In this document: positions 1-64,000 of the stretch, piece after piece
Layout of the letters: every line of letters starts with the position of its first letter
Numbering within the stretch: position 1 is the stretch's first letter
NCBI GenBank assembly: GCA_020974905.1
Contig: CP087563.1
Location: forward strand, 3,038,001-3,102,000
Direction: 5' to 3'
Origin: Planctomycetes bacterium syqfu
GTDB lineage: Bacteria; Planctomycetota; Phycisphaerae; Phycisphaerales; Phycisphaeraceae
DNA length: 64,000 bases
Translations under genes and position numbers: made by a program
The notes under the pieces: model-generated
Seen by the model: only the letters and a program-made list of their open reading frames with translations
Told to the model about the DNA's origin: nothing
Database searches by the model: none

Positions 1-420
1 GCGGATCAGTTTTTCATCGACACCGCACTGCCTGGCAATTTCACGATTTGACCACTGCGACCACTCCGTGTCTTCAAGCATGATCAACACGGCCTTGCGC
101 TTGTCGGCATTGCTCCGACGCAAACCATGAGCGGCATTGGCACCCACCGCATGCAGAATCGCATCACGCTGTGTCCCTTGGTGAATGTCAGCCAAGACGA
201 CATCGCAACCGGTCTTCTCCTGAGCCCAGTAGCGATGAAACCCATCGGCAAGCCAGTGATCGCTGCCATCGTAAAACACGGTGATCGGCGGCAACTGAAT
301 GCCTTGGTGATACAGGTCGGCATACTCAGCCACCACCTGTTCATCGATGGACACACGTGATTGTGTCCCCCCATCAATTCGAATCTGATCAAATAGAAGT
401 GTTTGGGGCTCAGTGGCCAT
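1..420 (-). CDS. ParB/Spo0J-like domain protein, partial (cut by left window edge)
   Basis: 140 codons are visible, from an ATG at 420 down to the window edge; the C-terminus lies outside. An SD-like GGAGG lies 8 nt before the ATG. Residues ~10-90 form a ParB/sulfiredoxin-fold domain with LADGFHRYW (57-65), the DGxHR-type ParB box, then GANAAHGLRR (93-102), and the start of an HTH (SQWSNREIAR, 121-130). It is a clear paralogue of the protein at 50223-51014: same start region, same motif order, most residues shared. In phages such proteins are DNA-binding or nuclease/CTPase-like; the exact role is unknown. A copy of repeat R1 lies just upstream. With the other remnants to the right it suggests a second, related prophage to the left. 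Fold assignment is firm; function is inference. Confidence 0.85.
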   Translation of the reverse strand, partial: MATEPQTLLFDQIRIDGGTQSRVSIDEQVVAEYADLYHQGIQLPPITVFYDGSDHWLADGFHRYWAQEKTGCDVVLADIHQGTQRDAILHAVGANAAHGLRRSNADKRKAVLIMLEDTEWSQWSNREIARQCGVDEKLIR

Positions 421-454
421 AGCAATCCTCCACTCGTTGGGTTTGAAATCTGAT

Positions 455-531
455 GTGCGGTATGCCTACTACATCCGCACCTGGCCCGGAAAATCCGCGC
501 GGTTTTCGCTGAAAAAATGATTTTTGTTGAA
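455..531 (-). repeat. R1 repeat, copy 1 (promoter-like module)
   Basis: Read on the minus strand: A/T-rich CATTTTTTCAGCGAAAA, GC-rich middle, then GGATGTAGTAGGCAT. It ends about 35-40 nt before the ParB-like start codon at 420. It shares its layout and orientation with the R1 copies at 846, 1328, 37748 and 53770. Confidence 0.5.
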
Positions 532-621
532 ATTCATGCCGACAACGATTGCTGTCATGTCGTCGTGGCATGGACGTTGTGTCTGATGTCATCCCTTGCA
601 AACATCGATTCCCCACTTCCG

Positions 622-660
622 TCACTGTCTATATCTGCAGCTGGTGCAAATGTGTCCCAC
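622..660 (-). repeat. R2 repeat, copy 1
   Basis: Minus-strand core GCACCAGCTGCAGATATAG followed by ACAGTG. Nearly the same 30-bp string occurs at 1000-1040 and a diverged form at 1920-1955. One frame of each reads FAP(A/D)ADI, so R2 may be a decayed coding tail rather than a regulatory site; TATAGA could equally be a -10 box. Confidence 0.55.
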
Positions 661-671
661 GAAAAATGAAT

Positions 672-748
672 CCCCCTATTTATTACATACACGGCGCAGC
701 GACGATCTATCGGAAAAATGACGGCAATTTTGGCAAATCGTTGAAATT
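672..748 (-). repeat. R1 repeat, copy 2 (diverged)
   Basis: Minus-strand layout: CATTTTTCCGATAG, then CTGCGCCGTGTATGTAATAA, then a G-run. The right part is nearly identical to the copies at 1567 and 1728. Confidence 0.45.
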
Positions 749-845
749 GTCCAGCGCGCCGGGCGCTGCCTTGAGTAGCGTGTTCGTCGATGGTGCTGAT
801 GCTTTGAGTCATGGTCATTATTGGATGCTGTCGTTGGGTTAATCT

Positions 846-925
846 GGCTACCTACTACACCCGCACTTAAGCCGAAAAATCCGCGCGAAATCTGCCGAAA
901 AAATGTTTTTTGTTGAAATTCCTGT
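846..925 (-). repeat. R1 repeat, copy 3
   Basis: Minus strand: TTTCAACAAAAAACATTTTT, CGCGCGGATTTTTCGG, then GTGCGGGTGTAGTAGGTAG. Very similar to copy 1 at 455 over the whole unit. Confidence 0.5.
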
Positions 926-999
926 TTGAAGGAGTTCGCGTCTTGCCCAACGCTTCGTATTTATGCGTGAGTACGACTGCACCCCTTTTACATATCCCC

Positions 1000-1040
1000 T
1001 ACACTGTCTATATCTGCAGCTGGAGCGAATTTGTTTGTCC
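1000..1040 (-). repeat. R2 repeat, copy 2
   Basis: Minus-strand core CTCCAGCTGCAGATATAGAC then AGTGTAGGGG. Matches the R2 copy at 622-660 over ~30 bp with few differences. Confidence 0.55.
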
Positions 1041-1130
1041 CAGAGTTTTTCAAAAAAATCTGAAAATACTTGTCCAACCAGATCATCACACACCCGTCGT
1101 TGGTAATCGCTCATGAAAATACGCATGCCC

Positions 1131-1200
1131 TCTATATAGTTATTACCCGCCGAACCGGTGATTTTGCGCGCTGCGGTTAAAAATAGTGAATTTCACCTAA
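1131..1200 (-). repeat. R1 repeat, copy 4 (diverged)
   Basis: Minus strand: ACTATTTTTAACCG, then GGCGGGTAATAACTATATAG and AGGG. The TAATAA...AGGG end matches the family; the middle is poorly conserved. It overlaps the 3' end of the gpW-position gene fragment. Confidence 0.3.
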
Positions 1201-1302
1201 CCCGCCGGCACCACGTTGCCCTGCGACATCCAAGTGCTGACCGTCACCAGGCACCTCCGCAGGTGCAACAGCGTTTTCCCCAACGGCGTTTTCGTCTGTC
1301 AT
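1177..1302 (-). pseudogene. Truncated copy of the gpW-position phage head gene
   Basis: An ATG at 1302 opens 41 codons starting MTDENAVGENAVAPAEV and containing VPGDGQH. This matches the start of the 65-residue protein at 37526-37723 (MTDSVENNIEENAAAPAEV, then VDGQHV), but the conserved C-terminal half (DRYLASKKA...KGLGIKVFKI) is missing and a stop follows. R1 copy 5 lies just upstream, as in the intact locus. I read this as a decayed duplicate from a related prophage. Confidence 0.6.
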
Positions 1303-1327
1303 GATTTCCCCTTGACCTTTTGTGGCG

Positions 1328-1411
1328 TCCCTACATTACTAGTTGCCGATACCTCGATTTTTGACGAGTGGTTTTTGCCAAAAAAATGAAAAAAGTGCAG
1401 ATTGTTGGGAT
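1328..1411 (-). repeat. R1 repeat, copy 5 (almost identical to the one at 37748)
   Basis: About 85 bp match the copy at 37748-37832 with only a few substitutions, including TATCGGCAACTAGTAATGTA and TTTTTTGGCAAAAACCA on the minus strand. The flanks also align: on the upstream side a decayed terminase 3' end (about 1411-1480), on the downstream side the gpW-like fragment. Confidence 0.85.
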
Positions 1412-1566
1412 ACGGTGTGGTGAATGGCTCTAAAATGCCATTGCTGCCTGACAGAACGTCGCAGGCACGGGCACATGGCATGGTGCATCAACACCTTGGT
1501 CAATCCGACAGCGTCCTCTTGGATGTTGTACCCAGGTATATCAATTCCCCAACCCCGAAAAATATG

Positions 1567-1640
1567 AAACCCTCCCACTTATTACATAACCGGCGCAGAC
1601 CAAAACTGTCCGTGATTTTGACGAAAAAAATGAAAATAGT
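1567..1640 (-). repeat. R1 repeat, copy 6
   Basis: Minus strand: AACTATTTTCATTTTTTTCG, GGACAGTTTTGGTCTGCGCC, then GGTTATGTAATAAGTGGG. Strong match to the copy at 1728. Confidence 0.55.
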
Positions 1641-1727
1641 TACAAAAACCAAACCATCGCCCCGTGTAGCTGCGTTTCCATCGATGGTACAGTCCAACAT
1701 ATCCAATCCAGAAATCGACAAAAATGA

Positions 1728-1803
1728 TTCCCCCCCATTTATTACATACACGGCGCAGAGCAAAACTGTCCACAATTTTGAAGGAAAGTATGAAAATAGT
1801 TGG
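1728..1803 (-). repeat. R1 repeat, copy 7
   Basis: Minus strand: AACTATTTTCATACTTTCC, TGGACAGTTTTGCTCTGCGC, then GTATGTAATAAATGGGGG. Matches copy 6 over about 70 bp. Confidence 0.55.
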
Positions 1804-1894
1804 TGACCACTGATAAATACCCTGTACTTGGTTCGATATTAACCTCCCATATCTATTCCAGGTGCATGCAGGTTGATGGACAACATTCCTCCTT

Positions 1895-2155
1895 TCATAC
1901 CATCTCCTTATTGCTGGGCACACCCTCTATATCTGCATCTGGAGCAAAAATGTTGCGCTGTTTTTCAATTTTTTTTAAATAATCCTCGATAAGGCGCTCC
2001 CGGATGCGCGGGATGTTGCAGTTCCCAGGGCATCGATACACGTCGATGCGGTATACATCAGCCATGGCGACTGGCATGCCAGCTCGCTCCATGTACCAAT
2101 TCGAGCAACCACGACTTGCCCTGCCCTCGATGGCTGCTCCATCTTCGAGAGGCAA
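1895..2155 (-). CDS. Short open frame, possible gene fragment
   Basis: A frame of up to 86 codons with a plausible protein-like composition (GMPVAMADVYRIDVYRCPG near its middle, RIRERLIEDYLKKI after it) and a C-terminal FAPDADIEGV that is also found, decayed, in the two other R2 copies. I do not recognise the family. R1 copy 8 lies just upstream, in the same position that R1 takes ahead of real phage genes. It may be an intact small gene or a remnant; start codon uncertain. Confidence 0.25.
   Translation of the reverse strand: MPLEDGAAIEGRASRGCSNWYMERAGMPVAMADVYRIDVYRCPGNCNIPRIRERLIEDYLKKIEKQRNIFAPDADIEGVPSNKEMV
1920..1955 (-). repeat. R2 repeat, copy 3 (diverged)
   Basis: Minus-strand core GCTCCAGATGCAGATATAG followed by AGGGTG; same order as the copies at 622 and 1000. 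Confidence 0.45.
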
Positions 2156-2165
2156 AACACGAGCC

Positions 2166-2250
2166 CCTCTATTGGTTACCTATGCCATTTCGGATCGCGA
2201 AATTCAAAAATTCTCAATTTAAGCCCGATTTTTCCAAAAAAATCGTACAC
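2166..2250 (-). repeat. R1 repeat, copy 8 (diverged)
   Basis: Minus strand: GATTTTTTTGGAAAAATCGG, AT-rich middle, then GCATAGGTAACCAATAGAGG. It overlaps the last ~10 codons (RFFWKNRA) of the hypothetical gene at 2219-3424, suggesting the repeat landed at, or replaced, the gene's natural 3' end. Confidence 0.4.
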
Positions 2251-3424
2251 TTGACCGCTTAAGCCGACCTCCGATCCCCATCGCTTCATTGATGATCCCG
2301 GTGAGCATGGCCAGATCATTTTCGATTTGCAGTTCCCACACGTTGTCGCGATCCTGGCGGGCGCGCTCCAAATCGACAAGCAGTTCAGCAGCTTGAGCAC
2401 GGTAGGCTTTGATCGCTTCCCAATCTGAAATGTGACCAAGGGGTTCGAGCAGTGGGTTCGTCGCGGATTCAAGGCCAGCCTCGATGGCATCGTGCGTATT
2501 GATGGCATGATCGCAACAATCAATCGCGGCCCTGCCAACAATGTCGATGGCAGGTATGGACTCGCCGGGAGAACAGAGCAGTGCATGAATATAGCTGGCA
2601 CCGAGCCAGGGCAAGACCGTAAATGGTTCCCGGCCACGGAATCGCACCTGCCATGCCCCACCGCTTCGGCGGAAAATGTTCTCTGGTAAATGATCAATGG
2701 GCTCTTGCGGAATACCGGGGATGCCCATCGACACAAAGCCCTGGAGATACTCTTCCCAGTCCTGTGTTTGCCGCAAGGTGTCGCCATCTGCTTCGACCAC
2801 TTCACACAGCGGGACCAGCAATGTGTTGTGCAAACGTGCTGCATCGAGGGTTTCGTCAAGCCAATGCATGCGCGTGGGCGTGAGTAGAATGGCACCTGGA
2901 CGTTTGCTGAAAACGATCTGTCGGTACACTTCAAACTGAAGATCATGTGGCGATGTGTGGATCAGCAGGTGAACAGGAAACAAAGCCGACTTCTTCGGTT
3001 CCCAGTTACCGATTTGAATTGAGCGTGCATCTTGATCCACTGGTGTCCTGGAGACGCATACCCTATTCAACGCGTTAGCAAGTGACGATCTGAGTGCATG
3101 GAGGCAAAGTCGATATCGAACGACATCCCCGGCAAGCAGGCTTGAGCCCGCCTGGTTATCCGTTTCGTCTCTGACAAGAATATCACCGTCCCGTTGACAC
3201 GCATTATTCAACGGAAAACCACGGCGGCGGGAAATAGGGTATGCGGTTGAAGGTGTTTTAAGGGGCTCAAGGAATCGCTGTGCTACCGATCTCGATTCCC
3301 CGCCCCCCAAAACTTGCTGCCATTCGTCAAAGGCAGCGGTGCGATCGGGACGTGACTCAAGCCACTCCCAAAACCTCACCAATCCCGGCACCAACACCCT
3401 CCGAATGCATGACGGCAACGACAC
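2219..3424 (-). CDS. Hypothetical protein, ~401 aa
   Basis: A long minus-strand frame with protein-like composition. No family I can name with confidence. The N-terminal ~130 residues are Arg-rich (LESRPDRTAAF; RYRLCLHALRSS), the middle has a hydrophobic core pattern (AILLTPTRMHWLDE, ~190-203), and the C-terminus is a predicted helix rich in acidic and polar residues (ERARQDRDNVWELQIENDL). The start is uncertain: 3424 is a TTG without a clear SD, and other TTG/GTG codons follow closely. The last ~10 residues are encoded by an R1 repeat, so the true ancestral end may have been GIGGRLKRS. It lies in the prophage remnant, but could be a host gene. Confidence 0.55.
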   Translation of the reverse strand: MSLPSCIRRVLVPGLVRFWEWLESRPDRTAAFDEWQQVLGGGESRSVAQRFLEPLKTPSTAYPISRRRGFPLNNACQRDGDILVRDETDNQAGSSLLAGDVVRYRLCLHALRSSLANALNRVCVSRTPVDQDARSIQIGNWEPKKSALFPVHLLIHTSPHDLQFEVYRQIVFSKRPGAILLTPTRMHWLDETLDAARLHNTLLVPLCEVVEADGDTLRQTQDWEEYLQGFVSMGIPGIPQEPIDHLPENIFRRSGGAWQVRFRGREPFTVLPWLGASYIHALLCSPGESIPAIDIVGRAAIDCCDHAINTHDAIEAGLESATNPLLEPLGHISDWEAIKAYRAQAAELLVDLERARQDRDNVWELQIENDLAMLTGIINEAMGIGGRLKRSSVRFFWKNRA

Positions 3425-3875
3425 GACGTGTCAGCATCATGGCTGACACATATCGCATGTTCTGGACCACTTTGGATTCCTTTCCCCGGCCATGAGTAGG
3501 CCAGTCAATAAGACCACCCCGCCAGCATGTGGCAAGTGAACTTGCAGCAAATGGCGCGCCGAGGAACGGATTTTGAGAATATGTTGAATGAAGTGATATA
3601 TTGAAATGGGCATGCTGTGACGGCTGCCACAAATGACAATACGACATGCCGATCTATCATGCTGGCGGACAGCTTTATATATCTTGAATCATCGCCATCA
3701 AACCATGCATATCGCCACCATTGACACCCTGTTTTACCTGATCAGGTTTACCCCAAAGGGTATATATGATGAATATATTCTTATAATACCAATGGCCCTT
3801 GAAAACATATATTAATATTGATATTTTCTATCCCCCACCTGTCTATTTGTTCCCCATTTTTTACAGGAGTTCCCC
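3425..3875. other. Intergenic stretch without a supported gene
   Basis: Open frames here are short and lack SD sequences. The right half (3760-3870) is very A/T-rich with TATAT runs and probably carries the promoter for the gene at 3876; no precise -35/-10 pair can be fixed by eye. Confidence 0.5.
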
Positions 3876-4289
3876 ATGACAACATCCAACATCGCAATCG
3901 AACTGCGCAAACTCGTGCAACAGCTTCATGACGAACGTGCAGAACACGTCAAGGCCATCGAGGCCATTGATCAGACGTTCCATGAATTGGGACTTGACTC
4001 GCACAAACCAATCGTCAAACCGCAACGTGGACGGCCCGCTGGCAGCAAAAACACTGTAAACAATGGGGAAAATGTTAAACGCAAGATATCTACAGCCACT
4101 GCTGACACATTCGTATTGTCATTCATTCAGGCCAACCCCGGCTGTACAACGGCGCAAGTCAATGAGCATTGGATAACAGCAGGCCGCAATGGCAAGGCCG
4201 ATCAGACGCTGTTCAAGCTTGTGAAGTCTGGCCAAATTGCACGCAAGAATATTAAGGGGAGACGAGGAAGTATGTACACCATAAGGTAG
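3876..4289 (+). CDS. Small coiled-coil plus winged-helix DNA-binding protein
   Basis: 137 residues. ATG at 3876 preceded by AGGAG with good spacing. Residues ~5-40 form an amphipathic helix (RKLVQQLHDERAEHVKAIEA), then a basic GRPAGSK linker resembling an AT-hook, and a C-terminal ~60-residue winged-helix-like domain (TTAQVNEHW, GQIARKNIKG). It is paralogous to the protein at 54598-55011: the helix, the GRP linker and the C-terminal block align almost throughout. Both genes lie at the end of a phage segment next to a copy of the structured element. A small phage-end transcription factor is the likely role; the target is unknown. A terminator follows directly. Confidence 0.8.
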   Translation: MTTSNIAIELRKLVQQLHDERAEHVKAIEAIDQTFHELGLDSHKPIVKPQRGRPAGSKNTVNNGENVKRKISTATADTFVLSFIQANPGCTTAQVNEHWITAGRNGKADQTLFKLVKSGQIARKNIKGRRGSMYTIR

Positions 4290-4318
4290 TTAATATTTTC
4301 ACAAACCAGATCATATAT

Positions 4319-4345
4319 AACCCAGCTTTAAGCTGGGTTTTTATT
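4319..4345 (+). terminator. Rho-independent terminator
   Basis: CCCAGC (4321-4326), 5-nt loop, GCTGGG (4332-4337), then TTTTTA. It lies 30 nt after the stop of the gene ending at 4289. Confidence 0.85.
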
Positions 4346-4359
4346 TATATATTCCGCAT

Positions 4360-4600
4360 GCCCTTCCCACTCACATATTGGAAGGGTGATCATACTATCG
4401 TCCCGGAAAGGAGACGGAACCACCATGAGCTAAACTAATTCGTCAGGCTATTCCCCCAGCCTGAACTTTACTATTTTAACCGATATGAACCTTGTGGGGT
4501 AAAAAGATAGTTTTGCAAACTATGTTATCTCCTCCACTATCAGCAACAACATTATAAATCATTTATTTACAATCAATTGACACAAACTCAATGAACTATT
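4360..4600 (+). ncRNA. Candidate structured RNA / phage-end element, left copy
   Basis: The first ~110 bp match 55939-56066 with about six differences. Helices visible in both copies: CCCTTCC/GGAAGGG (4361-4386), CGTC/GACG around CCGGAAAGGA, TCAGGCT/AGCCTGA (4443-4464), and a 3' arm with GTGG/CCAC, GGTAA/TTATC and ATAGTTT/AAACTAT (4507-4523). In the 3' arm the copies differ in sequence but keep pairing: an A-U pair in the right copy is G-U here, and a G-C pair is lost from both sides. Such changes favour a transcribed RNA on the + strand. I do not recognise it as a known riboswitch, tmRNA, SRP or RNase P RNA. It could alternatively be an attachment or end sequence of the phage. Confidence 0.55.
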
Positions 4601-4717
4601 TATGTTACTCACTCAAAACCAAATCCACATAGCTATCAAGTCCCTATCAACTGATGCAATTCTGTCGACCACATAAAAATACCACGTATCATACAGTAAT
4701 TATAATTTGATACACCT

Positions 4718-6004
4718 TTATTTGTTTATATGTCTCGTTTCTGCATTTAATTCTTTAGTATTTTTCCATAAACTAGTCATAGCAATCAATGGATTGTGCC
4801 CAAGATAGTCAGGACAGGGACAGTTTTGCTTAGTACCGGGTTTTCTCGCAACTTTTCTTGGATCACCACCGAATGGGTGATAGAACTCCCATATGGTTCC
4901 AGTTTGTTCAAATTGTTTCGCGGACTGATCCAATGCTTTTTCCAACAAAGTTTCGGCAGCATCTGAACGTTGGTATCGCAAACAACCAAGTGCGACCCAA
5001 TATGTCATGGAATTCCATGCAGGGCCACGCCACATTCGCAATTCAAATCGCGGATCGTCCATTGAAACAGTGGTTAATGGATGATCGGAAAGAAATAGTT
5101 GCGGATCCATCAGATTCTCAATCACACCATTGGCTTGCGATTCTGTTGCAGCGCCGACAATCATGGGCCATGTACCTTCAATTGTCATGACGCGGCTATC
5201 TGGAACATCTACATTCCAAATATCATGAAAAAACCGGGTTTGGTGTGAATAGAGTTTGTCCTGGATAAATTCACGTAATTGTTGTGATTTTTTTATGTAA
5301 TCAGAAACATCATTTTTCAGGCACTTTCCCCAAATTGTTACCATCTCGTACAAAGCAAATAGATGTGATGTTGCATCAACGCAAGCATATGGTCCTGATT
5401 GTGTATTAAGAAAACGGACCCCATCGTCAACACCGCTCTCCCACGTATGATTGAGGATGTCTGTATAGTAAAAGCCTTGATGATCAGCAGATCGGTTTTT
5501 CTCAAACCATTCAATCTGGCGTACCAAAACTAAAAAACTTCGTTCTCTGAATGCAACCGTATCATAATGTGGATGCAACTTGAATAATTTCTCGACAGCA
5601 TAAGGCCATACAGGCGGATGCCCAGCAACTTGATTCCATTGTGGTTTTCCTTCACCAAACCATATTGAACCAGGCAACAAACCATCTTCCTGTTGTACTG
5701 TAAAATTATTCACTAATTGTTGATACGCATGTTCTGGTTCCGCTTGCATCACATCTAATACTGCATGCACGATATCCCAGTGACCAAATGCCGGCCCATA
5801 ACAATATCCGGGGCCAATTTCTTCCCAGGGATATGTAAAGGGAAATTCAGCTTGATGGATTGATTTTTCATGAAGTCTAGCAACATAGGTAAGCATCGAA
5901 CACCATTCCGGCTTGCCGATGCCCTGCACAAAATCTTGCAATTTTTTTAACACTGATACAGTCTCTGGCCTAATTATTGATTCTGAATTATGTAAAAACG
6001 TCAA
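4718..6004 (-). CDS. GH63/MGH1-like (alpha/alpha)6-barrel glycoside hydrolase
   Basis: 428 residues, cytoplasmic (no signal peptide). The repeated helical pattern and motifs fit the mannosylglycerate-hydrolase/GH63 clan: GPGYCYGPAFGHWD (~45-58), LLPGSIWFGEG, WESGVDDGVRF (~189-199), WRGPAWNSMTYW (~329-340) and, near the end, GTIWEFYHPFGGDP (~370-383), where the Asp and Glu are likely catalytic. It would trim oligosaccharides imported by the cell; the substrate is not evident. The start is a TTG at 6004; no better in-frame start is seen until an internal Met ~38 codons later. It is the last gene of the minus-strand cluster with the regulator at 6110 and the GH42-like gene at 7202. Confidence 0.8.
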   Translation of the reverse strand: MTFLHNSESIIRPETVSVLKKLQDFVQGIGKPEWCSMLTYVARLHEKSIHQAEFPFTYPWEEIGPGYCYGPAFGHWDIVHAVLDVMQAEPEHAYQQLVNNFTVQQEDGLLPGSIWFGEGKPQWNQVAGHPPVWPYAVEKLFKLHPHYDTVAFRERSFLVLVRQIEWFEKNRSADHQGFYYTDILNHTWESGVDDGVRFLNTQSGPYACVDATSHLFALYEMVTIWGKCLKNDVSDYIKKSQQLREFIQDKLYSHQTRFFHDIWNVDVPDSRVMTIEGTWPMIVGAATESQANGVIENLMDPQLFLSDHPLTTVSMDDPRFELRMWRGPAWNSMTYWVALGCLRYQRSDAAETLLEKALDQSAKQFEQTGTIWEFYHPFGGDPRKVARKPGTKQNCPCPDYLGHNPLIAMTSLWKNTKELNAETRHINK

Positions 6005-6109
6005 ACTATTTTTTCCACAAAACCAGTACTACTTGACATATAGATAAGGTATATGCAATTTCTCATTTATATAATGTAAAATATATTGTTATTTCTCGAA
6101 CCAAACGTA

Positions 6110-7192
6110 TCACGCCGTATCACGTAACATCAGTTGGCCGTTAACTTGGATTCGCAAATCATTCCGGAAACCTTTATTGATCATTTCGTTAGATTTTTGA
6201 ATCAAGAGCTTACCTATTTCTTCATAATTACTTCGTATGGCTGAAATTGTCGGATCTATTTTATCGAAATCATCAAAATCGTCATAAACCAGCAACGGCT
6301 TATCATCGGGCATTTTAAGATTCATTGCCTTTAGTGTTTCGTAAGCCACAAGACCACAAGATCCATTAGCAGCAAAGACAACGGATGTATTCAATATGGC
6401 ATTTTCAAGCTGCTCGCGATCAAGACGCAGTAACTTAGGGTGATGAGGGTGAATTGGCATAACCCAATCCTGGTCAAATTCTATATTGTTTTTCTTCAAC
6501 GCTTGGCAATACCCATCAAACCTTCCTTTAATATGATTATCTAATCCTCCATTGGGATATAAAAAAAGCACTTTTTTCGTGTTATATGTATTGATAAGAT
6601 AATTAACAGCTTTTTGAGTAATCTGACACGTTTCGACACCAATTTGATTGAACTCCCCATGAGGGTAGGTTCGAACGATATAAGGTACCTTTTGGCTGAC
6701 CAAGGACGGAATGATTTCATCCATATGATTTTCATACAATGCAACAAAGGCATGGTTAGCCCCCATTGCTAGAATGGAATCGACTTTCTCTTCCAATGTG
6801 TCATCCTGATGCAGAAAAAGAATTCGCAAATTGACATGCAAGTTTCTTGCTTCATTCCCCATCGCATTGATAATTTTGGATGCAGTCCAAGATCGCTGAT
6901 GAAAAAGATCGTCTCCAATAGAGCTAATTTTCATCATCACATTGATTGTATTTTTCAGGGCTTTTTTATTTTTAACAATAACAGTCCCTTTCCCGGGGCA
7001 ACGTACCACCCACCCCATTCCTTCAAGAACAATCAAACTCTTCATGGCAGTGTTTCTAGCCACACCATATTTTTCCATGATCAACTTTTCTGAAATGGTT
7101 TCAGATTCAAACCGGTTGGAAACGATCTCACTTCGTATCTGATCCGCCAGATCAGAGAACAAGCGTTTGGTTGGATTAGTTTTTTCAATCAT
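6110..7192 (-). CDS. GntR-type transcriptional regulator with LacI-like sugar-binding domain
   Basis: 360 residues. The N-terminal ~75 residues are a GntR winged HTH (LADQIRSEIVSNRF; EKYGVARNTAMKSL), followed from ~85 by a periplasmic-binding-protein-like ligand domain (AHVFVALYENHM-like region, VLFLYPNGGLDNH, VVFAANGSCGLVAYE, LLVYDDFDDFD). This AraR-like architecture senses a sugar and controls a catabolic cluster. The ATG at 7192 overlaps the end of the upstream glycosidase gene (stop at 7202-7204 within 10 nt), so the two are probably co-transcribed, which implies autoregulation of the cluster. The ligand is unknown. Confidence 0.88.
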   Translation of the reverse strand: MIEKTNPTKRLFSDLADQIRSEIVSNRFESETISEKLIMEKYGVARNTAMKSLIVLEGMGWVVRCPGKGTVIVKNKKALKNTINVMMKISSIGDDLFHQRSWTASKIINAMGNEARNLHVNLRILFLHQDDTLEEKVDSILAMGANHAFVALYENHMDEIIPSLVSQKVPYIVRTYPHGEFNQIGVETCQITQKAVNYLINTYNTKKVLFLYPNGGLDNHIKGRFDGYCQALKKNNIEFDQDWVMPIHPHHPKLLRLDREQLENAILNTSVVFAANGSCGLVAYETLKAMNLKMPDDKPLLVYDDFDDFDKIDPTISAIRSNYEEIGKLLIQKSNEMINKGFRNDLRIQVNGQLMLRDTA

Positions 7193-7201
7193 TGCTTGGG
7201 A

Positions 7202-10200
7202 CTATTTATCTACGATGTCAAAGGAAATAAATTCGTAAGGTTGCAAGGTAATTTCACGCATTTCTTGCTTTGTGTCAACATCCAACACGCTAACTGTTTG
7301 CTGAGTCGATTGACTGATGATTGAAAATGTCACACTGGACTTGCCCAAATTGACTGCATAACCAATGTTTTTGTTTTCAAACCGAGTAAATCGCGCTTCG
7401 ATGGTTTTGACTTTAGTTTCCGGATCTTGAATGGAAAGGCCAAACGGTCTGGTGATCTTTGCTTGCTCAAGCACCTTCGTCGCAGGCTCTATATAGTCAA
7501 GCCAATTTGAATGAATCGGCCATTGGATCAATGGGGCAAGAGGTGTTCTGTTGGCCCCGCTCCCAGCAGGAGATTGTGAAAGACAGTCTTTGCCAACAAA
7601 AACAACGGAGATTTTCTGCTGAATTTGCTTGATTTTCGCAATGGATTTTGAATCAGCATATCGGGCATTGGGTACGACCAGCAATTCGATTTGACGTTGA
7701 TCGATCACATCATTTTCCAACATCTGATCCGTTACAAATGTCACGGGCACATCCTGGAAGTACAAAGCTCGATAAACTTTTTTGAGTACTTCCAGATACT
7801 CAATCCCATCATAGACAGCAGAGGGCAAGGAATAGTAAATAGCAATGGGTTTGTGGGACTTAGCAAAGGAAGTGACTCTGTCAAAGTTTTGATTAATTTT
7901 TAATGACTCATGCGTGTAGGCTTCAAGAACCAGCGGGAAAGTCATTGCATTGCCGATTAAATAGATCGGGTCTTTTTGATCGCGGGGCCCGGTATAAGAC
8001 CATAGATGACAGCCCGCAAGACCATGCCATGTTGCAAGCCTTAACGCACATTTAAGATATTTTGCTTCAACAACAGGATGCACATGGCCGACAGATTGCA
8101 CCGAATGCCACTCAGAATCAAAGATCGGCTGTTTGGGATCCAATGCCTTTTGAAAATCAAATGACATCGACTGGTTCTGCCAGTCAAGCGAAAAGTGTTC
8201 GTCCGCTTCGGGATAGATTCGCGTGTCACAACCATTGACCTCTGTGATTTTCATTAGCAGCTCACGATCATAACCGGTGCTGTAATAACTTTTATCTCGC
8301 CAATGGATCCCGTTCATGAGTGTCATGGAGATCGGCGGAATGGCATCCCCTTTATATGCATCGATAAACTGTGACTTCATACGCTTAAAGTGCAGCATCA
8401 ATCTTTGGTTGTTAAACAGGCACCAATCGTAATAAGCATTGGGGATTAAAAAATAGCTGTTGGGATTATCAACCTTTTCAAAAGACTTAAAATCAGTTCC
8501 CCATGATTGATTGAGTTGATCGATCTGAAGATATTTATCTTTGAGATAGGCTTGATATTTTGTCTGTGTATAGGGCGTCACACTGGAAAACCCTGGTTCG
8601 CGTTGCAGGTCAATAGCAATAAGATTATCACTTAGACCAGACTGATGAATTGCCTTGGCGACCAACCCCACATAGGCATCCCAAGCTTCAATAAATTTAG
8701 GATGGTCTGGGTCCAGATCTAAAAAGTGATTCCCTGACACAAACGCTTCTGGGTATTGTTTCTTAAAATATTCAGGCACTCTATTTTCAACCACATTCAG
8801 TGGATCACTCCAAGTAACAAGCTGGTTTTGGGATGCTTTACGGATAGAGTTAACATAGATTCCCAAAACATTATCGACACTTGATGATGGAATTAATGCG
8901 TCTGATTTAAAAAAATGATGGATTGAAGGCCATGCAATTCTTTTGGTATTAAAGTTCAAACTTTTGACTGATTTGATATCTTCAATCCCGTAAGAGCCAA
9001 ACAAAAAGACGGGCTTGCCCTGGGCGTCACGGAACCATCCGTCCGCAGGCTTGATTGGCATGTGTACTGGACGAACCACCTGTTGATCTTGTTCGGTCTT
9101 GACACTGTTTAACGCCTTGTTAAGTATTTCGTTTGACTCAAGTGCTTGACGCAAGGCTAAATTGTAGCGTCCCTGTGACATGTCTGATGCGATCAAGTCA
9201 TGAAATATTTGCCCGACTCCCAAACTGGATTGGGCGCGTTTTGTATTAAGCTGATCCGAAGGTAAGCTGCCAAGTACTTTTTGCAGACTTTCAATTTGCT
9301 TGAGATTGCTTTGTTGGAGTCGGTTTATATCACTCTTGACTTGCTCAAGTGATGTTCTTGTAATTTGAAATGTCTGATTGAGCAACGGATGATCTGTTGC
9401 GGAAATTCCAACATTCAAATCGTTCAAACCATATTCAAGCAGACTTGCAGGAAAGGAAAAGCGCAGACGATTTTCACCTTGAATCAGATTAATGACATTT
9501 GCATAAACCTCTTTTTGGTTGATGCGGATCGTATATTGTGCTTCGGTGATCGCTTTTGTGACAGCAGGGACCAGTAGGATCAAATTAACTTGATCGTCTT
9601 CATAGAATTGCTGGCCTTCATGGTCCAGAATTGCAGCAGCCCCAATGCCAAGGTCTTGTTTGTCAAAAATCAGAATACCGTATTTTTGCGGGCTTTTCCC
9701 ATCAATAATGCCTGAGGCCCATTCGTAACCCGTACGTCCTTTACCATCATTATCGTTGATGGCATAGGCGTATCCCATCTTTTCAACTTTATCCGTGTCG
9801 TGTATATCCAGCACCTGCCATGGCAGATGGATATCGTAACTTTGTTTGCCAGTTGTATGTGAAAAATCAAACTTTACATCCTGCTGCGTAAAAACCGTTT
9901 CTTTTTTGATCAAAATAGGCAGTATTTCTGTCTGATTATCTGCAAAGGCAAAACAGAATTCGTAATCTTCGTCGCCAGGTTCAGCCGTCCTGTCACACAA
10001 TGGGTCAAAGGCCATTTGCAGACTATCGCCCTTCCAGGTATTCATCCCTTTGTATACCTGAAAGAAACTGTCATCATTGACCTGAATATGAAAGTACAAA
10101 CCATCATGATCAAAAAGAACATTGTTTGTTGCGATGAGTTTGCCTTCATTCCTTAAAGCCAACTGACTTTGTTCAGCAGCAGCAGCGTTTTTTTTCTGAA

Positions 10201-10750
10201 CAATTAATGCTGTTTTAAAGTCAGAGGACGATTGATTAACGACTTTGAAAATGTTTTGCTTGATTTGTAACTGGCGAATTTCGGCAAGTCCGCTTGCAAA
10301 GCCAAAGACAAATTTGACATCCATCCATCGCGCCTTGGCAGGAATGGTTATATTCAGGTTTGTGGTTTCCCATCCATCGGTTTGCTTACGGAAGGTGACA
10401 TTTTCTCTGCCAATTACATCTGCCGATTGTTCATCGATAAATTCGAGCAGAAAACTAAATCCGTGAAAACTTTTATTACCATAGATTTTGACATCCTTGA
10501 CATTGGCTTCAAAGCTAACAGTAATTGGCATGTTTTGATATTGACGCACATCAACACGGTGTAGCGCCCCATTCCAATTAATCTGCGTGTCGCTTTTGGC
10601 GACCTGCATGCGGTCACCTTCCCACTTTACCTCGGTCTGCCCTTTTGAGTTAAAGCGTCTAAAAACACTTGCGTTATTTTTCTCAAGAATCGTTTCATTA
10701 GCCAAGGCCATATTGCCTGCTAGATTCGCATGCCCAAAGCTAGAACCCAA
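7202..10750 (-). CDS. Large GH42-like (beta-galactosidase-type) secreted glycosidase, signal peptide out of frame
   Basis: 1182 residues from a TTG at 10750. Residues ~25-430 are beta-rich, carbohydrate-binding-like modules (DGLYFHIQVNDDSFFQVYKG resembles CBM9-type domains); ~560 onward is a TIM barrel like GH42/GHA-clan enzymes, with DLQREPGF (likely acid/base Glu) and FDSEWHSV (likely nucleophile Glu). The C-terminus has small beta domains. The reading frame lacks a signal peptide, but one frame away an ATG at 10794 opens MSLDSYLKSVRLYMIWVLALG, a classic n-region plus hydrophobic core, and stops after 24 codons just where the mature frame continues with NLAGNMALAN. A one-base frame break near 10730-10740 is the simplest reading; gene decay or sequencing error are both possible. 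Confidence 0.8.
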   Translation of the reverse strand: MGSSFGHANLAGNMALANETILEKNNASVFRRFNSKGQTEVKWEGDRMQVAKSDTQINWNGALHRVDVRQYQNMPITVSFEANVKDVKIYGNKSFHGFSFLLEFIDEQSADVIGRENVTFRKQTDGWETTNLNITIPAKARWMDVKFVFGFASGLAEIRQLQIKQNIFKVVNQSSSDFKTALIVQKKNAAAAEQSQLALRNEGKLIATNNVLFDHDGLYFHIQVNDDSFFQVYKGMNTWKGDSLQMAFDPLCDRTAEPGDEDYEFCFAFADNQTEILPILIKKETVFTQQDVKFDFSHTTGKQSYDIHLPWQVLDIHDTDKVEKMGYAYAINDNDGKGRTGYEWASGIIDGKSPQKYGILIFDKQDLGIGAAAILDHEGQQFYEDDQVNLILLVPAVTKAITEAQYTIRINQKEVYANVINLIQGENRLRFSFPASLLEYGLNDLNVGISATDHPLLNQTFQITRTSLEQVKSDINRLQQSNLKQIESLQKVLGSLPSDQLNTKRAQSSLGVGQIFHDLIASDMSQGRYNLALRQALESNEILNKALNSVKTEQDQQVVRPVHMPIKPADGWFRDAQGKPVFLFGSYGIEDIKSVKSLNFNTKRIAWPSIHHFFKSDALIPSSSVDNVLGIYVNSIRKASQNQLVTWSDPLNVVENRVPEYFKKQYPEAFVSGNHFLDLDPDHPKFIEAWDAYVGLVAKAIHQSGLSDNLIAIDLQREPGFSSVTPYTQTKYQAYLKDKYLQIDQLNQSWGTDFKSFEKVDNPNSYFLIPNAYYDWCLFNNQRLMLHFKRMKSQFIDAYKGDAIPPISMTLMNGIHWRDKSYYSTGYDRELLMKITEVNGCDTRIYPEADEHFSLDWQNQSMSFDFQKALDPKQPIFDSEWHSVQSVGHVHPVVEAKYLKCALRLATWHGLAGCHLWSYTGPRDQKDPIYLIGNAMTFPLVLEAYTHESLKINQNFDRVTSFAKSHKPIAIYYSLPSAVYDGIEYLEVLKKVYRALYFQDVPVTFVTDQMLENDVIDQRQIELLVVPNARYADSKSIAKIKQIQQKISVVFVGKDCLSQSPAGSGANRTPLAPLIQWPIHSNWLDYIEPATKVLEQAKITRPFGLSIQDPETKVKTIEARFTRFENKNIGYAVNLGKSSVTFSIISQSTQQTVSVLDVDTKQEMREITLQPYEFISFDIVDK

Positions 10751-10868
10751 ATCATGTATAGACGTACGGATTTCAAGTAGCTATCAAGCGACATAAATGT
10801 GATCCAATTTAAATTTTATTGCGTTAAGAGATACTCAAAACAAACTAAAATAGCAACGAGCCTGACAA

Positions 10869-11609
10869 TCACTCACCAAACGGCTTCCAGAAAGGACCAT
10901 CCCATTGTCCCGGACCAGGAATAAGACTAATCACCCGATCAAAGCTCATAGTATTCGCATGCCCATCGAAATATAGAACATTAGCCGATCCAAGGTGATT
11001 TGCAGAAAGCCCACCATAATTCAAAGCCGCATCATCAAAGTTACCTGCGTCAAACCGGCTGGGATCAATGCCTGAATTCATATCTAAAAGCCATATTTTT
11101 TCTGTTGGCTTGAGAATTTGATCGGTTCTTCCTTGCCTAAAGTCACTTGAAACAGATGGCGCATACTTGGCAGAATGTGCATTGGGAGCATAGGTCACAG
11201 GCCGAACATTGGGATAGGTGATATCTGTTTTTTCCGGACAAGTCATCAAACATGGTGCCTGCAGGCCAGCCGATGTTGGTCCCAATCGCCAATAGTCCAC
11301 CACATCAATTTTTAAATAGTCAGCAATGCGTACGTACCAACCAGGACTGCGGGATGTGCAGTACCCCCCAAACGTTGCGCCAGATGACAAGTCTAAAGCA
11401 AACGGAATATATTGCTTGTAATCGCTTGTATAGGTTGCTGTTGAAATACCCATTTGCCTTAGATTGCTCGCACATTGAATTGATCGTGCCGACGCCCTGG
11501 CCTTACCCAATGCTGGCAGCAGAATACTGATCAATAGCGACACAATTGAAATGACAACCAACAGCTCAATTAGTGTAAACGCACGGCGGTGAGATTTACT
11601 CGTTTTCAT
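10869..11609 (-). CDS. Type II secretion pseudopilin-like protein (prepilin N-terminal domain)
   Basis: 246 residues. The N-terminus has a prepilin-peptidase site and a long hydrophobic helix: [17 protein letters not shown], then [17 protein letters not shown]. After the helix comes a globular, planctomycete-type extracytoplasmic domain ending with LGSANVLYFDGHANTM, typical of the H-X9-DG C-terminal motif of this family. GAGG lies about 8 nt before the ATG at 11609. Such proteins are abundant in Planctomycetota, often next to glycan-degradation genes, where their role is not settled. This gene heads the minus-strand cluster 11609-4718. A very similar gene lies at 61502-62200 in the other glycan cluster. 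Confidence 0.88.
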   Translation of the reverse strand: MKTSKSHRRAFTLIELLVVISIVSLLISILLPALGKARASARSIQCASNLRQMGISTATYTSDYKQYIPFALDLSSGATFGGYCTSRSPGWYVRIADYLKIDVVDYWRLGPTSAGLQAPCLMTCPEKTDITYPNVRPVTYAPNAHSAKYAPSVSSDFRQGRTDQILKPTEKIWLLDMNSGIDPSRFDAGNFDDAALNYGGLSANHLGSANVLYFDGHANTMSFDRVISLIPGPGQWDGPFWKPFGE

Positions 11610-12117
11610 TGATTCGCCTCAAGTAGATTTAAATAAGGGTTATTAATAGCATAACAACCTTTATTTAGTATATTCACTTGATTTTCAAAGTCAAAGTTTT
11701 CAATTCAAACTGCCCCATAAATTCAAACAATACCTGAAGATACCATTTGGCGATGACAAAACCGCTTAACGACTATAGATAATTCAAGTTATAAGACATT
11801 GATAAGAAGATATTTAATCCAAACCAATGACTACCAATCGTTATTTAATGAGCATTTATTAAGTCTTTAGAAAATCGAAAAACGTGAATTTAGTTACCAC
11901 TCACATCTCTACGATCAACGGTCTGTTTCACAGTCAAAATGAACCCCCATGCCTAATTTTCCAGTGCCAAATTCGGTGCCAGGAAAACCGCCACGGGGCC
12001 GAAAACGGTGCCAAACGTCAGTCCGTGATAGGCGTTTGCTGTCTAGAACTGACAAATGAAGAACACCCCGCCAACTAACCCCAATTCCCCTAACTCTCGT
12101 CCCATGCGCAAAATAAA
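11610..12117. other. Intergenic region upstream of the pseudopilin gene
   Basis: A/T-rich from 11610 to about 11890 and probably carrying the promoter of the minus-strand cluster, though no promoter can be placed with certainty. From about 11930 to 12060 composition becomes GC-richer; a minus-strand frame there ends in GTEFGTGKLG, which might be the tail of a lost integrase, but this is too weak to call. Confidence 0.4.
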
Positions 12118-12146
12118 CAACGGCTGACATTTGCTGTCAGCCGTTG
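12118..12146 (-). terminator. Strong hairpin next to the tRNA fragment
   Basis: CAACGGCTGACA (12118-12129) and TGTCAGCCGTTG (12135-12146) form a perfect 12-bp stem with a 5-nt loop. It lies just past the 3' end of the tRNA-Gly fragment on the minus strand; no strong U-tract follows, so terminator or RNA-processing hairpin are both possible. Confidence 0.6.
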
Positions 12147-12152
12147 TCAAAG

Positions 12153-12195
12153 AGCGGGTGAACGGACTCGAACCGTCGACAATCACGTTGGCAAC
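12153..12195 (-). pseudogene. tRNA-Gly(GCC) 3' half (att-site remnant)
   Basis: On the minus strand: anticodon loop TTGCCAA (12188-12194, anticodon GCC), 5-nt variable region, T arm GACGG-TTCGAGT-CCGTT, then the acceptor strand CACCCGC and discriminator T. All 3'-half features are canonical. The 5' side does not continue as a tRNA: the expected anticodon-stem strand and D arm are absent. A break exactly at the anticodon loop is typical of tyrosine-integrase attachment in a tRNA gene. No full tRNA-Gly is seen elsewhere in the window. Confidence 0.75.
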
Positions 12196-12504
12196 GGGGT
12201 GTCGTGGGTTGCAAGTAGCGATTTATTAGATATTTATAAGACGCGCAACAAACGGTGCCGGATTCGGTGACATGGGGACATTTTGCGTAAAGCACAGTGG
12301 TAAAACAGGTTGTGAAATTTGGCATCAGGGGCCACTGGGCCTGGTTTTGCCCCTTGGCCACGACGTTCGCCCGTGTTGCGTTCGGGCGGGATGGGTGGCC
12401 ATGGATACCATTTTAGCAACCGAACGCCCGTGTGGCCAAACCAATCATTACTACGTCGCTACCACATTCGCTCATGCCACGTGCTGGTGAACTGGGTGGG
12501 TAAG

Positions 12505-13620
12505 TCATGGCTTATCCCCTTTATCCGGCCTACGCTTGCGACCTTTCTTTTTGCTCTTTGTCTTCTTTGGCTTCGGCGGTTTCTTTTTCCGTTCGTGCTC
12601 AAGAGCTTGGGCGGAGTTTTGCAGATCTTCGACGTAGTGGGCTTCAGCCTGTTTTTCAGCTTCGAGTCGGCGACGCTCGGAAAAGGCATCATACTGATGA
12701 TGCGCCCAATCGAGGGCGTCTTCATGGCTGACTGAACCTGAGTCGGCCAGCACAGGTAATTCAGTGTTGTGCAGAAACGTGTCCAGGAATCCCTGCCAGT
12801 CGTGCATGTGAATATCCTGGCGACGCTGGGCACGAAACTGAGCCTGATCAAGAAACATGACGGTGATACGATTGAGGGTGTCGACCTCCTGGGCATCGAG
12901 GTAGTTCTTGGCGGTACCCACGTCGCGCTTGATGACACGGTCACCTTTCCATGCGGTAAGGCCCATGTTGGGCAGAGCGCTATCCGCACGGCGGCGAACG
13001 ATCTCGGCGGCGGTGTGACCGGTGGCAGCAAAGTGTATCTTGTTCTGCATGGTGGCGAAGAAGCGATGGGTTTCCTGCTCACCTTCACGGTAGTCGACAG
13101 CCAAGGCAAAGATCTCGCGGATGCGCTGGTAGACCCGGGCTTCGCTGGCGCGAATCTCACGGATGCGAGCCAACAGTTCATCAAAGTAGTCGGTAACGCT
13201 GTCGGTGCCCTTGAGACGGTCGTCGTTGAGGGTGAAACCCTTGACAAGATACTCGCGCAAACGAGCGGTGGCCCACTGGCGGAAGCGCGTGGCAACCGGT
13301 GATTTTACGCGGTAACCAACAGCGAGGATCATGTCGAGATTGTAATGCAAAACCTTGCGGTTGACCTTGCGAGAACCCTCCTGGCGAACTATTAAGTATT
13401 CCTTAATAGTTGCCGTCTCATCCAACTCGCCTTCTTCGTAAATGTTTTTAATGTGAATATTTATGTTCGGAACAGACGTCTGGTACAAATCAGCGATCAT
13501 CGCTTGAGGCAGCCATACCGTCTCACCTTCAAGCAGCACACGGATTTGCTGATCATCCAGTTGGGGTTGGTACAGGATGATTTCGCCTGCGGGGCGGTTG
13601 GGGCCTGTGTCTTCGCTCAT
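12505..13620 (-). CDS. RhuM family protein (virulence RhuM/Fic-associated type)
   Basis: 371 residues. GGAGG lies 7 nt before the ATG at 13620. The sequence follows the RhuM family from start to end: VWLPQAMIADLYQTSV (~34-49), IHIKNIYEEGEL, LHYNLDMILAVGYRVKS (~91-107), FRQWATARLREYLVKGF (~113-129) and the C-terminal NRITVMFLDQAQ and HEDALDWAH. The C-terminal ~50 residues are a Lys/Arg-rich tail (KKKPPKPKKTKSKKKGRKRR), unusual in extent and probably nucleic-acid binding. RhuM genes usually travel on islands and phages; the biochemical role is unresolved. A 62-codon frame (13617-13805) ends with an ATGA overlap into this gene and might be a coupled small membrane protein. Confidence 0.88.
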   Translation of the reverse strand: MSEDTGPNRPAGEIILYQPQLDDQQIRVLLEGETVWLPQAMIADLYQTSVPNINIHIKNIYEEGELDETATIKEYLIVRQEGSRKVNRKVLHYNLDMILAVGYRVKSPVATRFRQWATARLREYLVKGFTLNDDRLKGTDSVTDYFDELLARIREIRASEARVYQRIREIFALAVDYREGEQETHRFFATMQNKIHFAATGHTAAEIVRRRADSALPNMGLTAWKGDRVIKRDVGTAKNYLDAQEVDTLNRITVMFLDQAQFRAQRRQDIHMHDWQGFLDTFLHNTELPVLADSGSVSHEDALDWAHHQYDAFSERRRLEAEKQAEAHYVEDLQNSAQALEHERKKKPPKPKKTKSKKKGRKRRPDKGDKP

Positions 13621-14021
13621 TCGATAACCTCCGCAAGCATGTTAGCAATTTCACATCGACCTGCTTGAACCACCGGGACGATGTGTCTATACAAAAAGTC
13701 AAAAAAACGAATCAACAGCAAAAGGCTCCCGAAACCCCAAGCAGAAAAACTGGCACTAAGAATAGAGCATTTTTCATCCAACCGTATCGCCTCGAACCTC
13801 AGCAATGCGTTGCATCGGTGTCACGCCATCAATTAGGTGCCATCCAACCACAGACAACTCCCTGATACAATACCCCTTTTTCCCGGGGAGCCTTCATGCC
13901 TTGGTTTACCAGTACGTCGACTTTGAAAAACATTGATTCCGTAGCCATCGTCATTGCTCAAGCTTATCAATTGGCGTGATGTCGATTGGCTTCGACTGCT
14001 TCGCCGGTATTGCAACTGATC

Positions 14022-15140
14022 ATGAACCGGGATGAGTTGCTGGCTGAGGTTGAATGGCTTAAACGTGAACTTGAAATCATGCGCAGCCAACGTGCGCACA
14101 TGGCTCCCAAGAAACGTCTGAATTACTCCCCCGAAAATCGCTTGGCCATCCTGTAATTGATGCGGCAGCGTGGTTGGAACATAGCCATCGTTGCCAAACG
14201 ATTTGTGATCCATCCCCAATCGATTCGTAAATGGATCAGGACAATGGAAAATGGCGATCCGTCGGACTCATTGTTCCCCAAGGTGCGATGGAATCGGATC
14301 GATGATACCGTGCGGTGGGCGGTGCATGAACTGCGACGGCTTTGTCCTGAACCGGAGATGGGCACGCGAACTATCGCACGGCATTTGATTCGTGCTGGGA
14401 TTCAGATCAGTCGGCGATCTGTGCAACGAATATTGCGTGAAGAAAAACCATCTGCACCCAAGAAGGCCAAGAAAAACAGGCCACCAATAAATCCGCCTGT
14501 GAGTGCTGAACCACATGGCCTGTTAACGCCAACCAATCGCAACGATGTCTGGCATATGGATATGATGAGCTTGAAGATACAGTGGTTCTCTTACACCGTT
14601 GCTGCCATCACGGATGGTGCAACACGACGGTTGTTGTGTCTTCGTGTCTACAGCAAAAGGCCTGGTTCCCAGCAGCTTCTTCGACAGGTTCGCAAAGCTG
14701 CAACACATTACGGTACACCGCGACGCTTGATCACGGACCATGGTGGTGAGTTTCAAAAGCAGTTCAAAGATGGCTTGAACGAGTTGGGCATCAAACATAT
14801 TCGAGGCCCAGTCAGGATGCCAAATTTTAACGGGAAGATTGAGCGATTTTTTCGAACACTACGAATTTGGCAACGAGCAACATGGTTACTGCCCAATCAT
14901 CAAAACTTGCAGAAACGATTGGATTTCTTCCAACTTTGGTACAACCAAAATCGCTACCACCAATCCCTGGATGGCTTAACGCCAGATGAAGCATGGGACG
15001 GTTTTGAACCCGAAGAGCCAATCCCAATCCGGTCAGCAGATTGGCCTTCCCATCCTCATATCCGCATTCAACGCAACCGATTCAAAGACGACGTACATTT
15101 GCCTGTGATCAAGATTACAGTGACATGCAAAGCTGCTTGA
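14022..15140 (+). pseudogene. IS481/IS3-like DDE transposase with in-frame stop
   Basis: An ATG at 14022 opens a leucine-rich N-terminus (ELLAEVEWLKRELEIMR) that runs into a TAA at 14154; the same frame resumes at once as LMRQRGWNIAIVAKRF and continues for 327 codons with HTH and integrase core. The catalytic triad is visible: D in WHMDMMSL, D in LITDHGGEF, E in NGKIERFFRTL. The TAA most simply replaces a CAA (Gln). The catalytic part could still be expressed from the TTG at 14157, but no SD precedes it. I could not find terminal inverted repeats by eye, so the IS ends are not set. Confidence 0.75.
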
Positions 15141-15432
15141 ATGTAACCCACAACCGATATTGACTTGCCAAAGAACATTAGGTTTTGCGCGATCAGTACG
15201 CGCTATCTGAAAATTTCAGTGCTATGATCAGGAGTCAAAGGTTTTGTTCAGCGAGCAAAACCCGAACAATTATCAAGTGATATTCTTCTGTGCGCTACAC
15301 AAACTCAGCTACGAAAACTCCGGCGACCTGAGTTGGGTGTCCAGTTCAAACGCATCACCTGCCAGAGTCCACTGCAACTGCCGACAACGTTTGTTTTGAT
15401 CACCGGATTCTCATTAGCCCATCAATAAAACA
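15141..15432. other. Intergenic region between the transposase and the efflux operon
   Basis: No gene supported. The segment probably contains the right end of the insertion sequence, but no inverted repeat partner to the left flank was recognised. Confidence 0.4.
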
Positions 15433-15458
15433 CAGGATGTATCGGGTTGCACATCCTG
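15433..15458. terminator. Hairpin without U-tract
   Basis: CAGGATGT (15433-15440) and ACATCCTG (15451-15458) form an 8-bp stem with a 10-nt loop. Possible bidirectional terminator; no T-run on either side. Confidence 0.35.
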
Positions 15459-15495
15459 CGCGAGGGGTGGGAGTGATTGGAATAAAACATTAAGG

Positions 15496-15520
15496 CACAG
15501 CAGTCATCAGGGCTGCTGTG
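15496..15520 (-). terminator. Terminator at the end of the efflux operon
   Basis: CACAGCAG (15496-15503) and CTGCTGTG (15513-15520) pair around the stop codon of the outer-membrane factor gene; on the minus strand a T-rich stretch (AATGTTTTATT) follows. Confidence 0.5.
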
Positions 15521-16994
15521 ATTGCGTATGTAGTTTTGTTTCTACGTCATCACTTGCCTGCGGGTTGGCGTCTTGCCAGCCCCCGCCTAATGCTGCATAG
15601 AGTTGAGCTTGGTTGATGAGTTTGGCCAATCGTAATGTTACCAACTGCTGTTGGGCGGTATAGAGCGATCGTTGGGCATCGAGGACACTCAGGTAATTGT
15701 CCACGCCTTTGAGGTAACGGGCCTGGGAAAGTTTGTGCGTTTGCGAAACCGACTCCACCAGTGATTGTTGTGCGTTGACCTGATCATCGACTGTGCCACG
15801 AACCGCCAGGACGTTAGCCACGTCGCGGAAACTCGTTTGGATGGTTTGTTCATATTTGGCAAGTGCGATTTGCTGCTCCACTTCACTGATCTTGGCTGTC
15901 TTCCAGGTACGCGGATCGAATACGGGCAATGTTGCCTGCACGTCGAAATTCCAGGTCCCTTGACCAGCTTGGAAAAGATCGGAAAGATCAGCACTGGCGG
16001 TCCCCAAAGCAGCCGTCAGGGAGATGCGTGGGAAAAACGCAGCACGTGCCGCACCGATGTTGGCATAGCTGGCGATGAGTTGATGTTCGGCTTGTATGAT
16101 ATCGGGGCGATGCAGCAAGACATCAGAGGGCAAACCAACTGGAATATCCTGCATCAAGGCCACTTCATCCAACGCGTTGGGCAGCAACTCAGATGGAACC
16201 GTCATGCCCACCAGCAGATTCAAAGCGTTCTGCGTCTGGGCAACGCGTTGCGTATATTGGATCATGGACACACGCGCGGTATCGACCTGCGTCTGGGCTC
16301 GGTGAACGTCTAACTCTGGAGCCAGACCGCGGTCGTAGCGATGCTTGACAAGATCCAACGTGTCTTGCTGAGCCTGTAAAGTCGTTCTCGCCAAACCCAG
16401 GTTTTCACGATCCGCAGCAAGGGACAAATACGCGTCTGCCACGGAGGAGACCAGCAGGATTTGGACACTGCGGCGTGCTTCACTGCTGGCAAGGAATTGA
16501 TGCAAAGCCACTTTTTCCAGGCTTCGGATTCGGCCGAAGAAATCCAGTTCCCATTCGGCAATGCCCAAGTTGACCTGGTAGGTGCTTGCTTCATTGCGAT
16601 CACCGATACCCGAGAGATCTGCGGGGAGACTTTGTTTGCCAGCCCCGGCACCGGCATTGATGCGTGGCAGCAGGTCCGAATGCTGGATGCCATACACAAT
16701 GCGGGCGCGTTCGACATTCAAGGCTGCGATGCGCATATCCCGGTTGTTCTCCAAAGCCAGCTTGATAATGCCCCGCAGGTGTTCGTCTGCGAAGAATGAC
16801 TGCCAACCCAACTGGCTGATATCGGTTGCCGGTTGTTGGTTTTCCTTTTGGAGTTTGTATGCCGGACCTTCGGGCCATGTTGCATCGACGGGCGCGACGG
16901 GCTTTTCGTACTTGGGTTCCATGGTGCAGCCGGTTGCTAGAAGCAAGCTCCACCCAAGGCAAGCGATCAGGATTGTAGGTTTAGTCATTTTCAT
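15507..16994 (-). CDS. Outer-membrane efflux lipoprotein (TolC/NodT/OprM-like)
   Basis: About 495 residues from the ATG at 16994, whose codons (ATGAAAATGACTAA) overlap the stop of the RND pump gene; an SD-like GGAG lies 10-11 nt upstream. The N-terminus is a lipoprotein signal (LIACLGWSLLLATGC) with Cys ~22. The protein then has the duplicated OMF architecture of coiled-coil helices and beta strands: ALENNRDMRIAALNVERARI, LARTTLQAQQDTLDLVKHRY, HRPDIIQAEHQLIASYANIG, SQARYLKGVDNYLSVLDAQR. It forms the outer-membrane channel for the pump encoded upstream. Same operon as 16981-20160 and 20177-21505. Confidence 0.95.
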   Translation of the reverse strand: MKMTKPTILIACLGWSLLLATGCTMEPKYEKPVAPVDATWPEGPAYKLQKENQQPATDISQLGWQSFFADEHLRGIIKLALENNRDMRIAALNVERARIVYGIQHSDLLPRINAGAGAGKQSLPADLSGIGDRNEASTYQVNLGIAEWELDFFGRIRSLEKVALHQFLASSEARRSVQILLVSSVADAYLSLAADRENLGLARTTLQAQQDTLDLVKHRYDRGLAPELDVHRAQTQVDTARVSMIQYTQRVAQTQNALNLLVGMTVPSELLPNALDEVALMQDIPVGLPSDVLLHRPDIIQAEHQLIASYANIGAARAAFFPRISLTAALGTASADLSDLFQAGQGTWNFDVQATLPVFDPRTWKTAKISEVEQQIALAKYEQTIQTSFRDVANVLAVRGTVDDQVNAQQSLVESVSQTHKLSQARYLKGVDNYLSVLDAQRSLYTAQQQLVTLRLAKLINQAQLYAALGGGWQDANPQASDDVETKLHTQSQQP

Positions 16995-19900
16995 GGGACA
17001 CAGGCTCCGGTTGGCGTTTGGCCTCAAGCGCTTTGAGTTCACCACGGCCGATGGTTTTTTGAATCAGAACATAAAACAGTGGGGCAAAAATGGTGACCAG
17101 GAACGTGGAGGTGACCACGCCGCCGAGGGTCGCTGTGCCGATGGCGGTTTGAGCACCCGCACCTGGCCCACTGGCCATCGCCAGAGGGACGACACCAAAA
17201 CCAAAAGCCATGGAGGTCATGACGATCGGACGCAAGCGAAGTTTAGCTGCTTCCAGGGTCGCCTTCGTCAAGTCCATGCCTTCGGTAACACCTGCCTTGG
17301 CAAACTGGACAATGAGGATGGCGTTCTTGGTCGTCAGTCCCAATGTCGTAAGCAAACCAATCTGGAAATACACGTCATTGGGTAAGCCACGCCAACCTGA
17401 AGCAACCACCCCACCAATCAAACCCAACGGCAGAACCAGCAGAATCGCTATCGGGATCGGCCAGCTTTCATATAAAGCCGCCAGACACAGGAAAATCACC
17501 AACACGGAAAAGGCATACAACGGACCCGTCTGCGCGCCGGCCTGACGTTCCTGATAGCTCAATCCCGTCCAGTCGTAACCAAAGCCCTGCGGGAGCTTCT
17601 TGGTAAAATCTTCCATCAACTGCATCGCCGTTCCTGAACTGACTCCTTGTGCCGGTTCACCTTGAATATTCAGTGAAGGAAAGCCGTTAAAGCGTTCGAG
17701 TTTGGGTGAGCCGTAGCTCCAATGTCCATCGGCAAACGATGAAAACGGTGCCATGTTGCCTGCATTGTTGCGGACGTAGAGTTTCTTCAGGTCCGTTGGC
17801 AGCATGCGGAACGGCGCGTCATTCTGAATGAACACACGTTTGACCCGACCACCTTGAATAAAGTCGTTGACATAGGCACTACCGAAGGACGATGCAATGG
17901 TATTGTGAATCGCGTTGATGTTAACTCCCATGGCACCGGCTTTTTCCCAGTCTACATTCACGCGGTATTCAGGAACGTCTTCAAAACCGTTGGGACGCAC
18001 CTTGGTCAGCGATGAATTCTGCCCGGCCATGCCTAGCAACTGGTTGCGGGCATCCATGAGCTTGGCATGCCCACCGCCGCCACGATCCACCAACTGGAAG
18101 TCAAAGCCTTGAGCAGTTCCCAGTTCAATAACCGCTGGCGGAGCGAAAGCAAATGCGATGGCATCCTTGTAAGTAGAGAACTCGGCCATGCAACGCTGCA
18201 CCACTGCGTTAACGCGTAGGCCGACATCATTGCGTTCTTCCCAGTCACGAAGCTGAATAAAACCCAAGCCTGCGTTTTGTGATGCACCCGAAAAGTTCTG
18301 ACCAGCAATGAGCATACATGAACGGATTGCTTGCTTTTCTTCGTTGAGCAGATACTTCTGGATACGGTCGAGCACAATCTGGGTCTGCTCAAGTGTTGCA
18401 TTGGGTGGCAAAAGCACCTGGACAAACATGATGCCCTGGTCTTCATCAGGTAAATAGGCGGTAGGCATTTTCTGGAACAGGTACCCCATTCCGACACAGA
18501 TCGCCAGAAACAGAATGACAAAACGGAATTTGTGTGCCAGCGAATGGGAGACAACCCCCAGATACACACCGCGTGATTTATCGAATACGTGATCGAAAAC
18601 CTTGAAGAAAGGTCGCATGAACCAGATGCCGGTTTCAGCCGGTTCGTGACCTTTTTCAACGGGTTTTAACAGCGTGGCGCAAAGTACCGGCGTGAGAACC
18701 AACGCAACGACCACCGACAACATCATGGCAGCGATGATGGTTACGGAGAACTGCCGGTAAATCACACCGGTTGAACCTTGAAAAAAGGCCATCGGGCCGA
18801 ACACGGCAGAAAGCACCAAACCGATACCAATCAGCGCGCTGGTGATTTCCCCCATGGATTTGCGTGTGGCTTCACGAGGAGACAAGCCTTCCTCGCTCAT
18901 AATACGTTCGACGTTTTCCACCACCACGATCGCATCATCCACCAGCAGACCAATGGCGAGCACCATGGCAAACATCGTAAGCATATTGATCGAAAAACCA
19001 AACAACCCCAAAATTGCAAACGTCCCCAGAATCACAACAGGCACTGCAATCGTCGGAATCAATGTCGCTCGCATGTTCCCCATAAACAGGTACATGACCA
19101 GGAACACCAGAACCACAGCCTCGATAAGCGTCTTGATCACTTCGTGAATGGCTGCACTGACGAATGGCGTCGTGTCATAGGGATAGACCACTTTCAAGCC
19201 TGAGGGAAAGAATTCCTGCATCTCTTTCATCTTGGCGCGAATCGCATTGGCAGTATCCAAGGCATTCGCCCCGGCAGACTGACGAATCGCAAGGACCGCT
19301 GCAGGTTTGCCGTTGTACTTCGGTTCGGTTGTATAGGATTCACTGCCCATTTCCACTCGAGCAACGTCGCTGATATGAACAATCGAACCATCAGGATTGG
19401 TGCGAACGGGAATGGCACCGAATTCCTCCGGTGTCTTCAGAAGGTTCTGCACCACAATACTGGCATTGAGACGTTGACCTTTGACCTGGGGCAAACCGCC
19501 AAATTGCCCAGCGGAGATTTCCACGTTGTAAGCGTTTAACGCAGCGACCACGTCATCAACCGTGATTTCATAGCCGACGAGTTTCTCGGGATTCATCCAG
19601 ATACGCATGGAATACTGCGAACCAAAGACTTCCACTTCACCGACGCCGGGAATACGGGCGACGACTTTTTCCAAGGTGGACTGGGCATAGTCGCGCAGGT
19701 CGATGCCGTCCATCGAGCCGTCTTCGGAAATCAGGCCAACGATCAACAGATAGTTGCGGGTTGATTTACTGACCTTCACCCCCTGGCGTTGCACCACATC
19801 AGGCAAACTGGCTTCGGCAAGCTGGAGTTTGTTTTGCACCTGCGCCCAGGCCATATCCGGATCAGTGCCCGGCGCAAAGGTCAGTTCCAATCGTGCAGTC

Positions 19901-20160
19901 CCTGACGAATCGCTGGTAGCCGACATGTACAGCAACTTGTCAAAGCCGGTCATCTTTTGTTCGATGATCTGCGTGACCGTGTTTTCCACCGTTTCAGCCG
20001 ATGCACCGGGATAGGCCGCCACAATTGAAATCGAAGGCGGGGCAATCGGTGGGTACTGGGACACGGGCAGAGAATAAATTGCCAGTACGCCAGCCACCAT
20101 CAGTACGATGGCGATGACCCACGCAAAAACGGGTCGATCCAGAAAAAATCTCGATAACAT
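16981..20160 (-). CDS. RND multidrug efflux pump, HAE1/AcrB-MexF type
   Basis: 1059 residues, full length for the family. N-terminal MLSRFFLDRPVFAWVIAIVL is the usual first transmembrane helix. The proton-relay residues are present: the Asp pair in LLVDDAIVVVENVER (TM4, ~405-410) and the Lys in TTKNAILIVQFAK (TM10). Porter-domain hallmarks: YPGASAETVENTVTQIIEQ near residue 50 and IPGVGEVEVFG. It exports hydrophobic or amphipathic compounds with the fusion protein (20177-21505) and the outer-membrane channel (15507-16994), using the proton gradient at the inner membrane. The specific drug is not predictable. Regulation is probably by the divergent TetR gene at 21766. Confidence 0.97.
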   Translation of the reverse strand: MLSRFFLDRPVFAWVIAIVLMVAGVLAIYSLPVSQYPPIAPPSISIVAAYPGASAETVENTVTQIIEQKMTGFDKLLYMSATSDSSGTARLELTFAPGTDPDMAWAQVQNKLQLAEASLPDVVQRQGVKVSKSTRNYLLIVGLISEDGSMDGIDLRDYAQSTLEKVVARIPGVGEVEVFGSQYSMRIWMNPEKLVGYEITVDDVVAALNAYNVEISAGQFGGLPQVKGQRLNASIVVQNLLKTPEEFGAIPVRTNPDGSIVHISDVARVEMGSESYTTEPKYNGKPAAVLAIRQSAGANALDTANAIRAKMKEMQEFFPSGLKVVYPYDTTPFVSAAIHEVIKTLIEAVVLVFLVMYLFMGNMRATLIPTIAVPVVILGTFAILGLFGFSINMLTMFAMVLAIGLLVDDAIVVVENVERIMSEEGLSPREATRKSMGEITSALIGIGLVLSAVFGPMAFFQGSTGVIYRQFSVTIIAAMMLSVVVALVLTPVLCATLLKPVEKGHEPAETGIWFMRPFFKVFDHVFDKSRGVYLGVVSHSLAHKFRFVILFLAICVGMGYLFQKMPTAYLPDEDQGIMFVQVLLPPNATLEQTQIVLDRIQKYLLNEEKQAIRSCMLIAGQNFSGASQNAGLGFIQLRDWEERNDVGLRVNAVVQRCMAEFSTYKDAIAFAFAPPAVIELGTAQGFDFQLVDRGGGGHAKLMDARNQLLGMAGQNSSLTKVRPNGFEDVPEYRVNVDWEKAGAMGVNINAIHNTIASSFGSAYVNDFIQGGRVKRVFIQNDAPFRMLPTDLKKLYVRNNAGNMAPFSSFADGHWSYGSPKLERFNGFPSLNIQGEPAQGVSSGTAMQLMEDFTKKLPQGFGYDWTGLSYQERQAGAQTGPLYAFSVLVIFLCLAALYESWPIPIAILLVLPLGLIGGVVASGWRGLPNDVYFQIGLLTTLGLTTKNAILIVQFAKAGVTEGMDLTKATLEAAKLRLRPIVMTSMAFGFGVVPLAMASGPGAGAQTAIGTATLGGVVTSTFLVTIFAPLFYVLIQKTIGRGELKALEAKRQPEPVSHEND

Positions 20161-20176
20161 GGTTTACCTCAAACAA

Positions 20177-21505
20177 TCACTTCTTGGCTGAAGCAGAAGG
20201 GGTCAGATTCTTGTTGGGATCAATGGATTGATTTGCGTTGTCCAGAACCGTCACATCAACGGTACTACCTGAACGCACTTTCTGACGACCGTCAATGATC
20301 ACGCGATCACCGGCAGACACACCGGAAGTCACCAGCCATTGATCACCGATGGCACGCTCCGTGACGATCTTCTGCTGCTGGACTTTGTTTTGCGTATCCA
20401 CTGTCAAGACCAACGGATCACCCTTGTGATCACGGGCGACAGCCTGCTGGGGAACAAGCAGCGCCTGCTGCCGGGTGCCTTCCTTGAGCAAGGTGCGGAG
20501 GTACATGCCCGGCAACAGGTCGCCTTGGGGGTTGGCAGCAACAATACGCAGGATCACTGACCCCGTTGTCGGGTCCACGGTGATATCCTGAAATTTAAGC
20601 GTGGCGGGATATGGATATTCACTGCCATCTTCCAATATGAGTTTCACATCCCGTTGTTCGTCTTGATCACGTAACTTACCCACTTCCATGCTCCGGCGCA
20701 AACGGAACAATTCCGATGTGGATTGGGGCACATCCACGTAAATAGGATCGAGCGTCTGAATCGTCGCCAGGACATCCTGGTAGGCTGTGACGATGGCACC
20801 ATCAGTAATCAGTGATCGGCCGATGCGACCGGTAATGGGCGCGGTGATTTGGGTGTAGTTGAGACTGATCAGGCTTTGCTGTGCAGCAGCTTCGGCCTGT
20901 TTGATGGCGGCTTCGGCGGATGCGATGGCGGCACGATCATTTTCCACCTGAGCTTCGGCGGCACGCAAGGTGGCCTGGGCGACATCCACGTCGGTAGCGG
21001 TCTGATCACGTTCGCTGGCTGAAACCGCACGATCTTTGAGCAGGTCTTCGTAACGCTTGGCATTGATCTTGGCCAATGACAATGTGGCTTCCTGCCTGGC
21101 AACACCGGCAACGCTTGCTGCCAATGCCGCACGGGCGCGGTCGGCATCTTTCTTCGCAGCATCCAATGTCGCCAATGCACTGTCGTAAACCGCCTTAAAC
21201 GGTGCTGGATCGATTTCATACAACACATCGCCGGCTTTGACATTCGAACCTTCAACGAACAAACGCTTCTTGATCAGCCCACTAACCTGCGGCTTGATCT
21301 GGGCAACACGGTAACTGCTCGTTCGACCGGGCAATTCCGTTTGAAGCTCCACATCACGAGGTTCAATCCGCAACACCGTGACAGGCGACGGTGGAGGAGG
21401 ACTAACGGCAGCAGTGCTCTGCTCCTTCCCCTCACACCCCATAACCAACAACAAACTGGCAGACAGAATGGCGGCCAACACGTATGGTTTTGTCCGTAAG
21501 TTCAT
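20177..21505 (-). CDS. RND efflux membrane-fusion lipoprotein (AcrA/MexE type)
   Basis: About 442 residues from the ATG at 21505, preceded by CGGAG 8 nt upstream. The lipoprotein signal ends in LLVMGC (Cys ~24). Barrel-sandwich/lipoyl halves (QVSGLIKKRLFVEGSNVKAG ~70-90; ITAPITGRIGRSLITDGAIV ~220) enclose a long alpha-hairpin with many Ala and coiled-coil heptads; the C-terminal membrane-proximal domain ends in GDRVIIDGRQKVRSG. It bridges the pump and outer-membrane channel. It is the first gene of the minus-strand operon, 16 nt upstream of the pump gene. Confidence 0.95.
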   Translation of the reverse strand: MNLRTKPYVLAAILSASLLLVMGCEGKEQSTAAVSPPPPSPVTVLRIEPRDVELQTELPGRTSSYRVAQIKPQVSGLIKKRLFVEGSNVKAGDVLYEIDPAPFKAVYDSALATLDAAKKDADRARAALAASVAGVARQEATLSLAKINAKRYEDLLKDRAVSASERDQTATDVDVAQATLRAAEAQVENDRAAIASAEAAIKQAEAAAQQSLISLNYTQITAPITGRIGRSLITDGAIVTAYQDVLATIQTLDPIYVDVPQSTSELFRLRRSMEVGKLRDQDEQRDVKLILEDGSEYPYPATLKFQDITVDPTTGSVILRIVAANPQGDLLPGMYLRTLLKEGTRQQALLVPQQAVARDHKGDPLVLTVDTQNKVQQQKIVTERAIGDQWLVTSGVSAGDRVIIDGRQKVRSGSTVDVTVLDNANQSIDPNKNLTPSASAKK

Positions 21506-21765
21506 CAAGACACTCCGAATCAATAGCCTCTGACCTTAACTGGTCTCTTTTTAGTAGTCGCTCAAGTCAAGCAGGTTTCACCCCTGCCTTGTTGAACACA
21601 GCAATTTGATGTCCGATGGACCATTTGAAAATACTGATTCACGACATCATTATTGTGATTTAAATTTAATTTATAAAACTAAAATGTCAATATGAATTTC
21701 AAATTTAATTTTGATTTTTAAAATACAGCATGCTATATTTTGTTGTAGACTATCGAGTCGACGTT
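21506..21765. promoter_or_regulatory. Divergent promoter region between efflux operon and TetR gene
   Basis: A very A/T-rich block (about 21655-21725) with several near-palindromic tracts (AAATTTAATTTATAAAA; TTTCAAATTTAATTTTG) lies between the divergent genes, the usual site for a TetR operator. No single operator can be fixed by eye. Confidence 0.5.
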
Positions 21766-22392
21766 ATGACCAATATCAAAAACAACGCTGCCACACAGGA
21801 AACACGTCGGAAGCTCATTGAGGCCGCAGGAGAAGTTTTTGCTGCGCAAGGTCTTCATGCGGCAACGATTAAAAAAATCACTGCGAAGGCCGGCGTCAAT
21901 TCTGCCGCGATCAATTACCATTTCAGAGACAAGTTTGAACTCTATGCGGCCGTCGTTCGTCACGCCTTGGATGACATGTGTGATCACAAAAGAATATTCA
22001 AGGAATTGGTCGGCACCCCTGAGCAACAGCTCAAGGAACTCATCTTTGATATGTTTGAAGACACCAGAGGTCCATCATGGCGCACGACGATCCTGGCTCA
22101 TGAATTCGCCCAACCCACGGCAGCGCTGGATGCAGTAGTCGAAGAATTAATCAGACCCCATGTCCAACGCATGGACAATATTATTCGACAGATCCTCGGA
22201 TCCACTGCCGATGAAAAACAGGTTCTCCAAGCAGCCCTGAGTGTCGTTTCTCAATGTGTACATTATTTCTACAACCGGGAACTGATCCGTCGCTTGCATC
22301 CACAGGTTTTCGACAAATGTACCTGGCAGGATATGGCGGAACACATTGCCCGGTTTTCCATCGCGGGATTGCACGACATGTGCAGCCAATAA
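21766..22392 (+). CDS. TetR family regulator (CecR/YbiH-like), divergent from efflux operon
   Basis: 208 residues from the ATG at 21766; an in-frame ATG at 21730 is possible but poorer. The N-terminal TetR HTH is clear: TRRKLIEAAGEVFAAQG (~11-27), ATIKKITAKAGVNSAAINYHF (~31-51), then KFELYAAVVRHAL. The C-terminal ligand domain resembles the CecR type (RGPSWRTTILAHEFAQPTAAL; HYFYNRELIRR). Its location, divergent from the RND operon, makes it the likely repressor responding to an efflux substrate. It is convergent with, and 18 nt from, a second related TetR gene. Confidence 0.9.
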   Translation: MTNIKNNAATQETRRKLIEAAGEVFAAQGLHAATIKKITAKAGVNSAAINYHFRDKFELYAAVVRHALDDMCDHKRIFKELVGTPEQQLKELIFDMFEDTRGPSWRTTILAHEFAQPTAALDAVVEELIRPHVQRMDNIIRQILGSTADEKQVLQAALSVVSQCVHYFYNRELIRRLHPQVFDKCTWQDMAEHIARFSIAGLHDMCSQ

Positions 22393-22410
22393 ATCTTCTC
22401 TGATTCAAGA

Positions 22411-23061
22411 TCAGCCTGTCGAAACACCATACATCTGTTGAATGGCCGAATAGCAAAAGCGAGTGATGTAATTGGTCAATGCTTTGCAGTTCTTACGCGG
22501 GGTTGGCATTAGGGGGAACATGTTGGCATGAAAATCCTGGTGATCCACAAAGTACTTGCATAATCCAATGATGCAGTTGGTGCACAAAATCAGTTCCTTG
22601 TCATTAATGGGCCGCCCTACGATACGAACGATGAGCTCTCCCAGGCTACCGTGCGCCACCTGTACCAGTTCCTTGAGTTGCTTGCGAGTGATCTGATTGG
22701 GTTGCTGAACTTCACGGTTTAGAAGTGTGCAATGCCAATAGGTTTGACCACCATCGATCATAAGTTTAAGCATGGATGCCACATAAGTGTGCAGTTGTTG
22801 TTGCGGCGTACCTCCCCGCTCGAACGGCATGCGACGCAAAAGGTCGGTGGTAAAATGATTGGCTTCAGCAATGACCTGAGAATAAAGATTGGTTTTGCCA
22901 TTAAAGTGATAATTGATCGCAGCAAGAGATGTGCCTGCCCGTTTGGTGATAGCCTCAATGGTGGCACCTTCGAGGCCTTGCTTGGCAAAAATTTCACCGG
23001 CAGCTTCAATGAGTTTACGCCGGGTTTCGACAGTAGAACAATTGTTTTTAGTGTTGGCCAT
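22411..23061 (-). CDS. TetR family regulator, second copy (CecR/YbiH-like)
   Basis: 216 residues, ATG at 23061. HTH block TRRKLIEAAGEIFAKQG, then ATIEAITKRAGTSLAAINYHF, almost the same as in the neighbour at 21766, but the ligand domain differs (YWHCTLLNREVQQPNQITRK; CTNCIIGLCKYFVDHQDF). The similar DNA-binding helices suggest overlapping operators; the different sensing domain suggests another signal. It lies between the efflux locus and the phage integrase, tail-to-tail with the first TetR gene, so the pair may come from an old duplication with inversion. Confidence 0.88.
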   Translation of the reverse strand: MANTKNNCSTVETRRKLIEAAGEIFAKQGLEGATIEAITKRAGTSLAAINYHFNGKTNLYSQVIAEANHFTTDLLRRMPFERGGTPQQQLHTYVASMLKLMIDGGQTYWHCTLLNREVQQPNQITRKQLKELVQVAHGSLGELIVRIVGRPINDKELILCTNCIIGLCKYFVDHQDFHANMFPLMPTPRKNCKALTNYITRFCYSAIQQMYGVSTG

Positions 23062-23102
23062 GATTCAATTTTCTAAACTGGAATCACGAAATGATAATTT
23101 GA

Positions 23103-24563
23103 TTATACCTTCAATCTGTTGTTCAGCAGCCCATAATCACACCTGCAAATACTCTTTACTTCATCCCCACAAAAATCCGGCAACGCATTGACCGCCCTAT
23201 TGACATCCAGCAGGGCCGGATCGGTGTAGAAGTTGGTGGTGAGTTCGATCCGACTGTGCCGCATGGCAGCTTGGGCGACGCGGGGATGGACACCGGCGAC
23301 GGCCAGGTGAGTGCCAAAAGTGGTGCGTAGGGCGTGGATGTCGACGACTCGGCCACGCGGATCATTCTTGGAGATTCCTGCGGCTTGACAATCTGCGTCG
23401 AAGATGCGAATGCCGGGCGGGTTGTCGAACAGCAGCGACTTGTAGCCTTGCTTGCAGCGATGTTCAAGGTGCTGCCTGATCTTTTCGACGACATCAGCGC
23501 GTAGTGGCAACCGACTCTCTTTTCCGCTTTTGGACTGGCTAGCAAAGAGTTCAAAGTACGGCGCGGGCTTGGCATCCAGGAACAACTGGCCAAGTGTCAG
23601 GCTTCGCAGTTCCTTGTGCCGCAAGCCAGTCGAGACGGCCATCAGGTAGAACAACGCGCGTTCCTGTCCCAAGCGTTCGAGTTTCTTGAGATGGGTTGGC
23701 TTGAGTTTGGCCAGGCCGCGTTCGTAACAGGCGTCCAGATTCTGCTGCGTGATGGATTCGTAATGCCAGGTTTGACGGCCTTTGCGTTTGGACTTGGGAA
23801 TTTCAATCTTGCCTCTGCCCCACTCGGCGATTGGGCGCAGCGTTGCAGCACGGAGCAGGTTGCCGACTTCTTCAATCGTCAGGGCTCTGCGGATGTGCCG
23901 ACGGTCACTGGCGCGATCGGCTTTCTGCACCATCGTCAGCGGGTTGGCAACGATGCGTTGTTCTCTGACTAACCAGTTGCAGAAGGCGTGCATCGAGATG
24001 ACGTATTCGTTGCGCGTCGCAGCAGCCATGTCTTTGTCTTCAGCTTTGCTGAGCCAACGGTTCATCGCGTCGCTGGTAATGTCGGCCAGCTTTTTGATCT
24101 TCAAATCCTGAACCAGAATATTGAGGCGGCTCTTAACGTTCTTGCGGTAGTTGTCCGAGACTTTGCGTCCACGCACGCGTTTGATCTTCAGATGTTCCAG
24201 GTATTTTTCAATGTGATCGGTGATGGCTGCCTTACTGTGTTCGGCGACTTCGATTTCTTGCGGCGTGATGAAGCCGGCACGAATCTTCTCCTGCTCGGCC
24301 AGGACATCGGAGAGCACGCGCTGGGCAGCCTGCTCATCGCGGCAGCCTGTGGAGATGCGTTTATCGTTTCCTGCATGATCGGTATACCTGGCATACCAGA
24401 CTTCCGAGACATACATCATACGTTTACCGTCTTCAGCCAAAGGTGCTGTTTTGAGTTTACCGTGTTTGGTGCGCCATTGGACGACGGGCTTATTGCGTCG
24501 CGTGACGATTTCCGCACCGTCGGGCATGGGGATTGGGTAGGTTTTCTTGTACAGGTTGGCCAT
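23103..24563 (-). CDS. Tyrosine recombinase (phage integrase)
   Basis: 486 residues. The N-terminal ~100 residues contain an Arm-type strand region (YVSEVWYARYTDHAGNDKR); a SAM-like core-binding domain covers ~125-225, and the catalytic domain ~240-470. Catalytic residues: Arg in STGLRHKELRS, Lys-containing beta hairpin SKSGKESRLPL, HxxR in HALRTTFG, H in MRHSRIEL and the Tyr nucleophile in TTNFYTD. It inserts and excises the phage. The gene marks the left end of the phage; the attachment site should be near 23.06-23.10 kb, but I could not match a core sequence at the right end. Confidence 0.95.
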   Translation of the reverse strand: MANLYKKTYPIPMPDGAEIVTRRNKPVVQWRTKHGKLKTAPLAEDGKRMMYVSEVWYARYTDHAGNDKRISTGCRDEQAAQRVLSDVLAEQEKIRAGFITPQEIEVAEHSKAAITDHIEKYLEHLKIKRVRGRKVSDNYRKNVKSRLNILVQDLKIKKLADITSDAMNRWLSKAEDKDMAAATRNEYVISMHAFCNWLVREQRIVANPLTMVQKADRASDRRHIRRALTIEEVGNLLRAATLRPIAEWGRGKIEIPKSKRKGRQTWHYESITQQNLDACYERGLAKLKPTHLKKLERLGQERALFYLMAVSTGLRHKELRSLTLGQLFLDAKPAPYFELFASQSKSGKESRLPLRADVVEKIRQHLEHRCKQGYKSLLFDNPPGIRIFDADCQAAGISKNDPRGRVVDIHALRTTFGTHLAVAGVHPRVAQAAMRHSRIELTTNFYTDPALLDVNRAVNALPDFCGDEVKSICRCDYGLLNNRLKV

Positions 24564-24686
24564 GGGTACTTCGTTTGCCTTTCACGTTGGTGTCGCGTTG
24601 TGGTGACACATTGAGCCTCAACTCTGCTCAATTTACAAGGCCATGATTGGCATCATTTGACTTATTTTTCAGGGGTTTTCCGAGTT

Positions 24687-24923
24687 TTACTTCCGGGTGC
24701 GTACAGGTGGACAACCTGCATTGATCCACTTCTCAATGACATTGCGATTCCAGCGAACCAGCATGCCCAGACGCACGGGCGGTGGCATACGCTTGGTGTC
24801 ACATAAACGATAGATATGGCGCGAGCTGCAATTGAGCATGCTGGCGACTTGATCGACGGTCAGCATGACGGACGTCGGCTTGGCATCAGCGGATGAATCA
24901 ATAACGGTGGTTTGGGTGATCAA
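24687..24923 (-). CDS. Excisionase/AlpA-like helix-turn-helix protein
   Basis: About 78 residues. I chose the TTG at 24923 because a GAAGGAG ends 6 nt before it; the TTG at 24929 touches the SD. A MerR/HTH_17-type fold covers residues ~20-75: MLTVDQVASMLNCSSRHIYRL, then PPVRLGMLVRWNRNVIEKWI. Proteins of this type accompany integrases as directionality factors or repressors. It sits 124 nt upstream of the integrase gene on the same strand. Confidence 0.85.
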   Translation of the reverse strand: MITQTTVIDSSADAKPTSVMLTVDQVASMLNCSSRHIYRLCDTKRMPPPVRLGMLVRWNRNVIEKWINAGCPPVRTRK

Positions 24924-24957
24924 GAACAACTCCTTCTATATAGATACGGTGACAGAT

Positions 24958-25314
24958 TCACAGGGCTTGCAGCAACCATCGCCACCAGACACGCGGCAGG
25001 CCAGTCCAACCGGCACGGTTCATGGTGGCCATGCGGGATTTGCAACTGGTGCAGGGACGCACCAGGCCAAAGGTGGCGACCTGGATGAACATGGATAGCC
25101 ATGTACCTGGTGGGAGGATGCGATTGGGCTTGGGTGCGGGAACGTCGGCCCACTTGCCCAATGGACACTTGGATGCAGGCAAACTTGTGCGAGATTTGAG
25201 ATCGGCACCGTCGACATTGCAGTTGCATTTGCGATCCGGGTGGGACAGGCAGCTAACTGCGTGTTCACATTGACGGCAGATGGATCGGCGCGTGGTGATG
25301 AAGTCGGTGGGCAT
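24958..25314 (-). CDS. Small cysteine-rich phage protein, unknown
   Basis: 118 residues with eight Cys in pairs or close spacing (CRQC, CNC, CPLGKW, CTSC), a pattern suggesting two metal-binding knuckles. AAGGAA precedes the ATG at 25314. The C-terminal third is Trp-rich (GWTGLPRVWWRWLLQAL). No named family recognised. It is the last gene of the structural module on the minus strand, 30 nt after the Cys-rich 255-residue protein, so a virion-associated or late role is likely but unproven. Confidence 0.7.
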   Translation of the reverse strand: MPTDFITTRRSICRQCEHAVSCLSHPDRKCNCNVDGADLKSRTSLPASKCPLGKWADVPAPKPNRILPPGTWLSMFIQVATFGLVRPCTSCKSRMATMNRAGWTGLPRVWWRWLLQAL

Positions 25315-25343
25315 GAGTGGTTCCTTGTTTTAACTTCCGGGGG

Positions 25344-26111
25344 CTAGATTCCAGGGGTGGGATCGCTACAACTACCGTCGCCATTGGAGTCACCGACGAT
25401 GCAGTTACCTTGTTCGTCCATGCAGGATGTTTCATCGAGGACTTCGATTTGCAGTTGGACACGAGCGGGATTGGCATAAACATCCCAGATGTTGGTGCAG
25501 ATGCTGTGATTGTGCAGTTCGTCGCTGAGAATCGATGCACTGCGACAGGTGCCGGGTGCGGATGGGATGCAGGCGGCGAAGATGCGCCCGCAACTGTCTT
25601 CTGAATCTTCGTTGGCATAGCCGTCGACAGTGACATACCAGCGCGTGGTGCCATCACCATCACAGCCTGCGAGCACCATGGCATCGACGTAACTGCCACA
25701 TGCTGCACCTTCGGGGACGATGCCGTAACCCTGCCAACGTGGGCCGGTGATGGTGTTGCTTTCGCAGTTGGGTTGGGGGTGACCGCCGATCATGCCGGAG
25801 TGCCCGCAGCCTGGGCAATAGGGTGGGTTCCATGCACCGCAACTAAATGGGATTTCGATGGTGTTGCCCATGAAGGCGGGATCGGTACAGCAGCAACGTT
25901 CGTGGGTGTTGCCGTAGTCGATCAACTGCCAGGTGATGCGAATACGCGATTGATTGGTGAAGCAGCACGGGCCACACGCGCACGCATTAGCTGGAATCGG
26001 TTCCTGGCCACAGCATTTGCCGCAGATCATGAACAAACCCTCGTCCGTAAGGCCAAACTCTCCTGTCTCAACCTTCCGGGGGTCGATGTCGAACTCGCCG
26101 TTACTCCCCAT
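25344..26111 (-). CDS. Cysteine-rich phage protein (255 aa, ~23 Cys), unknown
   Basis: About 9% Cys, in clusters: ICGKCCG, CACGPCC, ERCCC, YCPGCG near the N-terminal half, and single Cys spaced 10-20 residues apart in the C-terminal half, which ends in an Asp-rich loop (GDSNGDGSCSD) resembling a calcium-binding repeat. The start ATG at 26111 overlaps the end of the previous gene by 11 nt. High Cys content suggests a disulfide-stabilised exposed protein (tail tip or fibre) or metal binding. I do not recognise a family. Confidence 0.75.
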   Translation of the reverse strand: MGSNGEFDIDPRKVETGEFGLTDEGLFMICGKCCGQEPIPANACACGPCCFTNQSRIRITWQLIDYGNTHERCCCTDPAFMGNTIEIPFSCGAWNPPYCPGCGHSGMIGGHPQPNCESNTITGPRWQGYGIVPEGAACGSYVDAMVLAGCDGDGTTRWYVTVDGYANEDSEDSCGRIFAACIPSAPGTCRSASILSDELHNHSICTNIWDVYANPARVQLQIEVLDETSCMDEQGNCIVGDSNGDGSCSDPTPGI

Positions 26112-27021
26112 CGTCGCATATCTCCACAGCTAGAGTCTCGTTGGCGTCATACAGGATGAATTCGCGTGTTCCGTCATAGGGATTGGTAACGTAGTAACCC
26201 GTGCCGATGACGCCATCGCCGGTGGCTGGTGCGGTGACGAGTTTGCCTGCTGCTGGACGTTGCTTGAGTGGTGTCATTTCCTCACCGAGAATCGTGCCAT
26301 CCTCTTCTTCGTCGTAAGCATCGATGGTTTTGACAAAGTACGTTCGATCACATTGCGTCGTCGCATCGCCATCGGTAGTGCCACCATCCTGCCAGACTTT
26401 GCAGGGAATGAGCGTCGTGGTATCCACCAAGCTGGGCACACCGAGTTTGACGATAGCCCAACACGGTTCACCAATGGGAACATCGGGTTGACTCCATAGA
26501 ATCTGCGTGCTGCCGGTAGCAGACGATGCCATGATCGCCGGGAATCCCACCGGTGCTTTGGCAAATTGATGGGTTTCATCGGTGATGATGATGCGAACCT
26601 GGCACACGCCTTGAATCATCGCACGGCCAACTTGCCCCGCACGGATCGGTTCAAGCAGGATGGCGTGTTTGTCCATGGCGACATGCGTATCAAGCTCAGG
26701 GAACACACCACTGAAAACGATCTGGTCAACAAAGCTGCCTTCCAGATCCATGATCGTCTGCGGTTCATGCACCGAGTCTTCGATGCCAAGGATGAAGTAC
26801 CGCCAGCAGTCCATGGGCGAATCATTCTTCACCCAGATCACCCCGCCTTGCCCCCGGTTCCCGGAAGCACTGGCAGATTGCATGGATTGTTCGAGTTTTT
26901 GGCGTGGCTTGATGCGCTGCTGAAAATCCTGAGCCGCATCGATGAATGCGTTGTATGTGTTGGCCGGGATCACCAAGGGATCGCCGGTACTGACTTTTTC
27001 AATGTCATGTTCAACCTCCAT
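26101..27021 (-). CDS. Phage tail-region protein, unknown
   Basis: About 306 residues. The start is the ATG at 27021, which overlaps the TGA of the preceding gene (TGATG), indicating translational coupling. N-terminal motif GDPLVIPANTYNAFIDAAQDF is reminiscent of tail-associated proteins of planctomycete phages; the rest is beta-rich (IIITDETHQFAKAPVGF; GTGYYVTNPYDGTREFILYD). No catalytic motif seen. Between the distal-tail gene and the Cys-rich protein it probably belongs to the tail tip or baseplate. Confidence 0.75.
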   Translation of the reverse strand: MEVEHDIEKVSTGDPLVIPANTYNAFIDAAQDFQQRIKPRQKLEQSMQSASASGNRGQGGVIWVKNDSPMDCWRYFILGIEDSVHEPQTIMDLEGSFVDQIVFSGVFPELDTHVAMDKHAILLEPIRAGQVGRAMIQGVCQVRIIITDETHQFAKAPVGFPAIMASSATGSTQILWSQPDVPIGEPCWAIVKLGVPSLVDTTTLIPCKVWQDGGTTDGDATTQCDRTYFVKTIDAYDEEEDGTILGEEMTPLKQRPAAGKLVTAPATGDGVIGTGYYVTNPYDGTREFILYDANETLAVEICDDGE

Positions 27022-27883
27022 CAAGAACCGATGTCCAGCAAACCAAAGTCGGCATCTTCATAGACCTGTTCGACATAAGCTGCGACCGGGCGTTTGACCA
27101 TGGCCATGGCATCCATGTCCTCGACGTCGGCGTATCGCACCCACAGGTATTCCCAACCTTTTTTGGCAATGCCACTGATGCTGCCGATGGTGATGCCGGT
27201 TTTGTTGGGCGATGCGGCGAAGCGATATGTGATCTCCCAGTCGCCAGTCGTCTCTGTGTCAGTCTCAGTACCGTGCAAGGTTCCTGATGCACCGAGGAAT
27301 AAGCATTCACCTGCAGCCAACCCACGGAACGTTGCGTTGTTCACTTTGCCGGTGAGTTGAAAGAGCGTGCCTTTGTATTCGGGCGTGACTTGCTCAACGG
27401 TCAGGTAATGGGTTTCGCTGAAGTTGTAGATGGGCACGGTGATATCAACGCCCTGGACTTCGGCATTGCCATTGGTGTTGGACACGCCGATCGCACCATG
27501 AAAGTCAGCGCAGATGGAATCGATGAATCCGCATACGAACCCACGGTGTTCAACGACTGGGTGATGTGCTGCGTCCCACCCATCGTGTCGAAGCTGTACG
27601 TGTACTCGCCACTTCCGGGGTCCGGATTTGAACTACCTCCACTCGAAGTTGACGCGGATTCAGCGTAGCGAACCGATGCATCCCAATACTCTTCGCTGAT
27701 CGGTTCAATCTGCACGGACTGCATAGGCAGACCGTCATATGTTTCAGGAGCAAAGTTTTCGACAGCGGATTTGATCGCCAGATCGTCATCACTGCCACTG
27801 GCAATGTAAGTCAACGTCACTTGAGCATTGCTGCCTGTGGTGCTTTGGCGACTGTCATATTTTTCAGCAACGGTGATAGGCAT
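27021..27883 (-). pseudogene. Tail protein gene broken by a frameshift near 27500
   Basis: The ATG at 27883 has an SD GGAG 6 nt away. The first frame (MPITVAEKYDSRQ...TMGGTQHITQSLNTVGSY) is coding up to about 27500; then the protein continues one frame away as ADFHGAIGVSNTN...EVQGVDITVPIYNFSETHYL through VKRPVAAYVEQVYED to 27021. The original frame carries on with an unlikely tail (CPTPMAMPKSRAL). A single missing base (or -1 shift) restores one ~285-residue protein. Position after the tape measure suggests a distal tail or minor tail protein. Real decay, programmed shift or sequencing error cannot be told apart here. Confidence 0.7.
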
Positions 27884-27906
27884 ACTTACTCCGGCATAGA
27901 GGATGA

Positions 27907-28836
27907 TTAACTGAATGACAGGGACGATGAACCACCGCCACCGTTCTGCACTTCGTTGTAGAGCTTCTTGACGTAACGGGCGGTGTCTTCACTGGCGGCT
28001 GCGGTGCGCTGGGCGATGGACTGATTCGTCATGAGTCCCTGCAAGGCAGCGGAATTGAACGTGCCACGCGATTGTTGATTAGGACTCAGCGAGCCAATCT
28101 GCCCACCCAGTTCGGCAAGTTTTTTCTTGAGGGTGTCGATCAGGTTGTTGGGTGACGAAGGTTGATCACCAGACTGATTACCCTCTGCCGGTTTATTTTG
28201 AGCAGCCTGCTGCAAAAGCTGCTGATATTCAGCACGGGTCTTTTCCAGATCGTCCAACGCTGTGGCCATCTGTTTTTCGTACTGGGTCTGACGATTCTTA
28301 TTGCCAACAGCCTGTTCCTGATCAATCAGATTCTGTTGTGTTTGGCGTTCGTGCTCGATGCGTGCAAGGTCTGAATCATATTGCTGTTTGTTCTCAGACA
28401 ATGCTGCATCACGTTGCCTTGTGATGTTGGCTTTATCCGCGTTGGCATTGGTGCGGGCGATGTTGATCGCCATGTCGACGTTGTAGTCTTTGTCGAACAG
28501 GCCGATCAGATGGTGCATCCCTTCCTCAACTTTGAGTTGGGCCGAACGGAACGTTGACTGCAATCCCGCCGTCATCGTCGTCCATGCATCGGAGAGGAAC
28601 GTTGTGGTTTGAACCCACAGGATGCGAAGGCCATGCCAGGCATCGACGAGGACCTTGGTCACCTTATAGAAGGCTTGGCTGGCGACATTGACGATGGTGT
28701 ACTTGAAGCTGTACCAGAGAGATTCGATCTGGTAGATGCCACGTTGCCATTCGACTTTCAAGGCTTGCCAGAGAATCTTCGCAGCCAGACTCAGATCACC
28801 GGAAGCCAGCGCATCGCGGATGCCTTGCCAAGCCAC
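27907..28836 (-). CDS. Tape-measure protein, C-terminal part (frame-broken)
   Basis: 309 residues beginning VAWQGIRDALASGDLSLAAK and including long Gln/Ala-rich coiled coils (SDLARIEHERQTQQNLIDQE, ALDDLEKTRAEYQQLLQQ). The upstream frame at 28796-30280 ends in a short non-homologous tail (DRGSGGLARHP) that encodes, one frame over, the natural continuation RIAALVAWQG. Removing one base near 28850 joins both into one ~790-residue tape measure. A separate start at the GTG 28836 has no SD. Confidence 0.75.
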   Translation of the reverse strand: MAWQGIRDALASGDLSLAAKILWQALKVEWQRGIYQIESLWYSFKYTIVNVASQAFYKVTKVLVDAWHGLRILWVQTTTFLSDAWTTMTAGLQSTFRSAQLKVEEGMHHLIGLFDKDYNVDMAINIARTNANADKANITRQRDAALSENKQQYDSDLARIEHERQTQQNLIDQEQAVGNKNRQTQYEKQMATALDDLEKTRAEYQQLLQQAAQNKPAEGNQSGDQPSSPNNLIDTLKKKLAELGGQIGSLSPNQQSRGTFNSAALQGLMTNQSIAQRTAAASEDTARYVKKLYNEVQNGGGGSSSLSFS

Positions 28837-30280
28837 CAGAGCCGCGATCCTTCAGTTCGCTGAAGCGATCACTTAACCAATTGAGGGTCTTACTGGCAAT
28901 GTCCGTCATGCTCAGAATGGCAATGCCAATCCCGGCCGCCGCGACGATCACCAATCCCATGGGTGAGATCAGTGCGCCCAGCACCGTGAGTAATGTCCCG
29001 ATCACACCGACACTACCGGTGATGATGCCAGACAGTCCACCGAAGATGAACGCCACCGCCTGGGCCGCAACACCAGTCGTCATCAGGATCACACCGACAG
29101 CAGTGATGCCTGCAATCACCAGCGCGGCCGAACGCACCAGCGACTGGTTCTTACTGAGCAGATCAATCACCACGCTGGCATATTGCGAAACGATGGCCGC
29201 TGCCTTAGCCACGGGTTCACTTAACGCTTCACCCATAATGCCCAGCACGATGATGCCCGCCTGCTTGATGCGGTTAAAAGCATGAGTGATGGTTTTACTG
29301 AGTTTTGCATAAGCCTTGTCGGCCAGGCCCGCGCGGCTCTGCATCGCATCAAGGTCGGATTCAAAACCCTTGAGATTGTTCAGTGCCGGGACAATGCCGC
29401 GCAGGGCAGCGGAATCGGGGAACAGTTTGGCCAGAACATCGGGCGGGAGTTTGGCGAGTTTTTCCATGACACCGTGCAAGCCCTCGGTCTTGAGCGTCGT
29501 GGTGTTCATTTCAAAACCGAGCTCGTGTGCTAACTTGGTTGCTTCGGCGCTGGGCTTGAGGAAGCTGCGCAGGATGCCGTTGACCGAATCGATGGCCGTG
29601 GTGGTCCGCAGGCCGTTGCGCGTTAGCGTGGCGATCATCGCGCCCAGTTCGTCCAACGGCAGACCCGCACTGGCAGCTGTCGATGCGACCATGCCGATCT
29701 GCGGTGCCAGTTCGGCAAACGTCGTTTTGCCGCGTTGGACAATACCAAACAACCAGTCGGAGACATCGCCAGCGTTTTCCGCAGCCAGCCCATAACTATT
29801 GAGTACGGTGGTGATGGCATCGGCTGCCGTACGTGTGTCGGTCAAACCTGCTTTTGCAGATTTGGCCGCAACACCCAGCACATCCAGCGCCTTGGCAGGA
29901 GCAATAGACGCCGACAGGATGTCATACAAACCACCGGACAATGCTTCGGTGGATTCACCAAAACTCACCGCCATCTTGCGGATGCCCTTGGTGAAGCTGT
30001 CCATGTATTTTTCGGCATCACTATCCGAGAGCATGGTGGAGACGGTGGCCATCTGCTGCTGAAAATCCGCGTAGATTTTCAGGCCGGAGAGCAGAGGCAC
30101 CGCCGCCACAGCAGACACTGCGGTCAATCGCTTGCCGATCTCGCCCACAGACTTGCCGAAGGCTTTGACACGCTTCTGGGCTTTATCGAGACCACGGACC
30201 AACTTGCTGTCCTGCGTGGTCAGCTCAATGTACGCAGCCCCAGCACGAATGTTCCGACTGTTGGCGATACCTGGTGACAT
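28796..30280 (-). CDS. Tape-measure protein, N-terminal part (TP901 type)
   Basis: 494 residues. The TP901-type core is clear: KAFGKSVGEIGKRLTAVSA (~42-60), FQQQMATVSTMLSDS, GLYDILSASIAPAKALDVLG, then GLPLDELGAMIATLTRNGL. Long hydrophobic segments near the C-terminus (IAGITAVGVILMTTGVAAQ; MGLVIVAAAGIGIAIL) are usual in tape measures that cross the host membrane at DNA entry. It sets tail length in a siphovirus or myovirus. The frame ends early through an apparent one-base insertion near 28850; see the C-terminal part. Confidence 0.85.
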   Translation of the reverse strand: MSPGIANSRNIRAGAAYIELTTQDSKLVRGLDKAQKRVKAFGKSVGEIGKRLTAVSAVAAVPLLSGLKIYADFQQQMATVSTMLSDSDAEKYMDSFTKGIRKMAVSFGESTEALSGGLYDILSASIAPAKALDVLGVAAKSAKAGLTDTRTAADAITTVLNSYGLAAENAGDVSDWLFGIVQRGKTTFAELAPQIGMVASTAASAGLPLDELGAMIATLTRNGLRTTTAIDSVNGILRSFLKPSAEATKLAHELGFEMNTTTLKTEGLHGVMEKLAKLPPDVLAKLFPDSAALRGIVPALNNLKGFESDLDAMQSRAGLADKAYAKLSKTITHAFNRIKQAGIIVLGIMGEALSEPVAKAAAIVSQYASVVIDLLSKNQSLVRSAALVIAGITAVGVILMTTGVAAQAVAFIFGGLSGIITGSVGVIGTLLTVLGALISPMGLVIVAAAGIGIAILSMTDIASKTLNWLSDRFSELKDRGSGGLARHPRCAGFR

Positions 30281-30304
30281 GTGAAAATTCCGAAGGTTAG
30301 TTTT

Positions 30305-30393
30305 TTAACACGAAGGACACGAAGACACGAAGGGCAAGACAAAAAGAATGTTTTTCTTCGTGTCCTTTGCGCCCTTCGCGCCTTCGCGTTAAA
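30305..30393. repeat. Inverted repeat of GAAGGACACGAAG type
   Basis: An imperfect palindrome of ~89 bp bounded by TTAAC...GTTAA. The left arm repeats CACGAAGGACACGAAG and ACACGAAGGGC; the right arm is its complement with GCG substitutions. Related repeats are known from many bacterial intergenic regions. Here it sits between two tail-module genes and may act as a hairpin terminator or be a recent insertion. Confidence 0.75.
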
Positions 30394-30406
30394 TCCCATA
30401 GCCCAT

Positions 30407-30886
30407 TTACGCAGTAGCAGCAGTGATACCAGTGGATGTTGACGTGACCGTGGTCTTTCTGCCTTCGTCCAGGCCCTTGTTGAAGGAGTCTTCTTTTTCC
30501 TTGCGGAGTTTGCCAGAGCCGAGGAATAACCCGAGTAGTCCGGATGCAGCAGGTAACATGGGGCCGAGAACGGGGACACCTGCAACGGTGGGGCCGATCT
30601 CATCGAGAGCAGACAACGACAACTGGTTGACCATGTTGCGGATTTCGTTGGCGTGTTCGATGTTGGACTTCCACTGACTGCCAGCCGTTTGCATGTGCTG
30701 ATACCAGAGTTGATATTCGCTCTCGGCTTCGTTGAGCGAGATGGTGCTGGCCAGGCCCGTCTGCTGCTGGATGGTGTTGGGCGTTTTGACGTGGATCATG
30801 TCGCCCATATCGCAGCCCGCAAAACTCAGCAGGCCCAAGACAACAAACGTGAGGATAAACAGAAAGATCAGATGATTGGTTTTCAT
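30407..30886 (-). CDS. Phage lipoprotein with membrane segment
   Basis: 159 residues. N-terminal signal with lipobox LLSFAGC (Cys ~25). A second hydrophobic stretch follows at ~115-130 (PMLPAASGLLGLFLG), then KLRKEKEDSFNKGLDEGRKT. Planctomycete phages carry similar small membrane lipoproteins. It could be a spanin-like or superinfection-exclusion factor, but nothing proves it. It overlaps the previous gene by 4 nt, so it is expressed with the tail genes. Confidence 0.7.
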   Translation of the reverse strand: MKTNHLIFLFILTFVVLGLLSFAGCDMGDMIHVKTPNTIQQQTGLASTISLNEAESEYQLWYQHMQTAGSQWKSNIEHANEIRNMVNQLSLSALDEIGPTVAGVPVLGPMLPAASGLLGLFLGSGKLRKEKEDSFNKGLDEGRKTTVTSTSTGITAATA

Positions 30887-31191
30887 AAAGATGGTTTCCT
30901 TTGAATTCCGGGGCTTCCGGGGTTGGGAACAAAAGTGCGTTTGAGTAGTGCCATGGCATCGTCTGTATCCAACGGGATCACCGACGACGATTGGCTTTGA
31001 GCAAACGGATCAAAGTCCGCTGCTTTGAACGTATGGGAACGATTGAAGGTCAGCAGATTGGCAAGCAGTGCCATCAGGTTGGACGTGTGCTGCCAATCCT
31101 GCTTCTGGCGAGACTGGGCCATCTCATACAATTCACGCAGAGTGAACGGATCGGGGTGGACGCCGAGGACACCTGCCAATTGCCAGATCAT
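30883..31191 (-). CDS. Tail assembly chaperone-like protein (gpT-position)
   Basis: 102 residues. The ATG at 31191 overlaps the upstream stop (ATGA). The N-terminus GVHPDPFTLRELYEMAQSRQ and HTSNLMALLANLLTF match the second tail-chaperone gene of lambda-like phages, here read from its own coupled start rather than by a programmed frameshift. It lies between the first chaperone gene and the tape measure, as expected. Confidence 0.7.
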   Translation of the reverse strand: MIWQLAGVLGVHPDPFTLRELYEMAQSRQKQDWQHTSNLMALLANLLTFNRSHTFKAADFDPFAQSQSSSVIPLDTDDAMALLKRTFVPNPGSPGIQRKPSL

Positions 31192-31640
31192 GTCCTGGCA
31201 GGTTGCAGCAGGTGTTCGAGTTGCTGCTGGAGTTCCGGACTGTCCAGTTGGGCACTGGCGATTTGAAGGGCTTTTTCCTCGACCTGGCGAAGCTTGGCCA
31301 GTGCCTTCTTGAGCACGGTGCGCTTCGCTGCGGGGAAAAAATCTGCCAACTCCTGGAGCAACGCTGTGGTCGCATGATCGATGACGTCACCGGCCAATGC
31401 CTGTCCGAACTGTTCGTCGGTGATGTTGGCGCTTTCAGCTTGGTCTTTACAGATGACATAAAGCACATCACAGAGTAGGATCGGATCGGTGGACAGTTTT
31501 TCCAGCAAATGTGACTTACTGTCCAGCACGTCCAGCAGGTTGACGCCGACGAGTGCTTGGACACGTTTGATGGTGGCAACGGTGATCTGAACCGTCCATA
31601 CATTGTTGCCGTTACTTCCGGGGGCAGTAAAAGTATGCAT
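31188..31640 (-). CDS. Tail assembly chaperone (gpG-position)
   Basis: 150 residues from the ATG at 31640 (MHTFTAPGSNG). Motifs ATIKRVQALVGVNLLDVLD, LLCDVLYVICKDQAE and DVIDHATTALLQELADFFP are typical of the chaperone encoded between tail tube and tape measure. The same frame is open upstream through the tail tube gene because of a frame break; the natural boundary is marked by the TAATG overlap of the tail tube stop (31640-31642) with this ATG. Confidence 0.75.
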   Translation of the reverse strand: MHTFTAPGSNGNNVWTVQITVATIKRVQALVGVNLLDVLDSKSHLLEKLSTDPILLCDVLYVICKDQAESANITDEQFGQALAGDVIDHATTALLQELADFFPAAKRTVLKKALAKLRQVEEKALQIASAQLDSPELQQQLEHLLQPART

Positions 31641-32069
31641 TAGCTGCCACCTCCATCCACCCAAGTCGGAGCCGCGGGTGACATAGGTTGGCTTAACAGT
31701 CACGTTGACGGTGATGGCTTCTTCGAGCGGTTCGTTGCGTGTGAAGTTGGTCACCGAGAAGTCAGCATCAAGGCCACTGCCACCTTCACCATCAAGTACG
31801 GCCATGGCAATGGGTGTGTTGTTGAAGTACGCATCCTTGATCGCACCAAAGCCTTCGTCGCTTGAATCCCAATTCATCGTGAACTCAACACTGCCATTCT
31901 TAAGTGTGGCGATGGTTGCACGCCAGCCTTGGCTAGCGCGGGTCGTCACATCGGCCTCGTTGGTCTCGAGGTTGAGCGTGACATCCTTTGTGTTTGTCAG
32001 CTCGCTTGTTGCAGTTGTGCCGGCCGCGCCGTAGTACAGCTTGGCCTGCATCCCTAAACGGATGGACAT
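31640..32069 (-). CDS. Major tail tube protein (frame-broken near its end)
   Basis: The ATG at 32069 follows AAGGAGATTTTT. The first ~128 residues read as a tail tube (GMQAKLYYGAAGTTATSEL; SVEFTMNWDSSDEGFGAIKD; FTRNEPLEEAITVNVTVKPTY). After VKPTYV the frame goes on as TRGSDLGGWRWQL into the chaperone gene, whereas one base further it reads SPAAPTWVDGGGS and a stop that overlaps the chaperone ATG. Dropping one C of the CCC run near 31680 restores this end. As given, the frame would make a tail-tube/chaperone fusion of 293 residues. Confidence 0.75.
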
Positions 32070-32105
32070 AAAAATCTCCTTAAAACAAGGTGTTTTGTGA
32101 TTGGT

Positions 32106-32501
32106 TTATCGAATCGAGCCTGCCCAAAATCGAGGCAGACGCGGTAAGTTTTTATTCAGTGCTGGCCCCATCAGTTGCCTTCGGGGGTAACGATGTCCAC
32201 GGAACATGCCGCCGAATTCGTGGGCCATGGCCGACGGGCCAACGTGGGCGAAACCGGGGCCAATCAGGATACGGTCGTTGCCTTCGCGGTCATAGACGAT
32301 GGCACGCCGCAGTTGCCCATGTCGCGTATGCGGTGGCGAACCGGGTGGTGCATAGCGTTTACTCCGTCGAATACTCCGCCTCGCTGTTAACCGAATCGCC
32401 GCACCGGCATGTCCCAAACTTTGGAAACTCGCCTGGTTCATTTTTTGCCGAACGAGTTTTTTGTTGAACCCGTTATGGGGTTTAAAGTGAACTCTGAGCA
32501 T
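32106..32501 (-). CDS. HK97-gp10-like head-tail/tail completion protein
   Basis: 131 residues, very basic (many Arg and Lys): IRLTARRSIRRSKRYAPPGS, GQLRRAIVYD. GPGFAHVGPSAMAHEFGGMF near the C-terminus is typical of gp10/tail-completion proteins. It lies directly between the tail terminator-like gene and the tail tube, the canonical place. Assignment by motif and order. Confidence 0.65.
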   Translation of the reverse strand: MLRVHFKPHNGFNKKLVRQKMNQASFQSLGHAGAAIRLTARRSIRRSKRYAPPGSPPHTRHGQLRRAIVYDREGNDRILIGPGFAHVGPSAMAHEFGGMFRGHRYPRRQLMGPALNKNLPRLPRFWAGSIR

Positions 32502-32507
32502 GGTGGT

Positions 32508-32939
32508 TTACTTTGTGATGCGATACGTCAACGTCAGCACCGACGTGAACACCCGCTGATTGGCCAGGTGATCCGGATCGTAGATGGGCTGATTCTCCAC
32601 TTTGATCCAGATCGCATACGGCATGTCCAATAGTGGTTGGCGTTGCAGGTAGTCGGCGATCTGCTCAACCAATCCGCTCAAATCTTTAACAGCTGTATCG
32701 ATTTCATCCTGCGGTACCGTGAGTTTTTGCTGGATGCCAATATCAACCTGACAGTCGTATTGGCTGAGTTTGCGTGTGATGCTTTGAACCTGCACGCCAC
32801 GTGGCACGACACTGACGGTCAGTGCCATTAGTTGCGATAGATCGTGGATCGGTAACACAGTGCGTTTGGCATTGGTGACGATCTCCGATTGATTGAGTTG
32901 TGAAGTCACTGCATCAGCAAGGTCTATTGTCATTTGCAT
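32508..32939 (-). CDS. Tail terminator-like protein (gpU-position)
   Basis: 143 residues. Alternating strands and helices with LSGLVEQIADYLQRQPLLDM and a C-terminal RVFTSVLTLTYRIT strand pattern, usual for proteins that cap the tail tube. No catalytic motif. The function rests on gene order (head-tail connector, small membrane protein, this gene, gp10-like, tail tube). Confidence 0.6.
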   Translation of the reverse strand: MQMTIDLADAVTSQLNQSEIVTNAKRTVLPIHDLSQLMALTVSVVPRGVQVQSITRKLSQYDCQVDIGIQQKLTVPQDEIDTAVKDLSGLVEQIADYLQRQPLLDMPYAIWIKVENQPIYDPDHLANQRVFTSVLTLTYRITK

Positions 32940-32958
32940 ATTTACCCTCGGCCCCGGA

Positions 32959-33192
32959 TTAACCCCGAAAAATACTAAAAAGAATATTCACCAGACTCGT
33001 CACACCAGCACCGGCAATGAGCCACATCCAGCGTGCGTGGCGAATCGCGTTTTGTTCCAGGCGATCCAAACGAATGTTGATGCCCGGTTCACCGTTGCCA
33101 CGGATGGCATGATCGAGCCGGTCGAGTTTGTTGTGCAGTTCATCGAACTGACTGCAACTGGAATCGCATGCGTGATGCGTTGGGTTGGTCAT
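32959..33192 (-). CDS. Small coiled-coil membrane protein (possible holin-type)
   Basis: 77 residues from the ATG at 33192, which overlaps the upstream stop (ATGA). FDELHNKLDRLDHAIRG and IRLDRLEQNAIRH form a heptad coiled coil; the C-terminal 20 residues (MWLIAGAGVTSLVNILFSIF) are one transmembrane helix. XhlA-like holin-associated proteins look like this, but similar small phage proteins have other roles. Confidence 0.65.
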   Translation of the reverse strand: MTNPTHHACDSSCSQFDELHNKLDRLDHAIRGNGEPGINIRLDRLEQNAIRHARWMWLIAGAGVTSLVNILFSIFRG

Positions 33193-33554
33193 GTATTTGC
33201 ATCTCCCAATAGTCGAGTGTGAATGCGTAAAGTGGTGTGATAAGGATCGCAGTAGCGGTAGCAACCGTCATCACCGAAGTTGGTGATTTCATATTGCTTG
33301 CCATCCATCGTCAGGACGTCACCGGGTTGAGGTTCAAACTCCGCCGGGAAGTCATCTGCGTTGACGAGAAAATCCCACATGCTCGATTCGATGGTCACGC
33401 CACCGACCGTGGATTTTTCGTACTTACTGATGCCCGGCGAGGCATGGACGGTGTACGCGGATTCACCTTGTTGATAGACGACTTCCTGCGTACACCATCC
33501 CGCCCTCACCCTGGCGAGCCACTGCATGCCCTCTTTCATGTAGTCTCTGGCCAT
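33189..33554 (-). CDS. Head-tail connector protein
   Basis: 121 residues. DFPAEFEPQPGDVLTMDGKQ and YEITNFGDDGCYRYCDP match the beta-barrel connector (gpFII/stopper) type encoded after the capsid genes. Located between the decoration protein and tail-completion genes. Modest evidence from motif and order. Confidence 0.6.
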   Translation of the reverse strand: MARDYMKEGMQWLARVRAGWCTQEVVYQQGESAYTVHASPGISKYEKSTVGGVTIESSMWDFLVNADDFPAEFEPQPGDVLTMDGKQYEITNFGDDGCYRYCDPYHTTLRIHTRLLGDANT

Positions 33555-33569
33555 TCTGCCCCCAGAAGT

Positions 33570-33902
33570 TTAAGCCAGTAGTTTCATACGAACAGTTGCA
33601 TCGTTGTCACCGGCATCGGCCACAGCCTTGCCCATGTACTTGCCTTCGATTTCGGTGGGCGTCACGTATTTGTTGGCCGAATCCCAGTAAAGCTTTGTGC
33701 CCGTGGTGATGGCCATGCCGGGGCCACCGATCTTGGGCACATCGAAAATGCCGGTCACCGACAAACTGCCCAACGTGTTTGCAGCGATGTCGAGTTTGGC
33801 AATGCCAACGAGATCTTCCTGGACAACCACGTCGCCAGCGGCCACATCAACGGCTGGGGTGTAGTCAATACTGTCACCTTTGTGAACGAATGTTGCGATC
33901 AT
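33570..33902 (-). CDS. Head decoration protein, DUF2190 type
   Basis: 110 residues: VHKGDSIDYTPAVDVAAGDV at the N-terminus, VVQEDLVGIAKLDIAAN, then GTKLYWDSANKYVT. This beta-rich layout is the DUF2190 family of capsid-stabilising proteins. AGGAG precedes the ATG at 33902. It directly follows the capsid gene in transcription order. Confidence 0.85.
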   Translation of the reverse strand: MIATFVHKGDSIDYTPAVDVAAGDVVVQEDLVGIAKLDIAANTLGSLSVTGIFDVPKIGGPGMAITTGTKLYWDSANKYVTPTEIEGKYMGKAVADAGDNDATVRMKLLA

Positions 33903-34006
33903 GTAAGAAATGCTCCTGCGAGAAGAAAAAGATCAAAAACAGCTTGTTTTCAAGGGAAAAACTACGGATACTTCCGAAGGCATGTTTTAACTTCCGGGGA
34001 CGGGGG

Positions 34007-36064
34007 TTAGGCTTCGCCCTTGAGTTTCAGCGCACCGCGATGATCCTGTTCGCGGACACCGAAATCGATAAAGCCGCGGAAAAGAATGCCCAGCGAATTG
34101 AAATCTGCATCCGTTTTTTCAACGGTGGGACGATCCACGCCGTTGAGGAAAGCCACCTCAATCGAGGGCAGACGATTGGGATCTGCCAGGAGATACCACG
34201 CCTTGCTGCTGGCACCGGTGAAGCTGGCATTGGCCAGGTAGACACTGGAGACGACGTCGAACTTGCCCACGTGCGGATTCGTCGTCGGCTTGGGTTTGTT
34301 CGTGGTGGTGGTTTCGTTGAGCTGGATGCTCTTCATCAGCATCTCGGCTGCGACCTTCAGCGCGGTGGGCACGAGCAGGATGTTAGCAGGCATACCGAGC
34401 GGTTTACCGTTGGGCTTGATCTGTTCGCTGAATTTCACTTCGGCATTGGTCAGGCCATCGACGGATAAAGCAGTGTCTGCACCTTCGAGGTAATTGCCGT
34501 GATCAGCATGAAAGAAAGCGTTGCCATCGGATTGGGTGGGATTGCGAAGCCACAGGCCCCAGACGGCATCGGCAATGGCTTCAGCCGCACCCATACCAAT
34601 CTGACGCGGGATGTCGGTGAAGGCCCCCATGTCATCGTTGATGATCATCTGGCGAGTCAGGGCAAACATGATGCCGTGGGTGTCGGCACGCTGGCCGAAC
34701 TTCTGCTCATCAAGTTTGCCATGCTTCAGTTCACCGTCCGGGCCGACCTGTTCAAACTTGAAGGAACCGGTCATACGGTAGCGACTGTGTTCCTTAAAGT
34801 CGTTGACGCTGGCGACCTTGGCAATGCGACGCCAGGCATCTTCGACGTAGTTGTAGCCTTCGAGCAACATCTTGTTGGCAATGTTGCTCAAAACCCCCGG
34901 AAGTGTGGCCGAGCTGAATGCGGCTTGCAACCAGCCGCTGGCATCGCGACGGAAACGGGGAAGCTGTTGGCCCGATGCCATCTCGCAGAACTCCTGGACA
35001 CCGATACCACGAAGTTTGTCGGCAGCTTCGAGAACGGGTTCGGCATACATCGCTTCGATGCGGGTGTTGGGCAAACCACTGGCCATCAATGCTGCCGCTT
35101 CAAACACCTGCGGATTACCCGCATGCTGATTGACTTTGGTGTGCATGGCAACGGGAAGTTGCGGGCGCGATGCGCGAAGGACGTGCAGTTCGGTCTTGGT
35201 CACATCCCAACCTTCCTCAATGGCCTGCGCTTCGATGTCCGGATGTTTGCCTTCGCAGGTGCTGCGGATGGCCTGGATGCGGCGGGTTTCTTCAGCCATC
35301 TGCTGACGCATCTGCATCATGGGGTTCTGATCATCCGGGGCAGAGGTCGGTGCATCCGAGACATCCTGCGTTGCACGCGCGGCGATGGCGGCAGGACTCG
35401 CGGTCGGCGTGGTCGAAGGTTTGGCCGGTTTGGGATCGGTGACGATGGTGGTGGTTGCTTGGCTTTGTGTACCATGCGGCATGTGCGATTGCTCCTTGCT
35501 GTTGGCTGCGATACGGGCAGACGTAGACGAATCTGCCCCGTTGTCGACGAATGAAATTTCTTTGAGGGTTGCTTTGCGGACGACGTGAATCGGGCCATCA
35601 AACGTCCGGCCATTGACGGTGACGTTCTGGCCATTGGGGATGAACTGGGCATCAATGACGGCAGCACCGATGCTGGCCTGCCAGGGAAAACCGTTCTGGC
35701 CACTGCGAATCACATCACGTGCCCAACTGGTGTCACGGCTGACAAGGCCTTCGGCCACGAGCCTCCCGCCTCCGGAAGTTTTTTCAACAGCAACGCGCTG
35801 CGTGTGGCCGACGCCCTGACGCGATTGGTGATCCAGACGAACCGGAATGTCCTGGCGGTCAATGGCCAGACCTTCAAGGTCCACCACGACGGGATGCGGG
35901 AATCCCTCGATCCGCATCAGACCACCGGTGTAAGCGACCATCTTGAACTGCGGAACCCCGGCACTTCCGGGGGTTTCTTTGTTTCCAGCGGCCTCAATGG
36001 TCAGCGGGCAGATGAACGACAGTTGATCAGGCAGTTGTTGGGTTGGCGACAGTGTCATCGTCAT
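34007..36064 (-). CDS. Prohead protease fused to Mu gpT-like major capsid protein
   Basis: 685 residues. Residues ~15-185 are a prohead protease-like domain: IPVRLDHQSRQGVGHT (catalytic His likely) and GFPWQASIGAAV (Ser likely). A low-complexity, Thr/Pro/Ala-rich linker (~195-240) follows, then a helical scaffold-like stretch (NPMMQMRQQMAEETRRIQA), and from ~330 the capsid domain (ALTRQMIINDDMGAF; GNAFFHADHGNY; SKAWYLLADPNRLPSIEV). Natural protease-capsid fusions occur in several phages; self-cleavage would release the shell subunit. The start overlaps the portal gene end by ~38 nt. Confidence 0.88.
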   Translation of the reverse strand: MTMTLSPTQQLPDQLSFICPLTIEAAGNKETPGSAGVPQFKMVAYTGGLMRIEGFPHPVVVDLEGLAIDRQDIPVRLDHQSRQGVGHTQRVAVEKTSGGGRLVAEGLVSRDTSWARDVIRSGQNGFPWQASIGAAVIDAQFIPNGQNVTVNGRTFDGPIHVVRKATLKEISFVDNGADSSTSARIAANSKEQSHMPHGTQSQATTTIVTDPKPAKPSTTPTASPAAIAARATQDVSDAPTSAPDDQNPMMQMRQQMAEETRRIQAIRSTCEGKHPDIEAQAIEEGWDVTKTELHVLRASRPQLPVAMHTKVNQHAGNPQVFEAAALMASGLPNTRIEAMYAEPVLEAADKLRGIGVQEFCEMASGQQLPRFRRDASGWLQAAFSSATLPGVLSNIANKMLLEGYNYVEDAWRRIAKVASVNDFKEHSRYRMTGSFKFEQVGPDGELKHGKLDEQKFGQRADTHGIMFALTRQMIINDDMGAFTDIPRQIGMGAAEAIADAVWGLWLRNPTQSDGNAFFHADHGNYLEGADTALSVDGLTNAEVKFSEQIKPNGKPLGMPANILLVPTALKVAAEMLMKSIQLNETTTTNKPKPTTNPHVGKFDVVSSVYLANASFTGASSKAWYLLADPNRLPSIEVAFLNGVDRPTVEKTDADFNSLGILFRGFIDFGVREQDHRGALKLKGEA

Positions 36065-37526
36065 TAACGTTGGTCTCCTGTGAAGGTGAAGATTGGTTGG
36101 GCTGCGAATCCATAACCGTCAGCCCGAGTTGATTCATGAGTTTGGTTTCCTTGGCACGCTGACGAAGCTCGGTTTCCCAATCTTTGCCCTGACGGGCATA
36201 TTCAGCGGCCAATGTGGTGGTGTGGCTGGTCAAGCGCGTGGCCTGAGCATTGGCTTCCTTGGCCGGGTCCACATGCTCGGTGCCATCGAAAAACCAGCCT
36301 TTTTGCAGGGGTAATGGACGCCCGGACAAGGTGGGCATACTGCGCACTGTGCGCAGTATGGAGAACTCCGGCGTCAGCATGGCCTCACGTATCCATGCGT
36401 TGAAAATCTGATCCAAAACCACTTCGGCAAGATGCATCTGCTCGACACGAATGGACTTGTAATAAGTCTGATGGTCAAGCCGCCCAGACGCATAGTTGTA
36501 GCCTGACGAGTTGCAGGCGGCGATGTTGTAAGGAAGATTCAAGCACCGCGCGATCTCGTTAAGAATCTCGCGTTTGAACTCAGCCAAACCCGTCACAGGC
36601 TGTTGGGCTTCAATCTGCCCCAGTCGCCAACCATCCGGTAACACGGTGGCCATGCGCTTTTCCAGATTGACGATATCCATCGGATCAAGCGGCTGGGCTT
36701 CACCGTTGGCCGGGGAATCGGTGTACAACACCGCAGCAAAATCAGCGGCAGTTTCAGCAGCGGCCAGCACGGCGAGAATGTATCGACGCAACTGCGCAAA
36801 CAATGGAAGTGCAGGAGTAATCTCCGGAATTCCACGATGTTGCTCGGGACGATCCGCACGAAACCAGTGAATCACAGATGCCGCAGGCACTTCGTCATAC
36901 TGAGATGTCCACGAGGAATAATTCCCCAGGCCGCCCGGATGCTGCCGCAGGATGGAATAGAACTGCGGACTTCCGAAACTGTCGAGAATCACCCCATCCA
37001 CATCGTTGCGTGTGGGCAACATCACTGACGACGGCGACGCGATGCGATCCGCTTCAATGAGTTGTAGATCAAGTGCAACAGGCGAATCGATATTGGGATT
37101 GAAATTCAAAACACCAAACGCTTCACCATCGGTGCTCTTGGCCATCCGCATCGTACGGAGCTTGGATGCCAGGCTGACCGCTTTGCTCCACTGGGCAAAG
37201 GCATCTTCGATCTGACGATTGAGTTCATCATGCTTGGTGAGTAGTTGCAGGCGCGGCCCCGTACCGATGCAGTCATTGGCCAGCGTCAACACAATACCCT
37301 TGGCATAACTGTTGTTGGCTACTTCGTATCGAGCACGCTCACGCAACTTCTTGCGAATGTCCGCAGACGCCGCACAGTCCGCTGACATCGCATCGGCCAT
37401 CGCCCAGTGCCGGGCATTCTCTGCCGTTGTCTGCGCCGCGTCGTAACGCGCCCGCACCACGTTGGCCACCGGCAGTTGGCGTTGCACCTGAGGTTTGGAT
37501 TTTTTGAACCAGTTACGAACGTGCAT
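36027..37526 (-). CDS. Portal protein, lambda family
   Basis: 499 residues from the ATG at 37526, overlapping the TGA of the gpW-position gene (TGATG). Lambda-portal features: NNSYAKGIVLTLANDCIGTG (~72-91), WFRADRPEQHRGIPEITPAL (~216-235), and FKREILNEIARCLNLPYNI (~318-336). It forms the dodecameric DNA channel in the capsid. Ends in a Ser/Asn/Asp-rich disordered tail. Operon with terminase upstream and capsid downstream. Confidence 0.93.
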   Translation of the reverse strand: MHVRNWFKKSKPQVQRQLPVANVVRARYDAAQTTAENARHWAMADAMSADCAASADIRKKLRERARYEVANNSYAKGIVLTLANDCIGTGPRLQLLTKHDELNRQIEDAFAQWSKAVSLASKLRTMRMAKSTDGEAFGVLNFNPNIDSPVALDLQLIEADRIASPSSVMLPTRNDVDGVILDSFGSPQFYSILRQHPGGLGNYSSWTSQYDEVPAASVIHWFRADRPEQHRGIPEITPALPLFAQLRRYILAVLAAAETAADFAAVLYTDSPANGEAQPLDPMDIVNLEKRMATVLPDGWRLGQIEAQQPVTGLAEFKREILNEIARCLNLPYNIAACNSSGYNYASGRLDHQTYYKSIRVEQMHLAEVVLDQIFNAWIREAMLTPEFSILRTVRSMPTLSGRPLPLQKGWFFDGTEHVDPAKEANAQATRLTSHTTTLAAEYARQGKDWETELRQRAKETKLMNQLGLTVMDSQPNQSSPSQETNVNDDDTVANPTTA

Positions 37527-37723
37527 CAAACGGTGCCTCCGGGATTGATCTTGAAAACTTTGATACCTAAGCCCTTGGATTGAGCAGCCTTCTTCGATGC
37601 CAGGTAACGATCTACCGCGATCTGATCCTGCAGCGGATGCTGCTTAACGTGCTGGCCGTCAACCGATACTTCAGCCGGTGCAGCAGCGTTTTCTTCGATG
37701 TTGTTTTCAACGGAGTCTGTCAT
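37526..37723 (-). CDS. Small gpW-position head protein
   Basis: 65 residues, SD GAGGG before the ATG at 37723. It lies between the large terminase and the portal, the position of gpW in lambda. The C-terminal half (LQDQIAVDRYLASKKAAQS, then GLGIKVFKINPGGTV) is helix then strand and looks folded; the N-terminal 25 residues are acidic and probably disordered. gpW-like head completion is the best guess from order and size, not from a firm sequence match. A truncated copy is at 1177-1302. Confidence 0.6.
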   Translation of the reverse strand: MTDSVENNIEENAAAPAEVSVDGQHVKQHPLQDQIAVDRYLASKKAAQSKGLGIKVFKINPGGTV

Positions 37724-37747
37724 GAGTTTCCCTCGGACTTATGTGTC

Positions 37748-37832
37748 GTCCCTACATTACTAGTTGCCGATACCCCGATTTTTCACGAGAGGTTTTTGCC
37801 AAAAAAATGAAAAAAGTGCAGATTGTTGGGAG
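37748..37832 (-). repeat. R1 repeat, copy in the phage head operon
   Basis: Almost identical to 1328-1411. It fills the gap between the terminase stop (37850) and the gpW-position start; its TAGTAATGTAGGG end lies about 25 nt before the ATG. This is where an internal promoter for the head genes would be expected. Confidence 0.85.
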
Positions 37833-37849
37833 GCGTTGTTGTGATCGGC

Positions 37850-40138
37850 TTAAAAACGACGCTGTTGCATGTCAGAAAGCTTCATTCGCGGACGCGATTG
37901 CACGCTGCGCGACTCTACTCCCGGGAGTGAGACACCTTGAATCGATGCACCAACTGCGCATCCAACCAGACAATCCAGCCAGTGATTGTCTGGACGCGTG
38001 GCACGCAACTTCCACTCATCGACGGTGCGACCTTGGGCTTGGGATTTGACGCGATACTCGGCTGTCAGGTGATCAGCGAGTAGGCGATGGGTTTTGTCAT
38101 CACGGCCAAACAGAGACAGACAGCCTGGATCACCCATGGCAACACTGAGCCGTGCATGCACGAAGGTCTTCCAGTAGTTGGTATCGATCAAGGCATGGCG
38201 AACCTGGCGCTTACCCACTGTGTTGGGAATGCGCCAGTGCAGCCCCACGCGATCCCCGCGTTTGCGCCGGTATTCGCTGAATGGGATGCTCGACGCACCG
38301 ACATAGCGTCCATGGCTGGGTAATAGCAGGCCTGCATGTTGGCTTTGCCGACAGAACTGATACACCACATCGGTGGACTGCCCCCAGTTGGCGTCAATCA
38401 AGCAGCGGTCGATGCGCATCTCGGCACCGTCGTCCCGCCGGTAGGGGGGTGACAGTTTTTCATCGGTAAGAATGTCCAGTCCCGCATAGATTTGCCCTTC
38501 GAGTCCAGCACCCGGTGCAGCACGACTGATCGTGGAACGGATGTCCCGTAGTGTGTAATAGGCTCGTTTTTGTTCGGGCCATGTGCCATAATCGATGATG
38601 TAGCCTGTAAAGTTTTCCTCCCAGGCGCAGAGCATCCAGAACAAAACCTTCTGCTGGACATCGATGAACATCGTCAGGTGGTTGCAGGCCAACGGGATGA
38701 TGCTTTGAGGGTGGCCATTGGTTTTGGCGGCAATGGCGTCACTTGTGAGCATCTCCTCGCCCACGGATTCGATGATCGGTTCGTTTTGATATTCAGCAAA
38801 GAACGCTGCTTCGTCACGCAGGCGCAGGTTCATCGCGTGTTGGAGAGCAGACAGTTCGTCTTCGTTGTACCGTTGCGGCCAGGCAACATGACTGCCAACG
38901 TCCATGACTTCACGGTTGCTACGATAAAACTCGGTCGCCTGCGAACCATCACCATCATTGCGAAGACTGTCCGCACGAATCTCAGCATATTTTGCCCAGA
39001 GCCTCTCTGCATTGGCGTCCGGAAATGCATACACCATCTTCGTCCGCTCGCCTTGCCATTCCGGATGTTTGTCCCGGTCGAGGATGTTGTCGGCCATGTC
39101 ACCTGGCCGGATCACGGTGCAGGCCATGAGTCCAGCAATCTTCTTGCCAGGGCCAGCCATACCCAACACGTCACCGGCCAGGATCGCTTCACGCCGCTGA
39201 CTTTGCGATGGTGACCATGCCGACTCGGTGGTTTGTGGGTCATCGACCAACACCAACTGCGGGCGCACAACCTGTCCATCAGCGCGGGCATAGTTCTGCC
39301 CACGAATATCGCTTCCCTTCATGCCGCTGCTTGAGATAACGATGCCCGATGACAGACTGCCTTCGATCACAGGCAGCACCACGCGATCCGACGACCAATC
39401 GATGCGCGTGGGTTCGCCTTTGTACTTCTGTCCCTTCTGCCGGTTGGTGATCCGCTCCAGACACCTGATCGGATACGTGACCTCCGGAAAATCCTCATGC
39501 AGAAGCGGATTGGTCTCCAACCAGATTTTGATATTTTCCAGCAGGTCGCGAGCGCGTTCGGCACTGGCTGCGATCAGGCAAACAAAAGGTGCTGCACCGA
39601 TCAACGCTGCCCACAACACAGCAGCCTGACACAAAACTGTTTTCCCTGATCCGCGCGGCATGGCCATGGCAAACAACCCGCCGGTACGGACAGCTTTCTC
39701 GATTTTTGAAATGACCGTCCTGTGATCAGCTGACCAAGGCAGGTAAAACACTTCAGCAAAATACGTCTCGCAGAACGCCCGGAAGGACGCGATGCACCGG
39801 GCCTTGCGATCTGGATCAACCACTAGCGGTATCTCGCCAATATCCTGAGCCGAGCGCACCGCCTCGGCATTACGCTCGGCCTGCCTTGCCTTTTGTTCGT
39901 CATAACTCAACGGCCCGGATTTCGGCTTGGCATATTCCAATGTCAGCCATGCTGCGTAGCGGAATAAATCCACCGACTGCGGATTGGACGGATCGCTGAT
40001 GCTGTAACCAGCACGGTTGCGGTGCCGACGCAGTTGCGACTCGGTCAATGGATCGGCATTTGGAATGTCGATGGCATTGACGATACGCAGCAGATCGGCG
40101 GGTCGAAGCTGGCGTGGGTTGAAGGATTTTTTACTCAT
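37850..40138 (-). CDS. Terminase large subunit, GpA (lambda) family
   Basis: 762 residues. Walker A MPRGSGKTVLC (~160), Walker-B-type region LVLVDDPQTT, and the C-terminal nuclease with conserved acids (CLIDANWGQSTDVVYQF). GpA terminases of planctomycete phages have the same length. It cuts concatemeric DNA and pumps it into the prohead through the portal. The ATG at 40138 overlaps the stop of the small gene upstream (GATGAGTAA), indicating coupling. Confidence 0.93.
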   Translation of the reverse strand: MSKKSFNPRQLRPADLLRIVNAIDIPNADPLTESQLRRHRNRAGYSISDPSNPQSVDLFRYAAWLTLEYAKPKSGPLSYDEQKARQAERNAEAVRSAQDIGEIPLVVDPDRKARCIASFRAFCETYFAEVFYLPWSADHRTVISKIEKAVRTGGLFAMAMPRGSGKTVLCQAAVLWAALIGAAPFVCLIAASAERARDLLENIKIWLETNPLLHEDFPEVTYPIRCLERITNRQKGQKYKGEPTRIDWSSDRVVLPVIEGSLSSGIVISSSGMKGSDIRGQNYARADGQVVRPQLVLVDDPQTTESAWSPSQSQRREAILAGDVLGMAGPGKKIAGLMACTVIRPGDMADNILDRDKHPEWQGERTKMVYAFPDANAERLWAKYAEIRADSLRNDGDGSQATEFYRSNREVMDVGSHVAWPQRYNEDELSALQHAMNLRLRDEAAFFAEYQNEPIIESVGEEMLTSDAIAAKTNGHPQSIIPLACNHLTMFIDVQQKVLFWMLCAWEENFTGYIIDYGTWPEQKRAYYTLRDIRSTISRAAPGAGLEGQIYAGLDILTDEKLSPPYRRDDGAEMRIDRCLIDANWGQSTDVVYQFCRQSQHAGLLLPSHGRYVGASSIPFSEYRRKRGDRVGLHWRIPNTVGKRQVRHALIDTNYWKTFVHARLSVAMGDPGCLSLFGRDDKTHRLLADHLTAEYRVKSQAQGRTVDEWKLRATRPDNHWLDCLVGCAVGASIQGVSLPGVESRSVQSRPRMKLSDMQQRRF

Positions 40139-40355
40139 CGTTCATTTCCTCCACTTCCGGTCGGGCCAGATACGCGACGTAGTCGATCAGGCTGAATGTG
40201 CCATCGGCGCGAAGTAACTGACCATCATCAACCACTTGCTGAATCTGCTCTTCATCGATCCGGCGATTGAACGCCTTGGACAGAATCTGCGCCGCTTGCG
40301 GCACGGTGACCGCCGTCATTCTCAATGGTTTTGGACTATCTGTAGGTTGTGTCAT
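40131..40355 (-). CDS. Small protein upstream of terminase (possible terminase small subunit)
   Basis: 74 residues. TAVTVPQAAQILSKAFNRRI and EEQIQQVVDDGQLLRADGTF look like a small winged-helix domain; the tail is acidic (RPEVEEMNDE). Position directly before the large terminase and coupled translation suggest a small subunit or DNA-recognition partner; there is no firm family match. It diverges from the rightward small-gene operon at 40457. Confidence 0.6.
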   Translation of the reverse strand: MTQPTDSPKPLRMTAVTVPQAAQILSKAFNRRIDEEQIQQVVDDGQLLRADGTFSLIDYVAYLARPEVEEMNDE

Positions 40356-40456
40356 CAGAATTCAAAAAAGCCTTAAAAATAAGGGTAAAAGTCGCATTAT
40401 CCGCTTGTAATCCGTTTCGAATGCTGGCTTCATGTGTCTATAGAAAGGCCAACAAC

Positions 40457-40651
40457 ATGAAAGCCAAAACCACCAAACGCACGCAGGCATACAAGGACGC
40501 AGCGGTCAACGAGATCGCCCAACGCATCCTCAACATCGACACCTTGCAGACACGTAAAAGCGATTCTTTGGATTTCCACGACTGCGCGGTCTGGAACATT
40601 AAGGAGGCGCTGGAAGCCGCCTTTGAGGCTGGACGCAAAGCAGATCATTAA
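40457..40651 (+). CDS. DUF6900-like small phage protein
   Basis: 64 residues from the ATG at 40457 with AAAGG upstream. IAQRILNIDTLQTRKSDSLD, then FHDCAVWNIKEALEAAFEAG resembles the DUF6900 pattern (a short acidic helical domain). Function unknown. It opens a four-gene rightward operon (40457-41833), opposite to almost all other phage genes, which ends at the terminator 41873-41896. Confidence 0.75.
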   Translation: MKAKTTKRTQAYKDAAVNEIAQRILNIDTLQTRKSDSLDFHDCAVWNIKEALEAAFEAGRKADH

Positions 40652-40673
40652 CCATTCGCAACAGGAGAAACAC

Positions 40674-40934
40674 ATGCGGATCACACGTATTGAATTTGCC
40701 GGACGAACAGGCATCTTCGCCATCATCAAACGACCACATGAAGCCAAACAGATCGAGGTTGAGATTCTGCAACCCAACAAGAAAGGCACCCATTGGGTGA
40801 AAGCCGATGACGAGGATGAACTCTTCTCGATGGCCACCTTCCTGCAACAAGTACTCGACGGCTACGAAGGCACCATGGAAGAAGCATCCTGCTACTACAA
40901 CGCACTGCTGTGCATCAGCGACATCGGAATTTGA
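40674..40934 (+). CDS. Small acidic phage protein, unknown
   Basis: 86 residues, ATG at 40674 with AGGAG 8 nt upstream. MRITRIEFAGRTGIFAIIKR, then a helix with VKADDEDELFSMATFLQQVL. No family recognised. It lies 22 nt after the preceding gene in the same operon. Acidic residues dominate the C-terminal half, which could suggest an inhibitor or DNA mimic, but there is no direct support. Confidence 0.7.
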   Translation: MRITRIEFAGRTGIFAIIKRPHEAKQIEVEILQPNKKGTHWVKADDEDELFSMATFLQQVLDGYEGTMEEASCYYNALLCISDIGI

Positions 40935-40943
40935 GGAACCACC

Positions 40944-41192
40944 ATGACCACCAAACACAAAAAACAAACGGCCCAAGACGTCTACTTCCAACACCGAAAA
41001 GACATCACCAGCCTGATGCTCTGGCTGGAACTCGAACTGGAAAAACACCGCATCAACGCCAAAGGCAAGACCGACAACTGGGCGATGGCCGAAGACCTTC
41101 AACTCACTCGAAAACAATTGATAGAGGCACTGACCTCGCTCTCCCACAGCGAACAACATGAAATCGAAGACCTGCTCAGCGAAAGTCGCTGA
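40944..41192 (+). CDS. Small helical phage protein, unknown
   Basis: 82 residues, SD GAGGAA before the ATG at 40944. Predicted all-alpha with a central amphipathic helix (DITSLMLWLELELEKHRINA) and LTRKQLIEALTSLSHSEQHE. No motif for a catalytic role. Third gene of the rightward operon. Confidence 0.7.
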   Translation: MTTKHKKQTAQDVYFQHRKDITSLMLWLELELEKHRINAKGKTDNWAMAEDLQLTRKQLIEALTSLSHSEQHEIEDLLSESR

Positions 41193-41228
41193 GCATTTTT
41201 GTTTAACCATTACCACAAGGACAAAATC

Positions 41229-41833
41229 ATGAAACAAGAAGACATCCAAATCGGCGTCACGTACCTCGTCGGCCTCGCTGGCAAACTGGTGACGGTGCAG
41301 ATCACCGAAAACCATCCCTCGGCCTCGCTGGCAAACAATGGTGCAAGCGATCAGTGCAGATCACCGAAAACCATCCCTCGGGCACCGGCTGGCTGGGTAA
41401 GACAATCAAGACGGGCAAGCAGATCACAATTCGCTCGGCCCAACGTATTCACCGCAAGGCCAGCGACGATAAACAGGTCGGCAACACGGCCAACCCCGGT
41501 AAACGCCAACCCAAGGCGACGACGGATACCACTGACTCCAAGAAACGCGACACGGGTAAACCCGCCGCGACGGGAGGCAACCAGGACGGCGACAAGCCTA
41601 TGAGCCTGATTAACGCGGCTGCCCATATCCTGGCTCAAGGCAAACAAGAACCCATGCGATGCAAAGACATCGTCGATCAGGCTATCAGCCAGAACCTCTG
41701 GCAACCCGGCAAGGGACTGACGCCTGCCTCTACCCTTTACGCAGCGATCGGCAGAGAGATCAAAACCAAGGGAAACGCCAGTCGATTCCGCAAGGCCGAA
41801 CGAGGTATGTTCACCGTAGCTGAGCCCCGATGA
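41229..41833 (+). pseudogene. HARE-HTH domain protein broken by a 59-bp duplication
   Basis: ATG at 41229 (MKQEDIQIGVTYLVGLAGKL). After VTVQITENHPS a second copy of the same coding segment starts 50-59 bp later and shifts the frame; without it the protein reads on as GTGWLGKTIKTGKQ and ends with a clear HARE-HTH domain (AAAHILAQGKQEPMRCKDIV, then GLTPASTLYAAIGREI and FRKAERGMFTV). HARE-HTH domains recognise modified or AT-rich DNA and are linked to chromatin and restriction systems. The C-terminal frame could start at a GTG at 41354, but no SD is seen. Confidence 0.75.
41272..41381 (+). repeat. Imperfect tandem duplication inside the HARE-HTH gene
   Basis: GCCTCGCTGGCAAAC (41272 and 41322, 50 bp apart) and GTGCAGATCACCGAAAACCA (41295 and 41354, 59 bp apart) each occur twice; the second unit has about 9 extra bases. 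The net insertion is not a multiple of three and breaks the gene. Confidence 0.9.
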
Positions 41834-41872
41834 TTTGAAAATATCTGGCTGCATATTAAAACCGCTTTCCAT

Positions 41873-41896
41873 CCCCGACATATGTCGGGGTTTTTT
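41873..41896 (+). terminator. Rho-independent terminator of the small-gene operon
   Basis: CCCCGACA (41873-41880) pairs with TGTCGGGG (41883-41890), then TTTTTT. About 40 nt after the HARE-HTH stop. Confidence 0.92.
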
Positions 41897-41986
41897 CGTG
41901 AATACTTTGCGAATCTATATAGGAAGTTGGGAACTCGACGATATAATGACGAGATAGTAGAAAAGGAGGTATGAACAGAAATGATA

Positions 41987-43358
41987 TCAAGCCTTGGCGT
42001 CAGACGTCTGTTCGGCAGAAATACGTTGTGCTTTCTTGCCGGTAAATGCTTCCCAACGATTAACGATGAGATCACAATAGAGTTCATCCATCTCCATCAG
42101 GAATGCATGACGATCCGTCTGTTCACAGCCAATCAATGTTGACCCACTACCACCGAATAAGTCCAGCACGTTGTCACCAGGCATTGATGAATATTGAATA
42201 GCACGAACCGCCAACTCAACCGGCTTCTCTGTGAGATGGGTCATGCGACTCGGATTCAATTTTCGAATGGGCCAGAGGTCCTGTGCATTGGTAGGACCGG
42301 CGTATAGATGGGCTGCGCCCTCCTTCCAACAATAGTACCCCATCTCATATGCTCCCATATACGTTTTGCGTGTTAATACGGGATGCAACTTATGCCAAAC
42401 GATGCCCTGGCTAAAATATAAACCAGCTTCTTTAATAGGTCCAGGATAGTTAGCCAGGTTGGCGTAACCGCCCCATATATATGCTGAAGCTCCGGGACGC
42501 ATCACGCGTGACAAATTGGAAAACCATGCACGTAGTAACTTGTCGAATTCTTCATCACTCACAAAATCATTGGCAAGTGGACGATCCTTAGGCCGCAGCT
42601 TACGTTTGATTTTCTTACCATCCGTTGCGCCTCGCGCTTTGTCGAAACTCTGGTGATGCAGTTGGGCCTTCTTATCCCCGAATGAACTGAGCCCAGCTGC
42701 GATGGCCGTACTACTGCGAGGCTCCAGGCCAACATTGTACGGCGGGTCCGTATTCACCAAATCGATGATCGCGCCATCCAGCAAACGATCCACATCTTCC
42801 GGTGAAGAACTGTCACCACACATGAGTCTGTGATTGCCAAGTATCCATATGTCACCGCGTTTGCTGATCGCTTCATCGGGCGGCTCGGGAATATCATCGG
42901 GATCAGTCAAACCTTCACTCACACCTTGAGCTGCATTCAATAACTGCCCGAGTTCATCTTCGTCAAAGGCCAGAACATCCATGTCGAATCCACCCTCACG
43001 CAGATCGTTGATTTCGATGGGCAGGATCGACAAGTCCCATTCGGCAATTTCACCGGTGCGGTTGTCAGCCAGGCGATACGCGCGCACCTGCTCCGGTGTC
43101 AGATCGGTGGCCACATGCACCGGCACCATGGCAAGGCCGAGTTGCTTGGCTGCCTTCCAGCGCGTGTGGCCTGCAATTATCACACCATCTTCATCCACGA
43201 CGATGGGTTGGCGAAAGCCAAACTCCGACAACGATGCGGCGACAGCATCCACCGCCTTGTCATTCAAACGAGGATTGCGTTCATAGGGTTTGACGTCCTC
43301 GATGTTGCGAAGCTCGACCTTGAAATTGGAAGTGACGATGTCCTGAGTTGCGGTCATA
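41987..43358 (-). CDS. ParB-domain DNA methyltransferase fusion (N6-adenine/N4-cytosine)
   Basis: About 456 residues from the ATG at 43358, with AAAGGAAAT just upstream; longer frames upstream lack support. The N-terminal ~130 residues are a ParB-like domain: VKPYERNPRLNDKAVDAVAA, then IIAGHTRWKAAKQLG (GHxR box) and RLADNRTGE. The C-terminal part is a beta-class MTase with VNTDPPYNVGL (DPPY motif IV) and VLDLFGGSGSTLIG (motif I-like FxGxG). Such fusions occur in many phages and modify phage DNA against host restriction. Recognition sequence unknown. Confidence 0.92.
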
Positions 43359-43878
43359 TATTTCCTTTGAAAATGTTGGATTAATCGTTTGCTAAATTTT
43401 GTTTCGCGTCGGCGACAACAAACTGTCTCTAACCCGGTGGCTCGTTCCGCCGCCATCCAAAAGGTTGTTAACGGGAAGGAACCATGCACAATCGGCACTG
43501 TTTGGCCCCTGTGGCCGACCCGGACAATGGCATCACATGGCCAGCCTTTTTGCCCAGACGCCACAGACGCCAACGTGTGGCGATGTTGGGTATTCAATTC
43601 AGGTGACGTAAATAGGAACAGGCCCAAAATAGAAAACCGATATTCCCTCGCGCGTACGCGCACACACACGTCGTGAGGTATATATAGAGAGAGAGGGTGT
43701 TTTTCTATATATATTCTTCATAACCTTTTATCCTTTGGCTTTTTGCGATTTTGAGAAAACCGCTTTTTCACTGCGCGGTTTTCTGCGGTTTTCTCTGGCA
43801 ATCTGGCTTGCCACACTGTTTTGGGCCTTGAAATGGGGATTATTCAGAGAAAACCTCCGAGGCTTTCTCCCCGGTAAT
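43359..43878. other. Non-coding gap with simple-sequence tract, plus the displaced 3' end of the primase gene
   Basis: 43650-43720 has CA repeats, TATATATAGAGAGAGAGGG and a TATATATA tract, likely carrying the promoter for the methyltransferase gene. 43728-43878 is protein-like in a frame one base from the primase gene (GYFYELPGRKPRRFSLNN) and probably is its true 3' end. Confidence 0.6.
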
Positions 43879-46149
43879 TCATAGAAGTATCCATCCCGTT
43901 CGGGGCTTGGTGCTGCCCTCAACGGTTTGAAACAGAATCCGCTTCTGCTTTCTCAGAGCCTCGAGCACGCTGTCATACATATTGGGACTGGTGGCCAGCT
44001 GTCGGCGCAAACGCCAGTCCGGTGTGGGATACAGACGCTGCTTCCCACTTTCCTGGCAGCGTCGGAGATAACGCAATGCTTTTTTGCAGACGGCATCGAA
44101 CTCGTTGGTACTGACATATTGATAGGCCATGTACAACATACGTTGCACCTGATGTTCAACGAACGCGCTGGCCCAGCGCACGGCATCGACACTGATTTCC
44201 GGTTGAGTGTGGTTTTCGCTGCATGCATAAAGCAGCGCCAGCTTGCGTGCGTTTTCGTTGGCACGGCCCCACACCGTCATCGCCACTTCGTCTTTGCGAT
44301 CTTCGGCTTGAGCATATTCATCATCTGCATGCTGACGGAACTCAGTGATGTGCTGCTTGGCTTCATCGCTGTAGGGCACAATGACGGGCACGGGATAAAA
44401 GCCGATGAGGTTGCCACGGTGTTCGCCTGGTTGATAGTTGCCCCACCAGCGCGCGGTTTCGACAAGGCGGTCGGGCATACTGTCGACAAGTCCCGGTTCC
44501 TGGCCTGGTGAACGTTTACCCGTATCGACGATGACCATGCGGGCAAAGAAGCCGTTAGTAAGCATGCGTTCGGACATGGCCTCGTAATAGTGGGATGGTG
44601 TTGCCGTGCCGAATACAGTGAGATGGGGCTGATGAATCACGCCAGGGATGCGCGGCTTACCCGCTTTGGAACGCATGGAATACATCATGCTGGCTGATGA
44701 GAACAGTTCGAGCAACACGGTCATGATCGATTCGTTGCGAGCATCCTTTGACTTGTTAACGGATTGAAGAATGCCGTCGATCTCATCGGTCTGATACATC
44801 GTGCAGGGCTGAGTAGCCAGTTGATCCTCGATGCCTTCACCGGATGCGAACTTGCGGCACAGCGAATCGGTCATGTTGGCAGCAATGGCCAGGTGGGCAT
44901 TGATCTGGCGTGGGTAGTTTTTTCCGGCAGAGGATGAACCGAGAGCAAGCAGGTAAATATTGGTGCGCAGATCCCCGGCTTCCCGTACTTTGCGCCCACA
45001 TAAATAGGATTGCATGGCCAGTGCGCCACAGAACGCCATACCCAGTGACGGATACGGCGCGTTGGCCATGCAGAAGTCGATTACCTCGCCGATAAAGCCG
45101 GGAATGTAGAGCAGGTTTTCAGGCAGAGGGCCGGGATCGGGCACGGTGGAAGTGACATCGTCCTGTTCATCACCATCGAGAATTCCGGACAGGTCAACAT
45201 CGGAATGATCCACGGCATCGAGATCGTCACCGAAGCCGTACAGCGCCAATGTCCTGCTCGCAGCGGAGAAATCGCCACCGTGTTCCAGCAATGCATACAC
45301 AGCAAACGGCGAATAACCTTGTTCGGGTTCAAACGGGGCTGCATTGGAAGAGAAGACATAGAACACGCGATCCTTGAGTGACGCTGACCAGCAGGTGTCT
45401 TTGCCGGGGCGACGCCAATATTCATTGTCACCGGGTTCTGCCAGTTCCCAACCGTGTGTGCGTAAGAGATCACGCACATCACCATGCTTGTTATAAGCAT
45501 CGCCCGGCCTGTTGAGATTGTGCGAATTGTGGGCCGATGTACCGCACATGTGCGATTTATGCGACATGGCCTGGCTGACATTCGTACCATCAATCACTGG
45601 CGGCAAATACTCATTGAGTTCCCATGCGGTTTTCAGCAACGTATCGCGTTGGGACTCCGTAAGGACAGGCAAGTCGCACAAGTCACCCTGCATCATTTCA
45701 TAACCCGGTGTCGGTGAACAGAGGAACAACCCACCTTCACCACGGGTTTCGATCAAGGTTTGAACCTTATCGTTCACCTTGCGCTGAGCCAGTTTGATGT
45801 TGCCACAGACAGGAACATCACAGCGGTAAATCACATGCATGCCCCCGGAAGGTGTCGATTCGATGACCAGGTGATCACGCAGATCAGGATCGATGCGATC
45901 CATCCATGCTGGGAACAATTCGCCGCCACCGTCAAAATCAATGATCTCCAGATTGCCGGAGACGGTGCCGCAGATAATGCACAGTGCATCGTTCCATGGC
46001 CACATGGCTATTTCATCGAGTTGAGGCAATCGCTGTTGATATTGTTTCCACTTGCCGATGGCAGGACGTTTTTCCACGCGGATTGCTGGCAGGACGGATA
46101 AGCCTGTATTCAAGTAGTTTTCAGCGGTATTCATTAATGGTTCATTCAT
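43879..46149 (-). CDS. Prim-Pol/DUF3987-type primase-helicase (3' end out of frame)
   Basis: About 756 residues from the ATG at 46149, overlapping the upstream stop (TGATG). The N-terminal ~210 residues are an AEP-type primase-polymerase domain: LSVLPAIRVEKRPAIGKWKQ, the DxD motif in LEIIDFDGGGE and SGGMHVIYRCD. The C-terminal ~400 residues are a DUF3987-type P-loop helicase with an atypical loop GSSSAGKN and MYQTDEIDGILQ (Walker B-like). It would start replication forks on the phage genome. The frame ends in TKPRTGWILL, but one base over it continues as RAAPSPERDGYFYELPGRKP for about 55 codons to 43728, the likely real C-terminus. Confidence 0.85.
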   Translation of the reverse strand: MNEPLMNTAENYLNTGLSVLPAIRVEKRPAIGKWKQYQQRLPQLDEIAMWPWNDALCIICGTVSGNLEIIDFDGGGELFPAWMDRIDPDLRDHLVIESTPSGGMHVIYRCDVPVCGNIKLAQRKVNDKVQTLIETRGEGGLFLCSPTPGYEMMQGDLCDLPVLTESQRDTLLKTAWELNEYLPPVIDGTNVSQAMSHKSHMCGTSAHNSHNLNRPGDAYNKHGDVRDLLRTHGWELAEPGDNEYWRRPGKDTCWSASLKDRVFYVFSSNAAPFEPEQGYSPFAVYALLEHGGDFSAASRTLALYGFGDDLDAVDHSDVDLSGILDGDEQDDVTSTVPDPGPLPENLLYIPGFIGEVIDFCMANAPYPSLGMAFCGALAMQSYLCGRKVREAGDLRTNIYLLALGSSSAGKNYPRQINAHLAIAANMTDSLCRKFASGEGIEDQLATQPCTMYQTDEIDGILQSVNKSKDARNESIMTVLLELFSSASMMYSMRSKAGKPRIPGVIHQPHLTVFGTATPSHYYEAMSERMLTNGFFARMVIVDTGKRSPGQEPGLVDSMPDRLVETARWWGNYQPGEHRGNLIGFYPVPVIVPYSDEAKQHITEFRQHADDEYAQAEDRKDEVAMTVWGRANENARKLALLYACSENHTQPEISVDAVRWASAFVEHQVQRMLYMAYQYVSTNEFDAVCKKALRYLRRCQESGKQRLYPTPDWRLRRQLATSPNMYDSVLEALRKQKRILFQTVEGSTKPRTGWILL

Positions 46150-46556
46150 CAGTTGCACATCAGTTCCTTTGTTCGATTCATGGCCGAGTTAGCCAAAGCC
46201 CAATCTTTCCACGCAGCAATCTCTCGCCGCAATCCATTGATATCTGCTGGCTCGGGAGGTGAGATGGTTTTATTCCAGACGGTTCGAATGCTGTCGACGG
46301 TCATCCGTTCCGCATCACCTTCGACGATCAGCACGGTCGCTGGGCATAGCAGTGTCAATCGCTCAAACAGAATCTTCTGGCCAACGCTGATGTTTTGATG
46401 ATCTTTCCATTCAAGGAACAGTAGATTGCCATTGATTTCCGTGACAGCGTCGATGTCGCTGAAGGCGATTCGGCCCGGCAGACAGTCGGCAAACATTTCG
46501 ATCTTGGGACGTTTCTTAAGATTAAAACAGCCCTGCCGATCACAGTTCCAGAGCAT
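46149..46556 (-). CDS. PD-(D/E)XK nuclease-like phage protein
   Basis: 135 residues, ATG at 46556. KIEMFADCLPGRIAFSDIDA, then VTEINGNLLFLEWK forms a D-x(n)-E-x-K type core, the signature of restriction-endonuclease-like nucleases (Asp in FSDID, Glu-Trp-Lys at the end of the strand). VGQKILFERLTLL follows. Lies between the ParB-Dam gene and the primase, coupled to the latter. Likely a small nuclease in replication or recombination; substrate unknown. Confidence 0.75.
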   Translation of the reverse strand: MLWNCDRQGCFNLKKRPKIEMFADCLPGRIAFSDIDAVTEINGNLLFLEWKDHQNISVGQKILFERLTLLCPATVLIVEGDAERMTVDSIRTVWNKTISPPEPADINGLRREIAAWKDWALANSAMNRTKELMCN

Positions 46557-46569
46557 GGGGTTGTACCCG

Positions 46570-47685
46570 TTACTTGGCGGCATAGAACACATCCCCCAAG
46601 TCTTCGAACGCCTTGGTGAATCCATCGATGTTGTTGCCGATGTACAACACCGCCTGCCCCTGTAACGGTGCAGAGGTTTTGTCTGGATGCCAGAAGCGAA
46701 CACGGCCAACAGGGAAGCACACCGCCGATGACACGGACAACAAGGCATGGAACCACTTGGTCTCTGTTGCGTTGTTCACCAGAACTATGGCTTGCGAGGT
46801 GTTGCCAGCCTGGAATTCGTGAACGAGTTTTTCGCAGAATTGCTGAATCAACGGCTGAGCATACGGCGGGTTCATGAACACACGGCCATGCCAGGTTTGT
46901 CGCAAACCGTCATCGTCAGCAGTGAAGATTCGTGTCGCGCCGACAATCCGATTTGCTGCTTGGCTGGAAGCCGGATCAAGATCGATCCCACCCATAACGT
47001 CGGTCGCACGCTCGATGTACTGCGCCGGAGTGTACCATTCGTTGTCGCCCGTGTTGTTGGCGACGTGGGGTTTGGTCACCAACTCGCGAGCATGCTGGAT
47101 TTGCGATGGTGTTGGATTTTCAGGCAGGGAACGCGCGGCCTGCACTACTTCGTTGCGAGCAGGTTTGGTCTGGCCACTGGCGATTTCACGCTGCAAGTCG
47201 AGCTGGTCCACAGCGTCGGCGAATTGGCCGTCGCGCTCAATCGTGACACGACTTACACCGTGCTCTTTGGCCAGATGGTCTGAAGTTTTCAACTTATACT
47301 CATTTTGAGTATAAGTTAGGTCGGTTCTGGCTCCTTGACGTTTGGTTCGGTTGTATCGTCGCCCACGCAGTAGACTCATTTGTTCAGATGATAGATTACG
47401 TCGCCCCAATTGATGGGTGTCGATCCAGTCGGCAGCTGCTGCACGGTCCGGCAGACTGACCGTATGCAATTCATAATCGATGCCGTACCGATCACAGATG
47501 GCTTTACGGTTATGGCCATCAAGCAGAATGCATTGCTCAGCCCATACGATCAGCGGATCGATGCATCCGTCGCGCAGCAGATTCTCTTCCAGGCCGAACA
47601 GTTCCTCATCCGTCAATGGAGGAATGAGGCTCTGGAATTCGTCATCAATGATGACTGGATCGTTTTCAAGACATGTTGTGTTCAT
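46570..47685 (-). CDS. ParB-domain fused to Dam-type N6-adenine methyltransferase
   Basis: 371 residues. Residues ~20-110 are ParB-like (IPPLTDEELFGLEENLLRDG, ILLDGHNRKAICDRYG with the GHxR box) followed by an HTH segment (SDHLAKEHGVSRVTIERDGQ). From ~215 the phage Dam family starts: NEWYTPAQYIERA, GIDLDPASSQAANRIV, GRVFMNPPYAQP (NPPY catalytic motif). It modifies adenines in phage DNA. Second ParB-MTase fusion in this phage; the two could recognise different sites. Confidence 0.93.
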   Translation of the reverse strand: MNTTCLENDPVIIDDEFQSLIPPLTDEELFGLEENLLRDGCIDPLIVWAEQCILLDGHNRKAICDRYGIDYELHTVSLPDRAAAADWIDTHQLGRRNLSSEQMSLLRGRRYNRTKRQGARTDLTYTQNEYKLKTSDHLAKEHGVSRVTIERDGQFADAVDQLDLQREIASGQTKPARNEVVQAARSLPENPTPSQIQHARELVTKPHVANNTGDNEWYTPAQYIERATDVMGGIDLDPASSQAANRIVGATRIFTADDDGLRQTWHGRVFMNPPYAQPLIQQFCEKLVHEFQAGNTSQAIVLVNNATETKWFHALLSVSSAVCFPVGRVRFWHPDKTSAPLQGQAVLYIGNNIDGFTKAFEDLGDVFYAAK

Positions 47686-47696
47686 AAGCTAATCTT

Positions 47697-49418
47697 TCAA
47701 AAAGGAATGTCATCGTCATCGGGCCAGATGTAATCCGGTTCATCTGAGATGCTGTTGGCTGGTACTGCCGTGGGGATTGAGCCCAATTCGTAATTGATAA
47801 TGCGGTCAAATTTTTCACCGGTCACCGAACGCACAGTGATGGATAAGGGTTGGGCCAACGCCCCGGTTTCAGCCAGTTCAACGGCTTGCTCCACGGTGTC
47901 GGGCATGGGTTCATTGGATCTGGCCTGCCACCAGCTTTGAGCTTTTTGCCAGGCGTAACTGCCTTTGGGATGAGCCACGCAGATCCATTCGCTGTGGTAT
48001 TCGTTGAACCCGCAGCGGTAATCAACCCGCAGCGTCTTGGGATGTTCGGGTGGCGCACCACGTTTGGTGTGGATGCTGTAATACACCTCACCCACGTCAT
48101 AGTCTGTCTCGGTGACTTCGCCCGACAGCACACCCGCCGTCGACGCACTGCCATCGTGTTTGTCCCGCTCAGGTGGTGGGAATTCATGGCCGCAGTCTGG
48201 GCAGACGCTGTAGGACGCATGGATCAATGCCTGGCAGTTGGGACATTCCTTGGCCGGTGCTTCGGTATTACCTTTGCGATCAGACTTATCCTTGATCTGC
48301 AAGGCATCAACCGGGCCATGACGCAGGATGTTGCCGCCGAAGTCCAAGACCAGACAGTTGGTTTTGTCCGGATGTAACCGAAAGCCCCTCCCCAGCATCT
48401 GGTAATACAACCCCGGCGAATTGGTCGGACGCAACAATGCAACGCAATCAATGTTGGGAGCGTCGAAGCCGGTGGTCAGCACATTCACATTGACCAGGAA
48501 CTTGAGATCACCTTCCTTGAATCGGCGCAGGATGTCATCGCGGAAAATGCCCGAACTGTCTCCACAGACGAACCCACACTCATGGCCCATTTCACCCAGC
48601 ACGCGCTGCACATGCTGGGCATGTTGTACGCTGGCGGCGAAGATCAGCACCGAACAACGATCTTTCGTCTGCTCGACAATCTCACGACAGGCTGAATGAA
48701 CGAGGCCATCGTCGTCCATCAACGCTTCAACTTCACCAGCGATGAATTCACCACCCCGTATATGCAAACCCGATGTGTCAGCTTTGCGTCTCCCAGCCTT
48801 TGTTTTGAGCGGACAGAGATAGCCTTGGGCAATCAGTTCACGAACACCAACCTCATAACAGACGTGGTTAAGTAGATTGTCTGTTCCGCAGATCGTTCCG
48901 CTTGTCATGCGATATGGCGTGGCCGTTAAGCCAATGAGTCGGACGTTGGGATTGACGATCTTCGCCTCGTTGAGGAACTGCTGATACATGCCCTCACCAT
49001 TGGGTGGAAGCATGTGGCATTCATCCACAAGAATAAGATCAAAACGATCCAATTCCGCAGCTTTGCGATAGACTGATTGAATGCCTGCCACGATGATGTC
49101 ATGCTCCGTATCCCGACTCTTGAGTCCCGCCGAATAACAGCCAATCCGATACCACAGGTCCGGTGCCATCGTGTGCAGCTTGTCCACGGCCTGCTCAATC
49201 AATTCCTTGACGTGAGCCAGGATAAGTACGCGACCATTCCACTTGGACACTGCGTCACGACAGATTGTTGCCATGATGGGTGTTTTGCCCCCAGCAGTCG
49301 GGATGACAACACAGGGGTTGTCATCCCGACTGCGCAGATGCTCATACACGGCATCCACCGCCTCAGCTTGATACGGTCGGAGTTCGATCACAGGTTGTTT
49401 GGCACAAGCCTGTATCAA
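47697..49418 (-). CDS. SF2 helicase, DEAD/ResIII type with zinc ribbon
   Basis: 573 residues. I keep the TTG at 49418 because it has an excellent SD (GAGGAGGTGATC, 7 nt gap) and overlaps the upstream stop. Motifs: Walker A PTAGGKTPIMATI, II LVDECHMLP, III LTATPYR, VI MLGRGFRLHPDK. A Cys4 ribbon follows (CPNCQALIHASYSVCPDCG, ~383-401), and a C-terminal domain (YRCGFNEYHSEWICVAHPKG). Likely unwinds DNA in phage replication or recombination. Confidence 0.93.
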   Translation of the reverse strand: MIQACAKQPVIELRPYQAEAVDAVYEHLRSRDDNPCVVIPTAGGKTPIMATICRDAVSKWNGRVLILAHVKELIEQAVDKLHTMAPDLWYRIGCYSAGLKSRDTEHDIIVAGIQSVYRKAAELDRFDLILVDECHMLPPNGEGMYQQFLNEAKIVNPNVRLIGLTATPYRMTSGTICGTDNLLNHVCYEVGVRELIAQGYLCPLKTKAGRRKADTSGLHIRGGEFIAGEVEALMDDDGLVHSACREIVEQTKDRCSVLIFAASVQHAQHVQRVLGEMGHECGFVCGDSSGIFRDDILRRFKEGDLKFLVNVNVLTTGFDAPNIDCVALLRPTNSPGLYYQMLGRGFRLHPDKTNCLVLDFGGNILRHGPVDALQIKDKSDRKGNTEAPAKECPNCQALIHASYSVCPDCGHEFPPPERDKHDGSASTAGVLSGEVTETDYDVGEVYYSIHTKRGAPPEHPKTLRVDYRCGFNEYHSEWICVAHPKGSYAWQKAQSWWQARSNEPMPDTVEQAVELAETGALAQPLSITVRSVTGEKFDRIINYELGSIPTAVPANSISDEPDYIWPDDDDIPF

Positions 49419-50245
49419 TCGATCACCTCCTCGGGCAGCATGAATTGTTCAACAGTGATCGGGTAAATGCGACGGGGATTTTCACCATTGAGCCAAGCAG
49501 TCAAGACGCGCTCAACCTTGCCGTAAACTTCTTTCTGGAGGGTTCGGTTGCGTGTGCTGCCCATGACCATGAGCTGATTACGCAGCTTGATGATGGTGGG
49601 ATCCCACGGGGTTTCAGACACGCCGGTGGACAGGACACGGCAGAATTGGGCAAGCTCATCATGATCGACGGAGTACCATGCTCGCGCGATCACGGCACGC
49701 ACATAGCCCACAGCAATGCCCTTGGTCTTGGTGGCTACATGGGCTGTTGCAAACTGCACGGCATTGACGTGCCGGTCCATCAGTTGGACTTCTTTGTAAT
49801 ACGCCAACCTTTTGCTGTCGCTCAGGCCACGAATCATTTCGCGCAGAGTTGCTGTATGGTTGGGAGACACGCCATCCAGGCCGAAGAGGCCATTGAGTCG
49901 CATCCGATCCACAACTGTGCGAGCTTTCATGCCGTCAATGGCGTCAACACTTTCAACGGAGATGCCGAAGGACACGGCCATGCGGATGGTGCATCCAGAC
50001 TGGAGAATGGCCCAGAGTCGGTGCTGGCCATCAACCAGAATACCTTGATCACTGAACGCAATCCCCTGATGGGTCATACGCCATTTACCTGCCTCCATGT
50101 CCTGAGCCAGGATGTCGACATGCTTGGGATCGATGCGCCGGTTGCGCACATTGCCTTCGAGCCACTGGGTCGCAATGTCCGGGTTAACGTTCATGTACGT
50201 GGTTTTGACCTGGGGAATGGGTTTACTGGTGAGTGTTGCGATCAT
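49415..50245 (-). CDS. ParB-fold DNA-binding protein
   Basis: 276 residues from the ATG at 50245 (MIATLTSKPIPQV), SD AAGGAAGGAACC. NVNPDIATQWLEGNVRNRRI, then HQGIAFSDQGILVDGQHRLW contains a DGQHR box like ParB/sulfiredoxin proteins; the C-terminal 150 residues are helical. No nuclease or methylase motif. Overlaps the helicase gene (4 nt) and the next ParB gene, so it is translationally coupled in the replication operon. Function not defined. Confidence 0.8.
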   Translation of the reverse strand: MIATLTSKPIPQVKTTYMNVNPDIATQWLEGNVRNRRIDPKHVDILAQDMEAGKWRMTHQGIAFSDQGILVDGQHRLWAILQSGCTIRMAVSFGISVESVDAIDGMKARTVVDRMRLNGLFGLDGVSPNHTATLREMIRGLSDSKRLAYYKEVQLMDRHVNAVQFATAHVATKTKGIAVGYVRAVIARAWYSVDHDELAQFCRVLSTGVSETPWDPTIIKLRNQLMVMGSTRNRTLQKEVYGKVERVLTAWLNGENPRRIYPITVEQFMLPEEVID

Positions 50246-51014
50246 GCTTGGTTCCTTCCTTGCGAGAGATGATGCGAATGGCTTCGGCTGCCAATTGCTG
50301 CATATAAGGTTTGCCATAGAGGCCGATCATGCATTTGGCAGCGAGCTGGGGATTGTTCAAGGGCAGTGACACGGCCCGCATGGGAACGGGGCTGTGTTCA
50401 CTGTGACAGGCTTTGGGACGATAGACTTTTTTAGGTGGTTGAGATGATTCAAGGCGACCGATGTTGCCAATTTGCATCTGAGCTACAGTGCCGTGTTTGG
50501 TCTTATAGGTGCGGGGTTGTGCCGCCGAAGAAGCCGTTTCATTTTTTTGAAAAAATTTCTCACTGTTACTTTGTAACAGTGAGGATCGAAGCCGGTTGAC
50601 TGTTACATGGCTTACACTGCATCGTTTGGCAATCTCACGATCAGACCACTGCGACCATTCTTCGTCTTCCAAGACAAGTAAAATGGCTTTACGCTTGTCC
50701 TCGTTGGTTCGACGCAGGCCATGGGATGCATTGGCACCGACGGAATACAGAATGGCATCTCGGCGTGTACCTTGCTGGACATCAACCGCAATGGCTTCAC
50801 GTTCGGCTCGTTTACTGGCCCAGTAGCGATGAAAGCCATCAGCCAACCAGTAGGTTGAACCATCATGAAACACGGTCACCGGTGGCAGATCGACACCTTC
50901 GTTGTACAGGTCGGCATATTCAGCCACGACGTCTTCATCAATGGCAACACGCGGTTGCGTACCACCGTCGATGCGGATTTGATTGAGTTGGAGCGTTTGG
51001 GTTTCAGTTGTCAT
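50223..51014 (-). CDS. ParB/Spo0J-like protein with HTH (intact paralogue of 1-420)
   Basis: 263 residues from the ATG at 51014 (MTTETQTLQLNQIRIDGG). ParB domain with LADGFHRYWASKR (~57-69), linker GANASHGLRR and an HTH (DREIAKRCSVSHVTVNRL, ~124-141). The C-terminal ~110 residues are positively charged and ends in AAEAIRIISRKEG, probably oligomerising or DNA binding. Its N-terminal 140 residues match the partial gene at 1-420. In phages such proteins bind DNA in replication or partition. Confidence 0.85.
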   Translation of the reverse strand: MTTETQTLQLNQIRIDGGTQPRVAIDEDVVAEYADLYNEGVDLPPVTVFHDGSTYWLADGFHRYWASKRAEREAIAVDVQQGTRRDAILYSVGANASHGLRRTNEDKRKAILLVLEDEEWSQWSDREIAKRCSVSHVTVNRLRSSLLQSNSEKFFQKNETASSAAQPRTYKTKHGTVAQMQIGNIGRLESSQPPKKVYRPKACHSEHSPVPMRAVSLPLNNPQLAAKCMIGLYGKPYMQQLAAEAIRIISRKEGTKHDRNTHQ

Positions 51015-51417
51015 AAAGATGATTACTTTCAAGGCTGGACATTGGGCTGCCACATAACGGGCAACGATGAAGCGGGTACTCTTGGATTCGCACGACAAGT
51101 TGGCCACCGGGAATCGGGAGGCGACGTTGCACAATCAGCATGTCCACCTGCGAATCATCAAGATAGATGCCCGCATGCTGCATCGAATCCAGCGACGCCT
51201 TCTGGATGTTGTCCAGATCACGGCGGCGTCGATCCGGTGGAAACGCATCCATCGCCACGGCCAAACGACCATCTCGTGGTGGTTGGCCGCCCATGCCCTG
51301 ACACTGTGTCATCACCTGCTTGCGATAGGCACGACCTTGGCGACTGATGAGTGTTCTGCCTTTGAAGTGACGCCAGTAGTGATTCACCGACGGTGGGTAA
51401 GGTAAAACTAATTCCAT
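51004..51417 (-). CDS. rusA: RusA-family Holliday junction resolvase
   Basis: 137 residues from the ATG at 51417 (MELVLPYPPSVNHYWRHF). The RusA family pattern is clear: PPSVNHYW at the N-terminus, DRRRRDLDNIQKASLDSMQH with the catalytic Asp residues (~70-89), and GIYLDDSQVDMLIVQR. A C-terminal Cys pair (RCPLCGSP) is an added knuckle. It resolves four-way junctions made by the recombination genes next to it. The start overlaps nothing upstream; the end overlaps the next ParB gene by ~11 nt. Confidence 0.93.
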   Translation of the reverse strand: MELVLPYPPSVNHYWRHFKGRTLISRQGRAYRKQVMTQCQGMGGQPPRDGRLAVAMDAFPPDRRRRDLDNIQKASLDSMQHAGIYLDDSQVDMLIVQRRLPIPGGQLVVRIQEYPLHRCPLCGSPMSSLESNHLYDN

Positions 51418-51428
51418 GTGACACCCCC

Positions 51429-51905
51429 TTATCGCTTCCACGGTGCGGGGCCATCAGACACCGGTTTCTGTTGGGATTGGGAAGACGACGTGTTGCTGGT
51501 ACCGGGGGATTGCTTGGGCTCAAAGCCCTTGATCTCATTAGTCAGTTCGTCGTTGTCAGTCCGTTTTTTCAGCTTCACGTTGACCACAAGTGGCAAGTTG
51601 TGAAGATCAGTGCTGTCCTTGGGCTGCATGACATTTACCGCGCGGCAGATGGCAGACAGATCGCCACGTGCAATTTTGACTGCCGTGGCATTGGGATTGT
51701 CCAGATTCAAACGAGTCCACAGCACGCGCCCTTTGAAGTCACCTTCCAGAATGCTGAGAGTGAGTTCCAGGTAGCTGCCATTGTTAGCCTTGTTTCGTTT
51801 TGTCTCTGAAGCAGTAATCGCTGCCAGGTATTTGCCTGCCGGGATCGGTTCGAATGCTGTGTTGGGTTCGACATCGTTTGCGTTGAAGCCATTGAGATTA
51901 GCCAT
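51429..51905 (-). CDS. DUF669 protein, ssDNA-binding-like
   Basis: 158 residues. FNANDVEPNTAFEPIPAGKY and NNGSYLELTLSILEGDFKGR match DUF669, a phage family found next to recombinases and thought to be an SSB analogue. The C-terminal ~35 residues are Ser/Gln/Pro-rich (SNTSSSQSQQKPVSD), like the disordered tails of SSBs. SD GGAG before the ATG at 51905. Confidence 0.9.
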   Translation of the reverse strand: MANLNGFNANDVEPNTAFEPIPAGKYLAAITASETKRNKANNGSYLELTLSILEGDFKGRVLWTRLNLDNPNATAVKIARGDLSAICRAVNVMQPKDSTDLHNLPLVVNVKLKKRTDNDELTNEIKGFEPKQSPGTSNTSSSQSQQKPVSDGPAPWKR

Positions 51906-51964
51906 AGAGATATTGCTCCATTAAGGGAAAAATGGTTTGATCGTTGGTTGAGATAAAAGTGGGG

Positions 51965-52762
51965 TTAATGTTTGTGTTTGGTAGTTTGATTGGACATAGG
52001 TTTGTCGGCCTGCATCATCGCTTCCATCAAGGCAAACCATGACAGTGGCAACTCCGTCGGCAAGCCATAACGGTTCTTGGCAATGCATGCTGGACTGCCG
52101 ACGCATCGCATGACGCGCTCACCGCCATCCTTGCCCAAGCCGGAAGCCAGTGTGCGGTTGCGATTGAAGCCAGCGTCCTCGGTCTTGGTGATGATCTTAC
52201 GTGTGGCAAACAATACGGCATCGGCCCACTCAGTGAGAACCGCATTGGCATGCTTATGCAGACGCGGGGAAAAACGGTCATATGCCCCGACCTCCGGATC
52301 GGAGAAGGTTTCGACCTTGGCGTGCGCCAGCAAGATGATGCACATGTTTTGCTTGGTGCGTAACGTATCCAAGCCAGTAAGCAGCATGCGCCAGTGTGTC
52401 AAGGCATGGGTGTAACCACGAGCATAACCGCCATCGACTTTTTCAATACTGTTGACGCCATAGTCCTTGCAGAGACGATCCCAGATCAGGCGTTCGAGCC
52501 AGTCGAGGGAATCGATCACCAATGTCTGGTATTCATGCTGTTCCTTGATCAAAGAGTCGATGGCGTTAATGACATCGTCATACGTGGTGGCCAGCGGAAA
52601 ACTGGCGCAATCGATCTGATCAAGGCCATCTTCGGTTTGGATGAAGATGGGCACGGGCGCCTGCGATGCCGTGGTGGATTTACCAATGCCCTCAGTACCG
52701 TAGAGAATGATGCGTGGTGGTGATTGACGTTTGCCAGTGTGGACTTGTTGCAATAAGGACAT
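51965..52762 (-). CDS. RecA-like AAA ATPase (Sak4/phage nucleotide-binding type)
   Basis: 265 residues from the ATG at 52762 (MSLLQQVHTGKRQSPPR). Walker A IILYGTEGIGKSTTASQ (~18-34), Walker B TLVIDSLDWLERL (~85-97), CIILLAHAKVETF (~140) with sensor-like residues. AAA_24/Sak4 proteins load or replace RecA in phage recombination. It lies between the DUF669 protein and the RecE-like exonuclease; together they form a recombination cassette. Confidence 0.9.
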   Translation of the reverse strand: MSLLQQVHTGKRQSPPRIILYGTEGIGKSTTASQAPVPIFIQTEDGLDQIDCASFPLATTYDDVINAIDSLIKEQHEYQTLVIDSLDWLERLIWDRLCKDYGVNSIEKVDGGYARGYTHALTHWRMLLTGLDTLRTKQNMCIILLAHAKVETFSDPEVGAYDRFSPRLHKHANAVLTEWADAVLFATRKIITKTEDAGFNRNRTLASGLGKDGGERVMRCVGSPACIAKNRYGLPTELPLSWFALMEAMMQADKPMSNQTTKHKH

Positions 52763-52909
52763 GAATCGAATTCCTAGATATGATGATCGTGACCAATACA
52801 AACAGTCGCCTGCTCCGAACTCCCCGCCCCGAATACTCCAAGGGCGGGGAGAGGCGACATTCCGATGAGGTTCGGAAAAACTTCCGGGGGACGGGGCAAC
52901 TTCTGGGGG

Positions 52910-53734
52910 TTACGCGGCGTTTAGTAGACGCATGGTTTCGTAGCCGGTGGGCCAGTGATCTTGCTTGTGCGCCTGCTTGAGCCGTTCAATGGCTGCATGG
53001 TTTTCACGGCGTGCCTGCTTAAGTGTCTGTTCGCTAACCTGCCAAACACCGCAACGGAAGGGCTCGGATTTTTCGACAGCAATCAGATACACAGGCACGA
53101 GTTCACCAGTCACTTTTGCAAGCATGTCCTGGTAAAACGCCATCTGGTTGGGGTAGCGCCAACGCTTGGCTTCAAACTCGAAGCGATCCAGATCACTGGT
53201 CGTCTTGACATCTGCAATGCCCAGGTGAGGATGAACCCAGTCCAAGCGTGCTTGACTGGCCAAACCGCAGTATTCCGTGCGAATCACGCCTTCGGATCGA
53301 CCGTAAAGCAACAGGTCAATGGCCATACTGTTCATGCTCACGCCACTGGCTAAATTCTCGATCAAGCCCATGTCGTCGTAGTGAACACCCGGTTTACCTT
53401 GGGCCTCAGCCCACCCCCGGAATGCTTGGGTGTCCTTGCCGAAGGGCTTGTTTGTTTTTGGATTGATCGGACCACCGAGAGCGAACTGTGATTCATACGC
53501 ATCGCGACCTTCGAGAATGCGGCAGTGCGTTGCACGGCCAATGAGCATGGCAGCGGTTTCTTCACGCTCCATCAGGCCCAGTTGTTTCTTGCGGTACAAC
53601 CACGGACAGTTCATGAAATCGATGAGTTGATGACTCGACAGATATCGTGCTGCCTGAGCGTGGTACTCATCGGCGGGTTCGGTCTCCAGTACGTCCAGGT
53701 CGATGGTCAGTTCCGGTTCTTCAATCTGCGTCAA
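52910..53734 (-). CDS. RecE-like exonuclease, PD-(D/E)XK superfamily
   Basis: 274 residues. I place the start at the TTG 53734 because AAGGAGG ends 6 nt before it; the longer frame to 53803 starts inside an R1 repeat. YLSSHQLIDFMNCPWLYRKK, GRATHCRILEG (~67), QARLDWVHPHLGIADVKTT (Asp and Lys of the PD-(D/E)XK site, ~170-188), YPNQMAFYQDML. It produces 3' single strands for the annealing/ATPase partner. First gene of the minus-strand replication module. Confidence 0.92.
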   Translation of the reverse strand: MTQIEEPELTIDLDVLETEPADEYHAQAARYLSSHQLIDFMNCPWLYRKKQLGLMEREETAAMLIGRATHCRILEGRDAYESQFALGGPINPKTNKPFGKDTQAFRGWAEAQGKPGVHYDDMGLIENLASGVSMNSMAIDLLLYGRSEGVIRTEYCGLASQARLDWVHPHLGIADVKTTSDLDRFEFEAKRWRYPNQMAFYQDMLAKVTGELVPVYLIAVEKSEPFRCGVWQVSEQTLKQARRENHAAIERLKQAHKQDHWPTGYETMRLLNAA

Positions 53735-53769
53735 TGCGGCCTCCTTGGTTATGGGACGGAAAAAACTTC

Positions 53770-53845
53770 CGCCCTCATAGTTACTAGTTGCCGATAGGCC
53801 CAAAAACGACGAGCGCTTTTTCCGAAAAAAGTGAAAAAAGTCAAA
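53770..53845 (-). repeat. R1 repeat, copy upstream of the exonuclease gene
   Basis: Minus strand: CTTTTTTCGGAAAAAGCGCT, CGTCGTTTTTGGGCC, then TATCGGCAACTAGTAACTAT and GAGGG. The TATCGGCAACTAGTAA string is identical to copies 1328 and 37748. It lies between the start codon and the palindromic block at 53861. Confidence 0.8.
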
Positions 53846-53860
53846 GTCACCTGGCTTTTA

Positions 53861-53913
53861 CCTGTCAGCCACATGGCAGACACATGGCAGCCATGTGGCA
53901 AACGCGTGACAGG
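53861..53913. promoter_or_regulatory. Nested inverted repeat between divergent genes (candidate operator)
   Basis: Outer arms CCTGTCA (53861-53867) / TGACAGG (53907-53913) enclose inner arms GCCACATGGC (53868-53877) / GCCATGTGGC (53890-53899); CACATGGCA also occurs as a direct repeat. Another dyad CCGCAT-GG-ATGCGG is at 53962-53975. The position between the minus-strand replication operon and the plus-strand sigma-like gene suits a lysis-lysogeny or early-gene switch. Confidence 0.6.
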
Positions 53914-54002
53914 TCAATCGATATATACGGTTCGATATGGGTTCGTCATGATCGTGACTCGCCGCATGGATGCGGTGCAAAGAACAGTCATGGAGGACAC
54001 GC

Positions 54003-54542
54003 ATGTCGAACAAATACGCAAAAGAGATTTTTCGTCAATATTCAGGAGCCTTGGAATCCTGGCAGATCAGGTTAGCCTTCGGTCGCATCAAGCGATTCAA
54101 ATTGCCACCACACACGTGGGATGACGTGATGCAGGACTTAGCGATCATCCTCTGGTCATTTGAGTTCGATCCGGACAAAGCAGGCGAAACAAAGGCCGAA
54201 ACGATTCTCACCCGGATGATGGACAATCACATCCGCATGCTACGTCGTTGCTATGCCAGACATCAGACAATGCTGGAACGGTTGGAGGAGATGCTAAAAA
54301 TGTCGCAGCTCGAGCCACCGATCCCCGATGATCTGGCTGCTTACACTGAGTTGCATGAGACGATTGCCAGTCTGCCAAAATTCCAGCAGGAAATCTGTAA
54401 GGCTCTGATGCATGGGGACAGCATCCAATCCATTGCCGACGACACGGGTCGGGCTCGGGGGACCATTCAATTCCACATGCAGTGTATCGGGCAGGTGCTG
54501 ACCGACAAGGGATTTGATATGGGCTTTGAGCAAGGCGCATAA
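54003..54542 (+). CDS. Sigma-70-like RNA polymerase factor (phage)
   Basis: 179 residues from the ATG at 54003, SD GGAGG 6 nt upstream. IKRFKLPPHTWDDVMQDLAI resembles sigma region 2 with HIRMLRRCYARHQ; the C-terminal half is a region-4-like HTH (LPKFQQEICKALMHGDSIQS, then IADDTGRARGTIQFHMQ). It could direct host polymerase to phage promoters such as R1; this is inference. The gene is the only rightward one in this area and faces the palindromic block at 53861. Alternatives: an HTH regulator without sigma activity. Confidence 0.7.
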   Translation: MSNKYAKEIFRQYSGALESWQIRLAFGRIKRFKLPPHTWDDVMQDLAIILWSFEFDPDKAGETKAETILTRMMDNHIRMLRRCYARHQTMLERLEEMLKMSQLEPPIPDDLAAYTELHETIASLPKFQQEICKALMHGDSIQSIADDTGRARGTIQFHMQCIGQVLTDKGFDMGFEQGA

Positions 54543-54567
54543 AAAAACCCGGCGATCAAACCGGGTT
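54541..54567 (-). terminator. Rho-independent terminator between convergent genes
   Basis: AACCCGG (54546-54552), 8-nt loop, CCGGGTT (54561-54567). On the minus strand the stem is followed by TTTTTTT, so it ends transcription of the HTH gene at 54598; it may also act on the sigma-like gene. Confidence 0.8.
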
Positions 54568-54597
54568 CGTGCAATCACTCATTGTGACAACGTGCAT

Positions 54598-55011
54598 TTA
54601 CCTTGCAGTAAATGTGCTACCGCGCTGTCCCTTGAGATTCTTGCGTGTGAGCTTACCGGCCTTGGCCAGCTTGGCGAGCGTGTTACTGGCCATGCCGCTG
54701 CGCCCTTCCTTGATCCAATGTTCATTGACTTGAGCTGTGGTGCATTCGGGATTGGCTTGAACAAAAGCCAGAACCGATTCGTCACCGGTGAGTCCATATT
54801 TACCTCGACCACGCTTGTCGGGTTTCACAGATGGTTCATTGATCTTTACCGGACGACCACGACGAGGTTGAACCGGCATGGATTCAATATTCATTCCCAA
54901 TTGCTGGAACGTCGAATCAATGGCTTCGATAGCCTGGACATGATCTGCACGTTCAGCTTGAAGTTTGCCAACGAGATTGAGTAATTCAGTTGAGGTTGCG
55001 GTTTGAGACAT
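54598..55011 (-). CDS. Small coiled-coil plus winged-helix protein (paralogue of 3876-4289)
   Basis: 137 residues from the ATG at 55011. LLNLVGKLQAERADHVQAIE (coiled coil), a basic linker QPRRGRPVKINEP (AT-hook-like), then a C-terminal domain CTTAQVNEHWIKEGRSG and GKLTRKNLKGQRGS. The match to 3876-4289 is strongest in the C-terminal block. Both copies lie next to the structured element. Likely DNA-binding regulator. CGGAG before the start codon is ~10 nt away. Confidence 0.8.
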   Translation of the reverse strand: MSQTATSTELLNLVGKLQAERADHVQAIEAIDSTFQQLGMNIESMPVQPRRGRPVKINEPSVKPDKRGRGKYGLTGDESVLAFVQANPECTTAQVNEHWIKEGRSGMASNTLAKLAKAGKLTRKNLKGQRGSTFTAR

Positions 55012-55095
55012 CGTAAAAAACTCCGAAAGAAAAAAGTTAAAGCCCGGTACATGCTGCAACGACATTGACGCAGCACAACAGGAAAGTTTGGACAA

Positions 55096-55929
55096 TTAGG
55101 TGTTTTGTAAATCGAAAAAAAGTTCCTCAGCAAAATCATCTCGACATTCAATGGTGATCCAATCGAGCAAGTGATAACCAATGCGATCATTGACAATCAC
55201 GTCGTGCATGCCACAATCACAGGAAAGACGATCAAGCATAATCCTCTGAATTCGCCGACGAAGTGATCGCACGGACTGAACTGCCGAAGGTTGAGAAACC
55301 TGTGGACCGAGTCGGTTAGCCAATACATCGCTGCTGATACATACGAAGCGGTCCTGAGCATTCTTGTCTTTGAGGATATTCAAGATGCTCCAGGCATAGC
55401 CCTTCTCACCAGCCAGAGCGATGGTCTCATCGCAAAGCTCGAAGCGCGTGGGATAGACAGCCAGAACGCCACCAGTGAATGGCTTCATCTGCCCGGTGAT
55501 AATGGGTTCGGAAAGGGAACATTGGCGTCGAAACTTCCGGAGAACATCGCGTATGACATACAACAAAGTCCGGCCCGTCGTCGGGAACGGTTTGGAGATA
55601 CTGCCATCGATCCCCAACTCACTGAGTTCCACCATCAGATCAACACATTGCTGATGCTGGCCTGTCATCAAAATGACAGGAACGCGCCGCTGCGTTCGCG
55701 CACGGATCTGCTTGAGTAGATTGGCCCCGTAGTCTGGTGAACCCTCACCACCTGGACGCGATGGTATCTTCAAGTCTAGAAGAATCAGGTCATATTCATG
55801 CGTGGCAAGAAACTCGTTGGCTTCCTGCTGGTTCGTCGCCCAGTCGCTGGCACATCCCAGTGATGCAAGGCAGTCATCAATTGTTTGAGTTTTAATCTGT
55901 TCATCATCTTCAACGACGAGAAACCTCAT
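55096..55929 (-). CDS. Response regulator with receiver domain and C-terminal winged-helix-like domain
   Basis: About 277 residues from the ATG at 55929 (GGAAAGGG ~10 nt upstream; a GTG at 55953 is possible). REC domain: acid pair FLVVEDDEQ, phospho-acceptor LILLDLKIPSRPGG, Thr in ILMTGQH and Lys in SISKPFP. The C-terminal ~115 residues (LAVYPTRFELCDETIALAGE; SLRRRIQRIMLDRLSCDCG; DRIGYHLLDWITIEC) look like a winged-helix output domain. No histidine kinase gene is near. Located at the end of the phage, it may be phage-encoded; it could also be a host gene at the boundary. Confidence 0.85.
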   Translation of the reverse strand: MRFLVVEDDEQIKTQTIDDCLASLGCASDWATNQQEANEFLATHEYDLILLDLKIPSRPGGEGSPDYGANLLKQIRARTQRRVPVILMTGQHQQCVDLMVELSELGIDGSISKPFPTTGRTLLYVIRDVLRKFRRQCSLSEPIITGQMKPFTGGVLAVYPTRFELCDETIALAGEKGYAWSILNILKDKNAQDRFVCISSDVLANRLGPQVSQPSAVQSVRSLRRRIQRIMLDRLSCDCGMHDVIVNDRIGYHLLDWITIECRDDFAEELFFDLQNT

Positions 55930-55938
55930 TCGTCGTGC

Positions 55939-56270
55939 GCCCTTTCCGCTCACATATTGGAAGGGTGATCATACTATCGTCCCGGAAATGAGACGGAACC
56001 ACCATGAGCAAAAACTAATTCGTCAGGCTATTACCCCCAGCCTGAACTTTACTGCTTAAACCGATAGGAACCTGGTGGGATGAAGAAAGCGGTTTGCAAA
56101 CTTTCATCTCCACCTATCGGTGACAACAATGTGGGCCTTTGACTCATCAGTAATTGCCTGTGAATCGACGAGTCTTTTGAGTACATCCGAATCCCGGCCC
56201 ACATGGATTCGAGTGCGTTTTACATATCGTCAATCAGCACAAACTCGAACGAATAACTCTAGCGTACAAT
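55939..56270 (+). ncRNA. Candidate structured RNA / phage-end element, right copy
   Basis: Same helices as at 4360-4600: CCCTTTCC/GGAAGGG (55940-55965), CGTC/GACG, TCAGGCT/AGCCTGA (56023-56045), and a 3' arm with ACCGATA/TATCGGT (56060-56121), GGTGG/CCACC and GATGAA/TTCATC. This copy has an extra hairpin ATGTGGGCC...GGCCCACAT (about 56131-56204) and GATTCGAGT...ACTCGAAC beyond it, absent or degraded on the left. It starts 10 nt from the response-regulator ATG, so on the minus strand it would also be that gene's leader. No known RNA family recognised. Confidence 0.55.
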
Positions 56271-56641
56271 AACGCAATATTGATGCCCCTAAACCATCAT
56301 TTGTGTATTCAATGAATAGGGCAATTGATTGATTGACGCAGATATTGCTTTGATGTAGTGTGCAAAAAACCTCTGACAGATTATCTGGCTTGACGTTAAT
56401 TTAGCCTGCATTCATGGCCAACGGCATAGGCAAGTCTTGTTTTCTCATGTTTGACTGGTCAATCGAACAATGCTGATATCAGTCACCCCATCTTTTGATT
56501 TTCAACAACCCCATAAGCATAGCTTGGATCGGACTTCAGAACATAGGTTTCTAGATCAGCCAAACAAGGTGTAGCAGTAATCCGATCAGATAATAATTTT
56601 AAACAACACATTATTCTCCAGTATAAAAAACTTAATATCAA
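56271..56641. other. Intergenic region right of the phage
   Basis: A/T-rich with no supported gene. It probably contains the right phage-host junction and the 3' untranslated end of the glycan cluster, but I see no attachment core shared with the integrase end. Confidence 0.4.
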
Positions 56642-57982
56642 TTAATCATACTCGCAAACAAATAAAGCTTGATCAAGTGACATATCTGATAGCATCTTTG
56701 GCTCGTTAATCCAACCTATCGGGCGTCGTTGATAACCTTTGATTGAACATAGTGCATCACCAATTTCATGACGTATTCCGACAGCTAGCTCTTGTAGATT
56801 ATTTACGATCTCCGGATATTGATCAGATAAATCAAACTTTTCTTCAATATCATTTTTAAGGTCAAACAAATAGTCACGGGCAAAATGGTATTTCCACCGG
56901 CCCAATCGAACCGCCTCAAGACGATCTTCATAATAGTAATAGAAAGGTTGGCTCTGCACATTGGCTTCACGCTGACCTGACAATAGCTCAGTAATATTAT
57001 GCCCATCAATTTTACGATCATGAGGTCTATTGACTGACGCCAAATCAGAAAATGTCGGCAAAAAATCCATCGCAGTACAAAGTTGCGAACAAACCTGACC
57101 TGCAGGTATACGCCCAGGCCATCGCGCAATCATTGGAACACGCATCCCTCCTTCATACGTACTTCCCTTTCCTGCTGCAAGAGGTGCATTGGACGAGCCA
57201 TGATTTAACTTATGATTTGATCCATTGTCGGAAGTGAAAATTACCAAAGTATTTTCAGCCAGTCCGAATTGATCCAAGGCGTCAAGTATTTGACCGGTTG
57301 ACCAATCCAAACAAGCTATTTCAGCACCATAATCCCCGTTTTCTGAATCATCCACAAATCTTGGGTCGGGATGCAACGGCATATGGGTATAAAAATGGGC
57401 CAAATATAAAAAAAAGGACTGATCGCGATTTTTCTGGATAAAATCAATCGACAATTCCGTATACCTTGCAGTCAAATGCGCTTGATCGGGATCGAGTTCG
57501 ATAATTTTTGAATTGCCCACAAGTGGCAAAGGAGGAAATTCAATATTCTTATGCTCCGGCCCCATATCGTTGGAGTAAGGCAAACCGACATACTCATCAA
57601 AACCATGGTTAAATGGCAAGAACGCCATTTGATCACCGCAATGCCACTTTCCAATCAAAGCCGTCCGATAGCCAGCTTGCTGTAGCATTTTGCCGATGGT
57701 AATTTCATCCGGATGAAGACCGCGTGAATCGCCGGGAAATAACACCCAATTCCCATGCTCGTCGGGCTGATCAAAACCAATTCTCGCAGGATAGCACCCC
57801 GTCAACATGGCGGCACGGCTTGGAGAACAGACTGGTGCTGCCATATAAAAATCGGTAAACCTCATTCCTTCCTCAGCCATTCGATCCAAACGCGGCGTGT
57901 GGTTACAAGTCGAACCATAACAACCGATATCACCGTAGCCAACATCATCACAATTAATCAATATAATATTAGGTTTCGTCAC
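56642..57982 (-). CDS. Sulfatase (formylglycine-dependent, arylsulfatase type)
   Basis: About 446 residues. I chose the GTG at 57982 because GAAGG lies 5 nt upstream; an ATG at 57994 is the alternative. Metal-binding INCDDVGYGDIG near the N-terminus, active-site AAPVCSPSRAAML (Cys to formylglycine, CxPxR), LIGKWHCGDQ, and VIFTSDNGSNHK (metal Asp-Asn) are all present. No signal peptide is visible, so it may act in the cytoplasm on imported sulfated oligosaccharides, or its true start lies elsewhere. Last gene of the right-hand glycan cluster. Confidence 0.93.
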   Translation of the reverse strand: MTKPNIILINCDDVGYGDIGCYGSTCNHTPRLDRMAEEGMRFTDFYMAAPVCSPSRAAMLTGCYPARIGFDQPDEHGNWVLFPGDSRGLHPDEITIGKMLQQAGYRTALIGKWHCGDQMAFLPFNHGFDEYVGLPYSNDMGPEHKNIEFPPLPLVGNSKIIELDPDQAHLTARYTELSIDFIQKNRDQSFFLYLAHFYTHMPLHPDPRFVDDSENGDYGAEIACLDWSTGQILDALDQFGLAENTLVIFTSDNGSNHKLNHGSSNAPLAAGKGSTYEGGMRVPMIARWPGRIPAGQVCSQLCTAMDFLPTFSDLASVNRPHDRKIDGHNITELLSGQREANVQSQPFYYYYEDRLEAVRLGRWKYHFARDYLFDLKNDIEEKFDLSDQYPEIVNNLQELAVGIRHEIGDALCSIKGYQRRPIGWINEPKMLSDMSLDQALFVCEYD

Positions 57983-58024
57983 AATAACCTTCATTTCCAA
58001 ACTGACTATTGGTGTCAATACAGA

Positions 58025-59002
58025 TCAACGTACTTCATATAAAATCGATCTAATTCTTTTAATTAAATCATGTGTTTTTTCATCTTCTGTTTTGTCGATT
58101 AAATACCAACGGACTCGATGCGATAATGTTTCCCCAAGCTGAAGCATTCTGTTTTCGCTGAGTGTTTCAAGCTCGATATATTTCGGCTCAATGTATAGCT
58201 GTAAATTTGAGCCATCTGGATATGCGCCGCTCATTGCAAATTGACTGGCTTGAATCAAAACATACTTTGGATACACAGCTGCCATCCAATGGCCGAAAAA
58301 GCCTATTTTGGCAGGGGAGTTGATTTGCCTGGTATGTATAGCCAGTATCTCATCCCCGATTTTTTCAACCGTCTGTTTCTGTAGGGCAGCATCTTTGCCA
58401 AGATTCAGCCAATCTCGATTAGGCACCGGGCGTTTGCGGGGACAATCCACAAAAACAAGCGGAGCAGGACACAACTGCGTAATCGACCAAACATGCACCG
58501 GGAATGGTGAAGCAACTTCCCGCTTGAGTTGATTGTCTATCACCAACTCTCCTGAAATATCACCCCATGACAAAATTCGTTTCGCTGAAATCCCTAAGGG
58601 GAGACTTAATGACGATTGCATCTGAGTATATTGTTGTTCAGGGTCAATCGTCACTTGCCATGGGCGTTGATCAAGCGCCCGATCCGGACGCAGATCATTT
58701 TGATAAACATATCGAAAACCTGCCTGCTGTGTAGCCCAAAGACGATCCCCTCCCCAATTAACCCAATCATATTTGTCTGCTGTTGGGGCAGGATTAAGCC
58801 AGAGCAGATTATGATGCCCCGGTGAGACTTTGCCAAAATAAACTATTCTGCCGGTTCGGGAATTCACGCTTACTTGCAGGAGTTTGTTTTTCATCACCCC
58901 TTTCGGTGCCAAATCAATCTCATCAGATGTCTGAGCGATACAACACAAGGCGCACAACAATAGCAATGCAAACTGAAAATATCGGTTTAGCAGTAATTTC
59001 AT
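58025..59002 (-). CDS. DUF4380-type secreted protein
   Basis: 325 residues. Signal peptide MKLLLNRYFQFALLLLCALC, cleavage around residue 23. The body is beta-rich (KLLQVSVNSRTGRIVYFGKV; YDWVNWGGDRLWATQQAG), typical of DUF4380 proteins, which have a galactose-mutarotase-like fold and accompany glycosidases. Likely periplasmic glycan binding or epimerase-like role; unproven. Same strand and close spacing with sulfatase and the DUF6259-like gene. Confidence 0.75.
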   Translation of the reverse strand: MKLLLNRYFQFALLLLCALCCIAQTSDEIDLAPKGVMKNKLLQVSVNSRTGRIVYFGKVSPGHHNLLWLNPAPTADKYDWVNWGGDRLWATQQAGFRYVYQNDLRPDRALDQRPWQVTIDPEQQYTQMQSSLSLPLGISAKRILSWGDISGELVIDNQLKREVASPFPVHVWSITQLCPAPLVFVDCPRKRPVPNRDWLNLGKDAALQKQTVEKIGDEILAIHTRQINSPAKIGFFGHWMAAVYPKYVLIQASQFAMSGAYPDGSNLQLYIEPKYIELETLSENRMLQLGETLSHRVRWYLIDKTEDEKTHDLIKRIRSILYEVR

Positions 59003-59015
59003 AGTTAAATCAGGT

Positions 59016-61424
59016 TTAGTATTCTAAAATTGAATCATCTTTAATAACACGCAAGGTCTGATTGCCAGGTGCAGGAATTACCAACTGCTTGCCATCGCCA
59101 TCCCTAATCGGAACTGATTTACGATCAGGCCATGTAATGATTTGATCAACCATTTGCCGATACATCGACGGGCAACTCATTTTCCATTCTGTCAGATCGA
59201 TGTTTTGATCAGGTTGTTTATCAGGATTAAAAAAGCCATAGGACGCCATCGTCAGAGCCCGGCGGTTGTTGATCACGATGCTGTCAGGATTACTCACACT
59301 CACCAACAATTCGCCGTTGTGAACAAGTTGCTTGGCACCCCAGCAAACAAATTCTCCCTGATCATTGATGATTACAAAGCCATATTTACGAAGACCACTT
59401 ACTTGAATTTTTCCCAGCGGAGTATCTTGGACTGTCACTTCCAGGTCTTGCTCACTGGTCGTATTGCCAATGACAACCGCACGATCCCAATAGCTTGCGC
59501 GCCATCCAGCAGGATTAATTTCATGCCTTAACATTCTCAAATCCTGAACCACACTTAATACGGGATTGATTTCAAATTCCTGCTGAACGACTGGATTGTA
59601 ATTTTGGACCCATTTCCCGCGTAAATCCTGTCCTTGGACCGATCCGTACAATCTTCTGGAAATTCGAAACCGGTCATCATATGTCCATAGATTCCCATCA
59701 ATGCCGACGGCGTTGATGAATGCATCGCCATAGACCAGCTCGTTTAGCGGCGCCCATGTTATATTTACATCATCGCCTAAATCTTTTTTCGATGGATAGG
59801 CTGGTGCATAATCAAAAAATGGAAGCATCATCTCCTGCCCACATTCCGTACCAAAGATCATTTGGGGTGCGGCCTGACGAAGACTTGCATATAACGTATG
59901 TAATGCACTGGTAAAAGCTGACCCATCGAGATTAGCATAGTGTGCTTCGGGGTTCATATCAATCGTGGGTGATGTCCCACCGATCACATCCCAGAACACG
60001 CCCTGGACATTCCAGCGATTGAGCTGCAATAGAGGTGACAGGTTCTCCCCGATCACCAGCTTGGGACTTGCCAAAGCCAATCGATTGCCAGACCAAGTTG
60101 TCACTGGCATTTTTCCTTTATAGTCTAAGACCATTTGCTTGGGATTAAATTGCGGACAATCCGTATCGAACTGGACTGGATTCAGGTGAAGAATAATGGC
60201 GCGTTGATCACTGTTATTTTCTGAAATATATCGCACAAAATCGGCATCATTCCCCAATTTTTTATTCACCGGCAAAACATACGGATACCGAGCATCAAAC
60301 CGATCATACCAACCATCATGTCGTATCGCCGGATGAATGCCGTACATGCGATCTACCTTTCGGATATCGTCCAGATTCCTTTGGTAGCTACGCGGTTGAC
60401 GTACCATTTTTATTTTTTCTTCAAGTGGTATATAGCCTTTGACTGGAACCCATTTGGTCAACGATTGTGACAGCGCACCAAAACCTGTCGTTTTAACAAT
60501 ACCTTGTTCGATGACCTGTTTAAGTTGCGGTCGGGCCTTAATTTTTTCAGACGCCTTGACAAACCAATGCTGCTGCCGCCCCCATTTTGCATACATTGCA
60601 CACAGGTCATTGATTCCATTCGGCGTAGCCATCGGGACAAGCACATAGTCGTATGAGCAATGCCGCGTACTGAATTTTCGAATCCCGAACCGATCACACC
60701 ATGACATGATCAGCCCACCTTTTTTTTGTCGATTTGCATTGACAAATTTAAGGCTTCCCTCCAAGTCTTCGCAATAGCTCAACAAGCCATTATCGCCATC
60801 TAAGTAACCTATCCACTGCATCCACATCAACCCTGGAGCCGGTCGTTCGTGCGAAACAATGGTGTCGGTACGTTCGAGCAAACCACTGTGATAGGGCCTT
60901 GCCACCCATTTGTCAGGCCCAACAGGTAATTGGTTGACATTGGCAAAAAACAAACGGATAAACTGCAAAAAAGGTGTTTGGTTTTGATACGACCAGTTCA
61001 TGCGCAGCCGGTCATCCTGCTGATTGAGAACCTGGTATTTGAGCGTGATGCTTATCGGCATTTGTGCATGGATAAAGGTAGTTTGAATTGTTACACCTTG
61101 ATTGTCCTGACTTGACTCGACACTGATATGCTTGGCCATTGCGGTGTTGAACCAAACCTGCTTGCCGTTTTCTTTTTCGATTAGCACACGCCACGATTCA
61201 TCTTCGGGCATATTGGCATTCCAAACCAATTTACCCTGTGCGTCAAGTCTTCCGATTTGTGTCGGAATGCCTTGCGAATTAAATCGAACACGTAGATTGG
61301 CGGTACGGATTTGCATGCCACCCTTTGCGAACTTCTGAAAATTCACCGCTCCTGCCAAAGTCGATTGAGTCGACAAGCTTAACATACACAGCAGCACTAC
61401 GATAGATATACGGTTAATCCGCAT
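59016..61424 (-). CDS. Secreted glycoside-hydrolase-like protein (DUF6259 type)
   Basis: About 802 residues from the ATG at 61424 (AAAGG 7 nt upstream; 61427 also possible). Signal peptide ISIVVLLCMLSLSTQSTLAG. N-terminal ~240 residues are a beta-sandwich; from ~310 a TIM-barrel-like region has NVQGVFWDVIGGT (Asp likely catalytic), MIFGTECGQEMML (Glu) and HPAIRHDGWYDRFD. C-terminal small beta domains. Fits DUF6259-like proteins related to clan GH-D/GH101 enzymes. Substrate unknown. Confidence 0.7.
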   Translation of the reverse strand: MRINRISIVVLLCMLSLSTQSTLAGAVNFQKFAKGGMQIRTANLRVRFNSQGIPTQIGRLDAQGKLVWNANMPEDESWRVLIEKENGKQVWFNTAMAKHISVESSQDNQGVTIQTTFIHAQMPISITLKYQVLNQQDDRLRMNWSYQNQTPFLQFIRLFFANVNQLPVGPDKWVARPYHSGLLERTDTIVSHERPAPGLMWMQWIGYLDGDNGLLSYCEDLEGSLKFVNANRQKKGGLIMSWCDRFGIRKFSTRHCSYDYVLVPMATPNGINDLCAMYAKWGRQQHWFVKASEKIKARPQLKQVIEQGIVKTTGFGALSQSLTKWVPVKGYIPLEEKIKMVRQPRSYQRNLDDIRKVDRMYGIHPAIRHDGWYDRFDARYPYVLPVNKKLGNDADFVRYISENNSDQRAIILHLNPVQFDTDCPQFNPKQMVLDYKGKMPVTTWSGNRLALASPKLVIGENLSPLLQLNRWNVQGVFWDVIGGTSPTIDMNPEAHYANLDGSAFTSALHTLYASLRQAAPQMIFGTECGQEMMLPFFDYAPAYPSKKDLGDDVNITWAPLNELVYGDAFINAVGIDGNLWTYDDRFRISRRLYGSVQGQDLRGKWVQNYNPVVQQEFEINPVLSVVQDLRMLRHEINPAGWRASYWDRAVVIGNTTSEQDLEVTVQDTPLGKIQVSGLRKYGFVIINDQGEFVCWGAKQLVHNGELLVSVSNPDSIVINNRRALTMASYGFFNPDKQPDQNIDLTEWKMSCPSMYRQMVDQIITWPDRKSVPIRDGDGKQLVIPAPGNQTLRVIKDDSILEY

Positions 61425-61501
61425 CATAAAACCTTTCAAACTTACCGAACATCGATTCGTTATTAAGAATATAAAAGACCTGTCCTGTAACCAAAAGCAC
61501 G

Positions 61502-62200
61502 CTAATCGTTTGTCGGTAAATCCACCATACTCCCGTCAGCTAACAACAGGTGTCTGTTACTCAAATGATAGACATCCGTGGGAAATGACACCTGTTGATA
61601 GTATTCGCGTAACAGAGCAGTCAGATGTGGTTTTTCCACTTCGTTGAGGTGCCAGACCTTTTCCTTGCCATTACTTTTACGGAATCCCCAAAGCCGCCCC
61701 CAATAACCATCCGCATTGGGCGTTGCTGAATTAGGCGCAGGAAAATAGGACCAGAAATAACTACTTTGCAGACTGTAATCCGTGGTCAATGCGCGTGGAT
61801 CCGAAGGACACCATACCGTCGGATATTTCTGTTCTTGCCCAACTTGAGCGTTGTACCACATCTCGCTGGCGGCTTGACTGGCTGGCATGGGTTTGACCGA
61901 CATCAAGTAGGCCTGCACCCAGTACGAACCGTAATTGGCCGATGCACTGACATTATTGGGATTGTACAACGGGTCCTCGACACGAAACCATGGATAAGCC
62001 TCATCATATATATCGTTATAAAACGAAAATCCAAGATGTGCTTGCTTAAGATTGTTCATACAAAGTACTTTGCGAGCAGATGCACGTGCCTTTCCAAGCG
62101 CGGGCAGTAATATCGCAATTAACAATGAAATGATTGAAATAACCACCAGCAATTCAATCAATGTAAACCCTCGACTTGTTTTATATTTGTCGTTATGCAT
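61502..62200 (-). CDS. Type II pseudopilin-like protein
   Basis: 232 residues from the ATG at 62200, SD GGAGG 5 nt upstream. [20 protein letters not shown], then [14 protein letters not shown] at the N-terminus; globular domain with [15 protein letters not shown] and a C-terminal [13 protein letters not shown] motif. Same class as 10869-11609, with which it shares almost the whole N-terminal helix. Co-located with glycan enzymes. Its role in Planctomycetota is unknown; it may tether to, or sense, polysaccharide. Confidence 0.88.
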
Positions 62201-62226
62201 ACCAACCTCCATTTAATGAACTTGCA

Positions 62227-63186
62227 TTAAACCTCAACACTTCGCGTATTGGCTTCGTCACAGTCTTGAATTTCAAGTCTTTCCTCCGTCTTATATTTTG
62301 CCTCAAACCGAACCAACCAAGGCCAGTTCGGATCATCCTGTGTTGCGATCCCCCACCCGAGTCGCATCGTGGCATCGTTGAAATAGTGATCCGTTCGATA
62401 GGGGCCTGGTGCTTTAGGTGGTTTAATCTTTCCAACAACCTGAAAATGTATGCCATCTGAACTGTGTTGAATGGTATTGCCAGACAAACCGACATCGCAT
62501 TGCAGGGAGGCAACACCATCAATCACCGGCCAAACACAGACTTCGTGACCACCATCCACAATCGCTTGATCCTGCACACGAACATATGGCCCCTTGGGAC
62601 TCTGAGCAATCGCCAGTCCCATTTTGGTTTGAGCAGGTGTTCGGCCAACTTGTCGTCCCTTGTAATACATCCATATCTGCTCATTACGAATAATAAAGCA
62701 AGTGTCATCCACACGAAGGCTGTCAAATAATGCTGGATTGGTAGACGGCTTGAAAACAGGCTTGGTACGAACACGTTTCCAAGGTCCATCAGGCGTATCA
62801 GCTACCGCCAAACCAATCGCTGTGGGTGAAACGCCTGGATGTCCTGGCGAACCATCATAAAAAGGTTCAGCCACACCGGTATAGCTCAGATAATACCGGC
62901 CGTCCCACATAAAAATTGATGGCGTTAACACAGCATGCTCATCAAACGCGCCCTGTCCTCCCCGAGCCAGCGCCTGCGATATCTCGGTCCAGTGATAGCC
63001 ATCAGTTGATGTCGCATACCAGATGGTTGCGGAATAGCCGTGAAAATGCACTGTCGTCCGCGAGTACCATACGTAGTACAGACCGCCAACATAAATCACG
63101 GGGCTGGGGTCTCGTCGCGTGATTCCCTCAGTGGATCCACCGAGGATATCTTGATAATCAAAATCAGCAATCTGGCGTTGAGCCAT
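62227..63186 (-). CDS. GH43/GH117-like glycosidase
   Basis: 319 residues, cytoplasmic (no signal). Five-bladed propeller repeats: RRDPSPVIYVGGLYYVWYSR (~24-43), TPSIFMWDGRYYLSYTG, RVDDTCFIIRNEQIWMYYKG, VDGGHEVCVWPVIDG, GIATQDDPNWPWLVRF. Catalytic acids of the family: Asp in RRDPSP, Asp in RVDDTC, His-Glu in GGHEVCVWP, a GH117-style motif. GH117 acts on agar oligosaccharides; GH43 on arabinan/xylan; which applies here is not certain. AAGGA before the ATG at 63186. First gene of the right-hand cluster, divergent from the AraC-type regulator. Confidence 0.75.
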   Translation of the reverse strand: MAQRQIADFDYQDILGGSTEGITRRDPSPVIYVGGLYYVWYSRTTVHFHGYSATIWYATSTDGYHWTEISQALARGGQGAFDEHAVLTPSIFMWDGRYYLSYTGVAEPFYDGSPGHPGVSPTAIGLAVADTPDGPWKRVRTKPVFKPSTNPALFDSLRVDDTCFIIRNEQIWMYYKGRQVGRTPAQTKMGLAIAQSPKGPYVRVQDQAIVDGGHEVCVWPVIDGVASLQCDVGLSGNTIQHSSDGIHFQVVGKIKPPKAPGPYRTDHYFNDATMRLGWGIATQDDPNWPWLVRFEAKYKTEERLEIQDCDEANTRSVEV

Positions 63187-63259
63187 GTTCTATCCTTGAA
63201 AAAAACATCTCAATTTGATATTCATTAACAAGATATTAGGCGCCAAATTATCAAAATAA

Positions 63260-64000
63260 ATGGCAAAAACAATGAATGTCATATCCAAAAATCGGATTCA
63301 CTCCCCTGAACATCGCATTTGGTTCCTGTCGATGGATGGGCTTGTCGGCCATGCTTTAAAAGCTGTGGAACTGGTCAGAATGGGGATTGTCGATACCACG
63401 AGGCCTTACCAGACCAGACGCTGCCATGAACCGGGCTATCATCTGCTGTTCTATATCGTTGAAGGGCAGTATGAAATCTGGTGTCAAAACAAACATGTTC
63501 AGGCTGATCCCAACACGCTGTTATTGGTCCCCATGCATCAAATCCGACAAATCCGCCTGATCAGCCAGAAAGGAACGCACGTGTTTGTTCATCCCCGTCC
63601 CACGCGCACCTGGCAGGCGACATTTGAGAGTGGATTTGCAGTCCTCCAAAGACAAGACACCCAGAACATTGCACGCCATCTGCGCGAACTTCTAGCAGCG
63701 AGACTTAGCACACAGCCCGATGCAGCCGAATTAATTCAACTCTATGCTCAATTGTTACGTGTCTATCTGTTACGCGAACGTCAATGCATCCTTTCGCCAA
63801 CCGATCACGTCCTGACACGGCGGCTCGACGCACTTTGGCAACAGGTTAATGACGAAATCGATGGCAAGTGGACGATTGCCAGAATGGCGAGATATGTCGG
63901 CGTTTCCCAAGCTCATTTTCAGGATATCTGCAAACGCCTGATGCACACCAGCCCCGGGCAATACCTGGCAGGACTCCGAATGGAAAAAGCCCAATCACTC
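63260..64000 (+). CDS. AraC-family transcriptional regulator, partial (cut by right edge)
   Basis: 247 codons are visible from the ATG at 63260 (a second ATG at 63272). The N-terminal ~150 residues form a cupin-like sensor (HLLFYIVEGQYEIWCQ; NTLLLVPMHQIRQIRL). The AraC/XylS HTH pair begins about residue 205: KWTIARMARYVGVSQAHFQD, then LMHTSPGQYLAGLRMEKA. Divergent from the GH43/117-like gene 73 bp away, so it probably controls the glycan cluster in response to a sugar. The end is outside the window. Confidence 0.92.
   Translation, partial: MAKTMNVISKNRIHSPEHRIWFLSMDGLVGHALKAVELVRMGIVDTTRPYQTRRCHEPGYHLLFYIVEGQYEIWCQNKHVQADPNTLLLVPMHQIRQIRLISQKGTHVFVHPRPTRTWQATFESGFAVLQRQDTQNIARHLRELLAARLSTQPDAAELIQLYAQLLRVYLLRERQCILSPTDHVLTRRLDALWQQVNDEIDGKWTIARMARYVGVSQAHFQDICKRLMHTSPGQYLAGLRMEKAQSL

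Follow-up and report, generated by a model that had tools for sequence, protein, structure and literature searches.

A multi-copy structured element at prophage/cargo junctions of a tRNA-Gly island array in one planctomycete genus

What is the short non-coding element that recurs toward both ends of a 64,000-nt stretch of Planctomycetes bacterium syqfu (hereafter the window; positions 3038001-3102000 of the 7,376,598-base genome), and does it act as RNA or as DNA? A sequence-only reading had described a two-copy element and proposed it as a candidate structured RNA of the plus strand. Our results revealed a family of 17 copies rather than two, which we refer to as E; by covariance-model search, the genus has copies in three of its four genomes (7, 7, 0, and 3). 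It is a real multi-copy structured element, located at prophage/cargo junctions and genus-specific in what was searched. The proposal of a structured RNA holds to the extent that E is conserved, structured, and probably an RNA; its assignment to the plus strand does not, as the minus strand is favored. The features on which the argument rests are collected in Table 1.

Table 1. Element E and its neighbors in the window (window coordinates)
Feature	Position	Strand	Remarks
Left copy of E (well-conserved part)	4360..4551	-	Model core 4399-4550; strand is the one favored for RNA
Right copy of E	55939..56209	-	Model core 55978-56127
Hairpin H1	55940..55965	-	Minus-strand 3' arm GGAAAGGG, purine-rich, 10 nt before the response-regulator start codon
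Hairpin H2	55978..55995	-	CGTCTC/GGGACG on minus
Hairpin H3	56023..56045	-	7 bp, loop 8-9 nt
Main hairpin H4	56060..56121	-	Lower stem ACCGATAG..CTATCGGT, mid stem GTGG..CCAC, upper stem and loop variable
Response-regulator gene	55096..55929	-	Receiver domain, PF00072; directly downstream of the right E copy on minus
Small gene beside left E copy	3876..4289	+	Terminator at its end
Terminator-like hairpin of small gene	4319..4339	+	
Prophage with right E copy at its outer end	23103..55929	-	Phage gene matches
tRNA-Gly 3'-end scar	12152..12179	+	One of 21 direct copies in the array

Copies of E and the array that holds them

The match of ~110 bp with about six differences that had been reported between the two window copies was borne out: the first 110 alignment columns hold ~6 differences, and the copies are 95% identical over 75 nt and 83% identical over another 69 nt. 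The likeness of the right copy to other copies runs past the end originally described, to ~56209, with one copy extending the match to 56235. When the window's genome, which is a single contig, was searched at the DNA level, six copies were found, and the covariance model, built from 14 copies, brought this to seven, all in the same orientation between contig positions 2434699 and 3202434. When the DNA search was extended to 60 relatives of the window's genome, three of the resulting 61 genomes matched, all of one genus (six copies in the window's own genome, seven in G001, and three in G003). The covariance model, run with stricter filters against 298 genomes of the class, matched two, the window's own and G003, with G001 not among its hits. 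The covariance-model search for homologues that had been suggested did therefore uncover further members, but within the genus only; neither the 61-genome DNA search nor the 298-genome class search found E outside it. Further, the left copy had no match among phage and plasmid records up to an E-value of 1, and the response-regulator protein had no relatives on viral contigs. Apparent relatives of E on viral contigs were rejected as chance, given a 15-base pattern seen in at least 120 stretches and, among 80 listed loci, three matches to the covariance model with a best E-value of 0.02.

The window lies in an array of direct tRNA-Gly 3'-end copies that spans ~0.7 Mb (contig 2.49-3.22 Mb). Specifically, a 28-mer allowed up to 5 mismatches matched 21 times between 2.46 and 3.24 Mb, always on the plus strand and never on the minus, and the one intact tRNA that ARAGORN identified there, a tRNA-Gly (GCC) on the minus strand at 3218192-3218265, is the rightmost of the 21. 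Ten integrase genes, all on the minus strand and matched over residues 1-464 or more, are interspersed among these scars; nine are 91.0-94.6% identical to that of the window, two of the ten carry one in-frame stop each, and the phage genes after them vary from complete to partial among the units. An E-bearing unit reads, in order, tRNA scar, cargo, integrase (minus), phage genes (minus), response-regulator or small winged-helix-like gene, E, cargo, and scar.

The window prophage that carries the right copy of E at its outer end has matches to an integrase (23103-24563), tape measure, head protease/major head, portal, and terminase large subunit, as well as to primase, helicase, Sak4-like, and exonuclease proteins, and all of its phage-matched genes are on the minus strand. 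Cargo genes in the window match sulfatases and glycoside hydrolases, and the cargo across the array includes both types together with AraC-type regulators, the latter recognized by eye. E was found at the outer end of five of the ten prophage units in the window's genome (integrases at 2551, 2745, 3027, 3061, and 3168 kb) and was missing from the other five (2669, 2830, 2913, 2995, and 3119 kb), in a survey from which matches of five cargo-type queries below 45% identity were dropped. Two of the E-less units have another repeat after the small gene, common to the 3' ends of transposase-like genes. The window also contains repeats between neighboring prophages, at 20-421/50614-51015 and at 1294-1456/37715-37877, the latter of 163 nt at 85% identity and with a third, shorter copy at 53781.

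What adjoins E on its left falls into classes: a response-regulator gene in 8 of the 17 copies (one reduced to ~210 bp and one shortened), a small winged-helix-like gene in five (one truncated and one cut by a contig end), a tRNA-Gly scar in three, and no assigned class in one. The copies from G001 and G003 come from fragmented assemblies. In the window, the left copy lies between a small plus-strand gene, without a Pfam match at 0.01 and winged-helix-like by eye, and a minus-strand glycoside-hydrolase-like cargo gene. The earlier observation that the element directly follows a terminator applies to this copy, by virtue of the hairpin at 4319-4339, but not to the right copy, whose first nucleotide (E nt 1) precedes the ATG of the minus-strand response-regulator gene by 9 bp. 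Two other candidate explanations were rejected. For a host repeat or mobile element with target duplication, no duplication was definable, because the left flank varies by class (response regulator, small gene, or tRNA scar). For a small minus-strand ORF in the first 80 nt of E, the alignment, judged by eye, revealed a frameshifting insertion in one copy.

On the right, the nearest ORF of at least 120 aa is on the minus strand in 16 of the 17 copies, the exception being the copy that diverges after H3, and 13 of these 16 ORFs end 268-404 nt from E nt 1. One explanation for this regularity is that E is a 3'-end or insulator RNA of the cargo operon, such that minus-strand cargo transcripts would end or be processed in E and the prophage would be shielded from them. 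The right flank is only mildly informative, however, because 336 of the 451 ORFs of at least 200 aa in the array are already on the minus strand. Given, in addition, that no minus-strand terminator-like hairpin with a T run was found in either window copy and that units without E exist, we consider an insulator improbable.

Pairing and the favored strand

The alignment of E folds better than shuffled alignments on both strands, which supports a structured element. Over E nt 1-200, the consensus fold reached -28.1 on the minus strand, relative to a shuffled mean of -8.7 (z -6.6), and -19.2 on the plus strand, relative to -3.0 (z -7.7), with 0 of 150 column-shuffled alignments as low in either case. 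Little structure was found over nt 195-350 (-1.2 on minus, a value reached by 2 of 150 shuffles, and 0.0 on plus, reached by all 150). Single copies gave weaker signals, with no consistent strand preference (z of -1.7 on plus and -1.9 on minus for the left copy, and of -2.4 and -1.4, respectively, for the right), and the H4 hairpin alone folds lower on the minus strand in 9 of 14 copies. No Rfam 15 family matched in the window at its gathering score; a scan of 4200-4800 yielded seven matches up to an E-value of 10, none at its own threshold, the best at 22.8 bits against a required 47.

Within this structure, the 3' hairpin retains its stacked helices while its sequence drifts between the left and right copies, as the sequence-only reading had described and as both the alignment and the hairpin folds confirm. 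H2 exhibits one C-G to U-A double change, and one of its pairs, present in 13 copies, is U-G on the minus strand and C-A on the plus strand in every one of them. The inverted repeat of H3 is perfect in 12 of the 14 aligned copies, and the five-C run of its loop (plus strand) is invariant in all 14. Two of the three most divergent members retain CTCATG.TGGTTCC, with two of the six H2 pairs broken in one of them and a single pair in the other.

Pairs were counted over 14 of the 17 copies, and the counts depend on the alignment, in which the upper part of H4 is poorly alignable. Copies G3C61 and G3C11 were left out, one matching well over its first 81 nt only and the other diverging after H3, and a degenerate copy at 2434699, which was paired by hand, joined only the main-stem count, for 15 copies. 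Across 31 named pairs in the 14 copies, Watson-Crick pairs account for 364 cells, minus-strand G-U pairs for 40, plus-strand G-U pairs for 8, and other combinations for 9. With the constant H2 pair removed, which supplies 13 of the 40, there are 27 minus-strand versus 8 plus-strand G-U cells, and the distinct G-U pair types number 12 versus 6, which is not significant alone. In the main stem (the lower and mid parts of H4; 11 pairs in 15 copies), 161 of 165 cells pair on the minus strand (145 Watson-Crick and 16 G-U), and G-U cells number 16 on minus versus 2 on plus, or 13 versus 2 without the hand-paired copy. That copy forms 10 of the 11 main-stem pairs on the minus strand by way of three G-U pairs and two double changes, the latter being two of the three compensatory changes that the main stem exhibits. 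These counts contradict the earlier assertion that G-U pairs form only on the plus strand, which is true of the GGTAA/TTATC pairing in the left copy, part of the upper helix that is the least securely aligned. Because wobble pairs favor the minus strand, the RNA strand of E, if any, is more likely to be minus than plus.

A covariation check had been put forward as support for an RNA. No significant covariation was found over the 14 aligned copies, which did not clearly exceed shuffles on any of five measures: 96.0% of cells paired, compared with 95.6% in shuffles (132/500); 4 pairs changed on both sides, compared with 2.0 (35/500); a covariation score of 0.121, compared with 0.113 (62/500); further pair types (314/500); and a fifth measure (70/500). 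For the main stem, with one of its copies hand-paired, 26 of 5000 shuffles reached the minus-strand value and 57 of 5000 the plus-strand value.

The plus strand could nevertheless be read as a free-standing small RNA with its own promoter, in line with its better-than-shuffled fold and with a plus-strand terminator-like site at 4443-4464, within the left copy. Against this, the wobble bias by cells is toward the minus strand, and scans of two window stretches, beginning at 4250 and 55850, yielded no plus-strand promoter-like site to the left of E. The minus strand did not stand out in this respect either, as the best sigma-70-like sites in the 17 copies scored 7-10 of 12 (10 in two copies), compared with shuffle means of 7.0-8.8 (20 simple shuffles each, which kept base composition only and were recorded as means only) and with plus-strand scores of 7-10. 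The promoter of its own that the sequence-only reading called for did not, therefore, emerge above shuffled controls at any site that would serve E, and no promoter and terminator of its own were found on the same strand, in consensus scans that constitute a weak test. Further, E is located at the junction of a prophage end and cargo within a tRNA-Gly island array, a setting that argues for a leader or boundary element acting in cis over a free-standing small RNA, and we regard the latter as very improbable.

Leader RNA, attachment arm, or operators

We tentatively favor the reading of E as a structured minus-strand 5' leader RNA of the leftward operon of the prophage, and we place it somewhat short of an even chance. 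As a cis-acting leader positioned at the outer (early) end of prophages of one genus-specific family, E would present its hairpins in the order H4, H3, H2, and H1 just ahead of the gene that opens the operon. Where that gene encodes the response regulator, the last hairpin, H1, would pair the purine-rich stretch before the start codon; its 3' arm, GGAAAGGG, precedes the ATG by 10 nt in all eight response-regulator copies and, by eye, is not a strong Shine-Dalgarno sequence. The opening and closing of H1 could then tune translation of the regulator and, in turn, phage gene expression, while E would separate the phage operon from the cargo operon running toward it. A leader with a hairpin that covers the ribosome-binding site is the simplest mechanism to make use of both the position and the structure of E. 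Counted against it are the consensus scans, in which no minus-strand promoter stood out, the nine of 17 copies that have no adjoining response regulator (including the three that abut a tRNA-Gly scar), the five of ten integrase units that have no E, and the larger z of the plus-strand fold relative to the minus-strand one.

A close rival to the leader is that E acts as DNA, specifically as a subterminal arm of an attachment region, the repeats of which would be bound by the tyrosine integrase or a partner protein, so that remnants and integrase-less islands would keep E. This would explain why E sits at the outer ends of prophages and persists without adjoining phage genes, as in the three copies at a tRNA-Gly scar and in the one that retains only ~210 bp of the response-regulator gene. 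The other prophage end is alike, in that matching to the integrase gene ends at one point in its 3' end and that 3' fragments of ~150-230 bp occur alone. Five such isolated fragments were found in the region read (contig 2477788, 2536672, 2804475, 2823316, and 2980551), ending near the same codon (residues 463-480), and PF00589 matched nothing between 2.47 and 3.24 Mb beyond the ten prophage integrases and one fragment of their gene. The same matches entered a comparison with integron attC sites, in which R-box motifs were judged by eye. Matches to this 3' part of the integrase alone extend to other genera, and one stretch (G031:C7 1860-7678) holds three integrase 3'-end fragments in a row, 2.5-3 kb apart.

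Several aspects of E are at odds with an attachment arm. The best-conserved part of E adjoins the phage gene and not the supposed core, half of the ten integrase-bearing units lack E, and a wobble asymmetry would be unexpected of DNA. The would-be core, a motif M (CAGCGCAACAATCCGCTGCGCCGCTACA), is clear after only four of the 17 copies, all in G001 or G003 and none in the window's genome. We therefore judge an attachment arm to be possible but rather unlikely. The motif itself is a directional 28-base sequence with 11 plus-strand and 0 minus-strand matches (up to 8 mismatches, such that some may be chance), and it was observed after transposase-like genes at contig positions 2527820, 2588989, 2620914, 3013244, and 3021391, among others. 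Two att cores were considered and rejected. Motif M as a core matching the integrase 3' end, although promising by eye, gave p of ~0.007-0.04 relative to random 100-bp windows, with the reverse complement nearly equal. A core within E, GGAACCACCATGAGC, has three matches in the window, which is what shuffles give; besides the two E copies, the remaining one (with one mismatch) is at 40935 and not at the other prophage end.

The arm and leader roles might also be combined. E and the isolated integrase 3' fragments would then be the two arms by which integrase-less carbohydrate-degradation islands are moved via neighboring prophages, growing the 0.7-Mb tRNA-Gly array from phage-borne catabolic cassettes, while E additionally serves as the leader RNA of the phage operon. 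We consider this compound scenario unlikely.

Alternatively, E could be a cluster of palindromic DNA operators through which the response regulator and the winged-helix-like protein would control transcription at this end of the phage. E adjoins one of these two genes, or a remnant, in 13 of the 17 copies, and the perfect inverted repeat of H3 would suit such a role. However, the compensatory changes in H4 and the minus-strand wobble pairs are unneeded for a protein-binding palindrome, and a long, asymmetric hairpin with a drifting loop is not operator-like; we therefore consider operators quite unlikely.

Relatives of the integrase (53-55% identity) occur in a different family of the order, in two genomes (stretches G045:C1 76431-164888 and G057:C1 1239173-1346795). 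Each adjoins three repeated tRNA-Gly 3' ends, with one intact tRNA-Gly per stretch read, and the orientation of these integrases relative to the scars is opposite to that in the window's genome. No matches to the phage proteins of the window were found in the stretches read, a survey in which weak cargo-type matches below 40% identity were dropped. Thus, the tie of this integrase family to tRNA-Gly looks older than E, which looks like a local addition.

Significance and relation to known systems

Whatever its role, E marks the phage/cargo junctions of the tRNA-Gly array, where copies of a single tRNA gene end bracket about one-tenth of the 7.4-Mb genome. A riboregulatory role, if real, would make E a novel structured RNA associated with one family of planctomycete prophages. 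Further, the junctions marked by E make it directly testable whether phages drive the gain of polysaccharide-degrading genes in marine planctomycetes. The literature searched contained no mention of E or of the tRNA-Gly array, which is no proof that neither has been published.

Like ribosome-binding-site-sequestering leader RNAs and the leader or antiterminator RNAs of phages (put and nut), E is a structured region that precedes the opening gene of a phage operon. It differs from them in having no Rfam 15 match at the gathering score and in being restricted to one genus in the searched set. The arms of prophage attP sites are non-coding, repeat-rich, and subterminal and are retained in remnants. 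E shares each of these properties, while its wobble-pair strand bias and the unconvincing match of the putative core to the integrase 3' end set it apart. At the scale of the whole array, the tRNA-Trp island CGI48 of Shewanella is described as a tRNA-targeting composite genomic island (PMC8978831). The tRNA-Gly array is like it in that islands are stacked at one tRNA gene and differs in its 21 direct 3'-end copies over ~0.7 Mb, its ten related integrase genes, and the presence of E as an extra feature at the prophage end.
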